NCBI GenBank assembly: GCA_017744315.1
Contig: JAGIBN010000007.1
Coordinates: forward strand, 62,001 to 126,000
Direction of reading: 5' to 3'
Source: Porphyrobacter sp.
Lineage (GTDB): Bacteria > Pseudomonadota > Alphaproteobacteria > Sphingomonadales > Sphingomonadaceae
Length of the DNA stretch: 64,000 bases
Numbering within the stretch: position 1 is the stretch's first letter; each line of letters opens with the position of its first letter. Under the pieces are notes generated by a model. The model saw only the letters and a program-made list of their open reading frames with translations, searched no databases and was not told the DNA's origin. Positions 1 through 64,000 of the stretch are shown here, piece after piece. The position numbers were made by a program, and so were the translations under genes.

Positions 1-1
1 G

Positions 2-676
2 CAAGAATCTCTGACTGGCCGCGTCGAGATCGAGCACCTGTCCGAGAACAGTTTTGGCTCTCTAATTCCGAACCTAAGCTATCGGAAAATCAAGCGCTTG
101 CTGGACTTAATCGTCTCGCTGACCCTGCTCCCGTTGTTGCTCGCGCCCTTCCTACTCGTTGCTCTGCTCATCAAGATGGATACACGGGGCCCGGTTTTCT
201 TTCGACAGATACGTCGAGGCTATCGCGGCCAACCCTTTGAAGTTCTTAAGTTTCGTACAATGCTCCACAACTCGAGCGAGCTTCCAGCATGCGAGCGAGA
301 AAGCGCCATTACACAAAGCGAGGACGCGCGAATAACTCGCATGGGACAGTTCCTACGGCGCACCCGCATCGATGAACTGCCACAAATATGGAACGTTCTG
401 CGCGGAGAGATGAGCTGGATTGGTCCACGTCCGGAGGCACTTCCCCTATCGGAATGGTACATGGGCGAATTGCCGTTCTACACCTATCGCCATATCGTTC
501 GCCCAGGGATAACCGGGTGGGCACAAGTAAACCAAGGCCACGTGGCCGATCTTGATGGCGTTTTGGAAAAGCTTCATTACGACTTTTTCTACATCAAGAA
601 CTTTTCAGCATGGTTGGACCTATTGATCTTGTGGCGCACTGTTGGGGTCGTATTCACAGGAGACGGAGCCAAGTAG
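2..676 (+). CDS. Polyprenyl-phosphate sugar phosphotransferase, C-terminal part
   Basis: This enzyme transfers a sugar-1-phosphate to undecaprenyl phosphate and so starts a polysaccharide repeat unit at the inner membrane. The frame is open from the first bases of the window, so the true start lies outside. The visible part holds the whole catalytic domain of the Bac_transf family: a hydrophobic segment (LLPLLLAPFLLVALLIK), then GPVFFRQIRRG, EVLKFRTM, ELPQIWNVLRGEM and GPRPE, in the usual order. The missing N-terminus would decide between a WcaJ-like long form and a PglC-like short form; the preceding residues (RVEIEHLSENSFGSLIP) favour a long form with an N-terminal membrane region. It is the first gene of a plus-strand glycosylation run. 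Its substrate sugar cannot be read from the sequence. Confidence 0.93.
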   Translation, partial: QESLTGRVEIEHLSENSFGSLIPNLSYRKIKRLLDLIVSLTLLPLLLAPFLLVALLIKMDTRGPVFFRQIRRGYRGQPFEVLKFRTMLHNSSELPACERESAITQSEDARITRMGQFLRRTRIDELPQIWNVLRGEMSWIGPRPEALPLSEWYMGELPFYTYRHIVRPGITGWAQVNQGHVADLDGVLEKLHYDFFYIKNFSAWLDLLILWRTVGVVFTGDGAK

Positions 677-740
677 ATGACGACATCTTCCTAATTATTC
701 AATAACTTTCCTGGATCCTCGCGTTAAGAATGGGAAATTT

Positions 741-1874
741 GTGACTTCCATTATCATTGGATTCAACAACACCTTTATTGAAGATCGCCCCCTCTCAGGT
801 CCGGGCTATTACGCAATTCAATTGCTAGAGAACATCCTCCGACTTTCTCCCGAACAGCGCGCCCCATTCACATTGAAAGTCTTCGCGCAGGAGGGCACGG
901 AACACCACTATTCAGATGAAGCGCGCAGCCTCATCGTGAAGTGCCCCTCCGTGAGTGGGCGCATTTCTCGTGTAGCGTGGGAGCAACTGTTACTTCCAGC
1001 ACGTGTGCGGCGCGAAAAGGTCGATTTGCTCCTCAGCCCAGGCTTTGTATCCCCCTTGTTCGGGGCCAAGGTGATGGCCGCAACAATTCATGACATGTAC
1101 TATCGTGTCATTCCGGAAGTTGTTGAGAAATTTCAGAAGCAATACTGGCGGGCGTTTATCCCGCTCTCGAGCCAAGTCAGCGATATACTTTTCACCGTAT
1201 CGGAAAATAGCCGGCGCGATATAGAGCGTTACATTCCCGCAGCACGTGGGAAGGTTGTGGTAACTCCGCTAGCAAGCCGCTTCACACCAATTGAATCAGA
1301 GAATAATCAACGACGAATTGTCGCAGAGCGTCCGTACGTTCTGATGATTGCCAACCTGACGCCAAACAAGAATGTCGGGCGAGTTGTTGAAGCGTTAGCG
1401 ATCTTGCGAGATCGGGGGCGCAACGTGGACCTCGTGCACATTGGCATCGACCTCAGGGGCGAACTTGCAAAATCAATTGCTGCGCACGCGATGGAGGACC
1501 ACGTTCGCTCGCTGGGTAAAGTTGACGATGCCACATTGGTAGAGACCGCCCAATCAAGCCTTTGTGTAGTGGTATCGTCAATCTACGAGGGGTTCGGCAT
1601 GCCAGCGTTAGAAGCGCAAGCGCTAGGGACGCCGCTCATCTGCTCGAATCGTGGAGCTCTCCCTGAAGTAGTTGGCGATGCAGCATTGATGTTCGATCCC
1701 GAAGATGCGCAGGAATTAGCCAGCAGGATTTCTCAACTCATTGATAATCCAGATCTTCAGCAACAGCTTTCGGCTCTGGGGCTAGCAAATGCGCGTCGCT
1801 TTTCGTGGGAACTTACGGCCAGCCTCACTCTCTCCGCTTTCCGCCGAGAGCTACAGCGCCATGGGCTTCTATAA
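741..1874 (+). CDS. Glycosyltransferase family 4 (GT-B fold)
   Basis: It probably adds one sugar of the polysaccharide repeat unit to the lipid carrier on the cytoplasmic face. The 377-residue protein has the family's late donor-binding motif EGFGMPALEA (E-x7-E), followed by GTPLICSNRGALPEVVGDAA. An N-terminal acceptor half begins with MTSIIIGFNN. The start is a GTG 64 bases after the sugar transferase stop. The 3' end runs 50 bases into the end of the convergent glycosyltransferase gene. Donor and linkage cannot be deduced. Base composition is more AT-rich than in the housekeeping genes further along. Confidence 0.9.
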   Translation: MTSIIIGFNNTFIEDRPLSGPGYYAIQLLENILRLSPEQRAPFTLKVFAQEGTEHHYSDEARSLIVKCPSVSGRISRVAWEQLLLPARVRREKVDLLLSPGFVSPLFGAKVMAATIHDMYYRVIPEVVEKFQKQYWRAFIPLSSQVSDILFTVSENSRRDIERYIPAARGKVVVTPLASRFTPIESENNQRRIVAERPYVLMIANLTPNKNVGRVVEALAILRDRGRNVDLVHIGIDLRGELAKSIAAHAMEDHVRSLGKVDDATLVETAQSSLCVVVSSIYEGFGMPALEAQALGTPLICSNRGALPEVVGDAALMFDPEDAQELASRISQLIDNPDLQQQLSALGLANARRFSWELTASLTLSAFRRELQRHGLL

Positions 1875-3093
1875 CGTTGACCTGGCCCCGCTGAGAGGAG
1901 TCATTTTTGCCGGTTTCATTCTCAGACCGTAAGTTCGTAAGTGCTGGCGCCGGCAGTTCTTTCAGAAAGGTCATTACGCTTTCGATATTCGAAAATACGT
2001 AACGCTCGAAAGGCATGCCAAGGCCGGTCCTTATTCTCGCCGATGCCCGAGCTCTCCCGGCACCTTTTAGCAAAATTTTGGAAATTAACTTCACAATCCG
2101 TGACGGCTTTTCAGCAATATACTTCATGAGTATGGGAAGAAGCGGCCTTATTATATGAGGCTCGTATGTGATTAACGACCCATATAGAGTGCTATAAGAT
2201 AACTCGTTCTTCAGTCCAGCTCGGGAGGTGATCTCGTGAATGGTCTGCGGATAGATCACTTGTTCTGACCAGACTCTCGGCAACCGATTGTCCCAGTTAT
2301 CCAGAATGTCACGCGGTAACATTCGCTGGTCTTCAATCCGGCCATAGTGCTTGCGTGCAGCTGTCAGACCGCCGCCGCTGTTGCGCGAAGCGCCGAACAC
2401 CGTGACGGGATAATCGATCGAAAGATAGCTCGTAGTGGTAAGCGCAAGAGCCATCGAGAGCGCCATGTCCGGAGATGACCCCGGCACGTATCGACCGAAG
2501 CGGCTTCGAATTCGCTCGATTGCGTGTCGCGAGACTATTCCGTGATAGAGCCGCGGCAAGTTCAGATATGCCACGCCCCCTCGCGCCAAAACTGATTTCA
2601 ATTCCGCTGCGGAATCGTGCCGCCGCACGGTTCCTGCACACTCGCGAGGAAGCCAAAAGACCCCTGGTTTTTGAAAGCGACTCTCCTTGGCGAAAACGAC
2701 GCTGGTCCACCAATATCGCGCCGGTGGATAGATTAGGCAGTCACCTCCCTCGCGTTCAAGCCAATCAACAACCTCCATAATATGGGGCGAAACCAAGTCA
2801 TCATCACCAATGAAACAAATGTAGCGCCCTCGGCAGTGAGCAATTCCCTTCTCTGTATTATCAACAATCGGTAAATCGTCATCGCTATGATAATAGGAAA
2901 TTCGAATATCTAACTTAATCAGCTGCTTCACCCGCTGATCGTCCGGAACCGCTGAATTGTCGCACACCACTATTTCGAGCCGATTATCGTCGATGTGCTT
3001 AGCGATCTCGCCAATGACTTCCATCAACGTGTCGTAACGGTCCTTGGTGGGAATTAGGATTGAAAGAAGCGGGTCCGCACAAAATTGAGTCAC
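1825..3093 (-). CDS. Glycosyltransferase family 2
   Basis: A GT-A fold glycosyltransferase, probably acting on the lipid-linked repeat unit. LSILIPTKDRYD opens the nucleotide-binding domain, VVCDNSAVPDDQ follows, and CFIGDDDL supplies the metal-binding Asp cluster. The chosen start is GTG at 3093, because AAGGA lies six bases upstream and the conserved domain begins a few residues later. The frame stays open upstream to an ATG at 3216, but those 41 extra residues look unlike the family. The product is then about 422 residues. The C-terminal tail overlaps the convergent gene by 50 bases, which may reflect a 3' extension after stop loss. It is the only minus-strand glycosyltransferase in the first 13 kb. 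Confidence 0.85.
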   Translation of the reverse strand: MTQFCADPLLSILIPTKDRYDTLMEVIGEIAKHIDDNRLEIVVCDNSAVPDDQRVKQLIKLDIRISYYHSDDDLPIVDNTEKGIAHCRGRYICFIGDDDLVSPHIMEVVDWLEREGGDCLIYPPARYWWTSVVFAKESRFQKPGVFWLPRECAGTVRRHDSAAELKSVLARGGVAYLNLPRLYHGIVSRHAIERIRSRFGRYVPGSSPDMALSMALALTTTSYLSIDYPVTVFGASRNSGGGLTAARKHYGRIEDQRMLPRDILDNWDNRLPRVWSEQVIYPQTIHEITSRAGLKNELSYSTLYGSLITYEPHIIRPLLPILMKYIAEKPSRIVKLISKILLKGAGRARASARIRTGLGMPFERYVFSNIESVMTFLKELPAPALTNLRSENETGKNDSSQRGQVNVIEAHGAVALGGKRRE

Positions 3094-3124
3094 GAAGGTT
3101 CCTTGATTCAAAGTGCAATTCCAC

Positions 3125-3598
3125 TCACCGGATTGCCGAGCCCTTATCGCTCGCGCCGCTATTGGCTGCAAGGCGCGGGTAGAGCGTTGGAATGCGTCGC
3201 CCCGCAAGTTCGACAAGCAGGCGGACTACCCGTTCGTTCTGTGCGTCGGTGATCTTAACGGGCGCGTCGAGCCTCCACGTCCGGTAATCATTCTCGGCCA
3301 TCCCAAGCATCGCAGGTCAGTCTACACTCCGAAGATCACGATGACATAACTGCCGCTCCACAGCCAGGGAACCGTTCGCCAGCCGTAAACCTTCCACATT
3401 GTTGCGCAGTCCGGGGAGTTCGACCTCAGGAATCGTTCGATCCGGCGGCATCCAAACGAGGCTCCCTGTCTTGATCTCAGCTGCCGACCCATGCACGAAA
3501 GATTCTAAGCCCATAGACAACGCCACTTCACTTCGACTAGTCGCACCCACATTCAACCGTGGCTGACCCTGACCTCCGTGGTGAAACCAGTCCTGCAT
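3125..3598 (-). pseudogene. Unrecognised reading frame interrupted by one in-frame TGA
   Basis: Two open segments (3598–3317 and 3310–3125) lie in the same frame on the minus strand, separated only by TGA and two codons. Joined, they give about 157 residues, ending 31 bases before the GTG of the minus-strand glycosyltransferase. The translation looks protein-like (FVHGSAAEIKTGSLVWMPP; ITDAQNERVVRLLVELAG), but I recognise no family. Its 5' end overlaps the start of the divergent capE-like gene, so its own promoter would lie inside that gene. It could be a decayed gene, a short 93-residue protein, or chance coding. Outside this frame I see nothing else in the otherwise gene-free stretch 3094–3616. 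Confidence 0.35.
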
Positions 3599-3616
3599 AA
3601 TCCTGAGAAATCAACA

Positions 3617-4639
3617 ATGTTTTCTGACAAGACACTGATGATCACCGGTGGAACCGGCTCGTTCGGTAACACCGTGTTGGACCGCTTCATCCGGTCGGAT
3701 ATCAAGAAAATTGTCATCTTCTCACGCGACGAAAAGAAGCAGGAAGACATGCGCATTGCTTTGCGCAATGACAAGTTGGTTTTCCACATTGGCGACACGC
3801 GAGACGCTGCTTCAATTCGACGCGCGATGGAGGGTGTCGATTACGTCTTCCACGCCGCCGCCCTCAAGCAAGTGCCCAATTGCGAGTTCCACCCCATGGA
3901 GGCGGTACGCACTAATGTGCTTGGCACCGAGAATGTGATCGATGCGGCGATCGCATGCGGAGTGGAGCGTCTTGTTCTGCTTAGCACTGACAAGGCTGTG
4001 TATCCGATAAATGCCATGGGCATTTCCAAAGCCATGGCCGAGAAAGTTCTGATTGCTAGGTCCAAGCAGCATGCTGGGCGGACGACGTTGATGGTTACGC
4101 GATATGGAAACGTCATGGCGTCCCGAGGATCTGTCATCCCCTTGTTTATCGATCGGGTGCGTACGGGGCGTCCGCTCAGCATTACTGACCCGAACATGAC
4201 TCGTTTTCTAATGTCGCTCGAAGATTCGGTCGATCTGGTGCTGCATGCCTTCCACCACGGTGTACAGGGCGATATGTTCGTGCAGAAGGCTCCCGCTTCC
4301 ACGATTCGTGATTTGGCGGTGGCAATCAGTGAGTTGTTTGAACTGCCGCTGCAGCAACAAATTATCGGCACTCGCCACGGTGAAAAACTCTATGAATCAC
4401 TGCTTTCCCGTGAAGAGATGGTGGGGGCCATCGACATGGGCAGGTACTGGCGTGTACCTGCCGACAATCGAGACCTAAACTACGAACTCTACATCACCGA
4501 GGGAGAGCCCCGCGCGAACGTGGTCGATGACTACACCTCCCATAACACAGATCGCCTGGACGTGGGGCAAATCAAAGACCTTCTAATGACCCTCCCGTAC
4601 GTCAGAGAAGAGCTGGAAGCCCACCTGCGCTCTCGATGA
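3617..4639 (+). CDS. UDP-GlcNAc 4,6-dehydratase/5-epimerase, CapE/FnlA/WbjB type
   Basis: By family it converts UDP-GlcNAc to a 6-deoxy-4-keto L-sugar nucleotide, the first step towards UDP-L-FucNAc, UDP-L-RhaNAc or UDP-L-QuiNAc. The Rossmann motif TGGTGSFG lies at residues 10–17. STDKAVYPINAMGISK carries the M-xxx-K (M134, K138) that replaces the usual Tyr-xxx-Lys in this subfamily. NPNMTRF-type substrate-loop residues and GTRHGEKLYE also match. The ATG at 3617 is preferred over the GTG codons at 3578 and 3581, because the conserved sequence starts there and a GAGAAA lies upstream. The length of 340 residues is typical. No obvious capF or capG follows; the RmlD-like gene at 10.5 kb is the only candidate reductase nearby. 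Confidence 0.9.
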   Translation: MFSDKTLMITGGTGSFGNTVLDRFIRSDIKKIVIFSRDEKKQEDMRIALRNDKLVFHIGDTRDAASIRRAMEGVDYVFHAAALKQVPNCEFHPMEAVRTNVLGTENVIDAAIACGVERLVLLSTDKAVYPINAMGISKAMAEKVLIARSKQHAGRTTLMVTRYGNVMASRGSVIPLFIDRVRTGRPLSITDPNMTRFLMSLEDSVDLVLHAFHHGVQGDMFVQKAPASTIRDLAVAISELFELPLQQQIIGTRHGEKLYESLLSREEMVGAIDMGRYWRVPADNRDLNYELYITEGEPRANVVDDYTSHNTDRLDVGQIKDLLMTLPYVREELEAHLRSR

Positions 4640-4663
4640 TCGCATCGGGGCCATTGGATCACG

Positions 4664-6151
4664 ATGCGCATCAACAAGAACATGTCGGCGAACTACGCAT
4701 CCAGGCTCTGGGCAGGTCTGTCGAGTTTCGTCTTCCTTCCTCTCTATCTGCGCATACTGGGACCTGAAGCGTTTGGGCTCGTCACCTTCAGCGCTAGCGT
4801 CCTAGGGCTCCTCTTTATCGTTGATATGGGGATATCGAACGCCTTCGCGCGCGAAATGGCTCGGGAGACCCAAAGGGAAAAGCTTGCAGACCTGCTCAGA
4901 TCGCTTGAATCGGTCTACCTTGGAATTGTCCTTGTCGTCACGATTGTTGCGGTGTTGGCTTCGGGCCCAATCGCAGATCATTGGCTGAACGCGTCGAATC
5001 TTGGGCACGATCAAGTCCGCTGGAGTGTGGCACTGATGCTGATAGCAGCGGTGCTACAGGTGATGATGTCGCTCTATATCGGTGCGCTGCTAGGTTCCAA
5101 TCGGCACGTCGAAGCCGCCAAATACCAGATCGGCTTCGGTCTTGTTCGGTCTGGCGTCGTCCTCGTGCCCCTGTATTTTCAGCCAGTCGTGGAACTCGTC
5201 TTCGCTTGGCAACTTGGGGCTTCGCTAATCGGCCTTCTCCTACTCCGAAAGGCGGTATGGGGCACGATTCGCCCCCACTCACCTCCCCACTTCTCGTCGG
5301 AGGCGCTGCACGGGATACGTGGCTTCGCAGGTGGGATGTTCGGCATAGCCTTGATCTCGGCAATCAACACGCAGTCCGACAGGCTGGTGGTGAGCAAGAT
5401 CTTTAGCCTCGATGAGCTGGGATCGTACTCGCTCGCAGCACTAATCGGTCAGATCCCTTCGATGCTGGCGCTACCGCTGGCCGTAACGGTATTGCCCCGG
5501 CTTACGGGTCACGTGACACAGGGCCAATCTGACGAGCTGACCACGCTCTATATGCGATATTCATTCATGGTCAGCTTCGTCGCCTTCAGCGCAGCTTTAG
5601 GCGTCATCGTGGGTGCGCCGCACCTCCTTACGCTTCTTAAAGGAAGCGCGCCTTCTGACGAACTAGTCATGGTTGCTCGAGTTCTGGCAGGCGGGGCAGT
5701 ATTGCTGGCCGCACAGTTCATGCCGTATCACCTTGCTATCGCAAGCGGTCACACCCGAACGAGTCTCATCCTTGGCTCGCTTTCCGCCATTTTTATGCCC
5801 ATGGCCATGTTCGCATCCGCTACGCATCTGGGCCTAGTAGGGGTCGCTCTCCCGTGGTTGGTAATGAATGGCATAGCGGCTATTTTTCTTGCCTGGTACG
5901 TCACCCCTCAATTCCTGGGGCACTTCACAATGCAATGGGCATGGAAATGCAATCTTATTCCAATGTTGTTAAGCGCAATGACGATACTTCCTTTGTCACT
6001 TATCGCCAACGACCATAATAACCCCCTGACCTTTCTTGCAATTTTAGCCCTAATTTGCGGAACCTCGCTTGCTGTCAATTCAGTAATTTGCCACTATCTA
6101 TTTCCAGAAAAGCCTGAAAACCAACCCCTTTCAATAGATATTACATCGTGA
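4664..6151 (+). CDS. wzx: Wzx-type oligosaccharide flippase
   Basis: It moves the undecaprenyl-linked repeat unit from the cytoplasmic to the periplasmic face of the inner membrane. The 495-residue protein is hydrophobic throughout, with about a dozen membrane segments. It has the typical N-terminal pattern of the polysaccharide transporter family (NMSANYASRLWAGLSSFVF, then PLYLRILGPEAFGLVTFS). GGATCACG precedes the ATG. The stop overlaps the GTG of the next gene in GTGA, so the polymerase-like gene is probably translationally coupled. The specific substrate cannot be inferred. Confidence 0.92.
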   Translation: MRINKNMSANYASRLWAGLSSFVFLPLYLRILGPEAFGLVTFSASVLGLLFIVDMGISNAFAREMARETQREKLADLLRSLESVYLGIVLVVTIVAVLASGPIADHWLNASNLGHDQVRWSVALMLIAAVLQVMMSLYIGALLGSNRHVEAAKYQIGFGLVRSGVVLVPLYFQPVVELVFAWQLGASLIGLLLLRKAVWGTIRPHSPPHFSSEALHGIRGFAGGMFGIALISAINTQSDRLVVSKIFSLDELGSYSLAALIGQIPSMLALPLAVTVLPRLTGHVTQGQSDELTTLYMRYSFMVSFVAFSAALGVIVGAPHLLTLLKGSAPSDELVMVARVLAGGAVLLAAQFMPYHLAIASGHTRTSLILGSLSAIFMPMAMFASATHLGLVGVALPWLVMNGIAAIFLAWYVTPQFLGHFTMQWAWKCNLIPMLLSAMTILPLSLIANDHNNPLTFLAILALICGTSLAVNSVICHYLFPEKPENQPLSIDITS

Positions 6152-7356
6152 ACGCCCCCCATCAAGATTCAGTGCAAGAGCACGTTAAGCTCATTTACGG
6201 GCTATTCGTTACTGCCGCAGTAATAAGCTGCCTCTATTGCGTGGTTATGGGGCAATTTAACGGCGACTTTTTCCCGCAGCCGGTCTTTTTATCGGTACCA
6301 TCTCTTCTTATAGTTATGATCGCCTGTTTGGTCCCCTATTTCGCGACCTGGAAGCTCGCGGGCGCGCTCGAGCGCCTGCCTCCCCGCTGGATGTTTGAGC
6401 CCTCGCAATCGTCGCTCCTCATCTTTATGCTGGCCGGTTTCGCACTGCATATCGCGGCGACCGTATTATATGGCGTGGGAGTGCTCGATCGCGAATTCTA
6501 TAGCGCGCCACCTCTAGTAGTGCCTTTTATCCAGGTACTTAACCGTCTAGATCCATATTATCTTGGCGTCTTCTACATACTGGCCACGCCGAAGCGCACC
6601 TCGACCGATCTACTAGCTATCTCACTGATGATGGCGACCGGACTTTTGCGAGCAGGTGTCGGAGCCTTTGTTTACATCATCATTGCGCTGACTATCAAAT
6701 ACCGGTTCGAGCTGCTTGCGCTATGCCGGCGAATGCCCTGGTTGATTGTTGGCGCCGTGGTCGCGCTGCCGACAATCGTAAGCGCACTTTACGAAGTACG
6801 GGGACGGTTGAGAGGCGACGCCTCCTACGAATACAGTCTTTCTGAGATGATGCTCGGACGTTTCGTCGGCCGACTTTCCAGCTTTTCGAACGTCGCTTAC
6901 ATTGAGCAATTCAGTCAGTCGTTCGCGTGGTCGGCCAAATCGCTGGAGCCATTCTACTTTGCCAAACAAGCCCTAGTTAGCTTGTTTGGAAGCAGCATAG
7001 CACCGGGCCTTACGCCAGAAAGACTCTTGATCGCGGGCAACCGCTCGTATGAAGGCTATTCCACATTTATGGCCGGGGTTCCGGGCAACCTATACATCGC
7101 TTGGTACATTTCACCTTGGGTGGCCTCCTTCAATTTATTTCTTATAGTCGCAATCGTGACCGCCGTCTTGTGGATGTCTCGCTACTTCGGAAGCGGGTTA
7201 TCGCGAACATTTGGGATTGCGATGCTGGTCTATCCTTTGACTAGCGGCGTCGCAAATGAGTTTTCTTCTTTGCTATTCAACACTGCGATCTTCCTTATTT
7301 TCGCTGTGATATTCGGAAGTGGCGGATTACGGAGTGCTGGCCACCATGGAGTGTGA
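6148..7356 (+). CDS. Wzy-like polysaccharide polymerase candidate (integral membrane protein)
   Basis: A 402-residue protein with about ten hydrophobic segments and a few soluble loops, lying directly after wzx with a 4-bp GTGA overlap. Wzy polymerases are poorly conserved, so position and topology carry the assignment: flippase in front, glycosyltransferases behind. A central loop containing YEVRGRLRGDASYEYS could be the periplasmic Arg-containing loop expected of Wzy. No clear Wzy_C signature is seen, unlike in the protein at 21.1–22.5 kb. It could instead be another EPS membrane component. Confidence 0.65.
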   Translation: MNAPHQDSVQEHVKLIYGLFVTAAVISCLYCVVMGQFNGDFFPQPVFLSVPSLLIVMIACLVPYFATWKLAGALERLPPRWMFEPSQSSLLIFMLAGFALHIAATVLYGVGVLDREFYSAPPLVVPFIQVLNRLDPYYLGVFYILATPKRTSTDLLAISLMMATGLLRAGVGAFVYIIIALTIKYRFELLALCRRMPWLIVGAVVALPTIVSALYEVRGRLRGDASYEYSLSEMMLGRFVGRLSSFSNVAYIEQFSQSFAWSAKSLEPFYFAKQALVSLFGSSIAPGLTPERLLIAGNRSYEGYSTFMAGVPGNLYIAWYISPWVASFNLFLIVAIVTAVLWMSRYFGSGLSRTFGIAMLVYPLTSGVANEFSSLLFNTAIFLIFAVIFGSGGLRSAGHHGV

Positions 7357-8452
7357 GGACCTGCGGAACGCTACGCGCGTCCATATTTGCACCACACGGT
7401 CTCGCTCAGGGATCACGGCGTATGCCAAAGAATTTCATCAACTGGTCCTTGAGCCCCAAGGCTATAAAATGGCCGATCCTGAGTCAGTCCAACGGATAAG
7501 CTCGGCGTTCAATCCGAGCTCGCGCTTTCATTTCCAACTTGGCATATTTCAGCAAGCCGAACGCAGAGCTTTGACCAGCGTTGTGAGGAACGGTTATGAC
7601 GTGGTCGAGGCCACCATCCATGACCCCCCGTTTCTTACATTCCCTTATTTCCAGTTCAGCTCTGATTTCCTGACACGGCTCTCGCGAGGCTTTGACTGGT
7701 ACCTCAGTTCATTTGGTTTGCAGCGACGGATGTTAGAAAGGCTGTCTCGCATCTTCGTTTTGTCGGATGAAGGCAGGCGTGCCGTTTTGCGCATGGCACC
7801 ATCGGCAAACGTAATTGCGATACCTCACATCGTTCGCAAGGACAGCATTTGGCCGCCAAAAAGTCCGCTCGGCAAGAATCTCCTCTATTTTGGCTTCATC
7901 GGGCGCGGCAAAGGATTGGATTATGTCTTGGCGCTTCATCGTGAGCTTCTGAAGATCAGGCCAGGTACGCATCTGCACATCGTTGGACAGCCGGCCACCT
8001 CCCGCGATCAACGTTACGTTGAGCGTTTGGCAGCGGAGTATCGGGATGACCTCACCTTTCACGGGTTTGTCCCCGAAGATAAACTCGATGGCTTGTTCGA
8101 GGGTGCGGCACACGTCATCCTGCCCTATCGGCAGTACAAGTACGTGTTCCCCGCCAGTGGAAGCGCAATTCATGCAATTCGGCGTGCGCGCATTGTTTGG
8201 ACATGTCCTGTCAACGCCATGACAGAGGTCATTCGGGACGGCGAGAACGGTTTCATGCTTACGATGGAAGTCGAGCGGGACGCGCGTCGTTTGGCTTCGG
8301 TACTCGAAGACGAAGGATTGACCAGACGGATTAGCGATGGCGCCCGGGAATCGGCGATCGGCATGTCGCAGTATCCCTACCACGTTCATTTCGCGGGAGA
8401 CGGCACCTCGCCCTCGAACGATTCCTCACACTGCCGGGTCAGCGTCGCTTAG
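7346..8452 (+). CDS. Glycosyltransferase family 4
   Basis: A GT-B glycosyltransferase in the repeat-unit assembly set. Recognisable parts are the start of the donor half (NLLYFGFIGRGKGLDYVL), FHGFVPEDKLDGLF and ILPYRQYK, then the stretch around VNAMTEVIRDGENGF. The usual E-x7-E motif is not clean: where EGFG-type residues are expected the protein reads KYVFPASGSAIHAI, as in some divergent members. The frame is open from a GTG at 7319, but the ATG at 7346 gives a shorter overlap with the polymerase-like gene, so the start is uncertain. The product has about 368 residues. The acceptor is unknown. Confidence 0.82.
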   Translation: MECEDLRNATRVHICTTRSRSGITAYAKEFHQLVLEPQGYKMADPESVQRISSAFNPSSRFHFQLGIFQQAERRALTSVVRNGYDVVEATIHDPPFLTFPYFQFSSDFLTRLSRGFDWYLSSFGLQRRMLERLSRIFVLSDEGRRAVLRMAPSANVIAIPHIVRKDSIWPPKSPLGKNLLYFGFIGRGKGLDYVLALHRELLKIRPGTHLHIVGQPATSRDQRYVERLAAEYRDDLTFHGFVPEDKLDGLFEGAAHVILPYRQYKYVFPASGSAIHAIRRARIVWTCPVNAMTEVIRDGENGFMLTMEVERDARRLASVLEDEGLTRRISDGARESAIGMSQYPYHVHFAGDGTSPSNDSSHCRVSVA

Positions 8453-8461
8453 GAATTAAAC

Positions 8462-9322
8462 TTGGCCCGTGTCACTATATCGATTGTCAGTCACGGTCAT
8501 CGTACGATGGTCGAAGCGTTGCTCGGAGACCTGGCGCGCCAAACGTTGGCGCCCGCGTTGGAAGTCGTCTTGACGCTTAATGTCGCTGAGGCGCCCCCCC
8601 GCCTTAGCTGCTGGCATGGGCTGAGCCTCAGAATCATTCGCAATGACACCCCACGAGGGTTTGGGGCCAATCATAACTCCGCCCTACTCGGCGTCGAGAC
8701 GCCTTGGGTCATTGTCATGAATCCGGACATTCGGATCAAAGACGACACGCTACTTGAACGACTTGTCGGTAGGAAAAGCCAAGATCGACTGGGAGTGATC
8801 ACTCCGCGGATCGAAAACTCCCATGGTCAACTCGAAGACGCGGTGCGGCTTAACCTGGATCCTATCTCGCTTCTCGGGCGGCGCGTATTCCAACGCACTA
8901 AGCTGGCCGGTCCAGCTTTGCCCGACGGCCGATTTCGCTGGATCGCTGGCATGTTCATGGCCCTTCCCTCAACTGCATGGAAGAGTGTTAACGGCTTCGA
9001 TGAACGGTACTTCCTCTACTGCGAAGACTACGATCTTTGCGCTCGGCTTGCCACGCAGGGCTATTCAATCGTGGTCGACGACAAGCTCAGCGCAATTCAT
9101 GACGCGCAGCGTTCTAGCCATCGGTCATTGAAATATCTGCGCTGGCACGTGACCAGCATCTTGAAAGTCTGGTCTCGGCCCCATTTTTGGCAAATTTGGG
9201 CCCTTGACCTATTATGCTGGTGGCACCGCCTCTCATCGCGACAGCCCGTCAAGATTAAGGACTCCCACTCCAATTCCCGAGAGTCCGATCATAATAATAA
9301 TTCATTGGAGACTGATTTGTGA
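8462..9322 (+). CDS. Glycosyltransferase family 2, rhamnosyltransferase-like
   Basis: A 286-residue GT-A enzyme of the type often annotated as rhamnosyltransferase. It has TISIVSHGH at the N-terminus, the metal-site region VMNPDIRIKDD, and the acceptor-side motif GFDERYFLYCEDYDLCARL. The start is a TTG with AGGA seven bases upstream. The dTDP-L-rhamnose genes on the other strand make rhamnose a reasonable donor, but this is inference from context. The C-terminus is Asn/Ser-rich and polar. The stop overlaps the next gene's GTG in GTGA, so the two are probably coupled. Confidence 0.85.
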   Translation: MARVTISIVSHGHRTMVEALLGDLARQTLAPALEVVLTLNVAEAPPRLSCWHGLSLRIIRNDTPRGFGANHNSALLGVETPWVIVMNPDIRIKDDTLLERLVGRKSQDRLGVITPRIENSHGQLEDAVRLNLDPISLLGRRVFQRTKLAGPALPDGRFRWIAGMFMALPSTAWKSVNGFDERYFLYCEDYDLCARLATQGYSIVVDDKLSAIHDAQRSSHRSLKYLRWHVTSILKVWSRPHFWQIWALDLLCWWHRLSSRQPVKIKDSHSNSRESDHNNNSLETDL

Positions 9323-10509
9323 CCGGTGTCTCAAAACGCACGCGTTGCCGCTCATGCTTTGCGCCAGGCCTTCGTGTAGTCGTTGATTTCGGCCTTCAGC
9401 CGCTCGCCGGCTTTTACGCGGCGAGCCCTGAAGATGCGATCAATCACAGGCGCTACCCCTTGTTGCTGGAGGCCTGTCCCGTCTGCGACCTCCTACAGAT
9501 CACCGACCTGCCGCCAATCGAAGAGGTGTTCCACGACGACTATACCTATTCTAGTTCCGAGATTCCGCCACTCGTTGCGCACTTTGCGGACTATTCGCGA
9601 TGGCTGGAAGAGCGCTTTCCCAAGAGTGCGGCGATCTTGGAATTCGGCTGCAACGATGGTGTGCTGCTCAACCAGCTGCGTGAGCGGGGTTACCAGCACC
9701 TTACGGGTGTGGATGCGTCAACCAACATGGTAGCCCGAGCCGCGTCACGCGGTTTCGATGTTATCGAGGGCTTTTTCGGCAGCGGCATTATTGACCGGCT
9801 CGGCAAGCGCGCGCCCTTTGACCTGATCACTTGCTCAAACGTGTTCGCTCATATTGACGACCTACAAGACGTCCTAGGGGCAGCCCACAAGCTGCTTGGA
9901 GAGGGCGGCCAAATGTGCATCGAGGTCCACGACGCTGAAAAGCTAGTTCTCGAGGGGCAGTTTGAGACGATTTATCACGAACATCTTACCTATTTTTCGG
10001 AGGGAAGCCTTCGCACCTGCCTGACGCTCAACGGTTTCGATGTCTCAGAGATCGAGAAGACCCCAATGCACGGTGGAGGATTGCGGGCGCGAGCTCGCAA
10101 GGTACGATTGGAAACTGGTACGATTCAATCGGAACCACGGAGTGCGGTAGAGATCGAAAGGATCGGGAATTCACTGACCGCAAAGGTCAAGCAGTGCCGT
10201 GAAAGGGTCAATGCGCTTCGAGCCCAGTACGGCCCACTCGACGGTTACGGGATGGCCGGTCGCGCCCAGATGTTCTTGGCGATGACTCAAACCGAAAAAG
10301 CTTTCGGCGCGTTCTTTGACGACGCGCAAATTCGGCAGAATCGATACGCGGTTGGCACCGACGAGCGCATTGAGGCCTTTTCGCCGGAACGAGCTGCCAG
10401 GGCCTGCGTGATCCTCGCGTGGAATTATTCCGATGCCATCCTTAAGCGGATCGAGCCCTACTATGAGACGGTGGAGGTCATGTTTCCGGAAATCACAAAG
10501 CTAAAATGA
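9319..10509 (+). CDS. SAM-dependent methyltransferase with N-terminal zinc motif, sugar C-methyltransferase type
   Basis: The N-terminus has paired Cys motifs (CRSC near residue 9, then CPVC near residue 54), as in the putative zinc-binding domain of Methyltransf_13. A class I SAM fold follows with ILEFGCNDGVLL and TGVDAS. The C-terminal third (VILAWNYSDAILKRIEPYY) matches Methyltransf_14. This three-part layout is known from NDP-hexose C-methyltransferases such as TylC3 and NovU, which act on 4-keto sugars. The product could therefore be a C-methylated sugar in the polysaccharide, but the substrate is unproven. It lies between a glycosyltransferase (GTGA overlap) and an RmlD-like gene (ATGA overlap). 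Confidence 0.85.
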   Translation: MTGVSKRTRCRSCFAPGLRVVVDFGLQPLAGFYAASPEDAINHRRYPLLLEACPVCDLLQITDLPPIEEVFHDDYTYSSSEIPPLVAHFADYSRWLEERFPKSAAILEFGCNDGVLLNQLRERGYQHLTGVDASTNMVARAASRGFDVIEGFFGSGIIDRLGKRAPFDLITCSNVFAHIDDLQDVLGAAHKLLGEGGQMCIEVHDAEKLVLEGQFETIYHEHLTYFSEGSLRTCLTLNGFDVSEIEKTPMHGGGLRARARKVRLETGTIQSEPRSAVEIERIGNSLTAKVKQCRERVNALRAQYGPLDGYGMAGRAQMFLAMTQTEKAFGAFFDDAQIRQNRYAVGTDERIEAFSPERAARACVILAWNYSDAILKRIEPYYETVEVMFPEITKLK

Positions 10510-11255
10510 GGCGTGTCGTCATCGGCAAGCGCAATCGAGTGCTCGCGACGGGCGATACCCGCTTCGTATCCGGGAGCGAACTTATCGCAAATTTTGCAGA
10601 GTACCAGCAAGACTTCGAAAGTGCTCAGGCGATTGTCTGGGCTTGGTACGCACTCGATGACAGCGGGCGTCCGGATATTTCGGCAACGCTACGCGGTACC
10701 GAGACGATTCTCGCTAAACTCCACTCCTTCAGTATGCCCCGCATATTCCTGAGTACCGACGCCGTATTTTCGGGCCAGGAAGGAGCTTACGGCGAAGACG
10801 ACACTCCGGACCCTCAAACTGCTTATGCTCGCGTGAAGCACTCGCAGGAAAGTCTCATGTCCGGCTTCACGCGTCTTCGCTTCACCACTTTTGGCCCCTC
10901 TTTCAGCGTCTCGCGCCCCCTCCTCCTTGAAATGGTATCTGGAGGCACTCTCACTGTGGGTCGCCCGCATCAGTACTTTAGTCCGATTTCGACACCCACG
11001 CTGAACAACGCGATAGAAACAATCCTTGCGTCCGGAGCTGAACCGCAACTCTACCACCTTACTAGTGAACCGATCAGCAAGTCCGCTTGCTGCATACGCC
11101 TATCAAAGGCAATCGGAGTGCCTCCACCGAAATTGGACACCATTGATGAGACGGCTCTCAACCTATCGCTGACCTCTCGCACTCACAACTATTCGCTTTC
11201 TGATGAGATCACTCTTGCCGTAGGTGCATGGCGCTCTCAGAGAGCCAATCGCTGA
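10506..11255 (+). CDS. RmlD-like NAD-dependent sugar reductase or epimerase, atypical N-terminus
   Basis: A 249-residue protein whose middle resembles RmlD-type SDR proteins: FLSTDAVFSG, then TAYARVKHSQE with the Tyr-xxx-Lys pair. The usual glycine-rich GxxGxxG at the N-terminus is absent, since the protein begins MRRVVIGKRNRVLATGD. It may have lost cofactor binding or may use a modified site. It overlaps the methyltransferase stop by ATGA. If active, it could reduce the keto sugar made by the CapE-like enzyme, as WbvR does in UDP-L-RhaNAc synthesis. That role is inference only. Confidence 0.6.
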   Translation: MRRVVIGKRNRVLATGDTRFVSGSELIANFAEYQQDFESAQAIVWAWYALDDSGRPDISATLRGTETILAKLHSFSMPRIFLSTDAVFSGQEGAYGEDDTPDPQTAYARVKHSQESLMSGFTRLRFTTFGPSFSVSRPLLLEMVSGGTLTVGRPHQYFSPISTPTLNNAIETILASGAEPQLYHLTSEPISKSACCIRLSKAIGVPPPKLDTIDETALNLSLTSRTHNYSLSDEITLAVGAWRSQRANR

Positions 11256-11269
11256 GATCTTCTTTTTTT
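11230..11269 (+). terminator. Possible rho-independent terminator after the glycosylation run
   Basis: The arms GGCGCTCT and AGAGAGCC (one mismatch) overlap the last codons of the RmlD-like gene. A run of seven T follows at 11263–11269. The arms nearly touch and the T-run is 16 bases away, so the hairpin is not ideal. The position at the end of a long co-directional gene set supports termination here. Confidence 0.3.
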
Positions 11270-11375
11270 AGATTAGTCATCAATGGGATGCATGGCGATC
11301 AACGGCACCGACCGTGTTTAGAACAACCTGGAGGGAAAGCGGGAAGCCAGAAGTTCGGAATCCTCTTTTGGGACA

Positions 11376-13229
11376 ATGAATTTGACCAGCACCACACGCC
11401 GCCAGTTAATCGCCGCCGTTCCGGCGGTTACAGCAGCTGCAACCATCTCTGCAAACCTCAGAGCGGCCGCCAGCCCAACGTACCCCAATACGCCCGCCGG
11501 TCTCGCCGGCTCGATTCCGGGCCAAGCGTTTGCGGTCGACAATGACGATGGAACGGTCACGGTGTACGTCAATAAGGGTGGCGACGCGGTTGCTCAGTTC
11601 ACGTTGACGACCACCGCGGCATTGTCTGCGGCGGATGGCGCCGGGAAGATCGGCTTCACGCCTGACGGACGAGGCGCCACAACCAGGCCGACGGATGCGG
11701 CCATTCGGGATCTGGGACAAAACCTGAAGAGCTTTGGTGAAGGGGTAGGCACCGGATCAGCCCGCATCGACACTGCTGCCTGGCAGGCTGCATTGGCTTC
11801 ACTTGCTTCGACTGGAAGTCGCAAGCTCATTGTTCCGGTTGGCGAGTACCTTATCGAGGACACGCTTTTGCTCCCGGCTAACCTCAGTTGCATCGAGATT
11901 GTTGGCCAAGGTGGCTACGATGGTATTCGCGGACCGATAAATCAAAGCCTGTTCACATCGTTAAAGTGGGTCGGGCGTCGGGATCCGACGGCCGCTGTGG
12001 TCAGGTTCGACCAATCGTGCGGGTGCGTCTGGCGAGGTATCAGCATCGACTGCAACTACCGCGCCGGATTTGGGCTTCAGTTCATGTCGAGCTCGCACGA
12101 CACCGGAAGCATCAAGAACATCATCGAGCGGTGCAGCATTCACTACGCGCTTCGAGACGGAATCATTGTGGGCGAATGGGGCGATCCGGCAGTTGGCCCG
12201 GGAGCTCGACAGTTCTTCGGCAATCGCTTTAGCGACCTAACATTCTATGGCTGCGGGCAGTCGGCGATCCATATCAACGAATGGAACGCAGATCAGCAGG
12301 TCTTCGACAATGTAATGGTCTATCTGGACGACGCCCCTAGCCCACAACATACCCTCAATGCGTTCTGGTTCGACGCGGGCGGCCAACACAGTCTCCTGCA
12401 AAACTGCCAATCCGGCGGTCTCAGCGTTGTCCCAGGAATTCCTTCCTCAGGATACATGATCCGCAACGAAAAGAGCGATCAATCTATCGGTGGAGCGTTC
12501 GGCCTCACCGTGGTCAATTGTTGGCAAGAAGGCGAAGGCGGGCTTTATTACGGCGTGACAAGCACGAACGACAACAAGGCATTTAAGTTCGAACGCTGCG
12601 CATCATTTACCAATGATAAAACAAACAGATCGGTATATATAGATAAAGGAACTTCATCTCAAATACCTTATACCTTCGATACCTGCACATTTTTTAGTGA
12701 TGTTGAAATTGCTTCAGACACTTTTAGAAAGGAGAGCCTTTCTCTTATAAATTGCATCTTTTCTCCAGGAAAAGGTGTCATTGATTTTGAAGGGAATCTG
12801 ACAACTAACGGACTCTTTGAGAAAGGTCGTTCGCATGAAGATAGCATTGTTCTGCCCCGTTTTGCGGATCTCATCCGAGTAACTCTCAATGAGAATGTCA
12901 ATTCTGTCTTTGCGAATGGTATTAGCAAGAAGGGCGACAAGATCACTTTGCTTGTCACCCAAGACGATAGCGGCAAGCGCACTATCAACTTTGCATCTAG
13001 CGGAAATTTCTCCGATCAACCCACAATACCGCAGCCAAACACTGCACCGAACAGCACGACGGTCTATTCATTCATCTCGGACGGATCGCTTTACTACCTT
13101 GTGGGCATCCAAGGCCTGCTCAGCAGTGCCATCGCCAATCCTGTGGGCGGGACGACCGTCGATGTGGAGGCCCGGCACGCCATTAACCTGATGCTCGCAC
13201 AATTGCGGTTTCGTGACGACTTCGTCTGA
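11376..13229 (+). CDS. Tat-exported right-handed beta-helix protein, pectate-lyase-3-like
   Basis: The 617-residue protein begins with a Tat-type signal (TTRRQLIAAVPAVTAAATIS), so it is probably folded before export. A linker with AVDNDDGTVTVYVNKGGDA leads to a helix entry typical of pectate-lyase superfamily and phage tail-spike proteins: DTAAWQAALAS, IVPVGEYLIEDTLLLPANL, then IVGQGGYDGIRG. Repeated short beta-rungs follow (GSIKNIIERCSIHYALRDGIIVG, split by turns). Polysaccharide loci often carry such lyases or hydrolases to trim or release the polymer, but no catalytic residues can be assigned. Bases 12,600–12,830 are strikingly AT-rich compared with both sides, suggesting a replaced module. 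It could instead be a non-catalytic binding protein. Confidence 0.75.
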   Translation: MNLTSTTRRQLIAAVPAVTAAATISANLRAAASPTYPNTPAGLAGSIPGQAFAVDNDDGTVTVYVNKGGDAVAQFTLTTTAALSAADGAGKIGFTPDGRGATTRPTDAAIRDLGQNLKSFGEGVGTGSARIDTAAWQAALASLASTGSRKLIVPVGEYLIEDTLLLPANLSCIEIVGQGGYDGIRGPINQSLFTSLKWVGRRDPTAAVVRFDQSCGCVWRGISIDCNYRAGFGLQFMSSSHDTGSIKNIIERCSIHYALRDGIIVGEWGDPAVGPGARQFFGNRFSDLTFYGCGQSAIHINEWNADQQVFDNVMVYLDDAPSPQHTLNAFWFDAGGQHSLLQNCQSGGLSVVPGIPSSGYMIRNEKSDQSIGGAFGLTVVNCWQEGEGGLYYGVTSTNDNKAFKFERCASFTNDKTNRSVYIDKGTSSQIPYTFDTCTFFSDVEIASDTFRKESLSLINCIFSPGKGVIDFEGNLTTNGLFEKGRSHEDSIVLPRFADLIRVTLNENVNSVFANGISKKGDKITLLVTQDDSGKRTINFASSGNFSDQPTIPQPNTAPNSTTVYSFISDGSLYYLVGIQGLLSSAIANPVGGTTVDVEARHAINLMLAQLRFRDDFV

Positions 13230-13288
13230 GTTCGATCCTGGTCAAGCAGTCATGGAAATTGCAACCTGACCGTCGCAGAAACCAACCG

Positions 13289-14395
13289 TCAGGTGCGGCG
13301 AGCCCGTTCAGAATAGTTGGATGCCATCCACTTGAGATAGCTGCCGTCCATTGTGGCTCGCCACCAATCTTCATTGGCCAGATACCAACCAAGTGTCTCC
13401 TGGAAGCCTTGCTCAAAGGTCCGAACGGGTTCGTAGCCCAATTCTTCCCTGATTTTGCGTTCGTCGATCGCATAACGCCTGTCATGCCCGAGCCTATCGG
13501 CAATATGAGTCTTAAGGAATTCGGATTTCTTCCCCCGCGCCGCTGGCGCGTCTGGAAAGCGCCGGCCTAACTGCGAGTCGTGCTCAAAGGCCGCATCGAC
13601 TCCGGCGCAGATTGCGTCAATTACTGCAACATTGGGTAACTCCGCGCCCCCGCCGACATTGTAAGTTTCGCCAATTCGGCCTTTCTCGAGAACCAGATCT
13701 ATACCCCGACAATGGTCTTCCACATGGAGCCAGTCTCGTACGTTCATGCCGTCTCCGTAGATTGGCAGATCCTTCCCCGTCAGGCAGTTAATTATGAACA
13801 GGGGGATGAGCTTTTCCGGAAATTGGTAGGGCCCGTAGTTGTTCGAGCAATTTGTCGTCGTAGTCTGCAGACCAAAGGTGTGGTGATAAGCGCGCACAAT
13901 ATGATCGCTTCCGGCTTTGGAAGCTGAATAGGGCGAGTTTGGCGCATAGGCGGTCGTTTCAGAGAATGGCGGATCATTGGGACCGAGACTGCCGTAAACT
14001 TCATCCGTGGAGATATGATGGAACCGATGCGGTTTACCGCTCCCCTTATCCAACCAGACAGACTTCGCCGCCTTCAAGAGACTGTGGGTTCCGCTCAAAT
14101 TGGTTTCAATAAAGGCGTCCGGTCCGTTGATCGATCGATCAACATGGCTCTCTGCTGCAAAGTGTACGATCGTATCGACTTCGTGGTCATGCAGCAGTCG
14201 TTCGACAAGTGAAGTATCTCGAATGTCCCCACGAAAAAATGAAAAATCAGTAAGGCCTGAGAGATTGGCCATGTTTCCCGAATATGTTAAAGCATCCAAA
14301 ATTACCAAACTGTCATTTGGATACTTTTCATTCCAATATCGAACAAAATTTGCCCCAATAAATCCGGCGCCACCTGTGATAAGAAGGTTAGGCAT
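13289..14395 (-). CDS. rmlB: dTDP-glucose 4,6-dehydratase
   Basis: Second step of dTDP-L-rhamnose synthesis: dTDP-glucose to dTDP-4-keto-6-deoxyglucose. The 368-residue protein has ITGGAGFIG at the N-terminus, STDEVYG with the catalytic T130-D131-E132, and PYSASK with Y156 and K160. The start ATG at 14395 shares one base with the rmlD stop (TAATG). An upstream ATG at 14467 exists but would add unconserved residues inside rmlD. It is the last gene of the rmlA–rmlC–rmlD–rmlB run. Confidence 0.97.
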   Translation of the reverse strand: MPNLLITGGAGFIGANFVRYWNEKYPNDSLVILDALTYSGNMANLSGLTDFSFFRGDIRDTSLVERLLHDHEVDTIVHFAAESHVDRSINGPDAFIETNLSGTHSLLKAAKSVWLDKGSGKPHRFHHISTDEVYGSLGPNDPPFSETTAYAPNSPYSASKAGSDHIVRAYHHTFGLQTTTTNCSNNYGPYQFPEKLIPLFIINCLTGKDLPIYGDGMNVRDWLHVEDHCRGIDLVLEKGRIGETYNVGGGAELPNVAVIDAICAGVDAAFEHDSQLGRRFPDAPAARGKKSEFLKTHIADRLGHDRRYAIDERKIREELGYEPVRTFEQGFQETLGWYLANEDWWRATMDGSYLKWMASNYSERARRT

Positions 14396-15252
14396 TACAT
14401 TAACTCTCCAAGCATGGTGCGCAAATTCACTCTCCAATGCTCTGAAGAAGCGCCAAGCACTTTCCAAGTTTGGCTTTTGTCCAGCACCGAAAAAGCGGGT
14501 CGACGAGCGACGGTGGGAAATTGATCAGTTGAGATGGGTTCGACCGTGACACGCCGGTCTAGGATGCCAAGGGCCGAGGCTTCTTCCGCAATCGCCACTG
14601 CAAAATCGTACCAAGAGGCAACGCCGGCGTCAGAAAAATGATAGATGCCTGACAACTGCTTCGCAGATAGCGACCAAAGCGCCTGAGCCAAGGAGCGGGC
14701 GTATGTCGGAGTTCCAATCTGATCAGCGACCACAGAAACGTCGCCTCGCTCACTCATGAGCCGAAGCATGGTCTTCACGAAGTTCGATCCTGCCGCAGCA
14801 TAGACCCAGGAAGTGCGGACGATCAATGCCTCGGGATGTACCGCAACAACAGCCTTTTCCCCATCTAGCTTGGTGCGCCCATAGACTCCCAATGGGGTAG
14901 CGAGATCGTCAGGGCGATAAGGCCGCGATGATGATCCATCAAAAACGAAGTCAGTTGATATGTGAATACAGCGCGCACCGTTTGACCTAGCCGACGCGGC
15001 GATCCAGCCAGGCGCTCTGAAATTGACTTTCTCCGCCAACTCCGCCTCACTTTCTGCCTTATCAACGGCCGTATAAGCCGTTGCATTAATGACCAGATCG
15101 GGCTGGAGTTTTTCGATCAAGAGAGCGACCGAGTCCTCGCAAGTGACGTCGCACGAACGCCGATCGACAGCCTCCAGTTTCACATCGTTAGGCGCACATT
15201 CGACAAGTGCTCTTCCGACCTGTCCATTTGCACCTAGGATCAAAGCCTTCAT
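14395..15252 (-). CDS. rmlD: dTDP-4-dehydrorhamnose reductase
   Basis: Last step of dTDP-L-rhamnose synthesis, NAD(P)H-dependent reduction of the 4-keto group. The 285-residue protein has ILGANGQVGRAL for cofactor binding, HISTDFVFDG, and GVYGRTKLDGE with the Tyr-xxx-Lys pair. The family's usual length is about 290. It overlaps rmlC by 4 bp (ATGA) upstream and rmlB by one base downstream, so the genes are very probably one translationally coupled unit. Confidence 0.96.
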   Translation of the reverse strand: MKALILGANGQVGRALVECAPNDVKLEAVDRRSCDVTCEDSVALLIEKLQPDLVINATAYTAVDKAESEAELAEKVNFRAPGWIAASARSNGARCIHISTDFVFDGSSSRPYRPDDLATPLGVYGRTKLDGEKAVVAVHPEALIVRTSWVYAAAGSNFVKTMLRLMSERGDVSVVADQIGTPTYARSLAQALWSLSAKQLSGIYHFSDAGVASWYDFAVAIAEEASALGILDRRVTVEPISTDQFPTVARRPAFSVLDKSQTWKVLGASSEHWRVNLRTMLGELM

Positions 15253-15794
15253 GAGCTGAGCTCTGCGCGCTCAAGCAGAGATCCTTGAGCGTCTTTAGCC
15301 GATACAGTGGGCGTCAACCCTTCCAACGGCCACTCAATACCCAACGCGGGATCGCACCAGAGAATGCACCGTTCGTCCTCGGGAAAGTAGAAATCGGTGC
15401 ACTTGTACAGAAAATCCGTATTGTCTTCGAGCGCAAGGAACCCGTGAGCAAATCCGGGCGGGATCCAAAGCATACGATTGTTCTGGAGGGACAGCTCCAC
15501 ACCAACCGACCTCCCAAATGTAGCTGACGTTGGTCGGACATCCACGGCCACGTCGTAGGCACGACCGGACACCACCCTTACCAGTTTGCCTTGGGGGCAA
15601 GTCAGCTGGTAGTGTAGTCCACGCAGGACACCGCGCGCGGAGCGACTATGGTTGTCCTGAACGAATTGCGCGTGAATATCCGCTTCAGAAAAAGCGCGCG
15701 CATTCCATGATTCCATGAAAAAGCCACGCTCATCGCCGAAAACTCGAGGCTCGATGATTTTAACATCGGGCAATGTGGTATCGATAACTCTCAA
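15249..15794 (-). CDS. rmlC: dTDP-4-dehydrorhamnose 3,5-epimerase
   Basis: Converts dTDP-4-keto-6-deoxyglucose to dTDP-4-keto-L-rhamnose in the cytoplasm. The 181-residue cupin-fold protein shows [11 protein letters not shown], then [10 protein letters not shown] with the catalytic His, [11 protein letters not shown], and [13 protein letters not shown]. Both ends overlap the neighbouring rml genes by 4 bp. Confidence 0.97.
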
Positions 15795-16672
15795 CGGACA
15801 CGACCAATTTTCAAAATTTCTAACAAGTAGGAGCCATATCCGCTTTTACTCAAGGGCGCCGCCAGTTGCGCAAGCTCCTCATCAGAAATGAACCCCATTC
15901 GCCAGGCTACTTCTTCAGGGCAGCATATTTTGAAGCCCTGCCTTTCCTCGATGATTCGCGTAAACAACGCAGCGTCCAGGAGAGAGGCGTGTGTTCCAGT
16001 ATCAAGCCAAGCGTATCCCGCCCCCATAACCTCGACGTTGAGGGTCCCGGCTTCGAGATAAAGGCGATTGATATCGGTTATTTCGAGTTCGCCGCGTGGA
16101 GATGGCTCAATCTTGTGAGCGTATTCAACAACACTTTCGTCGTAAAAATAGAGACCTGTCACCGCAAAGTTCGACTTTGGATTAGCAGGCTTTTCCTCCA
16201 GGGACTGTGCTCTTCCCTCTGCATCGAAGGAAATCACTCCATAACGCTCCGGATCCGAAACGTGGTAACCGAATACAGTCGCACCCGACTCTCGTTTCTT
16301 CGCACGATTTAGAAGTCCCCGGAGATCGTGGCCGTAAAAGATATTGTCTCCCAAGATCAACGCGCTGGGCCCACCCGCGACAAAATCGGCTCCGATCTGA
16401 AATGCCTGAGCCAAACCGCCGGGGTTCGGCTGCACTGCATAGCTTAGCTCGACCCCCCAGCTCGATCCATCACCGAGCAATCGTTGAAAGGCAGCCTGAT
16501 CATCAGGGGTCGTAATGATCAGTATTTCTCGAATACCAGCCAGCATTAAGACAGAAAGCGGATAGTAGATCATCGGCTTGTCATAAACGGGCATCAACTG
16601 CTTACTGATAACAGTTGTTATCGGATGCAACCGAGTCCCTGCGCCGCCGGCCAGAATAATGCCCTTTGTCAT
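15791..16672 (-). CDS. rmlA: Glucose-1-phosphate thymidylyltransferase
   Basis: Makes dTDP-glucose from dTTP and glucose-1-phosphate, the first step towards dTDP-L-rhamnose. The 293-residue protein has the nucleotidyltransferase signature [40 protein letters not shown] and LDTGTH. The ATG at 16672 ([10 protein letters not shown]) is preferred over an upstream ATG at 16732, because the conserved N-terminus begins there and GGGAAG lies just upstream. It heads the rml run, 112 bases after the repeat-protein gene, so it could share the wza–wzc transcript or use its own promoter. Confidence 0.97.
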
Positions 16673-16784
16673 CCCGACTTCCCGGATGGTAAGATTTCTG
16701 AAGAACAGAGTGATCCAATTGGGATTGGACAAGTCATCGAGGGCCTATCATTCGCAAAATGGGAAGTGCTCGCCGCAGCCGCGT

Positions 16785-18053
16785 CTATTCAAAGCGCAGG
16801 TCGTCAATCCACGGCAAGGGATCGTTCAGCGAACCTTCTCCGGCGATTTGAACGGTGAGCCGTTGAAAGTTGCAGCCGGAAGGAACACTAAACTTGGTCG
16901 ACAAATCCATGGGGCCTGATCCCGCCTTGTCTGGGACTAGCCGAGCAAGAAGCGCCTCCTCGGTTGTCGACGCACATTCGATACGAAGCTCCGGTCGTTC
17001 GAAACGGTCCGTCGGGATATCGCCCATGCGGACCCGAACAGTATGATCGCCCGGCTTGAGATGGACATATTGTCGGGCCACTTCTCCTGAGCGACCATTG
17101 TACGCGGCCAATTTAAGAACAAAGCCATCACGGCCTTGAACTCGTTCCCGCGACGCCCATAGTTCCGATTCCTGGGTTAGCAGCCAGTCAAAAGGACCAC
17201 CGCCCTCCGGTACCTCGAACGCCATTCCTCTAGCCGGCGCTGACAACTCGCTTTTCGCCACGAGCCCGGGTGAACTGTAGACATCCCAGGCAGCAGCGTA
17301 GCGACCTGCGTTCACGAGACGCTGCATGAGTCTATTATAGAATTCTTTATTCTCGGCCTTAGCCGGGTCCATCAGCAATCGGGTGATGCGGGTGGAGAAC
17401 TCCAGATCGGTACCGCTGCTCGCAGCGAATATCGCGAAGGAATCCGACCAATTAGGGCGCTTCGATATCGTTTCTACGACAGCTTCCTCCCCACGAGGGT
17501 CCGAAGCCGCGCTAATCAGCAGCGGAAAGACGCCAGCACGCGAAGTTTCGGAGGTTCTGAGAACGATATCAAGATGCTGCACCAACTGCTCTGGCTCACC
17601 TTGACGACCGTAGTAGTTTACCAGCCACATTTGCGTCATCACATCGCGCCTGGAGAGGCGCTGCGATTGGAGCATGAGGCCTCTGGCCAATTCCTGAGAT
17701 TTCGGAGACCCCGTGTCGAGGCTCTGCGCCAGAACGCGCAAGGCCTCCGGCATGAGCAGGTCTCGCCGAATTGCATCTTCCGCCAACAATTGGGCGGCAG
17801 GTCTAGATTCATTGGAAACGACCAGCTGCGAGCCCAGTTTTGCTCGCGCCCGAGCGTCAAATGGGGCCACCGTCAGCGCGAGCTGCGGGCGCGTTGATCG
17901 AACGGCCCCCGCCAAGGAAACTTGAAAGGCAACGGCGAGCGCAATCAATCCAACCAGCAGGATAAAACCCGTGTTTAGATTGGTTAACGACGCTGCCTGC
18001 CGAACCAAGGCCGCCAAGCGACCTCGATCGTGTTGATCACGCTGCCTTGCCAT
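16785..18053 (-). CDS. One-pass membrane protein with helical repeats, EPS-locus component
   Basis: About 422 residues if it starts at the ATG at 18053; a second ATG at 18083 is also possible. There is one membrane segment near the N-terminus (GFILLVGLIALAVAFQVSL). A helical region then looks TPR-like (LAEDAIRRDLLMPEALRVLA and similar). The C-terminal part is probably beta-rich, with VHLKPGDHTVRVRMGDIP resembling a carbohydrate-binding-like domain. The start overlaps the end of wzc by 17 bases, so it belongs to the export operon. I do not recognise a named family; a scaffold or regulator of polymer export would fit its position. Confidence 0.7.
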   Translation of the reverse strand: MARQRDQHDRGRLAALVRQAASLTNLNTGFILLVGLIALAVAFQVSLAGAVRSTRPQLALTVAPFDARARAKLGSQLVVSNESRPAAQLLAEDAIRRDLLMPEALRVLAQSLDTGSPKSQELARGLMLQSQRLSRRDVMTQMWLVNYYGRQGEPEQLVQHLDIVLRTSETSRAGVFPLLISAASDPRGEEAVVETISKRPNWSDSFAIFAASSGTDLEFSTRITRLLMDPAKAENKEFYNRLMQRLVNAGRYAAAWDVYSSPGLVAKSELSAPARGMAFEVPEGGGPFDWLLTQESELWASRERVQGRDGFVLKLAAYNGRSGEVARQYVHLKPGDHTVRVRMGDIPTDRFERPELRIECASTTEEALLARLVPDKAGSGPMDLSTKFSVPSGCNFQRLTVQIAGEGSLNDPLPWIDDLRFE

Positions 18054-20247
18054 CCCGCTCGCCGTAGCTGTAGCCGTATTCATAGCTGTAGCCGTAATCT
18101 GCTCGCTTTGAATCAAACATCGTCAGCAGGCCACCAAGCATCCGAACAGACGGGGAGTGCAGTCTGCTAAGCGCGACCTGCGCCATCGTGGCTCTCGTCT
18201 TGTGAGATTCGATGACAAAGATGCAGCCCTCCACGCGGCTTGCGATAAGGGGCGTGTCAGCAAGCCCCATCACGGGAGGAGCATCGACGATCACATGGTC
18301 AAACTTCTCTGCCAGTTCGTCAATCAGCTGGCCAAAGCGTCCGCTTGTGAGCAACTCGGCAGCATTCGGCGGTGTCGGGCCAGCACTAATTAGCGAGAGC
18401 CCATTTGAAGGATGCGTCTGAATCAGCGACGACAGATCATCAATGCCCGACAGGAAGTTGCTCAATCCCCGATCGTTGCCTAGCCCAAACAGCTCGTGTT
18501 GCGACGGCGAACGCATGTCGGAGTCAACGACGACGACGTTTCGTGAAGTTCGGGTGAGAGTCCGTGCGAGCGCATAGACAGTCGTTGACTTTCCTTCGCC
18601 TGGTCGCGTGCTCGTGACGGTCAACGTTTTGGGCACCCCGCGCTCTGTCGTGAATGCCAATCGCGCCTGCACGGAGAAATATGCCTCCACGATCGCAGAT
18701 TTCGGATCTTCAAGTTCAAGGATCGGATCCTCATTGCCAGTCCGCTCGATTGTCCCAAGCAGCGGCAACCCCAGTTTCATTTCCAGTTCTCGAGGATCTG
18801 AAATCGCCTCGTCTGCCTGGTCACGAAGTAGTGCCAAGCCCAGCCCGATGCCACCGCCGAGAAGGCCTGCCACCAGCAGATTTATAAGCAACCTTGGGCT
18901 GGAGGGGTCTTCCGGAACCTGCGCAGGATCGACAATGGAGATGTTATTCACGCCGACGCCGCCGGCAACGCCGATCTCTTTGTAGCGCTGCAGAAGGGCG
19001 TCATAGAGCTGGCGGTTAGTATCCACCTCCCGCTCGTAGATGTTGTACTGAATGGTCCGGCGGCGCAGGTCCAGAAGATCGCCCTTCAACGTTTGGACAC
19101 GGCTCCGAAGTGCACTTTCCCTCTCGGAAGCTGCGGCATAATTCGTCCGCAGAGTATCCCGAACTCTTCCTTCCTCACGTTCAATTGCGCGATCGATTTC
19201 CGCGACCTGATCGGCAAGAGCTTGTGCGGGCGGATAGCTCGGATCAAATTGAGTGAGCATCTTCGCCCGCTCCGACGCAATCGTAGCGCGGCGTGTCCGA
19301 AGGTCGGAGATGGCAGAGTTATTCAACGCCTCGATCGTCAAGCCACCCGAACCGCGAAGACGACTTTCCGCGGCGACCCGCGCGGCCGTCGATGCATTCA
19401 GTTCGGCATTGAGAGATGCTAGATCTTCCGCAACGAGCGGGCGCTCGACCGTCGCACCACCCTGCGCGTTCGCCGGAATGTTGATGATCCTCTGGTTCGC
19501 CGCATAGGCTACCAAGGTGCGCTCCGACTCTTGAAGTCGTTGCCGCAGCTGAACAAGCCGGTCCTCGAGGAATTTTCGCGCATACGAAGTAGCCTCGAAA
19601 CGGCGTCCGAGAGACGTCTCGATAAACAGCTTGGTCCAAGCATTCACGATTTGGGCCGAAAGGGCAGGATCAGGGCTAGTGAAGCGCACCGCAACCAACC
19701 GCGAAAGCCGATCGGGGTCGATCGAAACATTCTTGAGCAGAATCTCTCCAGCAACACGGACGCGTTCATCACGCTGCGCCGCGCTGGCGCCGCTAACACC
19801 TTCCCGCAATTCATCGGCAACTTCGCTGGCACCGAACATTTCGAAAAAGGCCGCGTTATTGTACAAGCGAAGGTCCGTTGCGACCCGCCGTGCCAGCGTC
19901 TCTGATCTCAGCAAGCCGTACTGCGTCTGATAGAATTCCAGATCTACAGGATTGGATTCAGGCTCCACCCCTTGAACGTTGACGACGCGGTAGCTCTCGC
20001 GCTGAATTTCCAGAACTGATGTTGCCGTGAACTTGGGAGTCATCAGCAGTGTGACCAATAACCCAAGGATAAGCGACAAGATTACCGAACCGATAAGCAA
20101 CCATTTCCAGCGCTTCGCTATCCGAAGATAATGCGCCAGAGCTGAACTTGAACCGCCGACCTGACGCATAACACCAGCGCCTCCATGATCGGCGTTTCGC
20201 TTTCCGACCATAGCAAGTTGAGCTGGATTAAAGTTGAAATCGTTCAT
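18037..20247 (-). CDS. wzc: Wzc-type chain-length determinant and bacterial tyrosine kinase
   Basis: It controls polymer length and export at the inner membrane. The 736-residue protein has a membrane segment near residues 48–69, a long periplasmic coiled-coil region, and a second membrane segment near 453–474. The cytoplasmic kinase domain carries Walker A TRPGEGKST (K553), Walker A' VVVVDSDMR (571–579) and Walker B VIVDAPP (652–658). The tail has six tyrosines between 718 and 728, the autophosphorylation cluster. It lies 12 bases downstream of wza. No Wzb-type phosphatase gene is seen in the window. Confidence 0.95.
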   Translation of the reverse strand: MNDFNFNPAQLAMVGKRNADHGGAGVMRQVGGSSSALAHYLRIAKRWKWLLIGSVILSLILGLLVTLLMTPKFTATSVLEIQRESYRVVNVQGVEPESNPVDLEFYQTQYGLLRSETLARRVATDLRLYNNAAFFEMFGASEVADELREGVSGASAAQRDERVRVAGEILLKNVSIDPDRLSRLVAVRFTSPDPALSAQIVNAWTKLFIETSLGRRFEATSYARKFLEDRLVQLRQRLQESERTLVAYAANQRIINIPANAQGGATVERPLVAEDLASLNAELNASTAARVAAESRLRGSGGLTIEALNNSAISDLRTRRATIASERAKMLTQFDPSYPPAQALADQVAEIDRAIEREEGRVRDTLRTNYAAASERESALRSRVQTLKGDLLDLRRRTIQYNIYEREVDTNRQLYDALLQRYKEIGVAGGVGVNNISIVDPAQVPEDPSSPRLLINLLVAGLLGGGIGLGLALLRDQADEAISDPRELEMKLGLPLLGTIERTGNEDPILELEDPKSAIVEAYFSVQARLAFTTERGVPKTLTVTSTRPGEGKSTTVYALARTLTRTSRNVVVVDSDMRSPSQHELFGLGNDRGLSNFLSGIDDLSSLIQTHPSNGLSLISAGPTPPNAAELLTSGRFGQLIDELAEKFDHVIVDAPPVMGLADTPLIASRVEGCIFVIESHKTRATMAQVALSRLHSPSVRMLGGLLTMFDSKRADYGYSYEYGYSYGERDGKAA

Positions 20248-20259
20248 TGGATCGCTTGC

Positions 20260-20979
20260 TTAATTGTTATCAAGGATTGCCACGAGTGGCGTCATAAGCA
20301 CAGTCAGGCCTTGCAATATCTGCGGGAAGAGCCGGCGCGCATTGGACTCTCCGACGAACACCAGGTCGTTGGTATAGACCTGGGGATCCTGATAGGCTCC
20401 CATACGTATCGCGCGAAGGTCGTAAAGCGCTGCCATCTGCTGCCCATCGACTTTCCGAAACACGACCACGTGATTTGTATCGGCGATCTCGTTGGTGCCC
20501 TGAGCGCTTGCGATGGCCTTCATGAGAGTCATCCTCCCCAGCACCGGATAAATACCCGGCGAGCGCACTTCACCGTCTACAGTAACGGTCTGACTAACCG
20601 TCTCCGTGACGGTCACGGTCACGATGGGATTCTTCACAAAATTTCGCCGGAGCCGATCTTCGATTTCCGACGCTAGCTGCTCGGGAGATTTCTGTGCAGT
20701 ATCGATCGATCCGGCGAGCGGAACCGCGACGTGTCCACTGGCGTCCACTCTGACTTGCCTGCTGAGCTCTGGCAAACCCAGAACGTCGACCGCAATCTCA
20801 TCAAAGGGGCCCACAAAATGCGGGCGGACGCCGTCAGTCAAATCGGCGGTCGTCGGCGCAGGAAGGGTATCTGGCGTCGCAATCGACACCTGACCTGTAT
20901 CGACGAGCGTGGAGGACGCACAGGATGGCAGCGCGAGAACCGTTAGCAGCAAACACCAAGGGCGGGCAGTATTCTTCAC
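20260..20979 (-). CDS. wza: Wza-like outer-membrane polysaccharide export lipoprotein
   Basis: Forms the outer-membrane export channel of a Wzx/Wzy-type system. The 239-residue protein has a lipoprotein signal with the Cys at residue 20 (LALPSCASS). The Poly_export domain follows (RPHFVGPFDEIAVDVLGLPE), then an SLBB-like domain (VTVDGEVRSPGIYPVLGRMT). It is shorter than E. coli Wza (379 residues), as is common in alphaproteobacteria. The start is a GTG with AAGGTGAG just upstream; part of this ribosome-binding site is complementary to the leader. Confidence 0.93.
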   Translation of the reverse strand: MKNTARPWCLLLTVLALPSCASSTLVDTGQVSIATPDTLPAPTTADLTDGVRPHFVGPFDEIAVDVLGLPELSRQVRVDASGHVAVPLAGSIDTAQKSPEQLASEIEDRLRRNFVKNPIVTVTVTETVSQTVTVDGEVRSPGIYPVLGRMTLMKAIASAQGTNEIADTNHVVVFRKVDGQQMAALYDLRAIRMGAYQDPQVYTNDLVFVGESNARRLFPQILQGLTVLMTPLVAILDNN

Positions 20980-21069
20980 GTCTCACCTTACGTATGAAGT
21001 TCGCGACATTGTTGCAGCGTCAGTGGATGCGGATTTCGCATAAGCGAACAAACCGTTAGGGGGTGAGAC
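20980..21069 (-). promoter_or_regulatory. Candidate wza leader with ribosome-binding-site-sequestering pairing
   Basis: In the minus-strand transcript, the segment from bases 21069–21062 reads GUCUCACC. It is perfectly complementary to GGUGAGAC at 20987–20980, which contains the wza ribosome-binding site and abuts the GTG start. Pairing across a 74-base loop would hide the site. No known riboswitch or protein-binding element was recognised. The helix is only 8 bp, so it could be chance. Confidence 0.3.
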
Positions 21070-21071
21070 AG

Positions 21072-21093
21072 CTAGTTGCAAACCCCCAACTGG
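21072..21093 (-). terminator. Weak hairpin after the O-antigen ligase-like gene
   Basis: CTAGTTG and CAACTGG form a 7-bp stem with one G-T pair and an 8-base loop, about 20 bases after the stop of the ligase-like gene. No T-run follows on either strand. It may slow or terminate transcription, or belong to the wza leader. Confidence 0.25.
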
Positions 21094-21113
21094 TAAAGTC
21101 ACATTCGGTCCAA

Positions 21114-22487
21114 TCAGTTCACCTCTAACTGGCGCCTTGAAGCAGACAGCGCGCCGAGCCAACCGCTCGCAACGGCCACGATAGCCATCATAAGTGGGGT
21201 GCGAAGGGGGTAATCAACGAGGCTGCTGATCAGGGGCAACAGAATCATGACCGAGGCGAGACGAGCATACTGGGCCGTCTGACTGCCAGCGTCCGCCCGC
21301 CAAGCTGCCAGAGCGTTCCAACTGAACCACCCCAAGAATAGCGCCACTACGAAAAGCCCCGGCACTCCCGAGGTGATAACGATCTCAAGAAGATCGTTAT
21401 GGGCGTGATTGAGGTACACGAGGTCGAGCTTTTCCAGTGGCTCGTAAAATCGGAACAATGGGTCAAAGCTTCCAAAGCCCGAGCCCAAGGGTAGGAAGTC
21501 GCGCGCCATTTCCAGCAGGATCGGCGTGGCCTCCACTCGAGTGTCCTGCCCGACCTTAAGCGCGAACAATCGCTGAACGGCCTCTGCGCGGGAAAGGAAG
21601 ACCGTCGCCACAAGTGCTAGCACCGCGACCCCGCCGATAAGGGCCGGGACAAAACGCTCAATACCTTCCGCTCGCCTGGTTCCGACAACCGCCGACTTTC
21701 GCCAGAGAAGCCAGGCACTGCCAAGAGCCAAGAGGCCGAGGAGAAGCCCTGCGCGGGAGCCTGTGACCAACAGCAGCGGCAACAGGAACAAGGCAAACCC
21801 GATTGCGACCCACCGAACCAATGTCCGGCGCTGCGAATTCTGGCGCGGGCTTGTTGCCCACACGGTCAGCATCGGCAAGGTCATCGCTAACAGTACGGCT
21901 TGGTGATTACGATTGGCGAACAGACCAACACCGGCCTCAAGGTTTGTGACGTCGTACAGATAAAAGGGGCTCTTCGGACCGCCCGAAACCTGCCCCAATG
22001 CGAAAACAGCGCTTACGACGGAGCCGGCCAACAACGCTACCAGGAGCAACGGCCTCCGGCGCGCGTCGATCGATGCAAAACCGATAAGGATCGCGAAAGG
22101 CACCACCAGGCCGACCAGGCTGGCAAGTGTAAGATCCGGAGTCAGGCTCATCGGACGCCAGGACTGCTCGATTCCCGCTAATGCCGCGCTTTGCACAAAC
22201 GGGGCTTGGCCCGGAAAATTCGACCAGACCGCTGGAGGGAGCGGGATAAGCTGAGCCACCATCAGCCCGGCCAAAGCAGCCAGAAAGATGAGCGGAAAGC
22301 GCACAGGCTGCCAATCGATCGGTCCAGGAAGCAGCAGAAACGCAGTAGCACACACAGCTGCAAGGGGCTGAAGCAGGATCAGCGAGGTCACATCGAGTCG
22401 CGAGGCTCCACCCATGAGGAAGCAAGCCGCAATCAAGCCCACCAATATCGGGAAGCGAATTTTGTCGGAGTGGCGGACGTGCCGCAT
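21114..22487 (-). CDS. O-antigen ligase/polymerase-like membrane protein (Wzy_C family)
   Basis: A 457-residue protein with about twelve membrane segments and a large periplasmic loop. The signature LNHAHNDLLEIVITSGVPGL matches the Wzy_C (O-antigen ligase) family. In Wzx/Wzy loci such proteins act either as polymerase or as ligase moving the finished chain to an acceptor. A second polymerase-like protein lies at 6.1–7.4 kb, so one may polymerise and the other ligate. It lies upstream of wza on the same strand, with a 134-base gap. Confidence 0.85.
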   Translation of the reverse strand: MRHVRHSDKIRFPILVGLIAACFLMGGASRLDVTSLILLQPLAAVCATAFLLLPGPIDWQPVRFPLIFLAALAGLMVAQLIPLPPAVWSNFPGQAPFVQSAALAGIEQSWRPMSLTPDLTLASLVGLVVPFAILIGFASIDARRRPLLLVALLAGSVVSAVFALGQVSGGPKSPFYLYDVTNLEAGVGLFANRNHQAVLLAMTLPMLTVWATSPRQNSQRRTLVRWVAIGFALFLLPLLLVTGSRAGLLLGLLALGSAWLLWRKSAVVGTRRAEGIERFVPALIGGVAVLALVATVFLSRAEAVQRLFALKVGQDTRVEATPILLEMARDFLPLGSGFGSFDPLFRFYEPLEKLDLVYLNHAHNDLLEIVITSGVPGLFVVALFLGWFSWNALAAWRADAGSQTAQYARLASVMILLPLISSLVDYPLRTPLMMAIVAVASGWLGALSASRRQLEVN

Positions 22488-22557
22488 TCGGTAAGGATCC
22501 CGTCAAACCAGCGTGTGGATGCCGCCTATAGGTGGCCGCCGGCAGAACTGTAAAGCA

Positions 22558-23040
22558 ATGACGGTCGAAGAGCCGCAGACAAGATTGCACTTTTGTTCGG
22601 TCGCAGGTAGCAGCACCGCAGTGTCGAATGTTCTAGCTATATCGATCGGACTCGCTCTTTGCGCAGCCGTGCTCGCGCCACTCGTCTGGGTCGCCTTGCG
22701 AGGCCACGGACGTGCTATCGGCGCGGTCTATTTGGCCGTCATTCTTGCTGTCGCGGTTTTTCAGACCGGCATTTTTCAAAGGGGCTCGCTTGCTCCTACA
22801 AACATGATCGTTGCAAGCATGAGTTCCACGGACGAGGCCCAGTGCCGTGAGATTCTTGATATGTTTCAGCAGGCGGGACTTACCATAGATCGTTCCAATC
22901 CCGATTCACCTAGGATCGTTGGAAAGGGGGCCGATCAGCTGCCGCTAGAAGTTAGCCAGATCGTGTTGAGCTGTGACGAAAATCAGAACGCGACAACGGA
23001 GCCTGCTCAAACGCCCGGAGGTGATTTCAGCAAGCAGTGA
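22558..23040 (+). CDS. Small membrane protein with two predicted membrane segments, unknown function
   Basis: About 160 residues from the ATG at 22558; the frame is open from 22513, and a GTG at 22621 would give 139 residues. Two hydrophobic segments follow (VLAISIGLALCAAVLAPLVW and GAVYLAVILAVAVFQTGIF). A soluble tail follows, with SSTDEAQCREILDMFQQAGL and a final acidic, Gln/Thr-rich stretch. The family is not recognised. It is divergent from the ligase-like gene with about 70 bases between, so the two may share a promoter region. Neither start has a strong ribosome-binding site. Confidence 0.55.
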   Translation: MTVEEPQTRLHFCSVAGSSTAVSNVLAISIGLALCAAVLAPLVWVALRGHGRAIGAVYLAVILAVAVFQTGIFQRGSLAPTNMIVASMSSTDEAQCREILDMFQQAGLTIDRSNPDSPRIVGKGADQLPLEVSQIVLSCDENQNATTEPAQTPGGDFSKQ

Positions 23041-23142
23041 CCCGCGTCTGAATTGCCACGGCCTGCGGCCGGCGAAGCATAAATCGACCAAGGCGCGGGT
23101 GGGTCTTCCTGCATCGCAATAAACAAAGCAGCGAGAGGGCAA

Positions 23143-23598
23143 TTGCGTCATTTCATCATTTTAGTTTGCCTTGCGACAGCGGCGTGTGGAACGAGTGTGG
23201 ATATCCCTCCACCTCCTGCGACGAGCGGTAGGGCGGACAGTCGCGTCCAAACACGAGTAGGCGGCACCAACCTGATCGCCGTGAAGGTGGAAGGTATGCG
23301 CCGGACTTGCACCTATCGCAGCGCGGTAGGAACGCAAACCCGCGTGCTTCACGTCGGAATAGGTCAGCAATGTCCACAGAGCTTCCCGGCGACAGATCCA
23401 AACTTTTCGATTCCGCCGACTGCTCGGCTGGACACCTCTACGATGAGCGAGGATGGTCGGGATTGCGTCTACACCCAAGGCACCCGGCGTTGGACGATTA
23501 CGCTCAAGCCTGAACAGAATTGTCCGCTCAACGCCGGAATGGCCGAACAGGCAGTGACGGCGGCGCGGATACCCGATGACGATGACGATGACCAATAG
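23143..23598 (+). CDS. Putative lipoprotein with acidic C-terminus, unknown function
   Basis: A 151-residue protein starting at a TTG (MRHFIILVCLATAACGTS). The lipobox-like ATAAC puts the lipidated Cys at residue 15. Four further Cys residues in the mature part could form disulphides. The C-terminus ends in a run of six Asp and Gln. No family is recognised. It lies 102 bases after the two-segment membrane protein and 35 bases before a 50-residue membrane protein, all on the same strand. Confidence 0.55.
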   Translation: MRHFIILVCLATAACGTSVDIPPPPATSGRADSRVQTRVGGTNLIAVKVEGMRRTCTYRSAVGTQTRVLHVGIGQQCPQSFPATDPNFSIPPTARLDTSTMSEDGRDCVYTQGTRRWTITLKPEQNCPLNAGMAEQAVTAARIPDDDDDDQ

Positions 23599-23633
23599 GA
23601 TCCGCACAACCAGGACTTGATTCAGGTCATCGA

Positions 23634-23786
23634 ATGAGCAATCGGGCTCTCGACATGAGCAAGCAGAACCTTCGCCGCCAGCAGCGACGTTCGGCGGTGC
23701 GCAAAAGCGCGGCCAAACGTGCGTTGATCGTCCTCCTAGGTGCAGCCGTCACCGTTGGCTGGGCGAGCGTCCTGATGTTCAGGTAG
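23634..23786 (+). CDS. Very small membrane protein, 50 residues
   Basis: ATG to TAG gives MSNRALDMSK followed by a strongly basic stretch (NLRRQQRRSAVRKSAAKRA), one hydrophobic segment (LIVLLGAAVTVGWASVLMF) and a terminal Arg. The positive-inside pattern suggests a single-pass protein with the N-terminus in the cytoplasm. There is no obvious ribosome-binding site and no family is recognised, so it rests on composition and position. An internal ATG at residue 8 could be the real start. Confidence 0.4.
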   Translation: MSNRALDMSKQNLRRQQRRSAVRKSAAKRALIVLLGAAVTVGWASVLMFR

Positions 23787-23797
23787 GGGCGAGTTCG

Positions 23798-23858
23798 GGC
23801 AGGGTCGAACCCTGTCGTGCATGTTCAGAGAAGCTGAATCGAGCCTGTTTGGACAGGC
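23798..23858 (+). terminator. Two consecutive hairpins, possible terminator region
   Basis: GGCAGGGT and ACCCTGTC (23798–23816, one G-T pair) and GCCTGT with ACAGGC (23843–23858, perfect) form two stem-loops in the 195-base gap before the PilZ gene. Neither has a T-run. They could terminate the small-protein transcript or form an RNA leader. Confidence 0.35.
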
Positions 23859-23981
23859 AAGGCTGGCGGCAGTGGTTCGCGGAAGCTTAACCAAGCTTTT
23901 AAGTCAATTCTTCACCAGATCCCGCCATCCTCCTCGAACTGTTGTTCCCCAGGGCACCGCTCGAATCAAGGGTAAGCACCG

Positions 23982-24326
23982 ATGAGCCTCCAGAACACGC
24001 TCGGGCGCTATCACGTTGCGGCTCAGGAAGACCGCTCTGCCGTCCGGACTAAAATCGCGATTCCCGCGCAGCTGCGCGCATCAGGAGCGCGGGCATTTCA
24101 GACCGTCGTCAACGATCTTTCACTGTCCGGCTTTTCCGCCACGGCCATCACGCGGATGCACCCTGGATCGGTTTGCTGGCTCACCCTCCCCGGTCTCGAA
24201 TCGCTACAAGCAGAAGTGGTATGGTGGGAAAACAACCTATGCGGCTGCGCGTTCACCAATCTGCTTAGCCCCATCGTGCACGACAACATCCTTGCCCGCT
24301 ATCGCGACGGAAATCCCGGCGTCTGA
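23982..24326 (+). CDS. PilZ-domain protein
   Basis: A 114-residue, single-domain PilZ protein. PilZ domains bind cyclic di-GMP through R-xxx-R and D/N-x-S-xx-G motifs. Here DRSAVR supplies R-xxx-R and NDLSLSGFSA supplies the second motif, so binding looks possible. It ends 3 bases from the convergent cyclopropane synthase gene. Upstream, AAGGG lies about ten bases before the ATG. The EPS locus beside it and the GGDEF-EAL protein at 58 kb make cyclic di-GMP control of surface properties a reasonable idea, but no partner is shown. Confidence 0.85.
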   Translation: MSLQNTLGRYHVAAQEDRSAVRTKIAIPAQLRASGARAFQTVVNDLSLSGFSATAITRMHPGSVCWLTLPGLESLQAEVVWWENNLCGCAFTNLLSPIVHDNILARYRDGNPGV

Positions 24327-24329
24327 TCG

Positions 24330-25565
24330 CTAGGCTTTGGTCAGCGTAACTTGGCTGACAGTGATCCCACCACTGCGGAAGCCGCCTTCACAGTACATTA
24401 GGTAAAACCGCCATAGGTCACAGAAGCGACGGTCGAAGCCGTCGGGCAGTTGTCCCTGTGCAGCAGCCTCGTCAAACGTTGCTCGCCAAGCCTCGAGCGT
24501 CTCGGCGTAGTCGAATCCAAAGTCCTCCTGATCTTCCCATGACAGCCCCCGCTCGGCAGCGAGTCGGCGAAACTCGCTAGCCTTGATGAGCAAGCCACCT
24601 GGAAAGATGTAAGCCTGGATAAAGTCGGCATTGGTTGCGTAGGCTTCGAACAGCTCGTCCCGCATGGCAATGTACTGGATCGCGGCACGTCCACCGGGCT
24701 TCAGGTTTCGGGCGATGCAATCCATGTACGTCGGCCAGTACTCTCGCCCGAGCGCTTCGACCATTTCCACACTGACGATACCGTCGAACTGACCACTGGT
24801 GTCGCGATAGTCCTGCTTGAGGAACTCCACCTCGGGATAGCGCTCGCGGGCCCAGGCTAGCTGCTCCTCCGACAGACTGATCGCAGTCACCCGACTGCCG
24901 CCCTGGGCGAAATGGTTTGCCAAGGCTCCCCACCCGCACCCGATTTCGAGCAGAGTCTTTGGCTCTCCCAGACGCTCTGAAAGCCGTTCCCACTTTCGCT
25001 TTTGGCTGGCCTCGAGCCCGTCGCGCTTGACCCGATAGCCGCTGGAATAGCTCATCGTCGGATCTAGCCAAGCGCCGTAGAAATCGTTTCCGAGGTCGTA
25101 ATGGGCCTGGATGTTCTTCTCAGCCTGCTTGGGCGTATTGCGATTGAGCCAATGGAGCGCCCTCACCCCCCAGCGCCATGGTCCCTTGGCCCGGCCGATA
25201 TCGCCAAGTTTGTGCGAGTTAGCCATGAATACGGCAAACAACGAAACCGGATCGGAGCTGAACCATTCGCCGGCTTCCCAGGCCTGGTACCAGCCGACCG
25301 ATCCACCCGTGCCAAAGCGCAGGAGGGCGCGCCAATCCCGAATGTGGACTTCGCTCTCGAAGCCAGGATTACGGCCGCCAAGCGTGCGGGTGGTGCCGTC
25401 GGGCAGGCGTCCCTTGATGACGCCGTTCTCGATCCCGCGATCGATCAGGTCGAGAAGCTTGTGAAATCCGGGAGCGAATAGCCGCGCGACAAAACCCGGC
25501 GAAAAGCCGAACCGCTGCCCTGCATCGAGCAGCACACTACCCCGCTGTGCACTCTCCCCCTTCAT
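24330..25565 (-). CDS. cfa: Cyclopropane-fatty-acyl-phospholipid synthase
   Basis: It methylates double bonds of membrane phospholipid acyl chains with SAM to give cyclopropane rings. The 411-residue protein has the conserved YDLGNDFYGAWLDPTMSYSS, the SAM motif LEIGCGWGALANHFA, and GIVSVEMVEALGREYWPTY, and ends YLMYCEGGFRSGGI. Length and order match the family. The ATG follows the stop of the upstream membrane hydrolase gene by one base, so the two form an operon. No amine oxidase or DUF1365 neighbour, as seen in some relatives, is present. Confidence 0.93.
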   Translation of the reverse strand: MKGESAQRGSVLLDAGQRFGFSPGFVARLFAPGFHKLLDLIDRGIENGVIKGRLPDGTTRTLGGRNPGFESEVHIRDWRALLRFGTGGSVGWYQAWEAGEWFSSDPVSLFAVFMANSHKLGDIGRAKGPWRWGVRALHWLNRNTPKQAEKNIQAHYDLGNDFYGAWLDPTMSYSSGYRVKRDGLEASQKRKWERLSERLGEPKTLLEIGCGWGALANHFAQGGSRVTAISLSEEQLAWARERYPEVEFLKQDYRDTSGQFDGIVSVEMVEALGREYWPTYMDCIARNLKPGGRAAIQYIAMRDELFEAYATNADFIQAYIFPGGLLIKASEFRRLAAERGLSWEDQEDFGFDYAETLEAWRATFDEAAAQGQLPDGFDRRFCDLWRFYLMYCEGGFRSGGITVSQVTLTKA

Positions 25566-25566
25566 G

Positions 25567-26583
25567 TCACAACTTTATGGGACGATGAGGTTCTGGGTTC
25601 AAGTCGGATACTGTCCCGCACGCAGGCTCACCGGTCGGGACCGTCGCGGAAATCCAGAACCGATTTCGTGCAAGTCCGTCGGAAAACCGGGCGTCGTTGA
25701 AGTTCACCAGGGCCTCGCATCCTTCGACCTTGACCCGAGCCATTGGCAGGATCGACCAACGCATGAAGCGGACAACTTCAGGGGTCGCGGTGAGAGCCTG
25801 CCTTGCGAGCGGATTGTCCATTCCATCAGGAGTTGATGGGGTATAGCTCAACAGGTGAGCCAGTGAGCGGGTGGGATCGTACGCTCCCCGCGCAATGTTG
25901 CTTGTTTCCCGCCAGACAAGATCGCGACGCCAGAAGAACACCGGCGGGGGCGTCGCCACAACCACGTCGGCGCGCGCAAAGGGCGGATTCACGGCCAGCG
26001 CCCGCTTGGCAGCCACGCTGATGCCGGCGTTCACAACGATGTAGAGAGCGACAACCGCAAGAGCAGCGATCGGCGGCCGCCGCCAGGTGTCGAGCTCTTT
26101 GCTCTCGCGACGGATCGACAGGGCGATTGCCCCACCAAGCGTCAGCAGAATCCACAGGTCGATGATGAACAGCGCGTCCGTGTGATACCAACGGTTGCTG
26201 AACGGCGAGAAGAGCTGGACCGCATAGGCGGTCTGCCAATCGAGCAGCGGATGCGTGAGCGCCCCGAGGTAGCTCAGGGCCAGCAGCCAACCAAACCGCA
26301 TCTCGAGCCCGCTGATAAACGAGGTCCCGCGCCCGGCCTGCCATCGATCAAGTAGCCACAGCAGGCCGGCGAGGATTGGCGGCATGAGGAGTACGCCACC
26401 CACCAGGCCATGCGTGAAGCCGCGATGGGTCGCGAGCGGCACCCACGGGACCCAGCCCAAGAACACATCGATATCGGGCATGTTGGCGCCGAGGATCAAC
26501 GCGGCGAGACCCTTGCGGGACTTCTGCTTGAGGCCCGTCTGGCCAAGCGCCCACCCGGCGAGGGTATGCGTCAGATTATCCAA
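25567..26583 (-). CDS. YdjM-family inner-membrane metal-dependent hydrolase
   Basis: A 338-residue protein of the YdjM/LexA-binding putative hydrolase family. It begins MDNLTHTLAGWALG, and GANMPDIDVFLG, HRGFTHGLVG and THPLLDW carry the conserved Asp and His residues thought to bind metal. Four or more membrane segments lie in the first two-thirds, with a soluble C-terminal domain. The substrate is unknown. It is co-transcribed with cfa, which hints at a membrane-lipid role without proving it. Confidence 0.85.
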   Translation of the reverse strand: MDNLTHTLAGWALGQTGLKQKSRKGLAALILGANMPDIDVFLGWVPWVPLATHRGFTHGLVGGVLLMPPILAGLLWLLDRWQAGRGTSFISGLEMRFGWLLALSYLGALTHPLLDWQTAYAVQLFSPFSNRWYHTDALFIIDLWILLTLGGAIALSIRRESKELDTWRRPPIAALAVVALYIVVNAGISVAAKRALAVNPPFARADVVVATPPPVFFWRRDLVWRETSNIARGAYDPTRSLAHLLSYTPSTPDGMDNPLARQALTATPEVVRFMRWSILPMARVKVEGCEALVNFNDARFSDGLARNRFWISATVPTGEPACGTVSDLNPEPHRPIKL

Positions 26584-26712
26584 CTGTAACCCCCGCGGCT
26601 CTCATCCACGCCGGTGTCGACGACACCTCTGCCAAGTCACAAGAGCAGGTTGAGTTAGAGTAGGAAAGTGATTTCAGGGAGATGAAGCGCGAAGCTCGAA
26701 GCGCCCCCTCCA

Positions 26713-26759
26713 CCATCCGCTTCGCGGACGGTTCCCCTCCCCGAGCAAGCTCGGGGAGG
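26713..26759. repeat. REP-like double palindrome, probable korB terminator
   Basis: Two adjacent stem-loops lie in the gap between korB and the YdjM-family gene. The first pairs CCATCCGC with GCGGACGG (one mismatch, loop TTC). The second pairs CCTCCCCGAGC with GCTCGGGGAGG (11 bp, perfect, loop AA). Such GC-rich paired palindromes are common intergenic repeats in sphingomonads. I found no second copy in this window. The position just after the minus-strand korB stop suggests a terminator role. Confidence 0.7.
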
Positions 26760-26767
26760 ATTTGACG

Positions 26768-27801
<1,034 letters not shown>

Positions 27802-27802
<1 letters not shown>

Positions 27803-29781
27803 CAGTTCACCCCCTTCGGGTGCTTGATAGAGCCATCGTCGTAGCCCGATTCAGGCTCAGGCAGCTGGCCGGCGTTGGGCAGCACTTCGCCGCCTTCGTT
27901 GCCGGGAATACCATCGAAGAACTTAGCGATCGCGGCTTCGAGCTCAGCGATCGAGAACGGCTGACCGCTGGTCTTGGTCAGGCTCTCCGCATCGATCAGC
28001 AGCTGATCGCGCAGCACGGTCTTGAATTGGCCGGTGTTCATCTCCGGCACCAGCACCTTGTCGAAGCCAGCCAGCAGCTCGCCGAGATTCTGCGGCAGCG
28101 GCCAGACGTGGCGGACGTGGATGTGGCTGACCGACAGGCCGTTCTTGCGCGCGCGGCGGACGGCCTGGTGGATCGGGCCGAAAGTGCTGCCCCAGCCGAC
28201 AACGGCGAGGCGACCAGTCGTATCACCCAGCGCCACGTCCTGGTCGGGCACGGCGATGTTGTCGATCTTCGCCTTGCGGGCATCGGTCATCGCCTGGTGG
28301 TTGGCCGGCGAGTAATCGATATTGCCCGTGTCGACGTGCTTTTCGATGCCGCCGATGCGGTGCATCAGGCCCGGCGTGCCCGGCTTGATCCACGGGCGAG
28401 CGCCCTTCTCGTCGCGCTTGTACGGCAGCAGCTTGTCGCCGGCGTTCTTCTCTTCGAGGAACTTGGCAGGGAACGGGGCGTAGCCCGCCGGATCCGGCAC
28501 CTTCCACGGCTCTGCGGCGTTGGCGATATAGCCATCGGTCAGCAGCATGACCGGAGTCATGTACTGTACTGCGATGCGGCAGGCCTCGATCGCGACCTCG
28601 AACGCGTCAGCCGGACTGCGCGCGGAGATCACCGGCATCGGGGCGTCACCGTTGCGGCCGTAGACCGCCTGGTAGAGATCGCTCTGCTCGGTCTTGGTCG
28701 GCAGGCCGGTGGACGGGCCACCGCGCTGGCTGTTGACGATGACCAGTGGCAGCTCGGTCATGATCGCTAGGCCCATCGCCTCGCCCTTGAGCGCGATGCC
28801 CGGGCCAGAGGAGCTGGTGACGCCAAGCTGGCCGGCATAGGACGCACCGATCGCGGCGCAGACCGCGGCGATCTCGTCTTCCGCCTGGAAGGTCGTAACG
28901 CCGAATTCCTTCATCCGCGCCAGATAGTGGAGGATCGCCGACGCCGGAGTGATCGGATAGCCGCCGAAGAACATCGGCAGTTCGGCAAGCTGCGCACCGG
29001 CAACGAGGCCGAGGCTGACGGCCTCTGCGCCAGTGATGGTGCGGTAAAGTCCTGGTTCGCTTTCGACCGGAGCAATGGTCAGCTTCTTGAGCGGACCCGA
29101 AAGCTCGGCGGTTTCGCCATAGGCGTGGCCGGCGTTGAGCGCGGCGATGTTGGCATCGGCGATCTCGGGCTTGCCCTTGAACTTGCCCTTGAGCCAATCG
29201 ACGATCGGCTGCCGGTCGCGATCGAACATCCACAGCGCCAGGCCCAGGGTCCACATGTTCTTGGACCGCAGCGCGTCCTTGTTGCCGAGGCCGAAGGGCT
29301 TAACCGCCTCGATCGTCAGCGCGCTGATGTCGAAGGCCAGCAGGTCCCACTTGGCGAGCGATCCGTCTTCGAGCGGATTTGTCTCGTACTTGGCTTTTTC
29401 GAGGTTGCGCTTGTTGAACTCGCCAGTGTCGGCGATGATCAAGCCGCCGGGCTTGAGTGCGGCCAGGTTCACCTTCAGCGCCGCCGGGTTCATCGCCACG
29501 AGCACGTCGGGCGCGTCACCAGCGGTTTCGATCTGGGTCGAACCGAAGTTGATCTGGAAGGCCGAGACACCGAACAGCGTGCCCTGCGGCGCGCGGATTT
29601 CAGCCGGGAAGTCCGGGAACGTCGCGAGGTCGTTGCCGGCGAGCGCGGTGGACAGCGTAAACTGGCCGCCGGTGAGCTGCATGCCGTCGCCACTGTCGCC
29701 CGCGAAACGGACAACGACTGCTTCGGGTGTCCCCGTCTCGAGCGGGGTTTGGGCCGGTCGATCGGCCGCCTGGGTTGCCAT
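27802..29781 (-). CDS. korA: 2-oxoacid:ferredoxin oxidoreductase, fused gamma-alpha subunit
   Basis: Partner of KorB. A gamma domain at the N-terminus (VVRFAGDSGDGMQLTGGQF) is fused to the alpha, thiamine-pyrimidine domain (FFGGYPITPASAILHYLAR, then FQAEDEIAAVCAAIGAS), as in two-subunit KorAB enzymes. The start is placed at the ATG at 29781 (MATQAADRP), giving 659 residues; an upstream in-frame ATG at 29862 adds residues without similarity. No ferredoxin gene lies nearby. Confidence 0.92.
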
Positions 29782-29932
29782 GGTCAAATCCTGTTGTGCA
29801 GTCAGCACTGCTATCCTGCCAATATGGGGCTGCGACCTAGGTTCCTGCCCGCATGCCCGCAATCAAGTTTTTCTGTCGCGCGATCAACGGCGCGGATGGA
29901 ATTACCCACTGTCCTTCCCTATTCCCTGCAAC

Positions 29933-30415
29933 ATGAACGCACCAGAACCCCGAAAGTATCGCCCCTGCGTGGGCGTCATGCTCGTCAACGCCGAAGGCCA
30001 GGCCTTCGTCGGCAAGCGCATCGACAACCGCGAAGGCGATTGGTGGCAGATGCCGCAAGGCGGAGTCGATGAAGGCGAGGACCTCGACCACGCCATGCTG
30101 CGCGAACTTGGCGAGGAGATTGGCGTCAAGTCGCGCCACGTCGAAATCGCCGGACGCCTGCCGGAAGAGCTGTTCTACGATCTGCCGGAAGAGCTTCAGG
30201 GCAAGCTATGGGGCGGCAAGTACAAGGGCCAGCGGCAAACTTGGTATCTCGTCCGCTTCACCGGGGCCGACAGCGACATCGACCTCGAAGCCGACAAGCA
30301 TCCCGAGTTCTGCGAATGGAAGTGGGTCGACCCGGAACTGCTGCCCGAGCTGATCGTGCCGTTCAAACGCGAGGTTTACGCCACGATAGTCGAGGGATTC
30401 CGCGGGAAAATCTAG
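29933..30415 (+). CDS. rppH: RNA pyrophosphohydrolase (Nudix), RppH
   Basis: It removes pyrophosphate from the 5' end of mRNA to start decay; the related IalA proteins hydrolyse dinucleoside polyphosphates. The 160-residue protein begins MNAPEPRKYRPCVGVMLVN and has a complete Nudix box starting GGVDEGEDLDHAML and ending RELGEEIG. WWQMPQGG and KGQRQTWYLVRF match RppH. The chosen ATG at 29933 matches the family N-terminus although the frame is open far upstream. It diverges from korA. Confidence 0.92.
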   Translation: MNAPEPRKYRPCVGVMLVNAEGQAFVGKRIDNREGDWWQMPQGGVDEGEDLDHAMLRELGEEIGVKSRHVEIAGRLPEELFYDLPEELQGKLWGGKYKGQRQTWYLVRFTGADSDIDLEADKHPEFCEWKWVDPELLPELIVPFKREVYATIVEGFRGKI

Positions 30416-30419
30416 CTTC

Positions 30420-30923
30420 TTAGTTCTTCGTCACCACCGTGTCAGGCGTCGCTGCCTCGGCGGTGAGAACATGCGGCTGCGGGCCGCGCTGAATCGCGGC
30501 GGCTAGCTCGCGAGTCTCGTTGCAGTCGCCACCGCACATCGATTCCAGCCGCGCCAGGTTGCGACGGGCTTTCTCGACGGCACCCTTTTCGAGCAGCGCC
30601 TCGCCCTCGCCCGAGATGGCGGCAAGGTTCTCCGGCTCGCGCTCCAGCGCCTCGCGGTAATAGTGGATCGCCTTGCCCTGCAGGCCATCCTTGCGGGCAG
30701 CGTCGGCGAGATCGATGTAGATCGGGGTGTAGCCCGGATCGATCGCCAGGGCGGCTTCAAAGCTGTCGATGGCGGCCTGAACCTGGCCCTGCGCCAGTTC
30801 GCTGCGGCCTTCGGCAATCAAAGCGGCGGCGCGGGGGTCCGCCTCTCGCCCGGCCCCGTAACTCACACTGGCAGTGACCATGACCAGCAGTGAAAGGGCA
30901 GCAGCGACAGGGGTATAGCGCAT
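30420..30923 (-). CDS. Exported TPR-repeat protein
   Basis: A 167-residue protein starting at 30923, where AAGGAG lies six bases before the ATG. It has a signal peptide (MRYTPVAAALSLLVMVTASVS) and two or three TPR units (AAIDSFEAALAIDPGYTPIY; AIHYYREALEREPENLAAI). Two Cys residues occur as CGGDC. It is probably a periplasmic scaffold, partner unknown. It lies just downstream of rsmB on the same strand and ends 4 bases from convergent rppH. Confidence 0.75.
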   Translation of the reverse strand: MRYTPVAAALSLLVMVTASVSYGAGREADPRAAALIAEGRSELAQGQVQAAIDSFEAALAIDPGYTPIYIDLADAARKDGLQGKAIHYYREALEREPENLAAISGEGEALLEKGAVEKARRNLARLESMCGGDCNETRELAAAIQRGPQPHVLTAEAATPDTVVTKN

Positions 30924-30982
30924 CACAAACTCCTTGAGCGCGGGTCGGCGAGGAGAGGGTCCGTCAGCCATAAACGTATTAG

Positions 30983-32164
30983 CTAACATCTCTTTCCTAG
31001 ACGTGCGATGAAAAATCCGTCCGTCCCGTCCTGGTGCGGAGTAAGCCGAATTCCCGGCCCCCGCGATCTCCCCAGTGATAGCGAGAGCGGATCGGCATTC
31101 CATTCTCCATGCGTGCCAAGGAAGTTTTCCACCTGCCCCGCGCCTTCCTCGTCGAGCAGCGAGCAAGTGACGTAGATCAGTCGACCGCCAGGCCGTACCA
31201 GGTCTGCCGCGAAGCCCAGGATCTGGCGCTGCAGCGTCACCAGGCGCGACAAGCTGCCTTCATCGAGCCGCCAGCGCGCCTCTGGATTCCGGCGCCACGT
31301 GCCCGTTCCGGAACAAGGGGCGTCGATCAGCACCGCATCGGCCTTGCCGTGCCATTCCGCCAGCATCTCCGCCTCGCGACCAGGATTGAGCAGCACGGTC
31401 TGGCTCACCAGCGCCCCCGCCCGCTCCGCACGCGGTCCGAGACGCGACAGGCGACCGCGGTCGACGTCAGCCGCGATCAGTGTGCCCTCGCCCCGCATCG
31501 CCGCCGCAAGCGCGAGCGTCTTGCCGCCAGCTCCGGCGCACAAGTCGATCACGGTCTCGCCTGGCCGGGCGATCACGGCCTCGCACGCGAGCTGGCTCCC
31601 GCAGTCCTGCACTTCGATCAGACCGTCGCGATATTCCGGCCACTGTTCGACTTGTGTCCCGAACGGCAGCCGCAAACCTTGCGCGGTCGGCAGGACCTCG
31701 CCCTGTTCGGGCAGTTCGATGGAAGCCCGATCGGCCTTGAGCGCATTGATCCGGATGTCGAGCGGAGCGCGGCCGAGCAGCGCCTCGGCCTCGACACCGG
31801 CAATCTCTGACGACGCCAGCCGCGCCGTCAGCCAAGCGGGAGCGACGCCGCGTTCGGCGACGAGTTCCCCTTCCTCGATGGGCGGCGGACCATAACCCGA
31901 CCCGTCAAACTGCAGTAGCAGCGCAGAGTCGGCTTCGGCCACCGTCAGCATGGCTGCCCGGCCAGACGGCGGGATCGGCCCGCAAGCCCGGATCGCGGCA
32001 TAGACCAGTTCGCGGATAGCTCGCCGATCCTTGGAGCCGGCAAAGCGGCTAACCCGGAACCAGTCCGCGAGGATCCGGTCAGCGGGCGCGCCTTTGGCTT
32101 TCGCTGCGGCGATGATCTGATCCAGCAGCCCGATCGCCGCCTGTACTCGTGCGGCGGGAGTCAT
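30983..32164 (-). CDS. RsmB-family rRNA cytosine-C5 methyltransferase
   Basis: By family it methylates a cytosine of 16S rRNA using SAM. The 393-residue protein has the SAM motif DLCAGAGGKTLALAAAM, motif IV DAPCSGTGTWRRNPE with the release Cys, and motif VI VTCSLLDEE with the catalytic Cys. An N-terminal NusB-like helical domain is visible but short; E. coli RsmB has 429 residues. The target base is therefore less certain than the chemistry. It ends 60 bases before the TPR gene, and guaB lies 3 bases upstream. Confidence 0.9.
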   Translation of the reverse strand: MTPAARVQAAIGLLDQIIAAAKAKGAPADRILADWFRVSRFAGSKDRRAIRELVYAAIRACGPIPPSGRAAMLTVAEADSALLLQFDGSGYGPPPIEEGELVAERGVAPAWLTARLASSEIAGVEAEALLGRAPLDIRINALKADRASIELPEQGEVLPTAQGLRLPFGTQVEQWPEYRDGLIEVQDCGSQLACEAVIARPGETVIDLCAGAGGKTLALAAAMRGEGTLIAADVDRGRLSRLGPRAERAGALVSQTVLLNPGREAEMLAEWHGKADAVLIDAPCSGTGTWRRNPEARWRLDEGSLSRLVTLQRQILGFAADLVRPGGRLIYVTCSLLDEEGAGQVENFLGTHGEWNADPLSLSLGRSRGPGIRLTPHQDGTDGFFIARLGKRC

Positions 32165-32167
32165 GGC

Positions 32168-33673
<1,506 letters not shown>

Positions 33674-33721
33674 TTAGCGACAATCGCTAGGGGGCGATCG
33701 AAGCTACTTTCGCAAACGGCG

Positions 33722-34477
33722 CTATTCCGCCGTCCAACCGCCGTCGATCGAGTAGTTCGCGCCGTTAATGTTCTGGGCTTCGTTGCGGCACAGGAACACC
33801 GCAAGGGCCGCAACCTCCTCGGGCTGGACAAACTTCCTCGTAGGCTGCTTGGCCAGCAGGACCTCGTTCAGGACCTGCTCGCGCGTCATTCCACGCGCGG
33901 CCATCGTGTCGGGGATCTGGTTCTCGACCAGCGGCGTCCAGACGTAGCCGGGGCTGATGCAGTTTGCAGTGACGCCATGCTCTGCCAGTTCCAGCGCGAG
34001 GACTTTGGTCAAGCCGGCAATGCCGTGCTTGGCGGCGACATAGGCGCTCTTGAACGGGCTTGCGGCCAACGAGTGAGCGCTGGCGGTGCAGATGATCCGC
34101 CCCCAGCTCTGCGCCTTCATGTGCGGCACGGCGAGCCGCGCGGTGTGAAAGGCGGCAGAGAGATTGAGAGCGATGATCGCGTCCCACTTCTCCGGCGGGA
34201 AATCCTCCACCGGCGCAACATGTTGCATGCCCGCGTTGTTGACCAGAATATCGACTGGCCCCGCCCCCTCCATCAACTCCGTGACGCCGGAAGTCGTGGT
34301 CAGGTCGGCAGGCACGTGGCGCGCGCCGAGTTCGCCGCACAGCCGGTCGATCTCCTCCGCCGCACCGAAGCCGTTGAGCACGACCTTGGCCCCTTCTGCC
34401 GCGAGGGCGCGAGCAATGGCGAGGCCGATGCCCGAGGTCGATCCGGTAACGAGTGCATGCTTGCCCTGCAGGAACAT
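33722..34477 (-). CDS. 3-hydroxybutyrate dehydrogenase-like SDR
   Basis: A 251-residue classical short-chain dehydrogenase. TGSTSGIGLAIA binds NAD, NNAGMQH is present, and the active site has SAHSLAASPFKSAYVAAKH with Tyr-xxx-Lys. The C-terminal region LLAKQPTRKFVQPEEVAAL is characteristic of D-3-hydroxybutyrate dehydrogenase, which links polyhydroxybutyrate or ketone bodies to acetoacetate. Related SDRs share the motifs, so the substrate is likely rather than certain. About 90 bases separate it from guaB. Confidence 0.85.
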   Translation of the reverse strand: MFLQGKHALVTGSTSGIGLAIARALAAEGAKVVLNGFGAAEEIDRLCGELGARHVPADLTTTSGVTELMEGAGPVDILVNNAGMQHVAPVEDFPPEKWDAIIALNLSAAFHTARLAVPHMKAQSWGRIICTASAHSLAASPFKSAYVAAKHGIAGLTKVLALELAEHGVTANCISPGYVWTPLVENQIPDTMAARGMTREQVLNEVLLAKQPTRKFVQPEEVAALAVFLCRNEAQNINGANYSIDGGWTAE

Positions 34478-34570
34478 ATGGGCTTCCCTGTGATTGCCAG
34501 TTGAGGACAGTCAAAGCGCGAACCGCAAGGCAGGTCCAGCCTTATTTCGCACTTGCAGCAGGGAGGCCGG

Positions 34571-35452
34571 ATGAGGCTCAATCCATTCAACCCCGACAGC
34601 ATCAACGTACGCCGAGCCGGCGGCGGAGGGGGCTTCCCCGGTGGAGGCGGCGGGCGCGTCGGTTGCGGCGCGGTGATAATCGCGCTCATCGCGGCCGTCG
34701 TGTTTGGGGTCGATCCCGGCCAGATGCTGGGATCGATGGACGATCTTCAGCAATCCCAATTACCGCAGCAGCAGCAACAGCAACAGCCGGGCGGCGAGAC
34801 CGCGGCCGAGATCTGCGACGACAACAGCTACGCAACGGAGGCCTGCAACGCGCTCGCTTCGCTCAACCAGACCTGGGAGCCCGCCTTCCAACAAGCGGGC
34901 ATCGACTTCCGGCAACCGACTTTGGCGTTTCTGAGCGGTCAGCCGGTGAATACCGGATGCGGCCCCGCCGATAGCGCGATGGGGCCGTTCTACTGTCCAG
35001 CCGACCAGACGATCTACATCGACACCGCCTTTTACGACCAGCTCGACCGCGAGCTCGGCGCGGCGGGCGATTTTGCGCGCTATTATGTGATCGCTCACGA
35101 ATACGGGCATCACATCCAGGCGTTGACCGGGATCGCGAACGAGGTCCGCAGCGCCCAGTCGCAGAACCCGCGCGCGGCGAACCAGCTACAGGTACTAATG
35201 GAACTCCAGGCTGACTGCTACGCCGGTGCCTGGGCGGGCAAGAACCGCAACGCGATCGATCCCGGCGATTTCGAGGAAGGCATGACCGCGGCCAGCGCTA
35301 TCGGGGATGATGCCCTCATGCGCGGCGCAGGGCAACGCGTGAACCCGGAGAACTTCACTCACGGCTCTAGCGCACAGCGGATGCAGGCCTTGCGGTTGGG
35401 ACTGGAGTCTGGCGACGACACCCAGTGCGACAGGATCATGCAACGAACCTGA
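34571..35452 (+). CDS. YpfJ-family neutral zinc metallopeptidase
   Basis: A 293-residue membrane-anchored protein starting at 34571 with GGGAGG upstream. A Gly-rich basic N-terminus leads to one hydrophobic segment (GAVIIALIAAVVFGV), then a Gln-run linker. The catalytic region has AHEYGHHIQALTG (HExxH), and MELQADCYAGAWAG supplies the second Asp/Glu of the site. Length and motif order match the putative neutral zinc metallopeptidase family. The substrate is unknown. Divergent from the SDR gene. Confidence 0.88.
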   Translation: MRLNPFNPDSINVRRAGGGGGFPGGGGGRVGCGAVIIALIAAVVFGVDPGQMLGSMDDLQQSQLPQQQQQQQPGGETAAEICDDNSYATEACNALASLNQTWEPAFQQAGIDFRQPTLAFLSGQPVNTGCGPADSAMGPFYCPADQTIYIDTAFYDQLDRELGAAGDFARYYVIAHEYGHHIQALTGIANEVRSAQSQNPRAANQLQVLMELQADCYAGAWAGKNRNAIDPGDFEEGMTAASAIGDDALMRGAGQRVNPENFTHGSSAQRMQALRLGLESGDDTQCDRIMQRT

Positions 35453-35460
35453 GAAGTGCA

Positions 35461-35507
35461 CTTGAGCCGGAATCGCGCAGGGAGCAGCCCGACGATCCCG
35501 GCTCAAG
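35461..35507. terminator. Bidirectional hairpin terminator
   Basis: CTTGAGCCGGAATCG and CGATCCCGGCTCAAG form a 15-bp stem with one G-T pair and a 17-base loop, filling the gap between the convergent peptidase and BlaR-like genes. No long T-run, but the position and stem length support termination from both sides. Confidence 0.6.
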
Positions 35508-35519
35508 CCTAGAGCGGAA

Positions 35520-37151
35520 TTAGTCCCGCTCGCTTTCGATGCGGCGGATCTCGTCGTCGAGATCGTCCAGCACTTCGCGCCGCACCTCTTCGCTGATCTG
35601 ACTGTTCCGGGCGATCGAGGCGCGCGCCTGGCGCAAGCCCGTCGCCGCGGCCATCTGATAGTCCCGCTCGCAGATTACGATACGCTGCCGCCCGTCCGAA
35701 GTCGTGCTGCGGCGGCGCTCGCTGGGATCGCAGCTCTGGACCACCTCAGGCTCAGCCCTGCGACCGGCCTCGGCCCATTGCTCCGCCTGCTTTTCCATTT
35801 GAGCGGCGTACTTCTCGCCCCATTCCTCGCCCCACTTCTCCATTTCCTTGCCCCAGGCTTCCATCTTCGCGCCGAAGTCAGGGTCGGTGGGGTTGCCCTG
35901 GGCATGGAATTCCATCCGCGGAACCTGCGGCATGGGAGGCAGGTCGCCTTGTGCACCGGGACCGCGGCGGAGAGTGAACTGTTGAACCTGCGGCTTGCCG
36001 TCGGGTCCCTCGCGGCGAAGCTCGAACTGCTGAACCTGTCCCTGACCTGCTTGTGGGGCTTCGGGCGGCAGGGGTGCGTTTGGCGCAGCCGGAGCTTCGG
36101 GCGGTACGGGCGGCGCAGGCGGTTCGACGCCAGCCGGAGCCTCGGGCGGAAGTGGCGGCTCGGGCTCTTGAGCGCCCACCGCGTAGCTGAACGACGCCGT
36201 GAGTGGCAGCGCAAGCGCGCTGGTCGCGATCAAGCCGCGTCCAACCCAGCGCCGACGCTCGCTGATATCGCCCATCGAAAGGCTCCGCAGGCGATGAACG
36301 ATCGAGCGTTCGCCAAGCACCGGACACGCCATCGGCGCGGCCAGCGCGAGCCTCGGTCCGGCAGCGATGTCGGCAATCAGCGCGGCGTAGAGCACGCGTT
36401 CCTCACGACCGCGGCCGTTGAGCACCCGCGCATCGCACGCCGCTTCCTGGTCACGGCGCATGGCACGCCAGCCGAGCCAGGCGAGCGGATTGAACCAGTG
36501 CATCGCCAGCAGCGCTTGCGCGGCAAAATTAGCCAGCAGGTCATTAGCGCGGTGGTGAGAAAGCTCATGCTCGATGGCGAGGTCGCGCGCCGGCAGGTCG
36601 GGCTGGGCCATGAACAGCGGCGGCAGCGCGATAACCTTGTCCAGCACTCCGAACGCCACGGGAGCCGCGATCATCGGGGTTTCGACGAGCCGGATCGTGC
36701 CGATCTCGCCCACAGGCCGTGCGTCAGCCAGCACCTCACGTCGCATCTTGCGGTACATCACGATCCGCCAGGCGAGGAAGATCACGGCCCCGCCGAGCCA
36801 GAGCGCGAGAGCGGATTCGCCAAGCGTCGGCCATTCCCACACGAGCGCCACCGGGGCCGATGGCGCAACCGCGGTGACAGTGTCAGGGACCGTCACAACG
36901 TCGACTGGCGGCACGTAATCCACCCACTGCACATCGGGAACCATGGGAGCGGCGATCGGCGCTGCGTCCACCTCGGGGCGGAAGCTGGCGGGCAGCACGA
37001 TGGGCGGCAGAAGCAGCCGAAGGAAGGGCAAGGCCCACAGGCAATACGCAAGCTGCGGTCCGAAAGTCCGCCCCACCGGACGCCGCAACAGGAGCACCAG
37101 GGCGATCAAGAGCCCGGTGTAGATGAGGGTGTCGATCAGCCAGCCGCTCAT
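35520..37151 (-). CDS. BlaR1/MecR1-type M56 membrane peptidase with Pro-rich C-terminus
   Basis: The N-terminal half has four membrane segments and an M56 zinc-protease domain with IEHELSHHRANDLLANF, then RRDQEAACDARVL. The last 200 residues are not a penicillin-binding sensor: they are rich in Pro and Ala, then Lys/Glu/Trp (EKWGEEWGEK). The sensor input is therefore unlike classical BlaR1. It overlaps the BlaI-like gene by 4 bp, so together they would form a signal-triggered repressor-cleaving pair. The signal is unknown. Confidence 0.85.
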   Translation of the reverse strand: MSGWLIDTLIYTGLLIALVLLLRRPVGRTFGPQLAYCLWALPFLRLLLPPIVLPASFRPEVDAAPIAAPMVPDVQWVDYVPPVDVVTVPDTVTAVAPSAPVALVWEWPTLGESALALWLGGAVIFLAWRIVMYRKMRREVLADARPVGEIGTIRLVETPMIAAPVAFGVLDKVIALPPLFMAQPDLPARDLAIEHELSHHRANDLLANFAAQALLAMHWFNPLAWLGWRAMRRDQEAACDARVLNGRGREERVLYAALIADIAAGPRLALAAPMACPVLGERSIVHRLRSLSMGDISERRRWVGRGLIATSALALPLTASFSYAVGAQEPEPPLPPEAPAGVEPPAPPVPPEAPAAPNAPLPPEAPQAGQGQVQQFELRREGPDGKPQVQQFTLRRGPGAQGDLPPMPQVPRMEFHAQGNPTDPDFGAKMEAWGKEMEKWGEEWGEKYAAQMEKQAEQWAEAGRRAEPEVVQSCDPSERRRSTTSDGRQRIVICERDYQMAAATGLRQARASIARNSQISEEVRREVLDDLDDEIRRIESERD

Positions 37152-37537
37152 TTCCGCATCTCCTTAAGGAGTCGCTCGATTTCGTTGATGTCGTCGTCGG
37201 ACAGCGCTTCCGCTTCCGCCAGCTGCGCGAACAGCGGCGCGGCACGGCCGCCGAACAAGCGGTCGACCAGGCGCCGCGATTCACCACCGACATAGTCGGC
37301 GCGTTCGATGAGTGGGCGGTAGAGGAACCGGCGCCCGTCCGGCTCGGTCGCAAGGGCGCCTTTGGTGACCAGGCGCGAGAGGAGCGTCTTCACGGTCGGC
37401 ATCGACCAGCCGCGTTGTTCGCACACGGAATCGCATACTTCGACGGCGGTCTGCGGGCTCTTTTCCCACAGCGCTTCCATCACCGCATGCTCGGCGTCGC
37501 TGATCCGTTCGGCAGTGGGTTCACTGGCTTCGGTCAC
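37148..37537 (-). CDS. BlaI/MecI/CopY-family transcriptional repressor
   Basis: A 129-residue winged-helix repressor. AEHAVMEALWEKSPQTAVEV and MPTVKTLLSRLVTKGAL form the DNA-binding part; RFLYRPLIERADYV and a C-terminal dimer helix follow. Members are cleaved or released by their BlaR1-like partner, encoded immediately downstream with a 4-bp overlap. Two direct-repeat candidate operators lie between this gene and the divergent lldD-like gene, so autoregulation and control of the neighbour are possible. Confidence 0.9.
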   Translation of the reverse strand: MTEASEPTAERISDAEHAVMEALWEKSPQTAVEVCDSVCEQRGWSMPTVKTLLSRLVTKGALATEPDGRRFLYRPLIERADYVGGESRRLVDRLFGGRAAPLFAQLAEAEALSDDDINEIERLLKEMRK

Positions 37538-37555
37538 ATCGCTCTCCCTGTTGAA

Positions 37556-37592
37556 CGACTACCTTGTATGCGGATCGACTACGTTTGTAAAC
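37556..37592. promoter_or_regulatory. Tandem candidate BlaI-type operators
   Basis: CGACTACCTTGTATG starts at 37556 and CGACTACGTTTGTAAAC starts at 37576, exactly 20 bases apart. On the minus strand the second reads TTACAAACGTAG, close to the TACA-N-TGTA style of BlaI/MecI sites. Both lie in the 110-base gap between the blaI-like and lldD-like starts. Confidence 0.5.
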
Positions 37593-37647
37593 ATGAAGCG
37601 TGGATGAACAACTTGAAAGGAAAGCGGCGAACGCTAGGGTCCGCGCC

Positions 37648-38823
37648 ATGAGTGACCTGCGCTACGGTGTCCGCCGCCTGTCGGACTGCCACAAGATCGA
37701 CGACTTCCGCACCCTCGCCAAGCGCAGGCTGCCCTTCCCGGTGTTTCACTACATCGACGGGGCGGCCGACGACGAGCGCACCAAGGACCGCAACACCACC
37801 GCGTTCGAAGACGTGGACCTGGTGCCCAATGTCCTGGCCGGAGTCGAGGAAGTCGATCCGTCCGTGACGGTGCTGGGCAAGACCACGCGCCTGCCCCTTA
37901 TGCTCTCCCCCACTGCGCTCCAGAGACTGTTCCACTGGCAGGGCGAGCGGGCGGTCGCGGCGGCGGCGGAGAAGTTCGGGCTATGGTTCGGCATCTCGAG
38001 CCTCGCCAGCGTCGGCATTGGGGAGATCGGGGCCAACTACACCGGCCCGAAGATGCTCCAGTACTATTACCACAAGGACAAGGGGCTGAACGAAGCGCTG
38101 CTGGAAAAGGCGCGCGCGGCCAAGTTCGATGCGATCACGCTTACGGTCGACACGATCGTCGGCGGCAACCGTGAGCGCTGCTTGCGCACCGGCTTTACCA
38201 GCCCGCCCCGCATCACGCCTGCGAGCGCCCTTTCCTATGCCGCAAAGCCACGCTGGACCCTTGATTACCTGTTCCGCGAGAAGTTCGAGCTCTCCAACCT
38301 CAAGGATCACGTGAAGGAAGGCAGCAACTTCGCGCTCTCCGTGGCGGAGTATTTCAACTCGATGCTCGACCAGTCGATGGACTGGAAGGCTGCCGAAAAG
38401 CTCCGCGAAGACTGGGGCGGGAAGTTCTGCCTCAAGGGCGTAATGTCGGTCGCAGACGCCCGGCGGGCAGCGGACATGGGCGTGGACGCGATCATGATCT
38501 CCAACCACGGCGGCCGCCAGCTCGACGGCAGCCGTGCCCCGTTCGATCAGCTAGCGGAGATCGTCGATGCAGTGGGCGACCGGATGGAGGTCATTCTCGA
38601 TGGCGGCGTCCGGCGCGGAAGCCACATCCTCAAGGCGCTGAGCCTCGGCGCGACGGCGGTCTCCGGCGGAAGACTCTACCTCTACGCCCTTGCCGCTGCC
38701 GGTCAGGCTGGCGTGGAACGCGCGCTCGGCCTGCTCGAGGCCGAGATCGTGCGCGACATGAAGCTTATGGGCGTGACCCGGATCGACCAGCTGAACCGGG
38801 AGAACCTGAGGTCACGCCGCTAG
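37648..38823 (+). CDS. FMN-dependent L-2-hydroxy-acid (L-lactate) dehydrogenase
   Basis: It oxidises L-lactate or a related 2-hydroxy acid with FMN, passing electrons to the respiratory chain. The 391-residue protein starts at 37648; in-frame upstream codons are ignored as the family N-terminus begins there (LSDCHKIDDFRTLAKRRLP). YIDGAADDE, ITLTVDT and the active-site stretch SNHGGRQLDG (catalytic His) are present, followed by GGVRRGSHILKAL. Name lldD is likely but substrate range is not proven. It faces the blaI-like gene across the candidate operators. Confidence 0.88.
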   Translation: MSDLRYGVRRLSDCHKIDDFRTLAKRRLPFPVFHYIDGAADDERTKDRNTTAFEDVDLVPNVLAGVEEVDPSVTVLGKTTRLPLMLSPTALQRLFHWQGERAVAAAAEKFGLWFGISSLASVGIGEIGANYTGPKMLQYYYHKDKGLNEALLEKARAAKFDAITLTVDTIVGGNRERCLRTGFTSPPRITPASALSYAAKPRWTLDYLFREKFELSNLKDHVKEGSNFALSVAEYFNSMLDQSMDWKAAEKLREDWGGKFCLKGVMSVADARRAADMGVDAIMISNHGGRQLDGSRAPFDQLAEIVDAVGDRMEVILDGGVRRGSHILKALSLGATAVSGGRLYLYALAAAGQAGVERALGLLEAEIVRDMKLMGVTRIDQLNRENLRSRR

Positions 38824-38824
38824 A

Positions 38825-39547
38825 TCAGGCGATCTCCTTCCCGATCAACATCGGGCCCATCTTGCGCGAGGAGCCGTCGAAGAAGCCGGCCTCCTCCTGC
38901 CATTCGCGCGGATTGCGGAACGTGCCGAACAGGATGTCGAAGATCGGGATGTCGCCGTAGTTGTAGGCGTGCACCCCGCGCTGGTGATGGACCGAGTGGC
39001 TCTCCGGCCGGGTGACGAAATACCCGATCCAGCGCGGCGTGCGCACGTTGGTGTGCTGGAACATGGTGCAGAAGGTGGCCGCGACGACAACAACCAGCGT
39101 GGCCTCCGGGCTCAGCCCAATGCCGAGGACTAAGGCAAAGCTGCCAAGCAGCGCCCAGCCGATCATATCGAACGGGTGAAAGAAGAACGCGCCCCAGATG
39201 TCCACCCGCTCCGCACTATGGTGCATCTGGTGGAACCAGCGCCAGATCGGCTGATAGGTGTGCATCGTGCGATGCCAAGCGTAAATCAGGAACTCGTAGA
39301 ACAGGAACCCGACCGCCACTTGCACCACGAAAGGCCAGGCCGATCCGTTCAGGACCTGGTACTGCCCCAGGAACGCATCCCACATCAGCGGCGAGTAAGT
39401 CGCCACCGCGAAGTAGGCCAGGGTGAAGAAGATGCCCTTGGCTCGCCAGTAAGGCACGTCCGGGAAGCTGCGCGCGCGTCCGATCATGTCGAGCGCGATG
39501 AAGGTTACGAACATTGCCGCTGCAATCAGATGATAAGTGCCGAGCAT
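38825..39547 (-). CDS. Fatty acid hydroxylase / sterol desaturase family protein
   Basis: A di-iron membrane enzyme with several membrane segments. The His boxes are HRTMH, HQMHH and HSVHHQRG, in the family order. The start is the ATG at 39547 with GGGGAAA upstream, giving 240 residues; a longer frame from 39763 would run into the regulator region. The substrate may be a lipid or carotenoid but cannot be assigned. It diverges from a TetR regulator. Confidence 0.87.
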   Translation of the reverse strand: MLGTYHLIAAAMFVTFIALDMIGRARSFPDVPYWRAKGIFFTLAYFAVATYSPLMWDAFLGQYQVLNGSAWPFVVQVAVGFLFYEFLIYAWHRTMHTYQPIWRWFHQMHHSAERVDIWGAFFFHPFDMIGWALLGSFALVLGIGLSPEATLVVVVAATFCTMFQHTNVRTPRWIGYFVTRPESHSVHHQRGVHAYNYGDIPIFDILFGTFRNPREWQEEAGFFDGSSRKMGPMLIGKEIA

Positions 39548-39559
39548 GTCACAATTTCC

Positions 39560-39572
39560 CCAATGGAATTGG
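39560..39572. promoter_or_regulatory. Palindrome before the hydroxylase gene, possible regulator site
   Basis: CCAAT and ATTGG flank GGA, 13 bases upstream of the hydroxylase start and on the side facing the tetR-like gene. It is short for a TetR operator, so it is only a candidate. Confidence 0.25.
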
Positions 39573-39692
39573 AGACAATCTACTCCCCTCCCCTCCACTG
39601 GAATAGGAGCAACGCGGTCGGTTTTCATTTTGCCCCCGACAGTATAGGATTTCTGCGGGTTGGCGCGGCCTTGGGGGCCGCAGGGGCTATCG

Positions 39693-40343
39693 ATGGAACT
39701 CGAAACCGTACCACAAGTACAGTCACCGGCTTCCAGCAAGGGAGAGCGCACCAAGGCGCGCATCCTCGATGCCGCTTATGACTCGATCATCCAGAAGGGT
39801 TTTGCCGGAACCTCGATCGACGAACTGGTCGAGGCGACCGGCATCACCAAGAGCGGGTTCTTCTATCACTTCCGCGACAAGAGCGACCTTGCCCGCCAGC
39901 TCCTCGTGCGCTTCCTGGCCGAAGACGACGCGGTCATCGACAGTCTCAAGGCGCGCGCCGAACAGCTTGTTGACGACCCTCTCCAGCAGTTCCTGCTGTT
40001 CCTCAATCTCTACGCCGAACTGGTCGACGAAATGGACGCGCTCCATCCCGGATGCCTGGTGGCAGCGGTGGTCTACCAGGAGCAGGTGTTCGACAGCGAA
40101 GTCCGCCGGCTGAACAGCGAGGCGGTCATGCGCTGGCGCGAGCGGTTCCTGGTTTGGCTGGAAGCGATCGACCGCAAGCACCAGCCGGTCACGCCGTTGG
40201 ACCGCCTGGCGCTGGCCGATGCTCTGAGCGCCATTGTCGAAGGTGCGATCGTGCTCGCCAAGGCACTGGACGACCGCGCGCTGATGGGGCGCCAGCTCCG
40301 CTTGTTCCGAGACATGGTCAAGACGACTTACGGCGTCGCCTGA
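39693..40343 (+). CDS. TetR-family transcriptional regulator
   Basis: A 216-residue regulator. The helix-turn-helix region is clear: KARILDAAYDSIIQKGFAG, then GITKSGFFYHFRDKSDLAR. The C-terminal ligand domain is divergent. The ATG at 39693 is used; a GC-rich hairpin (GCGGCC and GGCCGC, 39665–39681) lies just upstream. The divergent fatty acid hydroxylase gene is the likely target, by position. It ends 3 bases from the convergent haemoglobin gene. Confidence 0.9.
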   Translation: MELETVPQVQSPASSKGERTKARILDAAYDSIIQKGFAGTSIDELVEATGITKSGFFYHFRDKSDLARQLLVRFLAEDDAVIDSLKARAEQLVDDPLQQFLLFLNLYAELVDEMDALHPGCLVAAVVYQEQVFDSEVRRLNSEAVMRWRERFLVWLEAIDRKHQPVTPLDRLALADALSAIVEGAIVLAKALDDRALMGRQLRLFRDMVKTTYGVA

Positions 40344-40346
40344 CGC

Positions 40347-40853
40347 CTAGAGCCGCGGCAACGCCTCACCCGCCCGCGCGCCCGCCAACCCACTGCGCTG
40401 CGTGGCAATCCCGGTGAGCAGGCTGTCGGCGATCATACGCGCCCGGTTCGCCACTTCCTGCGTTGCCTCGCCATGCGGCTCCTCTTCGCGCAATGTCGCG
40501 TAGAACAGCTGCAGCCAGTGGGCGAAGTGGCGTTCTTCCAGTCCGGGAATAGCGATATGCTTGACCATCGGATTGCCGGCGAACTCTCCGCTTGCGTGGA
40601 GGACCGAACGCCAGAAACCCTTCATCCGATCGAGGTGGGTCGGCCAATCCTCGATCCGCTCGGCGAAAATGGGCCCGAGCAAATCGTCCGCACGGATCTT
40701 GCCGTAGAACCGGTCGACAAAGCTCGCGATGTAATCGGCATCAACGCCTATTGCCTCAGCCTCGGTCCGCTTGCGTTCGCGCAGCGCCTCGATATGGGCG
40801 CGCCGCTCTGCAGCGCTGGGAACCGACCGCTCGTTGCTCACTGGATCCGTCAT
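40347..40853 (-). CDS. Group III truncated haemoglobin
   Basis: A haem protein that probably binds O2 or NO. FVDRFYGKIRADDLLGPIF and MKGFWRSVLHASGEFAGNP match the truncated-haemoglobin fold, and ERHFAHWLQLF carries the likely proximal His. About 168 residues from the ATG at 40853; an upstream ATG at 40910 would add a basic, unconserved tail. GGGGG sits very close to the chosen start, so the start is uncertain. Confidence 0.88.
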   Translation of the reverse strand: MTDPVSNERSVPSAAERRAHIEALRERKRTEAEAIGVDADYIASFVDRFYGKIRADDLLGPIFAERIEDWPTHLDRMKGFWRSVLHASGEFAGNPMVKHIAIPGLEERHFAHWLQLFYATLREEEPHGEATQEVANRARMIADSLLTGIATQRSGLAGARAGEALPRL

Positions 40854-40939
40854 GTCCCCCAGATAGGTATTGGTCGCGAGGATAGCCCGCGAATTTTTCT
40901 TGGCTGGCAAGCGTAGCGGCTTGTGCCGATAGTCGCCGC

Positions 40940-41542
40940 ATGTTGCATCGATTCGTCCTGGCCGCTGCCCTGGCCCTCACCCCTGTCTCCGCATTCGCCC
41001 AGACCACGACCGACATCGTGCTCTCCACCGACAAGGGTGACATCGTCATCGCGCTGGAGACCGAACGCGCTCCGATCACGGCCGGCAATTTCCTCCGCTA
41101 CGTCGACGAAAAGCGGCTCGACGGAACGGTGTTCTACCGCTCGATGCGTCTCAGCAAGGATAAGCCGGACGGGCTCATCCAGGGCGGCACGCAGTTCGAT
41201 CCCGAGCGCATCCTGCCCCCGATCGCCCACGAGGCGACCAGCACCACCGGCGTGAAGCATGCTGTCGGCGCGATCTCGATGGCGCGCTACGAACCTGGCT
41301 CCGCCACCGGGGACTTCTCGATCATGGTGTCGCCTCAGCACGGCCTCGACGCCAATCCCGCGAGCGACGACGAGAACTTCCGCGAGGGCTACGCCGCCTT
41401 CGGGCACGTCACCCAGGGAATGGACGTGGTCCTCGCCATCTACGACGCCCCGCTGGACCCGGACAAAGGCGAAGGCTGGATGAAGGGCCAGATGATCGCC
41501 GAGCCCGTAAAGATTTTGAGCGCGCGGCGAGTAGGTAGCTAG
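40940..41542 (+). CDS. Periplasmic cyclophilin-type peptidyl-prolyl isomerase
   Basis: It catalyses cis-trans isomerisation of proline peptide bonds, here in the periplasm. A signal peptide (MLHRFVLAAALALTPVSAFA) precedes a compact cyclophilin domain: TDIVLSTDKGDIVIALE, APITAGNFLRYVD, FYRSMRL and GGTQFDPER. Total 200 residues. The usual GGD-type loop is modified, as in several alphaproteobacterial members, so activity is likely but not certain. Its stop overlaps the convergent YqhA-family gene by 4 bp. Confidence 0.88.
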   Translation: MLHRFVLAAALALTPVSAFAQTTTDIVLSTDKGDIVIALETERAPITAGNFLRYVDEKRLDGTVFYRSMRLSKDKPDGLIQGGTQFDPERILPPIAHEATSTTGVKHAVGAISMARYEPGSATGDFSIMVSPQHGLDANPASDDENFREGYAAFGHVTQGMDVVLAIYDAPLDPDKGEGWMKGQMIAEPVKILSARRVGS

Positions 41543-42063
41543 TGCCCCCCGCGCTCCGCCTTCTCTGACAGGAGCTGGCTCAAAGCCGAAGCGACCGTCG
41601 TCAGGAGGAATACCGCGTGGATTATCACGAGCCAGCGAAACGCCGGCTCGTTGACCTGCCCGGTCTCGCGCAGATCCATGAACGCCTTGAGCAGTTCAAT
41701 CCCGGTGATGGCGACCATCGAGGCAAAGAGCTTGATCTTGAGCCCATTGAAATCGACTTTCCCCAACCAGGCCGGGCGGTCGGCGTGCTGATCGATGTTG
41801 ATGCGGGAAACGAAACTGACGTACCCGGTGTAGAGCACGATCAGGATCAGGTTCGCGATCAGCGCAAGGTCGATGAATGACAGCGTCGCGACGACGGCAT
41901 CGTGCACGTTGATCGTCAGTAGCTGCGTGGAGATCAGCCACAGGTATTTGACCAGTATCACCAGCAGCATGATCAGGCAGAAGATCAGCCCGGCATAGAT
42001 CGGTGCCGCCAGCCAGCGCGCCGCGAACAGCGCCTTTTCGAAGATGTGCTCGAACTTTTCCAT
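41539..42063 (-). CDS. YqhA/UPF0114-family membrane protein
   Basis: A 174-residue protein with four hydrophobic segments. MEKFEHIFEKALFAARWLA at the N-terminus and LASMVAITGIELLKAFM match the TIGR00645/YqhA family of unknown function. Length is typical. It may be monocistronic. Confidence 0.85.
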   Translation of the reverse strand: MEKFEHIFEKALFAARWLAAPIYAGLIFCLIMLLVILVKYLWLISTQLLTINVHDAVVATLSFIDLALIANLILIVLYTGYVSFVSRINIDQHADRPAWLGKVDFNGLKIKLFASMVAITGIELLKAFMDLRETGQVNEPAFRWLVIIHAVFLLTTVASALSQLLSEKAERGGH

Positions 42064-42242
42064 GACGCGCCAACCCCCCGGGTGTTGCCCAGGCGTTGGC
42101 TATCAGCCGCTGGCAGGGGCGCACATCGGGATTTCCCCTCCCTACCGCAGGAGGCAAGCGCTTAGCGCAGATCACCCGGGGCAAACTTGAGCGGCCTACA
42201 CTACCTTGAAAATCAGAGATTTTTGCAGAGATATTGATGCGT

Positions 42243-42259
42243 ATACCAATTTTTGGTAT
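42243..42259. promoter_or_regulatory. Perfect inverted repeat before parD, candidate autoregulatory operator
   Basis: ATACCAA and TTGGTAT are perfect inverted repeats separated by TTT, ten bases before the parD ATG. ParD antitoxins bind such palindromes to repress their own operon. The surrounding bases are AT-rich. Confidence 0.6.
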
Positions 42260-42268
42260 CCGTGCGCG

Positions 42269-42520
42269 ATGCCTGGTAAGAACACCTCAATAGCCCTCGG
42301 CGAACCCTTCATCGAATTCGCCCGCAAGAAAGTGGAGACGGGCGAGTTCGGCACCACCAGCGAAGTCGTGCGCGAGGCGATGCGCCGCTACATCGCAGAA
42401 GACACAAAGCTGGAGTTGCTGCGGCGAGAGTTGGAAAAAGGCCTGGATAGTGGCCCGGCTCGCTCGTTCGACTGGGAAGCCCTAATGGAACGGAAATTCG
42501 GCACGACCGACGATGCATGA
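42269..42520 (+). CDS. parD: ParD-family antitoxin
   Basis: An 83-residue ribbon-helix-helix protein starting MPGKNTSIALGEPF. EFARKKVETGEFGTTSEVVREAMR is the family's DNA-binding helix region, and the C-terminal tail (GPARSFDWEALMERKF) would wrap the toxin. The frame is open from 42206, but the ATG at 42269 fits the family. It overlaps parE by 8 bases, so the two are translationally coupled. The inverted repeat upstream suggests autorepression. Confidence 0.9.
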   Translation: MPGKNTSIALGEPFIEFARKKVETGEFGTTSEVVREAMRRYIAEDTKLELLRRELEKGLDSGPARSFDWEALMERKFGTTDDA

Positions 42521-42806
42521 GGTCTGGCTCCGTCCAGAGGCAGCAGCGGACGTCGAAGCAATCGCAGACTACACCATCGCACGATGGGGACAGCGACAAG
42601 CGCGCGCCTACGTTGATGCGCTAAGGAACGACATCGCCAGCCTCTCAACCTACGCGAAACGTTTCCCGCTTCACGAAGAAACTAGGCTGGGGCTCAGGCG
42701 AATGCGAAGCGGGCAACACCTGGTCTTCTACCTGATCGGGGATCATGCGATCGAAGTCGTGCGTGTGCTGCACGAGCGCATGCATCCCGACCAAGCGTCC
42801 CAATGA
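42513..42806 (+). CDS. parE: ParE-family toxin
   Basis: A 97-residue RelE/ParE-fold toxin; ParE members poison DNA gyrase. VWLRPEAAADVEAIADYTIARWG, QARAYVDALRNDIASL, and RMRSGQHLVFYLIGDHAIEVVRVLHERM match the family along its whole length. It lies in an 8-bp overlap with parD and ends 9 bases from the convergent sdhA. The gene pair looks intact. Confidence 0.9.
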   Translation: MHEVWLRPEAAADVEAIADYTIARWGQRQARAYVDALRNDIASLSTYAKRFPLHEETRLGLRRMRSGQHLVFYLIGDHAIEVVRVLHERMHPDQASQ

Positions 42807-42815
42807 GAGTGGGCC

Positions 42816-44636
42816 TCAGTACACCCGCTTCTTCGGCTTGATGTACTCGACATCGTCGGTGAGCGTGTATTCGTGCACCGGACGATAATCGAGCCGCACC
42901 GAGCCGCCCTTGCCGCCCCAGCCTTCGAACCAGGCCGCAGTGTGCTTCATCCAGTTCTTGTCGTCGCGCTCAGGGAAGTCCTCGTGCGCGTGGGCGCCAC
43001 GGCTTTCCTTGCGGTTGTGCGCGCCATGGAGCGTCACGGTCGCCTGCGAGATCAGGTTGTCGAGCTCGAGCGTCTCGATGAGATCGGAGTTCCAGATCAG
43101 CGAACGGTCCGTGACCGAAACGTCCTGCATACGCTGGTAGATCTCGCCGAGCTGGACCTTGCCCTCTGCCATCAGCTCATCGGTGCGGAACACCGCGGCA
43201 TGCTGGCTCATGCAGCGCTGCATGTCGGTGCGGATTGCCGCCGTGGGCGTGCTACCCTTGGCGTTGCGGAAGTGGTCGAGGCGAGTGAGCGCGAAGTCCG
43301 CGCTGTCCTTGGCCAACTCCTCCTGCGCCGCATTCGGCTTGATCAGTTCCTTGAGGCGATGCCCGGTCGCGCGGCCAAAGACCACGAGGTCGATCAGAGA
43401 GTTCGAGCCAAGGCGATTGGCGCCGTGGACAGAGACGCAAGCCGCCTCGCCGACAGCGAACAGGCCGGGCACCACAGACTCAGGGTTGCCGGCGGCGTCG
43501 ATCGTCATGACCTCGCCGTGATAGTTCGTCGGGATGCCGCCCATGTTGTAGTGGACGGTCGGCACCACCGGTAGCGGCTGGCGCGTAAGGTCGACGCCGG
43601 CGAAGATCTTGCCGCTCTCGGTGATACCCGGGAGGCGCTCAGCCAGAACCTTGGGATCGATGTGATCGAGGTGCAGGAAGATATGGTCCTTGTTCGGACC
43701 AACGCCGCGCCCTTCGCGGATTTCCAGAGCCATCGAGCGTGAGACGACGTCGCGGCTGGCAAGGTCCTTCGCGCTCGGGGCATAGCGTTCCATGAAGCGC
43801 TCGCCCTCGGAGTTAGTCAGGTATCCGCCCTCGCCACGCGCTCCTTCGGTGATGAGCACGCCGGCGCCATAGATGCCGGTCGGGTGGAACTGGACAAACT
43901 CCATGTCCTGCAAAGGCAGGCCCGCGCGCAGGACCATGCCGCCACCGTCTCCGGTGCAGGTATGGGCGCTCGTCGCGGTGAAGTAGCAGCGGCCATAGCC
44001 GCCGGTCGCCAGCACCACGGCCTGGGCGCGGAAGCGGTGGATCGAACCATCGTCGAGGCACAGCGCGATCACGCCGACGCACTTGCCGCCGCTCATGATG
44101 AGGTCGATCGCGAAGTACTCGATGAAGAAGTCCGCGTCGTACTTCAGGCTCTGCTGGTAAAGCGCGTGAAGCATCGCGTGGCCGGTGCGGTCGGCGGCGG
44201 CGGCGGTGCGCTGCACCGGGGGACCCTCACCCATGTTCTGCATGTGGCCGCCGAACGGGCGCTGGTAGATCGTGCCGTTGGCGTTGCGGCTGAAGGGCAC
44301 GCCGGCGTGCTCCAGCTCGTAGACCGCGTTCGGCGCTTCGCGCACCATGTACTCGATCGCATCCTGGTCACCCAGCCAGTCCGACCCCTTGACGGTGTCG
44401 TACATGTGCCAGGTCCAGTGGTCGGGCGAGTTGTTGCCAAGGCTCGCGGCGATCCCACCCTGCGCGGCCACAGTGTGGCTGCGGGTCGGGAAGACCTTGG
44501 TGATGCAGGCGGTCTTGAGGCCCGCCTCGGCGCTGCCCATCGTGGCGCGCAGGCCGGAGCCACCGGCCCCGACGACGATCACGTCATAAGTGTGGTCGAC
44601 GATCTTGTAGGCGGCCTGGGACGAAGTCTCGCTCAC
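42816..44636 (-). CDS. sdhA: Succinate dehydrogenase flavoprotein subunit
   Basis: It oxidises succinate to fumarate with covalently bound FAD as part of respiratory complex II. The 606-residue protein has [30 protein letters not shown] with the FAD-linked His, and [20 protein letters not shown]. The start is a GTG with GGAGG six bases upstream, overlapping the sdhD stop in GTGA. The iron-sulphur subunit gene sdhB does not follow; the convergent parDE pair lies there instead. Confidence 0.97.
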
Positions 44637-45088
44637 ATTCCGCCTCCCTGCGATGCGGCGGCAGCAGCGGCGGCGGCGGCCATGGCTGTTTGCAGGGCGG
44701 CTTCGGTTTCGATGCTCATGACAATCCGTGCGAGGCAGAACAGGCCGAACGCGGCACCAGAGAAGGCCGCGAGGTTCAAGGTGAGGAGTGCGCCGAAGCG
44801 GGCGCCCCGATGGTGGACATAGTCTTCGACCAGGACCTGCAGCCCCAGCCGCGCGTGCCAGAACACGCTGATGATCAGCAGTGCGATCATGACCGGCGGC
44901 ACGAGACCCGACATCCACTCGCGCACTGTCGCATAGGACATGTCCGGCAGGAGCAAGATCGAGAAGATAAGATACCCGACGACGATCAGGTTGCCCGCCG
45001 CGGTATAGCGCTGCTGCAGCCAGTGATCCGCGCCATGATGCGCCGAGCCGAGGCCCCGCACGCGTCCGATCGGAGTTCCGTTGCCCAT
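44633..45088 (-). CDS. sdhD: Succinate dehydrogenase membrane anchor subunit
   Basis: A 151-residue membrane subunit with three helices, anchoring complex II and helping bind quinone and haem. [17 protein letters not shown] and [16 protein letters not shown] (haem-ligand His region) are recognisable. The C-terminus is an unusual run of about a dozen Ala. It lies 8 bases after sdhC and overlaps sdhA by 4 bp. Confidence 0.93.
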
Positions 45089-45096
45089 GTCAGATC

Positions 45097-45477
45097 CTAT
45101 CGCAGCACGATCACGGCCCAGAAGGCCGCGGTAAGAACAAGTCCGCTCACGGTGGTGACCACCGACCAGCGATTGTTGGCGTCAACCTCGTACCCGGCGC
45201 CGATATCCAGCACGAAGTGACGGATGCCCGAGGCGAAGTGGTTGAAGAACGACCAGCTGATGCCGACCAGGACGACATAGCCGACCCAGGAGTCGGCAAG
45301 GTTGACGAAGAAGGCATAGGCCTCCGGACCGCTCGCCAGCGCCGCCAGCCACCATAGCAGGACGGGAAGGCCGATCAGGGCCATCGCGTCGCCGGTGGCG
45401 CGGTGCAGGATGGAGACGAGCATGGCAGGCCCCCATTTCCAGATCGACAGGTGCGGAGAAAGCGGGCGTTCGGCCAT
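45097..45477 (-). CDS. sdhC: Succinate dehydrogenase cytochrome b556 subunit
   Basis: A 126-residue membrane protein starting MAERPLSPHLSIWKW. The motif SILHRATGDAMAL and a later FFNHFASGIRHFVLDIGAG carry the family's conserved Ser, Arg and haem-ligand His. Three membrane helices. First gene of the sdhCDA run. Confidence 0.95.
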   Translation of the reverse strand: MAERPLSPHLSIWKWGPAMLVSILHRATGDAMALIGLPVLLWWLAALASGPEAYAFFVNLADSWVGYVVLVGISWSFFNHFASGIRHFVLDIGAGYEVDANNRWSVVTTVSGLVLTAAFWAVIVLR

Positions 45478-45598
45478 GGCAAATCCGGTAATCGTGAGTG
45501 TGGGCCTCCCTTAGCGGATGCGCCACGTGAGGCAAGCCGGGTGCCGCGCGCTTCCCCGCATGCTTCCCCAAAGCGCCTGTCGGGGCTAGGGATTTCCG

Positions 45599-46309
45599 AT
45601 GCCAACGATCCTCGTCACTGGCTCAAGCCGCGGAATCGGCCAAGCGACTTGCGAAGCGCTTCGGTCGCGCGGCGTACGCGTCATCACCCACGCGACCACG
45701 GCGCGGGACGCCGACACGATCGCGGCCGACTTCGCCGACCCGCCTGCCCCGCAGTTGGTATGGCAAGAAGCGCTCGACCGGGCCGAGGGCCGTATCGACG
45801 GCCTGATCAACAACGCGGGGATTTTCGTCGCGAATCCAATCGATTCGTCCGACATCGCCTGGCTCGACGCGTGGGAGGACACCTTGCGGGTCAATCTCAC
45901 TGCCGCCGCGCAGTTGACCCGGTTCGCGGTGCGGCACTGGCTGGAGAATGGACGGGGCGGCCGGCTCGTCCACATCGCCAGCCGCGCTGGCCATCGCGGG
46001 GATTCGCCAGCCCACTGGCACTATGCTGCCTCCAAAGGCGGGATGTTGGCGATGCACAAGACGATCGCCCGCGCCTACGCCGGGCAGGATATCCTGAGTT
46101 TCGCCATCGCGCCGGGATTCACCGACACCTCGATGGCCGACGACTATCTAGCGAGCCGCGGCGGCGCCAGCTTGCTGGCCGACATTCCGCTGGGCCGCGT
46201 GGCAGAACCCGAGGAAATTGCACGAATAGCCGTGTTCTGCGCACTCGACGCACCTGCGAGCATGACGGGCGCGGTGATCGATGCCAATGGGGCGAGTTAT
46301 GTCCGTTAG
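45599..46309 (+). CDS. SDR-family oxidoreductase
   Basis: A 236-residue short-chain dehydrogenase with VTGSSRGIGQATCEAL, NNAGIF and HWHYAASKGG, where Tyr-xxx-Lys completes the site. AGGGATTTCCG precedes the ATG. Substrate unknown; FabG-like enzymes share these features. It overlaps the following metallo-beta-lactamase gene by 11 bases, so they are probably co-expressed. Confidence 0.9.
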   Translation: MPTILVTGSSRGIGQATCEALRSRGVRVITHATTARDADTIAADFADPPAPQLVWQEALDRAEGRIDGLINNAGIFVANPIDSSDIAWLDAWEDTLRVNLTAAAQLTRFAVRHWLENGRGGRLVHIASRAGHRGDSPAHWHYAASKGGMLAMHKTIARAYAGQDILSFAIAPGFTDTSMADDYLASRGGASLLADIPLGRVAEPEEIARIAVFCALDAPASMTGAVIDANGASYVR

Positions 46310-47198
46310 AACGATCGCCCTGGCCGCGCTCCTCGCCAGCTCCTGCGCGCCCGCCGCTGCAGGTACTCCCTTGCCCGAGGGCGTTACCGTCGAGCAGTTC
46401 CTTGCCCAATGCCAAGACAAGGACGGCTGGAGCGATCCCGCACCGCCCGTTCGGTTGTTCGGCAATGTCTATGACGTGGGAACGTGCGGGATCGTCTCGC
46501 TGCTCGTCGTAGGGAATGAAGGGCACGTGCTTCTCGACGGCGCCACTCCCGAGGCAGCGCCCCTTATTGCGGCGAACATCCAGCGTCTCGGGTTCAAGCT
46601 CGACGAGGTCAAATGGATCGTGACCAGCCACGAGCATTTCGATCACGTCGGCGGAGTAGCCGAACTGCAGCGCCTGACGGGGGCAAAGCTTGCGGCACGC
46701 GCGGAGCAGCGCCAGGCCCTTGAAACCGGTGTAGTCGGTCAGACCGACCCGCAGGCGGGCATGCACGACCCCTTTCCCAAGGCCCGGGTCGACAGGATCA
46801 TGACCGATGGTGAAACTCTGGCTCTGGGCGACCTCGCCCTGACCCTGCACGCCACGCCGGGCCACGCACCCGGCTCGACCAGCTGGTCGTGGCGCTCGTG
46901 CGAGGGGGACACCTGCCGTTCCATGGTCTTTGCCGACAGCATCAGTGCTGTCTCTTCCGACAACTATCGCTTCTCGAACCACCCGGACTACGTCGCCGCG
47001 TTCCGCGCCTCGCTCGACAAGATTGCGGCACTCGACTGCGATATCCTGATCACCCCCCACCCCGCCGCCAGCACGCTTTACGAACGCCTCGCAGGCGAGG
47101 CTCCGTTGGCGAGCAAAGAGGCGTGCCGCAATTATGCCGACTTCGGGCGCGAGCGCCTCGAAGCGAGGCTTCAGACAGAGCAGAAACGAAAACGATGA
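46299..47198 (+). CDS. Subclass B3 metallo-beta-lactamase
   Basis: By family it hydrolyses beta-lactams, probably including carbapenems, in the periplasm. The 299-residue protein has a signal sequence (LAALLASSCAPAAAG). All zinc ligands expected of B3 are present in order: H111, H113, D115, H116 (HEHFDH), H189 (TPGHAPGST), and H254 (ITPHPA), with S213 in ADSIS typical of the subclass. The start at 46299 overlaps the SDR gene, and the stop overlaps prmA by ATGA. Its seat in a housekeeping operon suggests an intrinsic gene. Substrate profile is not readable. Confidence 0.88.
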   Translation: MSVRTIALAALLASSCAPAAAGTPLPEGVTVEQFLAQCQDKDGWSDPAPPVRLFGNVYDVGTCGIVSLLVVGNEGHVLLDGATPEAAPLIAANIQRLGFKLDEVKWIVTSHEHFDHVGGVAELQRLTGAKLAARAEQRQALETGVVGQTDPQAGMHDPFPKARVDRIMTDGETLALGDLALTLHATPGHAPGSTSWSWRSCEGDTCRSMVFADSISAVSSDNYRFSNHPDYVAAFRASLDKIAALDCDILITPHPAASTLYERLAGEAPLASKEACRNYADFGRERLEARLQTEQKRKR

Positions 47199-48097
47199 GC
47201 TGGAAGTTAGTCGCATTCGCCCCCAAGCCCGTCATCCAGGCGGCACTCGCCACGCATGAGGCGATCGACGAGTGGGATCCTGAAGTCATCATCACCGGCG
47301 GCGAGGTGTCCGACGAGCGGCCCAACGACTGGGTGCTTGAGGCCTATTTCGAGCACAAGCCTCGCGAAGCCGACACCGAACTGGTCGCGAGTTTGTTCGC
47401 CGATGGTGCGCCCAAGCTTGTGGCTGAAGAGCTGCCGGAAACTGACTGGGTTTCCGAAACCCAGAAGCAAGTCGAACCGATCCGCGCCGGCCGGTTCTAT
47501 GTCCACACTCCTGATCACGAGCCGGATTGGTCGGAGGACGTGATCGACTTCTCGATCCCGGCAGCACAAGCTTTCGGTACCGGCCAACACGCCACCACCG
47601 CGGGATGTCTCGAGATGCTCGACGCCATGAAGCGGCGCGGCGTCGTGGTGCGCAACCTGGCCGACATCGGGACGGGCACGGGCCTACTGGCATTTGCCGG
47701 GATGGCGCTGTGGCCTGGCGCAAAAGCCATCGCCAGTGACGTCGATCCTATCTGCGAACCTGTGGTGGTCGAAAACGCCCTGTTGAACTCAATCCCGCTC
47801 GGGACGGCACCCGGAAGTTTGGCTATGGTAGTCGCGGAAGGCATGGACGACGCCCTGCTCGCCGGCCGCGCGCCGTACGATCTCATTATTGCCAACATCC
47901 TCGCCGGCCCGCTGATCGAACTGGCAGGCGATTTCGCCGACGCAGTGGCGCCCCATGGAAGCGTCTTGCTCGCAGGCTTGCTGGAGACGCAGGAACCGGC
48001 GGTCAGGGCGGCTTACCGCACGGCTGGCTTCCGATTGGCCGCGCGCCTGTTGAATGGCGAATGGGCGATCCTGTGGCTGCGGCGGCGGCCCATTTGA
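47195..48097 (+). CDS. prmA: Ribosomal protein L11 methyltransferase
   Basis: It trimethylates ribosomal protein L11 with SAM. The 300-residue protein has the family N-terminus, then FSIPAAQAFGTGQHATTAGC, the SAM motif DIGTGTGLLAFAGMALW and the NILAGPL catalytic-loop region. The start codon is the ATG in the ATGA overlap with the lactamase stop. The frame is open far upstream, but the conserved part begins here. Confidence 0.92.
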   Translation: MSWKLVAFAPKPVIQAALATHEAIDEWDPEVIITGGEVSDERPNDWVLEAYFEHKPREADTELVASLFADGAPKLVAEELPETDWVSETQKQVEPIRAGRFYVHTPDHEPDWSEDVIDFSIPAAQAFGTGQHATTAGCLEMLDAMKRRGVVVRNLADIGTGTGLLAFAGMALWPGAKAIASDVDPICEPVVVENALLNSIPLGTAPGSLAMVVAEGMDDALLAGRAPYDLIIANILAGPLIELAGDFADAVAPHGSVLLAGLLETQEPAVRAAYRTAGFRLAARLLNGEWAILWLRRRPI

Positions 48098-48768
48098 CCA
48101 AGCGTCTGGGCCGCGCCCTCGCCGCGCTATTCCTCGGTATCGTCCTGGCGATCGCGCTCTTCGCCCTTGCCGGTTGGATCGGTTCCTCGATCCCGCGCAA
48201 TTCGGGCTGGGTCGAACCCGACGACGGCGTCGAGATCATGGTCGAAACCAACGGCGTCCATACCGCGCTGATCCTGCCGCTGGTGACGCCGGAGAAGGAC
48301 TGGCGTGTCGATTTCCCGGTGACCGACGTCGCACCATCGAGCGAACCTTACACCCACATCTCGATCAGCTGGGGTGAGCGCGAGGTATTTCTCAATACGC
48401 CAACGTGGTGGGACCTCTCGCCCGCCACTGTCGTGCGCATCATCGGCGTTGGTGGCGAAGGACTGCTCCATGTGGCGCACTATGTCCGCCCCGCTCCATC
48501 CGAATATGTTCGTCCGCTGACAATCAGCCGGGAGGAGTATCGCCGCCTCGTCGCAGCGATTGAGCAGTCGCTGCCCCAGGGCCCGAAAGTTCGCCATCAC
48601 GGCTACGGCCCCCAGGACGTGTTCTACGACGCGCCCGGCGAGTACACGGTTTCGAACACTTGCAATCAATGGACCAGCGACATGCTGGCCAAGGCTGGCG
48701 TGCGCACCGGCTGGTGGACGCCGTTCGCGGGCGGCGTGACCAAATGGGTGCCAGAAGCCGGGGCGTGA
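48061..48768 (+). CDS. DUF2459 (TIGR02117-like) membrane-anchored protein
   Basis: A protein of up to 235 residues with one N-terminal membrane segment (ALAALFLGIVLAIALFALAG). NGVHTALILPLV, HISISWGEREVFLNTPTWW and SNTCNQWTSDMLA are typical of DUF2459, whose role is unknown. The ATG at 48061 would overlap prmA by 37 bases; a TTG at 48094 overlaps the prmA stop as TTGA and is an equally plausible start. Confidence 0.85.
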   Translation: MGDPVAAAAAHLTKRLGRALAALFLGIVLAIALFALAGWIGSSIPRNSGWVEPDDGVEIMVETNGVHTALILPLVTPEKDWRVDFPVTDVAPSSEPYTHISISWGEREVFLNTPTWWDLSPATVVRIIGVGGEGLLHVAHYVRPAPSEYVRPLTISREEYRRLVAAIEQSLPQGPKVRHHGYGPQDVFYDAPGEYTVSNTCNQWTSDMLAKAGVRTGWWTPFAGGVTKWVPEAGA

Positions 48769-48828
48769 CATAGCCTCGATTTCATGCATGGTAGCGCTAC
48801 CGCCACAGAGCGGATGGGAGAGAGCGCC

Positions 48829-50001
48829 ATGAGCCATTCCGAGAACGAGACCAACCTCGACCGCCGCAAGCTGCTGGTCGCCGCGGGACTGGCTCCCCTG
48901 GCTTTAAGCGCCGGCCGCGCCATCGCACAGGAATCGCGCGGCCAGCCGCTCCCGCAAGGCGCGGTCCTGCCGGAGAAGCCCGCCAATCAGATGCGCTGGG
49001 CCATAGTCGGCCTCGGCAGCTTCGCTATTGGCCAAGTCATCCCGGGCTTCGGGGACGCCCAACGCTCGCGCATGACTGCATTTGTCTCCGGCAATCCCGA
49101 CAAGGCCCGAGATCTCGGCGCACGGTTCGGGGTTTCGCGTTTCTATGGCTACGACAACTTCGACGAAATCGCGCGGAACGACGAGATCGACTGCGTCTAC
49201 ATCGTGCTGCCGGTCGGGCTGCATGCCGAATATACGATCCGCGCCCTCAAGGCCGGCAAGCACGTCTTGTGCGAGAAGCCGATGGCTTCGACCTCAGCCG
49301 AATGTGAGGCGATGGTGGCGGCGGCCAAAGCCAACAACCGCCAGCTCGGCGTCGCTTACCGCGTTCATTTTGAGCCGACCAATCTCGAAGCTCAACGGCG
49401 CATCAAGGCCGGTGAACTCGGGGTGATCCGCCACGTGCAATGCGATCACGGCTTCAACGCGAACCCGCAGTTTCCGCCGCACAAGTGGCGGTTGGAGAAG
49501 GCGCTCGCCGGCGGGGGGTCGATGTTCGATATCGGCATCTACGGCCTCAACACTTCACTGATGATGACCGAGGGGGATGCTCCGGTCGAGGTATCCGCGG
49601 TCTATTCCTATCCGCGTGACGATGCCCGTTTCGCCGAAGTCGAAGGCGCGATCGACTGGCGCCTGCGCCTCGCCAGCGGGATCAGCGTGCAGGGGTCGAG
49701 TTCTTACTGCTACAGCCCGTACATCTCGCGGCAGCGGTACTTCGGTTCGCAGGCGTCTATCGAGATGCAGCCAGCAACGACCTATGACGACAACAACCTC
49801 GTCCTCCACGGCAATGCCCGGATAGAGGTCGGCACCGGCAATCCTCTCGGCCAATTCGCGGCGCAGCTCGACGGTTTCTCCGACGCCGCGCGGGCCAATA
49901 CGCCTCACCGGACGACGGGGGAGATGGGCCTGCGCGATCTTCGCCTGATCGAAGCGATGTATCGCAGCGCGGATGCTGGCGGCGGTGTGATCAGGCTGTA
50001 A
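48829..50001 (+). CDS. Tat-exported Gfo/Idh/MocA-family oxidoreductase
   Basis: An NAD(P)-dependent sugar or polyol oxidoreductase, similar in layout to glucose–fructose oxidoreductase. A Tat signal (NLDRRKLLVAAGLAPLAL) suggests export with bound cofactor. RWAIVGLGSFAIGQVIPGF binds the nucleotide and LCEKPMAST is the family motif. About 390 residues from the ATG at 48829, with GGGAGAGA upstream. The CE15-like gene follows 36 bases later, so both may serve carbohydrate metabolism. Confidence 0.88.
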   Translation: MSHSENETNLDRRKLLVAAGLAPLALSAGRAIAQESRGQPLPQGAVLPEKPANQMRWAIVGLGSFAIGQVIPGFGDAQRSRMTAFVSGNPDKARDLGARFGVSRFYGYDNFDEIARNDEIDCVYIVLPVGLHAEYTIRALKAGKHVLCEKPMASTSAECEAMVAAAKANNRQLGVAYRVHFEPTNLEAQRRIKAGELGVIRHVQCDHGFNANPQFPPHKWRLEKALAGGGSMFDIGIYGLNTSLMMTEGDAPVEVSAVYSYPRDDARFAEVEGAIDWRLRLASGISVQGSSSYCYSPYISRQRYFGSQASIEMQPATTYDDNNLVLHGNARIEVGTGNPLGQFAAQLDGFSDAARANTPHRTTGEMGLRDLRLIEAMYRSADAGGGVIRL

Positions 50002-50037
50002 GATCAGGGTCAGCTTTGGATTTTGGGGGTTGTTTCA

Positions 50038-51333
50038 ATGGCTCGATGGCTCGCCGCGGCTTTAGCTGCATTGGCGTTGGTTTCCGGTTCGATGGCGCCC
50101 GCGCAAACCGCCGAAGACGTCCACGCCACCGAGCGCGCTCGTTTCGGGTTTGGCGAGCTGCGACGCGGAGCGAGCGGAACGCCTACCGATGGCAATGCCG
50201 CCAACGCCGACGAAGCCAAAGTTGGTCAGTTCGCGCTGCCGCCGCTCTTCGCCTCTTCGACACCGCCGACGCCCGGGCAGTGGGGACAGCGCCGTGCCGA
50301 GCTTGAGCGGCTTGTAGAGGACAATTGGGTGGGTCGGATTCCCGAGGTCGTTTCTCAGTTCAAAGTGATCTGGCGCAAGGAAGCGGCACCGGCTCGTCGC
50401 GGAGCGACTGCCGAACAATGGATCGGCCAGGTGATCGCCCCCGATGGACGGATGGGGCCGACCATCGACGCGATCCTGACCTTTCCCGCCAAGGCCGCCA
50501 AGACGCCGGCCATCATCGATTACACCTACATCTGGCCCGGCGGCCGCACTCCGAACTTCGGTGGTCCGCCGCCTCCCGACGGTGTGGCGATGGCTCTAGC
50601 GCGCGGTTTCACACACGTCGCCTATCGGCCGCAGATGCTACAGGCGGACAGCGCCGCCCAGATGCAGCAGGGCGTCATCGGCCTTGCCCGTTGGCCCCGT
50701 GAGAAGACCGACTGGGGCGCCTTGCGGGCCTGGGCCTGGGGAGCCAGCCAACTGCGCGAGGAAATGGCCCGCGACCCGCGCATCAACGGCGATCGGATCT
50801 CGCTCCAGGGCCACTCGCGCTTCGGCAAAGGCGTGCTCGTCGCGGCCGCGTTCGACCACGCTTTCGCCGACGCCAACGTTTCCAGCTCCGGCGCGGGAGG
50901 TGCCAAGCTGATGCGGCGCGACTTCGGCGAGCGGTGGGAGAACATGGCCAGCTCCGGCGCGTTCCATTGGTTCACGCCCAACATCATGGACTACGCCCAC
51001 GGCGATCGTACCACTGCCAGCCTGCCGGTCGACGCGCACACGCTGATCGCCCTGCGCGCCCCCCGTCCGCTGTTCATCACCAGTGGCGTCGCTGAGAAGG
51101 GCGACGCCTGGGTCGATCCAACCGGCATGTGGCAGGCCGTCAGGGCCGCCGAGCCGGCATGGCAGCTGTTCGGCTCAGCCGCGCCGACAGATGCCATGCC
51201 CAAGCCTGGGTCAGATGACGACGCGATGTACACGCTTGGATGGTACCAACACACCGAGGGGCACATCCCCTGGCCGGGCTACGACGAGTTCTTCGAGCAC
51301 GAAGCGCGCTTCGCCGGTTCAAAGGGCCGGTGA
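50038..51333 (+). CDS. Secreted CE15-like glucuronoyl esterase
   Basis: By family it cleaves ester bonds between glucuronic acid of xylan and lignin alcohols. The 431-residue protein has a signal peptide (MARWLAAALAALALVSGSM) and an alpha/beta hydrolase fold with the CE15 nucleophile motif GHSRFGKG (S260, R261, K264). AFHWFTPN and TEGHIPW follow, the latter probably carrying the catalytic His. Bacterial CE15 members can act on other uronate esters, so the substrate is open. Confidence 0.8.
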   Translation: MARWLAAALAALALVSGSMAPAQTAEDVHATERARFGFGELRRGASGTPTDGNAANADEAKVGQFALPPLFASSTPPTPGQWGQRRAELERLVEDNWVGRIPEVVSQFKVIWRKEAAPARRGATAEQWIGQVIAPDGRMGPTIDAILTFPAKAAKTPAIIDYTYIWPGGRTPNFGGPPPPDGVAMALARGFTHVAYRPQMLQADSAAQMQQGVIGLARWPREKTDWGALRAWAWGASQLREEMARDPRINGDRISLQGHSRFGKGVLVAAAFDHAFADANVSSSGAGGAKLMRRDFGERWENMASSGAFHWFTPNIMDYAHGDRTTASLPVDAHTLIALRAPRPLFITSGVAEKGDAWVDPTGMWQAVRAAEPAWQLFGSAAPTDAMPKPGSDDDAMYTLGWYQHTEGHIPWPGYDEFFEHEARFAGSKGR

Positions 51334-51466
51334 AGCCCTCCGCCGCTGAACCGGTCACCGCAGAACCTGCACGACTCTGACGATCCGGCTTCGCGCCGCG
51401 TCAGCCCGCCGCAGACCTAGGGGCCCCGTGCTTGCTGCGTTTTGGGTGAAACCATAATCTGGTCGG

Positions 51467-51874
51467 ATGCCACTCGGAAAAGCGCACGTTGCCGGAGCGC
51501 TCTGGCGCAACTTTCTCGCCCTCGCGACGGGTGTCGCTTGCGGAGCCTTGCTCGCTGCGGCTTACGTCTACAACGCATTCGGCGAGCCGTTGGTGTTCGG
51601 CGGGCTGCTGGTGGTGATGCTGTTCTACGGGGCGGCGATCGCAGTTGTATGCGTGCCGGTCTGGCTGATCCTGTGCAAGCTCGACCAGGACGGTCCAGCG
51701 GGAGCCGCGGCTCTCGGCTTCGTCGCCACGGCCACGTTCCTGCTGCTGACTAACCCGACCGCCGATCTCGTTCGTGCACACCTCATGGCCCATACTATCC
51801 TGCCCTACGCGCTATGCGGCGCGGTGGGGGCGCTCACCACGTGGTGGATCGGCCGGAAGCTGCACGAAAGCTGA
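51467..51874 (+). CDS. Small four-segment membrane protein, unknown function
   Basis: A 135-residue protein with four hydrophobic segments, for example LATGVACGALLAAAYVY and VFGGLLVVMLFYGAAIAVV. It ends GALTTWWIGRKLHES. No family is recognised. It ends 12 bases from the convergent ligA. The preceding 133-base gap holds no clear feature. Confidence 0.6.
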   Translation: MPLGKAHVAGALWRNFLALATGVACGALLAAAYVYNAFGEPLVFGGLLVVMLFYGAAIAVVCVPVWLILCKLDQDGPAGAAALGFVATATFLLLTNPTADLVRAHLMAHTILPYALCGAVGALTTWWIGRKLHES

Positions 51875-51886
51875 TGGAGCGAGCGA

Positions 51887-54417
<2,531 letters not shown>

Positions 54418-54435
54418 TATCTTCCTAGCGCCTCG

Positions 54436-55113
54436 TCAGGCGAGCGCCAGTATCGTAAAAGTCATCTGCGCCCGCGTGCGAAAGCCGAGGCTCTCGTAGA
54501 GCCGGATCGCCCCGGCGTTGGCAGCATAGCAATGCAGGAATGGCGTGTCGCCGCGATCGAGAAAGCCGCGCACCACGCGTTTGACGAGCGCGGCCGCCAG
54601 GCCCTGCCCTCTATATTCGGGCCAGGTTGAGACGCCGCTAAGCTCCGCCACTCCGGGCAGGCGCAAACGCTCACCCGCCATCGCCGCGAGACGGCCATCG
54701 ATGCGAATGCCGAAGAAGTCGCCATAGCGATGGGTTCCCTCGGCCCACGGTCCCGGCTCGGTGGCGAACGCCAGCGCGGCCATCTGCGGGGCGTCGGCTT
54801 CCGTGAGCAGTTCGATACGCGGATCGATGTCGGGAGCAGAGCCTTCGAACACCATCTGCACGAGGTCCCCGCCGCCCAAGACTTTCGTGCCCGGGGGTAC
54901 TGGCCAGGCCTCCCGCTCAACCACGCCAATCCGATCGTCCGGTCCGCGTAAAGTCGCAACCAGCGCAGTCTGTGCTTCATCGCTAGTATCCCGCCCGGCG
55001 GCAAAGGGACCGTATGCAGGATCGATCCGAACTGCCGCGCCGCTGCTAACCGCCAGGTCCGCCTGCCGCGTGGTCAGGGCATTCCAAATCGGGCGATCGA
55101 GCGGATGGGTCAC
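54436..55113 (-). CDS. GNAT-family N-acetyltransferase
   Basis: A 225-residue acetyltransferase whose C-terminal half is the GNAT/FR47 fold: STWPEYRGQGLAAALVKRVV contains the acetyl-CoA motif, and CYAANAGAIRLYESLGF follows. The start is a GTG overlapping the recN stop in GTGA. Substrate unknown. Confidence 0.87.
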   Translation of the reverse strand: MTHPLDRPIWNALTTRQADLAVSSGAAVRIDPAYGPFAAGRDTSDEAQTALVATLRGPDDRIGVVEREAWPVPPGTKVLGGGDLVQMVFEGSAPDIDPRIELLTEADAPQMAALAFATEPGPWAEGTHRYGDFFGIRIDGRLAAMAGERLRLPGVAELSGVSTWPEYRGQGLAAALVKRVVRGFLDRGDTPFLHCYAANAGAIRLYESLGFRTRAQMTFTILALA

Positions 55114-56774
55114 ACGCCCTCCAGCAGCCGATCTGCTTGCGCCCTGGCCTCGTTGGTGATCTCTGCGCCGGAAAGCATGCGGGCTATCTCTTCCTGTCGC
55201 CCGGCCTGATCGAGCAGCGAAACCGAGGTCCGCGTGACGGTGCCCTCGCTCGACTTGGCGATCAGGTAGTGCATGCCGCCTCTCGCAGCGACTTGCGGGG
55301 AGTGTGTTACCGCCAGCAGCTGCCCGCCTTCGGCCAGACGCGCGAGACGTTCACCGATCGCGCTCGCCACTGCGCCGCCGACGCCGCGATCGATCTCGTC
55401 GAATATCACCGTCGCCGCGCCGCCCTGTTCAGCCAGAGCGACCTTCAACGCCAGGATGAAACGCGATAGTTCGCCACCGCTAGCGATCTTGTTGAGTGGT
55501 GCGAACGGAGCACCGGGGTTTGTGGCGATGAGAAACTCGACCGCGTCGAGGCCCTGCGAACCCCAGCGGTCTTGCGGCAATTCGCTGACCGAAGTTTTGA
55601 ACCGCGCTGCGTCGAGCTTGAGCGGCGCCAGTTCGCCCGCGACGGCCTCGTCCAACCGCAGCGCTGCCGCGACGCGCGTTGCGTGGAGCGCTTCTGCCCG
55701 GGCCCGATAGACTTGGCCCGCCTCTTGCGCGGCGCGCTCAAGTTCTCCGATCTCGGCATCGCCCGCTTCGATTGCATCGAGCCTCGACCGCAGATCGCGC
55801 ATGGTCGCGGCAAGGTCATCCGGCTGGCAGTTGTGCTTTCGCGCGAGCGCTCGAAGTTCGAACAAGCGTGACTCGATCCGGTCAAGCTCGGCGGGATCGA
55901 ACGTCAGAGCCTCGGCAGCAGCCTCGAGCTTGGCTTCGGCCTCACCGGCTTCGATTACAGCCCGATCGAGAGCGGCCAGGGCTTCCGCGAGGAACGAATG
56001 TTCGCTGGCAATCCGATCGAGCCTTCGAGCCGCGCCGCGCAATTGAGCCAACGCGGAGTCAGATCCGTCCCACACCAGACGCAGCGCTTCGAGATCGCCC
56101 GAGAGCTTCTCCCCCTTCTGCATATCCGCCCGGGATAGGGCCAGGCGTTCTTCCTCGCCCTCTTCCGGCGCCATGTTTGCCAGTTCGGCGAGATGCGCGA
56201 GCAGCAAGTCCTGGTCAGCGCTCGCCTGCGCAATCGCCGCCCGCGCCGCATCGAGCCGCGCTTCGGTCGCCCGCCATTTCGCCCAGGCGTCTTCCACGCC
56301 CGCAACGTCACCGCCGGTATAGAGATCGAGCAAAGCGCGATGACCGCGCGGATTGACGAGCCCACGATCATCATGCTGTCCGTGAAGCTCGACCAGCGCG
56401 GGCGCAAGGTCCCGCAGCAGCGCGGCACCGACCGGCTGATCGTTGATCCAGGCCTTCGAGGCACCGTCGGTCTTCACCCGGCGCCTCAGGATCAAAGGCT
56501 CTCCGTCCTCAAGTTCGACCTCGGCCTCCGCCAAGGTTAACCGGATGGGCTCGGGAAGCTCGGCAAATTCGAAAGTGGCGGTGACGCTGGCCTGGTCTTC
56601 CCCATTCCGCACGAGACCGCTCTCGGCCCGGTTACCGAGCACGAGCCCCAGCGCATCGAGCAGGATCGACTTGCCGGCCCCTGTCTCACCCGTCAGCACG
56701 CCGAGGCCGGGCCCGAAGGCGAGATCAAGCGCCTCGATCAAGACGATATTTCGGATCGCGAGCGAGGTCAGCAT
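55110..56774 (-). CDS. recN: DNA repair protein RecN
   Basis: An SMC-like ATPase acting in double-strand break repair. The 554-residue protein has Walker A GETGAGKS (residues 29–36), a long central coiled coil, and near the C-terminus the ABC signature ASGGELSRF followed by Walker B ATVIFDEIDRGVGG. Coupled to the acetyltransferase gene. The bamD–recN–ligA order is common in alphaproteobacteria. Confidence 0.96.
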   Translation of the reverse strand: MLTSLAIRNIVLIEALDLAFGPGLGVLTGETGAGKSILLDALGLVLGNRAESGLVRNGEDQASVTATFEFAELPEPIRLTLAEAEVELEDGEPLILRRRVKTDGASKAWINDQPVGAALLRDLAPALVELHGQHDDRGLVNPRGHRALLDLYTGGDVAGVEDAWAKWRATEARLDAARAAIAQASADQDLLLAHLAELANMAPEEGEEERLALSRADMQKGEKLSGDLEALRLVWDGSDSALAQLRGAARRLDRIASEHSFLAEALAALDRAVIEAGEAEAKLEAAAEALTFDPAELDRIESRLFELRALARKHNCQPDDLAATMRDLRSRLDAIEAGDAEIGELERAAQEAGQVYRARAEALHATRVAAALRLDEAVAGELAPLKLDAARFKTSVSELPQDRWGSQGLDAVEFLIATNPGAPFAPLNKIASGGELSRFILALKVALAEQGGAATVIFDEIDRGVGGAVASAIGERLARLAEGGQLLAVTHSPQVAARGGMHYLIAKSSEGTVTRTSVSLLDQAGRQEEIARMLSGAEITNEARAQADRLLEGV

Positions 56775-56951
56775 GGCGCGTTCAGGTCTTAAGGTACCCC
56801 TCGCGGCCGCGCAACGGCGGGACGGCTGATGCCCACGGAATCACAGGTTAAACCGGGCCCCAAATTGCCCTACGAAAAAACCTGTGGAAGAATTTGTTAA
56901 TAAAGTTATCGTTTATATCGGATTGACCGATTGAGATGGGGGGTTGGTTCG

Positions 56952-57290
56952 ATGACCGTTCTGGCGATCCGCACATGTAAGCGCCACGCTGTCCGGCGAA
57001 TTGTGCAGCTCGCCAAGGCGGGCCGGAAGGCTGTCGACGGCCTTATGATCGAACTTTCCTCTGAGGGATGCCGCATCAGCAACCTCGGCCGCTCGGGATT
57101 TATCGTCGGGGAAGCCGTTACCGTCGAAGTGGGCGAGAAGACCTTCCACGGCCACGTTCGCTGGGTTCACGACGGAATCGCCGGAGTTCGATTCGACCAG
57201 GCCCTGTTCAACAGCGAACTCAACGGCCTGATCGCTTATTGCCGCGGCGAAGGTCCGGGCGAAGCTCGCCGCTACGGCACTTCCGGCTAA
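56952..57290 (+). CDS. PilZ-like domain protein
   Basis: A 112-residue protein starting MTVLAIRTCKRHAVRR, with a GGGGGG purine run upstream of the ATG. RHAVRR could supply the R-xxx-R motif and IELSSEGCRISN resembles the second PilZ motif; GHVRWVHDGIAGVRFD is the typical ending. The second motif is not perfect, so cyclic di-GMP binding is uncertain. It sits on the opposite strand between recN and bamD, in an AT-rich promoter region. Confidence 0.72.
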   Translation: MTVLAIRTCKRHAVRRIVQLAKAGRKAVDGLMIELSSEGCRISNLGRSGFIVGEAVTVEVGEKTFHGHVRWVHDGIAGVRFDQALFNSELNGLIAYCRGEGPGEARRYGTSG

Positions 57291-57307
57291 CCAGCAGACC
57301 GATCAGC

Positions 57308-57329
57308 GTTCCGGGCCATATCCCGGAAC
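57308..57329. terminator. Hairpin between convergent PilZ-like and bamD genes
   Basis: GTTCCGGG and CCCGGAAC form a perfect 8-bp stem with loop CCATAT. It lies in the 49-base gap between two convergent stops, so bidirectional termination is likely. Confidence 0.6.
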
Positions 57330-57339
57330 CCGGTAATGC

Positions 57340-58143
57340 TCAGGCCCCAGCTTGCTGCGGGGCCTCTTTGCGCATCAGCGCATAGGCTTTCTCGTACCAT
57401 TCGCTGCCCGGGTAGTTCGCTCCGAGCACGGCAGCGTACTTCTTTGCCTCTCCAGGCAGACCGAGCGCAAGGCTGGTCTCGGTCAGGCGATAGAGCGCTT
57501 CTGCAGCGTGACTGGTCGTCTGATAGGTTTCGACCACGTTCTGGAACCGCATCTGCGCCGCCAGCCACTGTCCGGTCTTCTCGTAGAAGCGGCCAATCTG
57601 CATCTCCTTGCCGGCAAGGTGATCGTACACGAGATCGACCTTGAGCCGGGCATCGGCAGCATATTCGCTATTCGGATAGCGCCGCTGAATATCGGTCAGC
57701 GCCGTGAGAGCCTGCTGAGTGATCGACTGGTCACGATCTACGTCGCTGATCTGCTCGTAATAGCTCAGCGCGATCAGGTAGTAGGCGTAAGGGGCGTCCT
57801 TGTTACCTGGGTGGATCGACAGGAACCGCTGAGCCGAATCGATCGCCTTGGTGTAGTCCTGCATCAGGTAATACGAGAACGCGCTCATCAGCTGCGCGCG
57901 ACGGGCCCAGGGCGAATAGGGATGCTGCCGCTCGACCTCGTCGAACAGGGCTGCCGCCACTCTCACATCTCCGGCATCGAGCCGGTCCTTCGCGGCGGCG
58001 TAGAGCGATTCGACGTCGCGCGCGACATAGGCGGTATCCCGCTGCCCGCCCTTCCCGCTGAACATGGAGCAACCCGCTGTGAGCGGAACCACCGCACAGG
58101 CAGCGGCAATGAGAGCGATTTTGTACGGCGAGCGAGCAGTCAT
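57340..58143 (-). CDS. bamD: Outer-membrane assembly lipoprotein BamD
   Basis: Essential lipoprotein of the BAM complex that inserts outer-membrane proteins. The 267-residue protein has a lipobox LTAGCS (Cys 25) and five TPR-like units, e.g. AALFDEVERQHPYSPWARRA and IDSAQRFLSIHPGNKDAPYA. Length and repeats match the family. It diverges from the PAS-GGDEF-EAL gene. Confidence 0.95.
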   Translation of the reverse strand: MTARSPYKIALIAAACAVVPLTAGCSMFSGKGGQRDTAYVARDVESLYAAAKDRLDAGDVRVAAALFDEVERQHPYSPWARRAQLMSAFSYYLMQDYTKAIDSAQRFLSIHPGNKDAPYAYYLIALSYYEQISDVDRDQSITQQALTALTDIQRRYPNSEYAADARLKVDLVYDHLAGKEMQIGRFYEKTGQWLAAQMRFQNVVETYQTTSHAAEALYRLTETSLALGLPGEAKKYAAVLGANYPGSEWYEKAYALMRKEAPQQAGA

Positions 58144-58296
58144 GCGCAGCCTATAGCCAGCGGGTTCGTGAACGCCAAGTGAAGTCGCGATGGTTGCTCC
58201 CAGTCATTTGCACACTACGCGCAAGTCCTTAGCCGCCTCTTTGTTTGCGTTATCAACTCTCTGGCAAACCACCCTTAAGTCGGTGGGATCGTCAAT

Positions 58297-61236
58297 ATGT
58301 CGGAGCAGGCCCGAAGCCTGGTCGAACTTGAAGAACGCAATGCATGGCTCGAGGAGCAGCTGGCGCTGCACCGCGACGCGTTGGAGCATATGCACCAGGG
58401 CCTCTGCATGTTCGATGCGGACGGCCGAATCACGCTGTCCAACCGGCGCTACGCCGAGATCCTCCACGTCCCCGTGGATTCCATCCGTCCGGGAATGACG
58501 AGCACGCACCTGATCGAGCTCGGGATCGAGGCCGGACACTATCCCGCCGGAAAAACCGTTGAGCAGATTCGCGCCGACATTCGCGACCAGCTTCGATCGG
58601 GTAGCTATCCGTTCGGGACGATGACCCGCGGTGGCAAGACCTACGCGGTCAAGATCAGCGACACGGCCAAGGGCCAATCGGTGACGACCTGCGAGGACCT
58701 CACGGCCGTCGTTGAAGTGCAGAGTGCCCTTCGCGACAGTGAGGCGCGGTTGAAGGCCATCTTCGACGCCATGCCGGACTGTGTGAAGATCTTCGATGAA
58801 TCAGCCCGGCTGATCCATATCAATCCGAGAGGCCTGGAACTGCTTCAGGCCCCCGATCTCGCCAGCCTCTCGACGCCCGGATACGTGCCGGTCCCGCTGG
58901 AATATCTCGATGCCTGCCTCGACGTGCACCGCCGCGTCATGGCGGGCGAATCCGTCGTCTGGACTTACGAGGTGATCGGCCTGCTCGGGCGTCGACGGCA
59001 TGTCGAGGCGCACGCGGTGCCGTTCCGTATGCCCGACGGCTCGAAAGTGCACATGTGCATCTCGCGCGACGTGAACGAGCGGCAGCAGACGCTCGACGCG
59101 CTCGTACACAGCGAGGAACGGCTGCGGCTCGTGCAGGAGGCCACGGGCCTCGCCGATTTCGAGACCAGGCCGGGCATGATCTCGCGGATGTCCGAGTACT
59201 TCGTGAAACAAGCCGGCCTCCCCGCGGGAACCAAGTCGCTCAGCGCCACCGAATGGATGGAGATCGTGCATCCCGCCGACCGCGAGCTGTTCGGGCAGAT
59301 GATCAAGGAAACCGTCTATCGGGAAGACACCGTGCAGTGCGAGTATCGCATCGTACGGCCCGAGAACGGCGAAGTGCGCTGGATCTACAGCCGCACCAAA
59401 CGGCACCGCGACGCTTCGGGCAAGACCGTCTCAAGCATCGGCGCCCACCTCGACATCACCGAGCGGAAACTGGCCGAGGAAGCGCTGCGCGAGAGCGAAG
59501 AGCGCTTCCGCCTCGCCGCTGAGGCCGCCGGGCTCGGGGTGTGGGACTACGACGCCTCGCTCCACAAGCGCGAATGGTCCGATCGTCTGCGCGAGATTCT
59601 CGGCCTCGGCGAAAACGTCCAGCCGGGGTTCGCCGCGGCGGAGAAATGCGTCCATCCGGCCGACCAGGCCAAGTTCCGCGAACATGTCGAGGCGCTCCGT
59701 AGCGGCCAGGCGAGCCGGTTCGAGGAGTCCTTCCGCATCCGCCGCGCCTCCGACCGGGCCGAGCGGTGGATCGCCATCAACGGATGGCGCACCAGCAAGG
59801 CCGACCAGGGCCTGCGCCGGATCATCATGACGGTGCGCGACGTCACCGAAGAGAAGACCGCCGAGGAGCGCGTGCGCTGGAGCGCCAGTCACGATGCCCT
59901 CACCCGCCTCGCCAATCGCAGCCTGTTCCAGGAAAAGCTCGACACCGCGATCCAGAGCGCCGCGGCGAGCGGCCGGGCTGTCGGCCTGCTGCTGCTCGAC
60001 ATGGATCATTTCAAGCAGATCAACGACTCGCTCGGGCATGACGTTGGCGACATGTTGCTCAAGATGTTCGCCAAGCGGCTGCGCGGGGTGGTCCGCCACT
60101 GCGACACCGTGGCCCGCTTCGGGGGCGACGAGTTCGCGGTCGTAATGCCCGAGCTCGATGGCGAGCATACGCTGCTCCACGTCGCCCGGGCGATCCAGCA
60201 GCGGCTGCGCGAACCGTTCATCCACACCGGGCGCATCCTCGATTGCCGGGTGAGCATCGGCGCGAGCCTGTTCCCCGATCACGGTCGCACGCCCGACGCG
60301 TTGCTCAAGAACGCGGACCTTGCACTCTACGCCGCCAAGGCCGCGGGGCGCGGGATTGTGAAGGTGTTCGAGACGCAGATGGGTGAGGACGTCAAACGCC
60401 GCAACTCGATGGTCGACCTGGCGCGCAATGCGCTCAGTTCAGACCGTGTCATCCCCTACTACCAGCCCAAGCTGGACCTCGCCACGGGCGCCCTCGTCGG
60501 GTTCGAGGCCCTGCTCCGCTGGCGCATGCCGAACGGACGGATCGGCCATCCCGCGGCGATCGAGGCAGCGTTCGAGGATGCCGAAGTCGCGGCACGGATC
60601 AGCGACCGCATGATCGATCGGGTGATCAAGGACATCCGTTCCTGGCTCGACCGGGGAGTCGACTTCCGCCACGTCGCGGTCAACGCCTCGGCCGCCGAAT
60701 TCCGGCGCGACAGCTTCGCCGAACGGCTGCTCGAACAGCTGCAGCGGGCAGACATTCCCACGCGCTGCGTCCAACTCGAGGTGACCGAGACCGTCTTCCT
60801 CGGCCGCGGCGCAGAGTACGTGCACCGCGCGCTCGCCCTGCTCAGTTTGCGCGGGGTAAAGATCGCCCTCGACGATTTCGGGACCGGCTATGCGTCGCTC
60901 CGGCATCTCAAGCAGTTCCCGGTCGACACCATCAAGATCGACCAGAGCTTCGTCCGCGACATGATGGAAGATCCGGGCGACGAGGCGATTATCCGGGCCG
61001 TTATCAACCTCGGCCGCAGCCTGGGCATCAAGGTCGTGGCCGAGGGCATCGAGAGCCACGGGCAGGCCCGGCGCCTGATCGAGCTTTCCTGCGACTTCGG
61101 ACAGGGCTTCCTGTTCAGCCGCGCGGTACCGGCGGGTCGTGTCCCGACGCTGGTCGCAGGTTGCTTCCTGCAGCCTGTGGTGGCGCCCGGAGCCATTCGC
61201 GGACGCGACTTGCGCCTCGTGGCGAACCGGGACTGA
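58297..61236 (+). CDS. PAS-GGDEF-EAL cyclic di-GMP signalling protein
   Basis: A 979-residue cytoplasmic protein with no clear membrane segment. About four PAS-like domains fill residues 20–530, the first with HQGLCMFDADGRITLSN. The GGDEF domain has RFGGDEFAVVM (residues 609–613), and RHCD five residues before it forms an inhibitory I-site. The EAL domain has GFEALLRW (EAL at 737–739) and DDFGTGYASLRHLKQFPVD. Both catalytic motifs look intact, so it could make or degrade cyclic di-GMP. It is a plausible input to the two PilZ proteins here. Confidence 0.95.
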   Translation: MSEQARSLVELEERNAWLEEQLALHRDALEHMHQGLCMFDADGRITLSNRRYAEILHVPVDSIRPGMTSTHLIELGIEAGHYPAGKTVEQIRADIRDQLRSGSYPFGTMTRGGKTYAVKISDTAKGQSVTTCEDLTAVVEVQSALRDSEARLKAIFDAMPDCVKIFDESARLIHINPRGLELLQAPDLASLSTPGYVPVPLEYLDACLDVHRRVMAGESVVWTYEVIGLLGRRRHVEAHAVPFRMPDGSKVHMCISRDVNERQQTLDALVHSEERLRLVQEATGLADFETRPGMISRMSEYFVKQAGLPAGTKSLSATEWMEIVHPADRELFGQMIKETVYREDTVQCEYRIVRPENGEVRWIYSRTKRHRDASGKTVSSIGAHLDITERKLAEEALRESEERFRLAAEAAGLGVWDYDASLHKREWSDRLREILGLGENVQPGFAAAEKCVHPADQAKFREHVEALRSGQASRFEESFRIRRASDRAERWIAINGWRTSKADQGLRRIIMTVRDVTEEKTAEERVRWSASHDALTRLANRSLFQEKLDTAIQSAAASGRAVGLLLLDMDHFKQINDSLGHDVGDMLLKMFAKRLRGVVRHCDTVARFGGDEFAVVMPELDGEHTLLHVARAIQQRLREPFIHTGRILDCRVSIGASLFPDHGRTPDALLKNADLALYAAKAAGRGIVKVFETQMGEDVKRRNSMVDLARNALSSDRVIPYYQPKLDLATGALVGFEALLRWRMPNGRIGHPAAIEAAFEDAEVAARISDRMIDRVIKDIRSWLDRGVDFRHVAVNASAAEFRRDSFAERLLEQLQRADIPTRCVQLEVTETVFLGRGAEYVHRALALLSLRGVKIALDDFGTGYASLRHLKQFPVDTIKIDQSFVRDMMEDPGDEAIIRAVINLGRSLGIKVVAEGIESHGQARRLIELSCDFGQGFLFSRAVPAGRVPTLVAGCFLQPVVAPGAIRGRDLRLVANRD

Positions 61237-61323
61237 GCGACGTCCAGACGCAAGTGGTTGACGCAGCTCTGAAAGGAGCACCACAATCGCGCAAATGAAC
61301 TTGCGACAGATGGCACCCGGCCC

Positions 61324-61791
61324 ATGAGACAGCTCTACCTCGACTGCGACGGAGTGCTGGCCGATTTTGACAAGGGTGCGACCGCTATCCTGGGATTGCC
61401 GCCCAGAACCTTTGAGGCGCTCCACGGGCTTGGCCGCTTCTGGCAGAAGCTGGCTCGAGCGCCGGACTTCTATTTCGGGTTGCCGTTGATGGATGATGCG
61501 ATGGAACTGTTCGAAGCCGTCCGCCATCTCGATCCGGTCATCCTCACCGGCCTGCCGGAAGGCAACTGGGCGGCCGACCAGAAGGTGCGCTGGGCGGCCA
61601 AGTACTTCCCTGGCACGAGGATCATCACCACCATGGCACGGGACAAGCGCGACCATGCGAAGGAGGGTGACGTCCTGGTCGACGATCAGGTCCGGCACCG
61701 GGGCCGATGGGAGGAAATGGGCGGCATCTTCATCCGGCACAGGAGCGCGGCAGAGAGCATCTTGGCCCTGCAAACCTACTTTAAGGTCTGA
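61324..61791 (+). CDS. HAD-superfamily hydrolase, 5'-nucleotidase-like
   Basis: A 155-residue protein with YLDCDGVLADFDKG (D7 and D9), VILTGLPEG and VLVDDQVRHRGRW, the HAD motifs I, II and IV in order. Size and spacing resemble 5'(3')-deoxyribonucleotidases. Substrate is not certain. It follows the PAS-GGDEF-EAL gene by 87 bases. Confidence 0.8.
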   Translation: MRQLYLDCDGVLADFDKGATAILGLPPRTFEALHGLGRFWQKLARAPDFYFGLPLMDDAMELFEAVRHLDPVILTGLPEGNWAADQKVRWAAKYFPGTRIITTMARDKRDHAKEGDVLVDDQVRHRGRWEEMGGIFIRHRSAAESILALQTYFKV

Positions 61792-61849
61792 GCAGCGCTT
61801 TTATCTGTCATCTCCGACTGCTATCTGAGGGGGGACAAGGAGAATTACG

Positions 61850-62086
61850 ATGGGTTCTTTTACCATCACGCACTGGATTGTGGTCGCACTGGTCGTTCTG
61901 GTGCTGTTCGGGCGTGGCAAGATTTCCGAAACGATGGGTGACTTCGGCAAGGGTATCAAGAGCTTCCGCAAGGGTATGGCGGAAGAAGAGCGTCCGACAC
62001 CGCCCCCAGCTCCGCCCTCCCAGATTGCCCCGCCGGCCGCCAGCCAGGACACTGCCGCCAAAGCCACGGAATCGCGCGAAGCCTGA
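61850..62086 (+). CDS. tatA: Sec-independent protein translocase TatA
   Basis: Pore-forming subunit for export of folded proteins. The 78-residue protein has a membrane segment ([14 protein letters not shown]) followed by an amphipathic helix ([20 protein letters not shown]) and a Pro/Ala-rich tail, as expected of TatA. AAGGAG lies a few bases upstream. tatB and tatC are not next to it; a convergent gene begins 7 bases after the stop. Confidence 0.93.
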
Positions 62087-62093
62087 TCTCGCG

Positions 62094-63623
62094 TCAGATC
62101 GACGGCAGGATCGCGAAAATCGATCCGTTGATGCTGACGATATAGAGATTGCCAACCTGGTCCTCGCCAAAACCGACGATGCCCGACAGGCTTCCTGCAT
62201 CGGGCACGAAGGCGGCATTGCGATTGGTGAAGGCGCTGCTTGGCGTGGTCGTACCGGGCGTCAGTCCCGCTATTGGCACGGTCCAGATGTTGTTGCTGAC
62301 GAAGTCGGCAAACACATAGAGCCCCTGTAGCGACTCAACCGGCCCGCGATAGACGAAGCCTCCGGTGATGGAATTGCCCTGCAGCGGCCCGCTGCCATGG
62401 CCGTATTCCGTCACCGGCATGGTGAGCCCCGCCGGATTGGTGCCCAAAAGCGGCTGGCTTCCTTCGTAGAGGGGCCACCCCATGTTGAGGCCGGATTGGC
62501 TGGTCCGAACCCGGTCCACCTCTTCAACTGCGCCTTGGCCTACGTCGGCGATCCACAGTTCGCCGGTCGCGCGATCGAAGCTATTCCGGAACGGATTGCG
62601 CAGCCCGTAGAGCCAGACCTCTCCCGCGCCGCCGCCGCTCGCAAAGGGATTGGCGGAGGGAATTCCATAGTCTCGCGAGGGGTCAGTGGGGAAATCGTCA
62701 CGCGACACGTCGATCCGCAACATCTTGCCAAGCAGGGTAGCGCGGTTCTGGCCGTTCCCGTCAGGATCGTTGCCACCCCCGCCGTCACCGGTAGCGACAT
62801 AGAGCAGCCCGTCGGCGCCAAAGCCCAGCCAGCCGCCATTGTGGTTGTTCCTTGGATGAGGGATCGACAGCAGGACGTCGCCACTGGCGCTATCCAGCAC
62901 GTCGCGATTGCCTGCCGGTGAAGTGTAGCGGCGCACCTGGACCGAGCCGTCCGGCGCGGTGAGATAGGCGTAAGCGCGACCGCTCGTGGCATAATCGGGC
63001 GCCAAGGCCACGGCCAGCAGGCCGCGCTCGCCATCGGTCGAAACCTGGCCGCTGATATCGAGCATCGGCGTTGCCGCTATGGCGCCGGTCGTGGGGTTGA
63101 GAAGCAGAATGCGCCCCGCCCGCTCAACCACAATCATGCGCCCGCTGCCGTCAGGCATCGCCGTCGCGAAGACCGGCGCTGCGAAACCCGTCCCCACACG
63201 CCGGACGACGAAACTGCCCGTGGTAGCGTTCGTCACATTGATGCGCAGCGCCAGCGTCGTGCTTGCTCTCCCATCACTGGCTGCGAGCGTGACTTCGTAG
63301 CTGTTGTCGCCATTGGCATCTGTCGGCGCCTCGAAGTCCGGCGGAACTCGAAATGAAAGCGCGCCCGCTCCGGTAACCTGGAGCGCGCCTGCGTCCGCCC
63401 CACCAGAGATCGAGAAGGTTATCGCGTCGCCGTCAGCATCGGTAGCCGTCGCGGTGTAAACCGTACCGGCGCTGTTCTCGGCGACAGAAGCCGTCGCTGC
63501 GGACGTGAACACCGGAGTCGAATTTGGATTGCCGCCCCCGCCTCCAGAACTTCCTCCGCCACCACATGCGGCCAGGGCCGCACCTAGCGTCAACGGGATC
63601 ACGCGCAGTGCTGCCTGTCTCAT
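62094..63623 (-). CDS. Secreted glucose/sorbosone dehydrogenase-like lipoprotein with cadherin-like domain
   Basis: A 509-residue lipoprotein (LTLGAALAACGGGG, Cys 20) with a Gly-rich linker. Residues 35–130 form a cadherin-like beta domain (SVAENSAGTVYTATATDADG). The rest is a PQQ-type sugar dehydrogenase propeller: VERAGRILLLNP, GERGLLAVALAPDY, HNGGWLGFGADGLLYVATGD and YGLRNPFRNSFD. It probably oxidises sugars in the periplasm or outside; PQQ use is inferred from family. Confidence 0.87.
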   Translation of the reverse strand: MRQAALRVIPLTLGAALAACGGGGSSGGGGGNPNSTPVFTSAATASVAENSAGTVYTATATDADGDAITFSISGGADAGALQVTGAGALSFRVPPDFEAPTDANGDNSYEVTLAASDGRASTTLALRINVTNATTGSFVVRRVGTGFAAPVFATAMPDGSGRMIVVERAGRILLLNPTTGAIAATPMLDISGQVSTDGERGLLAVALAPDYATSGRAYAYLTAPDGSVQVRRYTSPAGNRDVLDSASGDVLLSIPHPRNNHNGGWLGFGADGLLYVATGDGGGGNDPDGNGQNRATLLGKMLRIDVSRDDFPTDPSRDYGIPSANPFASGGGAGEVWLYGLRNPFRNSFDRATGELWIADVGQGAVEEVDRVRTSQSGLNMGWPLYEGSQPLLGTNPAGLTMPVTEYGHGSGPLQGNSITGGFVYRGPVESLQGLYVFADFVSNNIWTVPIAGLTPGTTTPSSAFTNRNAAFVPDAGSLSGIVGFGEDQVGNLYIVSINGSIFAILPSI

Positions 63624-63715
63624 AGGCTACGCCAGTGGCCTCCTCTCGCATGAGGTTCGGCCACACTATCGCGTGATCCAGGGCAAAAGAACCGGCGGCG
63701 GGCCCGCCCGTTGGG

Positions 63716-64000
63716 TTATTCCCAGAAAGCGACCGAACGCACCTCGATGCTCTCGCGGATGTTTGCATCGGGGAAGCTCGGATCGTGGAACGCCGTGTGC
63801 GGGCAACGCCAGGTGTGCGAGTGATCGCTGTCGTGGAACTTGAACAGCAGCGCATCGTCGGGCGTCATGTTCGAGAAGTACCACCAGCGCATCGCCGGCG
63901 AGTGGCTGAAGATCGAGGCAGCCATCATGACCTCCTCGCCCTCGACCGGAGCGGTCAGCGCATCGCCCACCGGGAACTCGTCGACCACGAACAGGGTGTT
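63716..64000 (-). CDS. CmcJ/NvfI-family oxidoreductase, C-terminal fragment
   Basis: The frame is open to the end of the window, so only the last 94 residues are seen. PAMRWWYFSNMTPDDALLFK and CPHTAFHDPSF, then RESIEVRS, match the C-terminal region of CmcJ/NvfI-like non-haem iron hydroxylase/desaturase proteins. The substrate and the N-terminal half are outside the window. Confidence 0.75.
   Translation of the reverse strand, partial: NTLFVVDEFPVGDALTAPVEGEEVMMAASIFSHSPAMRWWYFSNMTPDDALLFKFHDSDHSHTWRCPHTAFHDPSFPDANIRESIEVRSVAFWE

Follow-up and report, generated by a model that had tools for sequence, protein, structure and literature searches.

Gene content of the locus

The window (the whole stretch of DNA analysed, 64,000 nucleotides of a Porphyrobacter sp. 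contig) contains an exopolysaccharide (EPS) locus with the following genes:

98..676, plus strand: sugar transferase (PF02397), which would start repeat-unit synthesis
3578..11255, plus strand: EPS operon (from Pfam matches and translations)
11376..13229, plus strand: gene of a Tat-type, tailspike-type beta-helix protein (617 aa, ATG start)
13289..16732, minus strand: rmlB, rmlD, rmlC and rmlA, the dTDP-rhamnose genes (translations recognised by eye)
18037..22487, minus strand: wzc (Wzz/GNVR/kinase), wza (Poly_export) and a Wzy_C/ligase-type gene, the export machinery of the locus

The operon holds a CapD-like dehydratase gene (PF02719), wzx (PF01943), glycosyltransferase, methyltransferase and RmlD-like genes, and also the gene of a wzy-like membrane protein without a Pfam match. 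The operon is of Wzx/Wzy type, and the polymer of the locus probably contains rhamnose. The open reading frame at 11376–13229, whose product is henceforth called the window protein, is the last plus-strand gene of this run, and we found no further match of its kind in its own 3.65 Mb genome. The preliminary description had placed it between a glycosylation run and the rhamnose genes, and this is where it lies, with the glycosyltransferases, the methyltransferase and the RmlD-like gene upstream and rmlB/D/C/A on the opposite strand downstream. EPS genes flank it on both sides, and it is not located among phage tail genes, as the gene of a virion spike would be. A scan of positions 10400–13400 returned no promoters and two terminators, the latter not above what shuffled sequences gave.

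Protein architecture and predicted fold

The window protein can be divided into the following parts, all on the plus strand:

11376..11471: twin-arginine (Tat) signal peptide, residues 1 to about 32, TTRRQLIAAVPAV... (read by eye, with a putative cleavage site)
11475..11714: N-terminal connector, residues 34–113, cyanophage-tailspike-like (tblastn)
11760..13139: beta-helix head, residues 129–588, homologous to the spikes of viral contigs L006–L009 (alignment and model)
12270..12293: HINEWNAD motif, residues 299–306, invariant in all five aligned proteins
12600..12830: AT-rich patch in the head, residues about 409–485, collinear with the phage spikes
13119..13226: C-terminal motif AIANPVGGTTVDVEARHAINLMLAQL, common to DUF2793 proteins and some prophage spikes

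At the N-terminus, MNLTSTTRRQLIAAVPAVTAAA, a twin-arginine signal was recognised by eye. AlphaFold2, run on a five-row alignment, predicted a right-handed beta-helix (monomer, mean pLDDT 65), with pLDDT values of 60–93 in most blocks of residues ~130–580 and below 50 at both ends. In structure comparison the model matched phi29 gp12, AlgE4 and the Sf6 tailspike with Z-scores of 29.7–30.8 over 305–323 residues, and phage spikes, epimerases, lyases and hydrolases matched it alike, with Z up to about 30. PDB chains scored low in Foldseek (TM-scores of 0.2–0.4 for most), so that the assignment of the fold rests on the VIA alignment and on homology. Hydrolase, lyase and epimerase are all candidates for the chemistry; HINEWNAD may form part of the groove that binds or cuts the sugar.

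Sequence profiles gave little by way of family. The window protein had no Pfam match at E≤1, and the 27-bit cut-off of PF12708 (Pect-lyase_RHGA_epim) was passed by all four phage relatives and not by the window protein itself. In the PHROGs collection, residues 123–172, the start of the helix, matched a tail-spike family (E 7.7e-6). A search of PDB sequences with the window protein alone gave no family assignment, and profile A1 found 12 sequences at E≤10, all in the cap region of assorted beta-helix enzymes; TspA and WceF chains were not among the PDB and fold matches listed, an absence that excludes nothing. The N-terminal motif, the model and the fold matches together sustain the earlier reading of a Tat-signal beta-helix protein. 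Its label "pectate-lyase type" holds for the fold, by structure comparison, and not for the family, since there is no Pfam match.

Relatives of the head are phage tail spikes

Scanning viral contigs with the window protein retrieved four relatives of the head, on IMG/VR contigs L006, L007, L008 and L009 (best-segment identities 57%, 54%, 50% and 37%, respectively; E-values 6e-167 to 1e-80), and a profile scan of the viral contigs returned the same four. Similarity to them spans about 440–460 residues. Together with the PHROGs match, this bears out the suspected link to phage tail spikes. L006 is a segment of a contractile-tail phage, in which the spike gene follows a gene of a collar-fibre family and precedes a tail-sheath gene; baseplate-type genes were also recognised by eye, and the sheath is 67% identical to one encoded in a genome of the same bacterial family as our strain (14 of 119 genomes matched). 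The L008 spike lies downstream of a tail-fibre-family gene, L007 is podovirus-like by eye, and the L009 spike is close to the end of a contig on which capsid-like genes were seen by eye. A gene neighbouring the L007 spike had no relative among phages. The neighbour on L008 matched tail fibres in 21 phage records at 26–31% identity, mostly of phages of alphaproteobacteria among the matches listed, and within the bacterial family it matched short stretches in 5 of 109 genomes.

The first 110–125 residues of the L006, L007 and L008 spikes are mutually dissimilar (best E 0.19), and the L006 anchor recurs on the spikes of contigs L142, L143 and L144, which bear other heads (53, 61 and 47% identity over 190, 94 and 126 columns, respectively). 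The head therefore appears to be a portable module. In the window protein a Tat signal stands where L006–L008 bear other N-termini, and the N-terminal virion anchor is missing.

The head itself is well preserved. The window protein keeps 97 of the 105 head columns that are invariant in the four phages and all 11 charged or histidine positions that are phage-invariant there. When each of the four closest proteins was scored for the columns common to the other three, the window protein kept 87%, L006 91%, L007 85% and L008 81%, so that retention is comparable to that in phages and there is no sign of decay. The retained phage-invariant residues argue that the groove of the window protein would still work.

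Cellular relatives across the whole head were not found in the genomes searched. Among 397 genomes of the family, of which up to three best candidates per genome were scored, 67 matched at E≤0.001 (own genome included), the others all within model positions 22–189, i.e. connector and cap; none held a second cellular protein matching across the head. The same was true of 190 genomes of the class, scored on up to seven best candidates per genome, where 22 matched (own included) and the others were confined to positions 41–219. A single-protein search of 298 family genomes returned the own genome and four short partial matches. Two peptide-pattern scans of genome contigs gave no cellular relative, these scans having used short exact patterns that may miss relatives. 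A tblastn search of phages and plasmids with the full protein had no match.

Phage-type ends of the protein

In Synechococcus phage Yong-M3-232, the tailspike is 50% identical to residues 34–113, the connector (tblastn, E=3e-5), and a second Synechococcus phage matched the connector as well. Comparing the whole window protein with the Yong-M3-232 tailspike by BLASTP gave 31% identity over 229 columns (E=8e-12 in this single comparison). Searched alone against the 298 family genomes, the connector found its own genome and one 48-aa match with an in-frame stop.

At the other end, a profile of the last 36 residues had matches in 211 of the 298 family genomes, those to the window protein, G293 and G091 arising by construction, as these are the rows of the profile. 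The matches listed comprised 29 other motif loci; an ORF was found for 24 of them, one being a G091 spike, and PF10983 (DUF2793) was present in 22 of the 23 that were scanned. Aligned to the DUF2793 protein of G293, the C-terminus of the window protein scored 87, where 500 shuffles reached 38 at most, a control that disregards that G293 came from a search of 298 genomes (where its E-value was 2.5e-5). In the same comparison, 37 background beta-helix proteins scored at most 29. The window protein has no PF10983 domain (no Pfam match), so the common part is the motif beyond the domain only. Two spike-like proteins of G091 bear the motif too, and the one checked adjoins terminase and portal genes. 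DUF2793 is listed as a tail fibre of the gene transfer agent RcGTA in the available text of PMC10883770.

Judged from these relatives, both ends of the window protein are of phage type. Combined with a Tat signal in the place of the anchor, this points to descent from phage to host.

The AT-rich patch

The preliminary description had called bases 12,600–12,830 sharply AT-rich, and they are: at GC 0.335, positions 12601–12800 are the lowest 200 bp of the 64 kb (200-bp windows in 10-bp steps; mean GC 0.607, sd 0.061). The GC and codon check that it proposed shows a real anomaly of codon usage. When synonymous codons were re-drawn at the gene's own usage, the minimum 200-bp GC was 0.432 ± 0.017 and none of 1000 draws reached 0.33; part of the dip is thus driven by amino acids and the rest by a shift in codon usage. 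GC3 was 0.23–0.35 in four 40-residue windows over residues 401–500. Among 19 locus genes tested, dips that re-drawing did not explain were also present in wzx (0 of 1000 draws) and in rmlB (6 draws in 1000 with its own codon usage, none in 1000 with pooled usage). Both are weaker than the patch, and they make up two of the 18 other genes tested; since they dip too, some patchiness appears to be a property of the locus.

The further proposal, that the patch is a helix module exchanged from elsewhere, was not supported. It is collinear with all four phage spikes in an unbroken alignment, and within residues 405–480 the window protein keeps 21 of 21 columns common to L006–L008 and 11 of 11 common to all four phages. 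For residues 129–404 the best tree joined the window protein with L007 (AU 0.97; alternatives 0.049 and 0.034), and for the patch (405–480) the best tree was again the same (AU 0.94; alternatives 0.021 and 0.090), with neither region rejecting every alternative tree by every test. Residues 481–580 preferred the window protein with L008 (AU 0.84), the alternatives at 0.15 and 0.25 being unrejected. The AU test used 5000 resamplings, too few by the program's own statement. As a foreign module the patch was accordingly rejected, for alignment, sliding identity, codon re-drawing and trees showed neither a break in homology nor a clear conflict of topology.

A narrower form of the idea, in which the patch was recently exchanged with a close relative of high AT content and changed the fit to the substrate, seems to us rather unlikely. 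It would account for the low GC3 and the failure of the re-draws. It would also suit the change in closest relative along the head, from L006 at residues 361–400 (80%, against 65% to L007) to L007 at residues 421–460 (72%, against 50% to L006). The phage genes nevertheless dip in GC at the equal place, more mildly (windows 401–440 and 421–460: L006 0.50–0.51, L007 0.39–0.46, L008 0.49–0.54), even if the GC3 of the patch is far below that of L006–L008 and equalled only in the AT-rich phage L009. The best tree shared with residues 129–404, the retention of every phage-shared column and the similar dips in wzx and rmlB also speak against it. What has clearly been exchanged is a larger unit, the entire head, which is joined to phage anchors in the spikes and to a Tat signal here.

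Beta-helix proteins in other EPS loci

In the genus, an orthologue of wzc was found in five of six genomes (own included, 45–100% identity), and the EPS loci of three further genomes encode Tat-type proteins other than the window protein: G079 (524 aa), G199 (486 aa) and G240 (512 aa). No Tat-type beta-helix protein was seen by eye in the 32 kb downstream of wzc in G147, and G275 was not assessable. Pfam beta-helix matches of the G079 and G199 proteins were below the curated cut-offs and there was none for G240; the G199 protein bears a cap motif, and weak tail or tail-spike PHROG matches occurred in all three. None of the three had a relative among the viral contigs. Among phages, the G199 protein had no relative and the G079 protein matched over only 86 aa at 36%. 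The C-terminus of the G240 protein was 43% identical over 72 aa to a tail fibre of Pseudoalteromonas phage H101, with a weak helix match in addition. This C-terminus aligned to a spike of G004 with a score of 109 (at most 39 in 500 shuffles), and the surroundings of the G004 spike include a DNA-ejection-type gene and an ORF with a weak likeness to endolysins.

We extended the comparison to the family with a PF12708 survey, which had matches in 30 of 99 genomes (61 rows). Seven repeats of the same ORF and G040:C3:628-1008 were dropped, so that 53 places were examined, and the four same-genus cases were added by hand. Neighbouring genes were called by BLAST against the EPS genes of the window and a few phage contigs, a procedure that may miss EPS or phage context. 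The survey added EPS-linked Tat-type proteins in G083, G053 and G008 and, more weakly, in G055. The EPS markers nearby were wzc, wza and others in G083 and G053, a sugar transferase and an rmlB-like gene in G008, and an rmlB-like gene only in G055; the Tat call was made by eye for G053 and G055, and for G055 and G079 the choice of start codon is uncertain. A G026 protein with one GT1-like gene nearby and no Tat-like start was left outside these eight. The G053 protein and that of G055, a genome of another genus, share 44% identity over about 610 residues, and other EPS-linked pairs matched over only about 70–120 residues or not at all. By the same shuffle control, a phage-like C-terminus is present in two of the eight (the window protein and that of G240) and absent in six. 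Tat-like starts are common in beta-helix enzymes outside EPS loci too (e.g. G057c, G043d, G029b), so that a Tat signal alone is no mark of EPS linkage. Of the four places with a phage marker in the neighbourhood (G091a, G091b, G004 and G017, with one marker each), none had such a start.

The possession of its own beta-helix-type protein by each EPS locus is, by these comparisons, a recurrent theme, with the link to phages clear in two. As a tentative reading, for which we would claim somewhat less than even chances, EPS loci of this family may repeatedly capture polymer-fitting tailspike heads or whole spikes, swap the anchor for a Tat signal, and pass on polymer genes and head jointly. Two cases from one genus with unrelated helices, the window protein and the G240 protein, support it. 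If it were true, heads common to a phage and a locus would be a direct key linking phages to a polymer, and hence to the host that they attack.

Proposed origin and role

In our view the gene probably encodes a domesticated phage tailspike, which would most likely act on the polymer of its own locus. A phage-type spike, made up of connector, beta-helix head and C-terminal motif, would have lost its virion anchor, gained a Tat signal and become the last gene of a Wzx/Wzy-type EPS operon. As is implied by Tat export, the protein would fold in the cytoplasm before leaving it; outside it would most likely bind the own, probably rhamnose-containing polymer, to which the head is plausibly matched, and cut one linkage. 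Such cleavage could set chain length and matrix viscosity or release chains, as WceF does with stewartan. The sequence itself shows the homology of the head to spikes on four viral contigs, the twin-arginine signal where a virion anchor would be, the phage-type connector and C-terminus, the place in an EPS locus and the 11 retained charged or histidine residues; we infer export, trimer formation, cleavage, substrate and the phage-to-host direction. Going by the homology to spikes and the precedent of WceF, the product would be a Tat-exported, probably trimeric enzyme that cuts the polymer of its own locus and sets its chain length.

It is the two ends of the protein that indicate the direction of transfer; the head could also have passed the other way, from host loci into phages. 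On that view phages captured the head of an older, ordinary bacterial beta-helix protein that modifies EPS (a lyase, hydrolase or epimerase). In its favour, Tat-type proteins with helices of other kinds occur in or near the EPS-type loci of G079, G199, G240, G083, G053, G008 and G055, and the similarity between G053 and G055 across two genera indicates that such genes can be long-lived in bacteria. We nonetheless hold it to be unlikely, for the connector and the C-terminus of the window protein are both phage-type, and the head was found on four viral contigs and in no other cellular match. Another alternative is a role in defence, in which the secreted head would occupy or strip the surface polymer that serves phages with the same head as receptor, and so protect the strain. 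That related heads occur on four viral contigs, one of which encodes a sheath much like one from a genome of the same family, makes it plausible that such phages meet this host. The position in the operon fits polymer processing equally well, however, and we regard an anti-phage function as improbable.

Least probable of all, with only a very slight chance of being right, is that the protein belongs to a phage or gene-transfer-agent particle, encoded apart from the particle genes like the detachable RcGTA tailspike TspA, the biofilm-degrading spike of a gene transfer agent (PMC13420450). The C-terminal motif shared with DUF2793 proteins would be in keeping with this. A twin-arginine signal would instead route the protein out of the cytoplasm, where particles are assembled, and the gene ends an EPS operon; moreover, the TspA paper, in its available text, found no homologue in the alphaproteobacteria inspected outside Rhodobacterales (PMC13420450).

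Several points count against domestication: the moderate quality of the model (pLDDT 65), which as a monomer does not speak to a trimer; the candidate status of the catalytic residues; the occurrence of phage-like C-termini in only two of the eight proteins; the lack of viral-contig relatives for the other three proteins of the genus; and the scope of the cellular searches, which covered the best few candidates per genome or short exact peptides and may have missed relatives.

A link visible in the sequence opens three points to test. One is which way parts have passed between the receptor-binding proteins of phages and the polysaccharide loci of their hosts; another is what the phage spikes act on, which is expected to be the polymer of this EPS locus; the third is whether heads predict phage-host pairs in this bacterial group. 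It would also offer a natural comparison for an enzyme shifting from fast phage depolymerisation to regulated host trimming.

Comparison with known systems

SpsR and GelR are sphingan lyases. WelR, a sphingan (welan) lyase, resembles the window protein as a sphingomonad parallel beta-helix enzyme that cuts the producer's own EPS, and differs from it, by its description in the available text, in having no signal peptide and a Laminin_G-type domain (PMC7899989). RbmB, a polysaccharide lyase of Vibrio cholerae (PDB 9ozl, 9ozd), has the same fold (Z 29.5 over 296–308 residues) at 14% identity, a likeness that shows the fold only, as many unrelated beta-helices score alike.

TspA, like the window protein, is an alphaproteobacterial tailspike-type beta-helix, and it acts on the biofilm of its producer (PMC13420450). 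It differs in being part of gene-transfer-agent particles under GafA control and in its beta-sandwich N-terminal domain, which permits dissociation; a Tat signal is not mentioned in the available text (PMC13420450). The L006–L008 spikes, closest in sequence, differ in their setting, being encoded on phage contigs, whereas the window protein is encoded in an EPS operon.

The closest counterpart in kind is WceF of Pantoea stewartii, a stewartan hydrolase with a Tat signal, encoded in an EPS cluster and forming a tailspike-like trimer, mutants of which make longer chains (PMC7949094). The two share an EPS cluster with wzc, a Tat signal and a right-handed tailspike-type beta-helix, and the N-terminal part of WceF resembles tailspike N-terminal domains, a further likeness to the window protein (PMC7949094). 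For WceF, hydrolase activity is proven and the trimer is seen in a crystal structure, whereas the window protein is known from its sequence and a monomer model. No WceF chain was among the sequence matches listed for PDB searches with the protein and with profile A1, which excludes nothing. A literature search, mostly of papers outside subscription, gave no Tat-exported spike in an EPS locus besides WceF among the papers listed.

WceF already established this kind of protein, a tailspike-like enzyme with a Tat signal encoded in an EPS cluster. It is about 25% identical to a phage spike active on its polymer (PMC7949094), in contrast to up to 57% identity between the head of the window protein and phage spikes, and the window protein has phage-type ends too. 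Its authors speculate that WceF was acquired through coevolution with phages (PMC7949094); where its phage origin is, in that text, only speculated, the case described here offers a link at sequence level over the whole head and both ends. What is new relative to WceF, in so far as sequence can tell, is another bacterial group, direct head-wide homology to phage spikes, ends of phage type, and a second, related case in the same genus.

Codon usage within the exopolysaccharide locus

Two further AT-rich dips, each smaller than a gene, lie in the same locus as the beta-helix gene:

5900-6150, end of wzx; synonymous codon re-drawing, 0/1000
14210-14410, start of rmlB; 6/1000 at rmlB's own usage

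Neither dip is accounted for by the re-drawing of synonymous codons, and patchy codon usage therefore extends beyond the beta-helix gene, which is not its sole carrier in this locus.

Neighbouring genes

Two other products of the locus are of note:

10506-11255, RmlD-like gene, only 249 aa; best Pfam match to profile positions 76-137 of 287
16785-18116, - strand, 443-aa protein, weakly TPR-like; no Pfam family above the cut-off

The former may be a diverged reductase that works with the preceding methyltransferase. The latter follows wzc, a gene of the export machinery, and so do its counterparts (23-30% identity) in the congeneric genomes G079, G147, G199 and G240, marking it as an unnamed, conserved partner for wzc of this type.

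Comparable loci in other genomes

Elsewhere in the family, the following genes were found in or near EPS-type loci:

L118:9758-11605, G053, Tat-type beta-helix protein near EPS-type genes
L119:8377-10359, G055, Tat-type beta-helix protein; rmlB-like the only EPS-type marker nearby
L081:1906-3444, - strand, G240, Tat-type protein of the EPS locus, with C-terminal matches
L084:1383-3170, - strand, G199, YadA-type adhesin gene adjoining the EPS locus

The G053 and G055 proteins, from different genera, share 44% identity over ~610 residues and would represent a longer-lived lineage on the same theme, a Tat-type beta-helix protein near EPS-type genes. Near the G199 adhesin gene lies a cfa gene that shares 89% identity, over 241 aa, with the cfa near the window's locus; apparently this is one chromosomal site with differing cargo. 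The C-terminus of the G240 protein matches a phage-associated G004 spike as well as a tail fibre from a phage, making the protein a second candidate domesticated spike within the genus.

Another C-terminal feature, the motif GGxTxDxEARxAI, is found in DUF2793 proteins (gene-transfer-agent tail-fibre family; loci L037-L064) beyond the Pfam domain. Nearly all scanned carriers (22/23) are DUF2793 proteins, and some spikes also have the motif, which may serve as an element for docking or trimerisation in the fibres of gene-transfer agents and phages.
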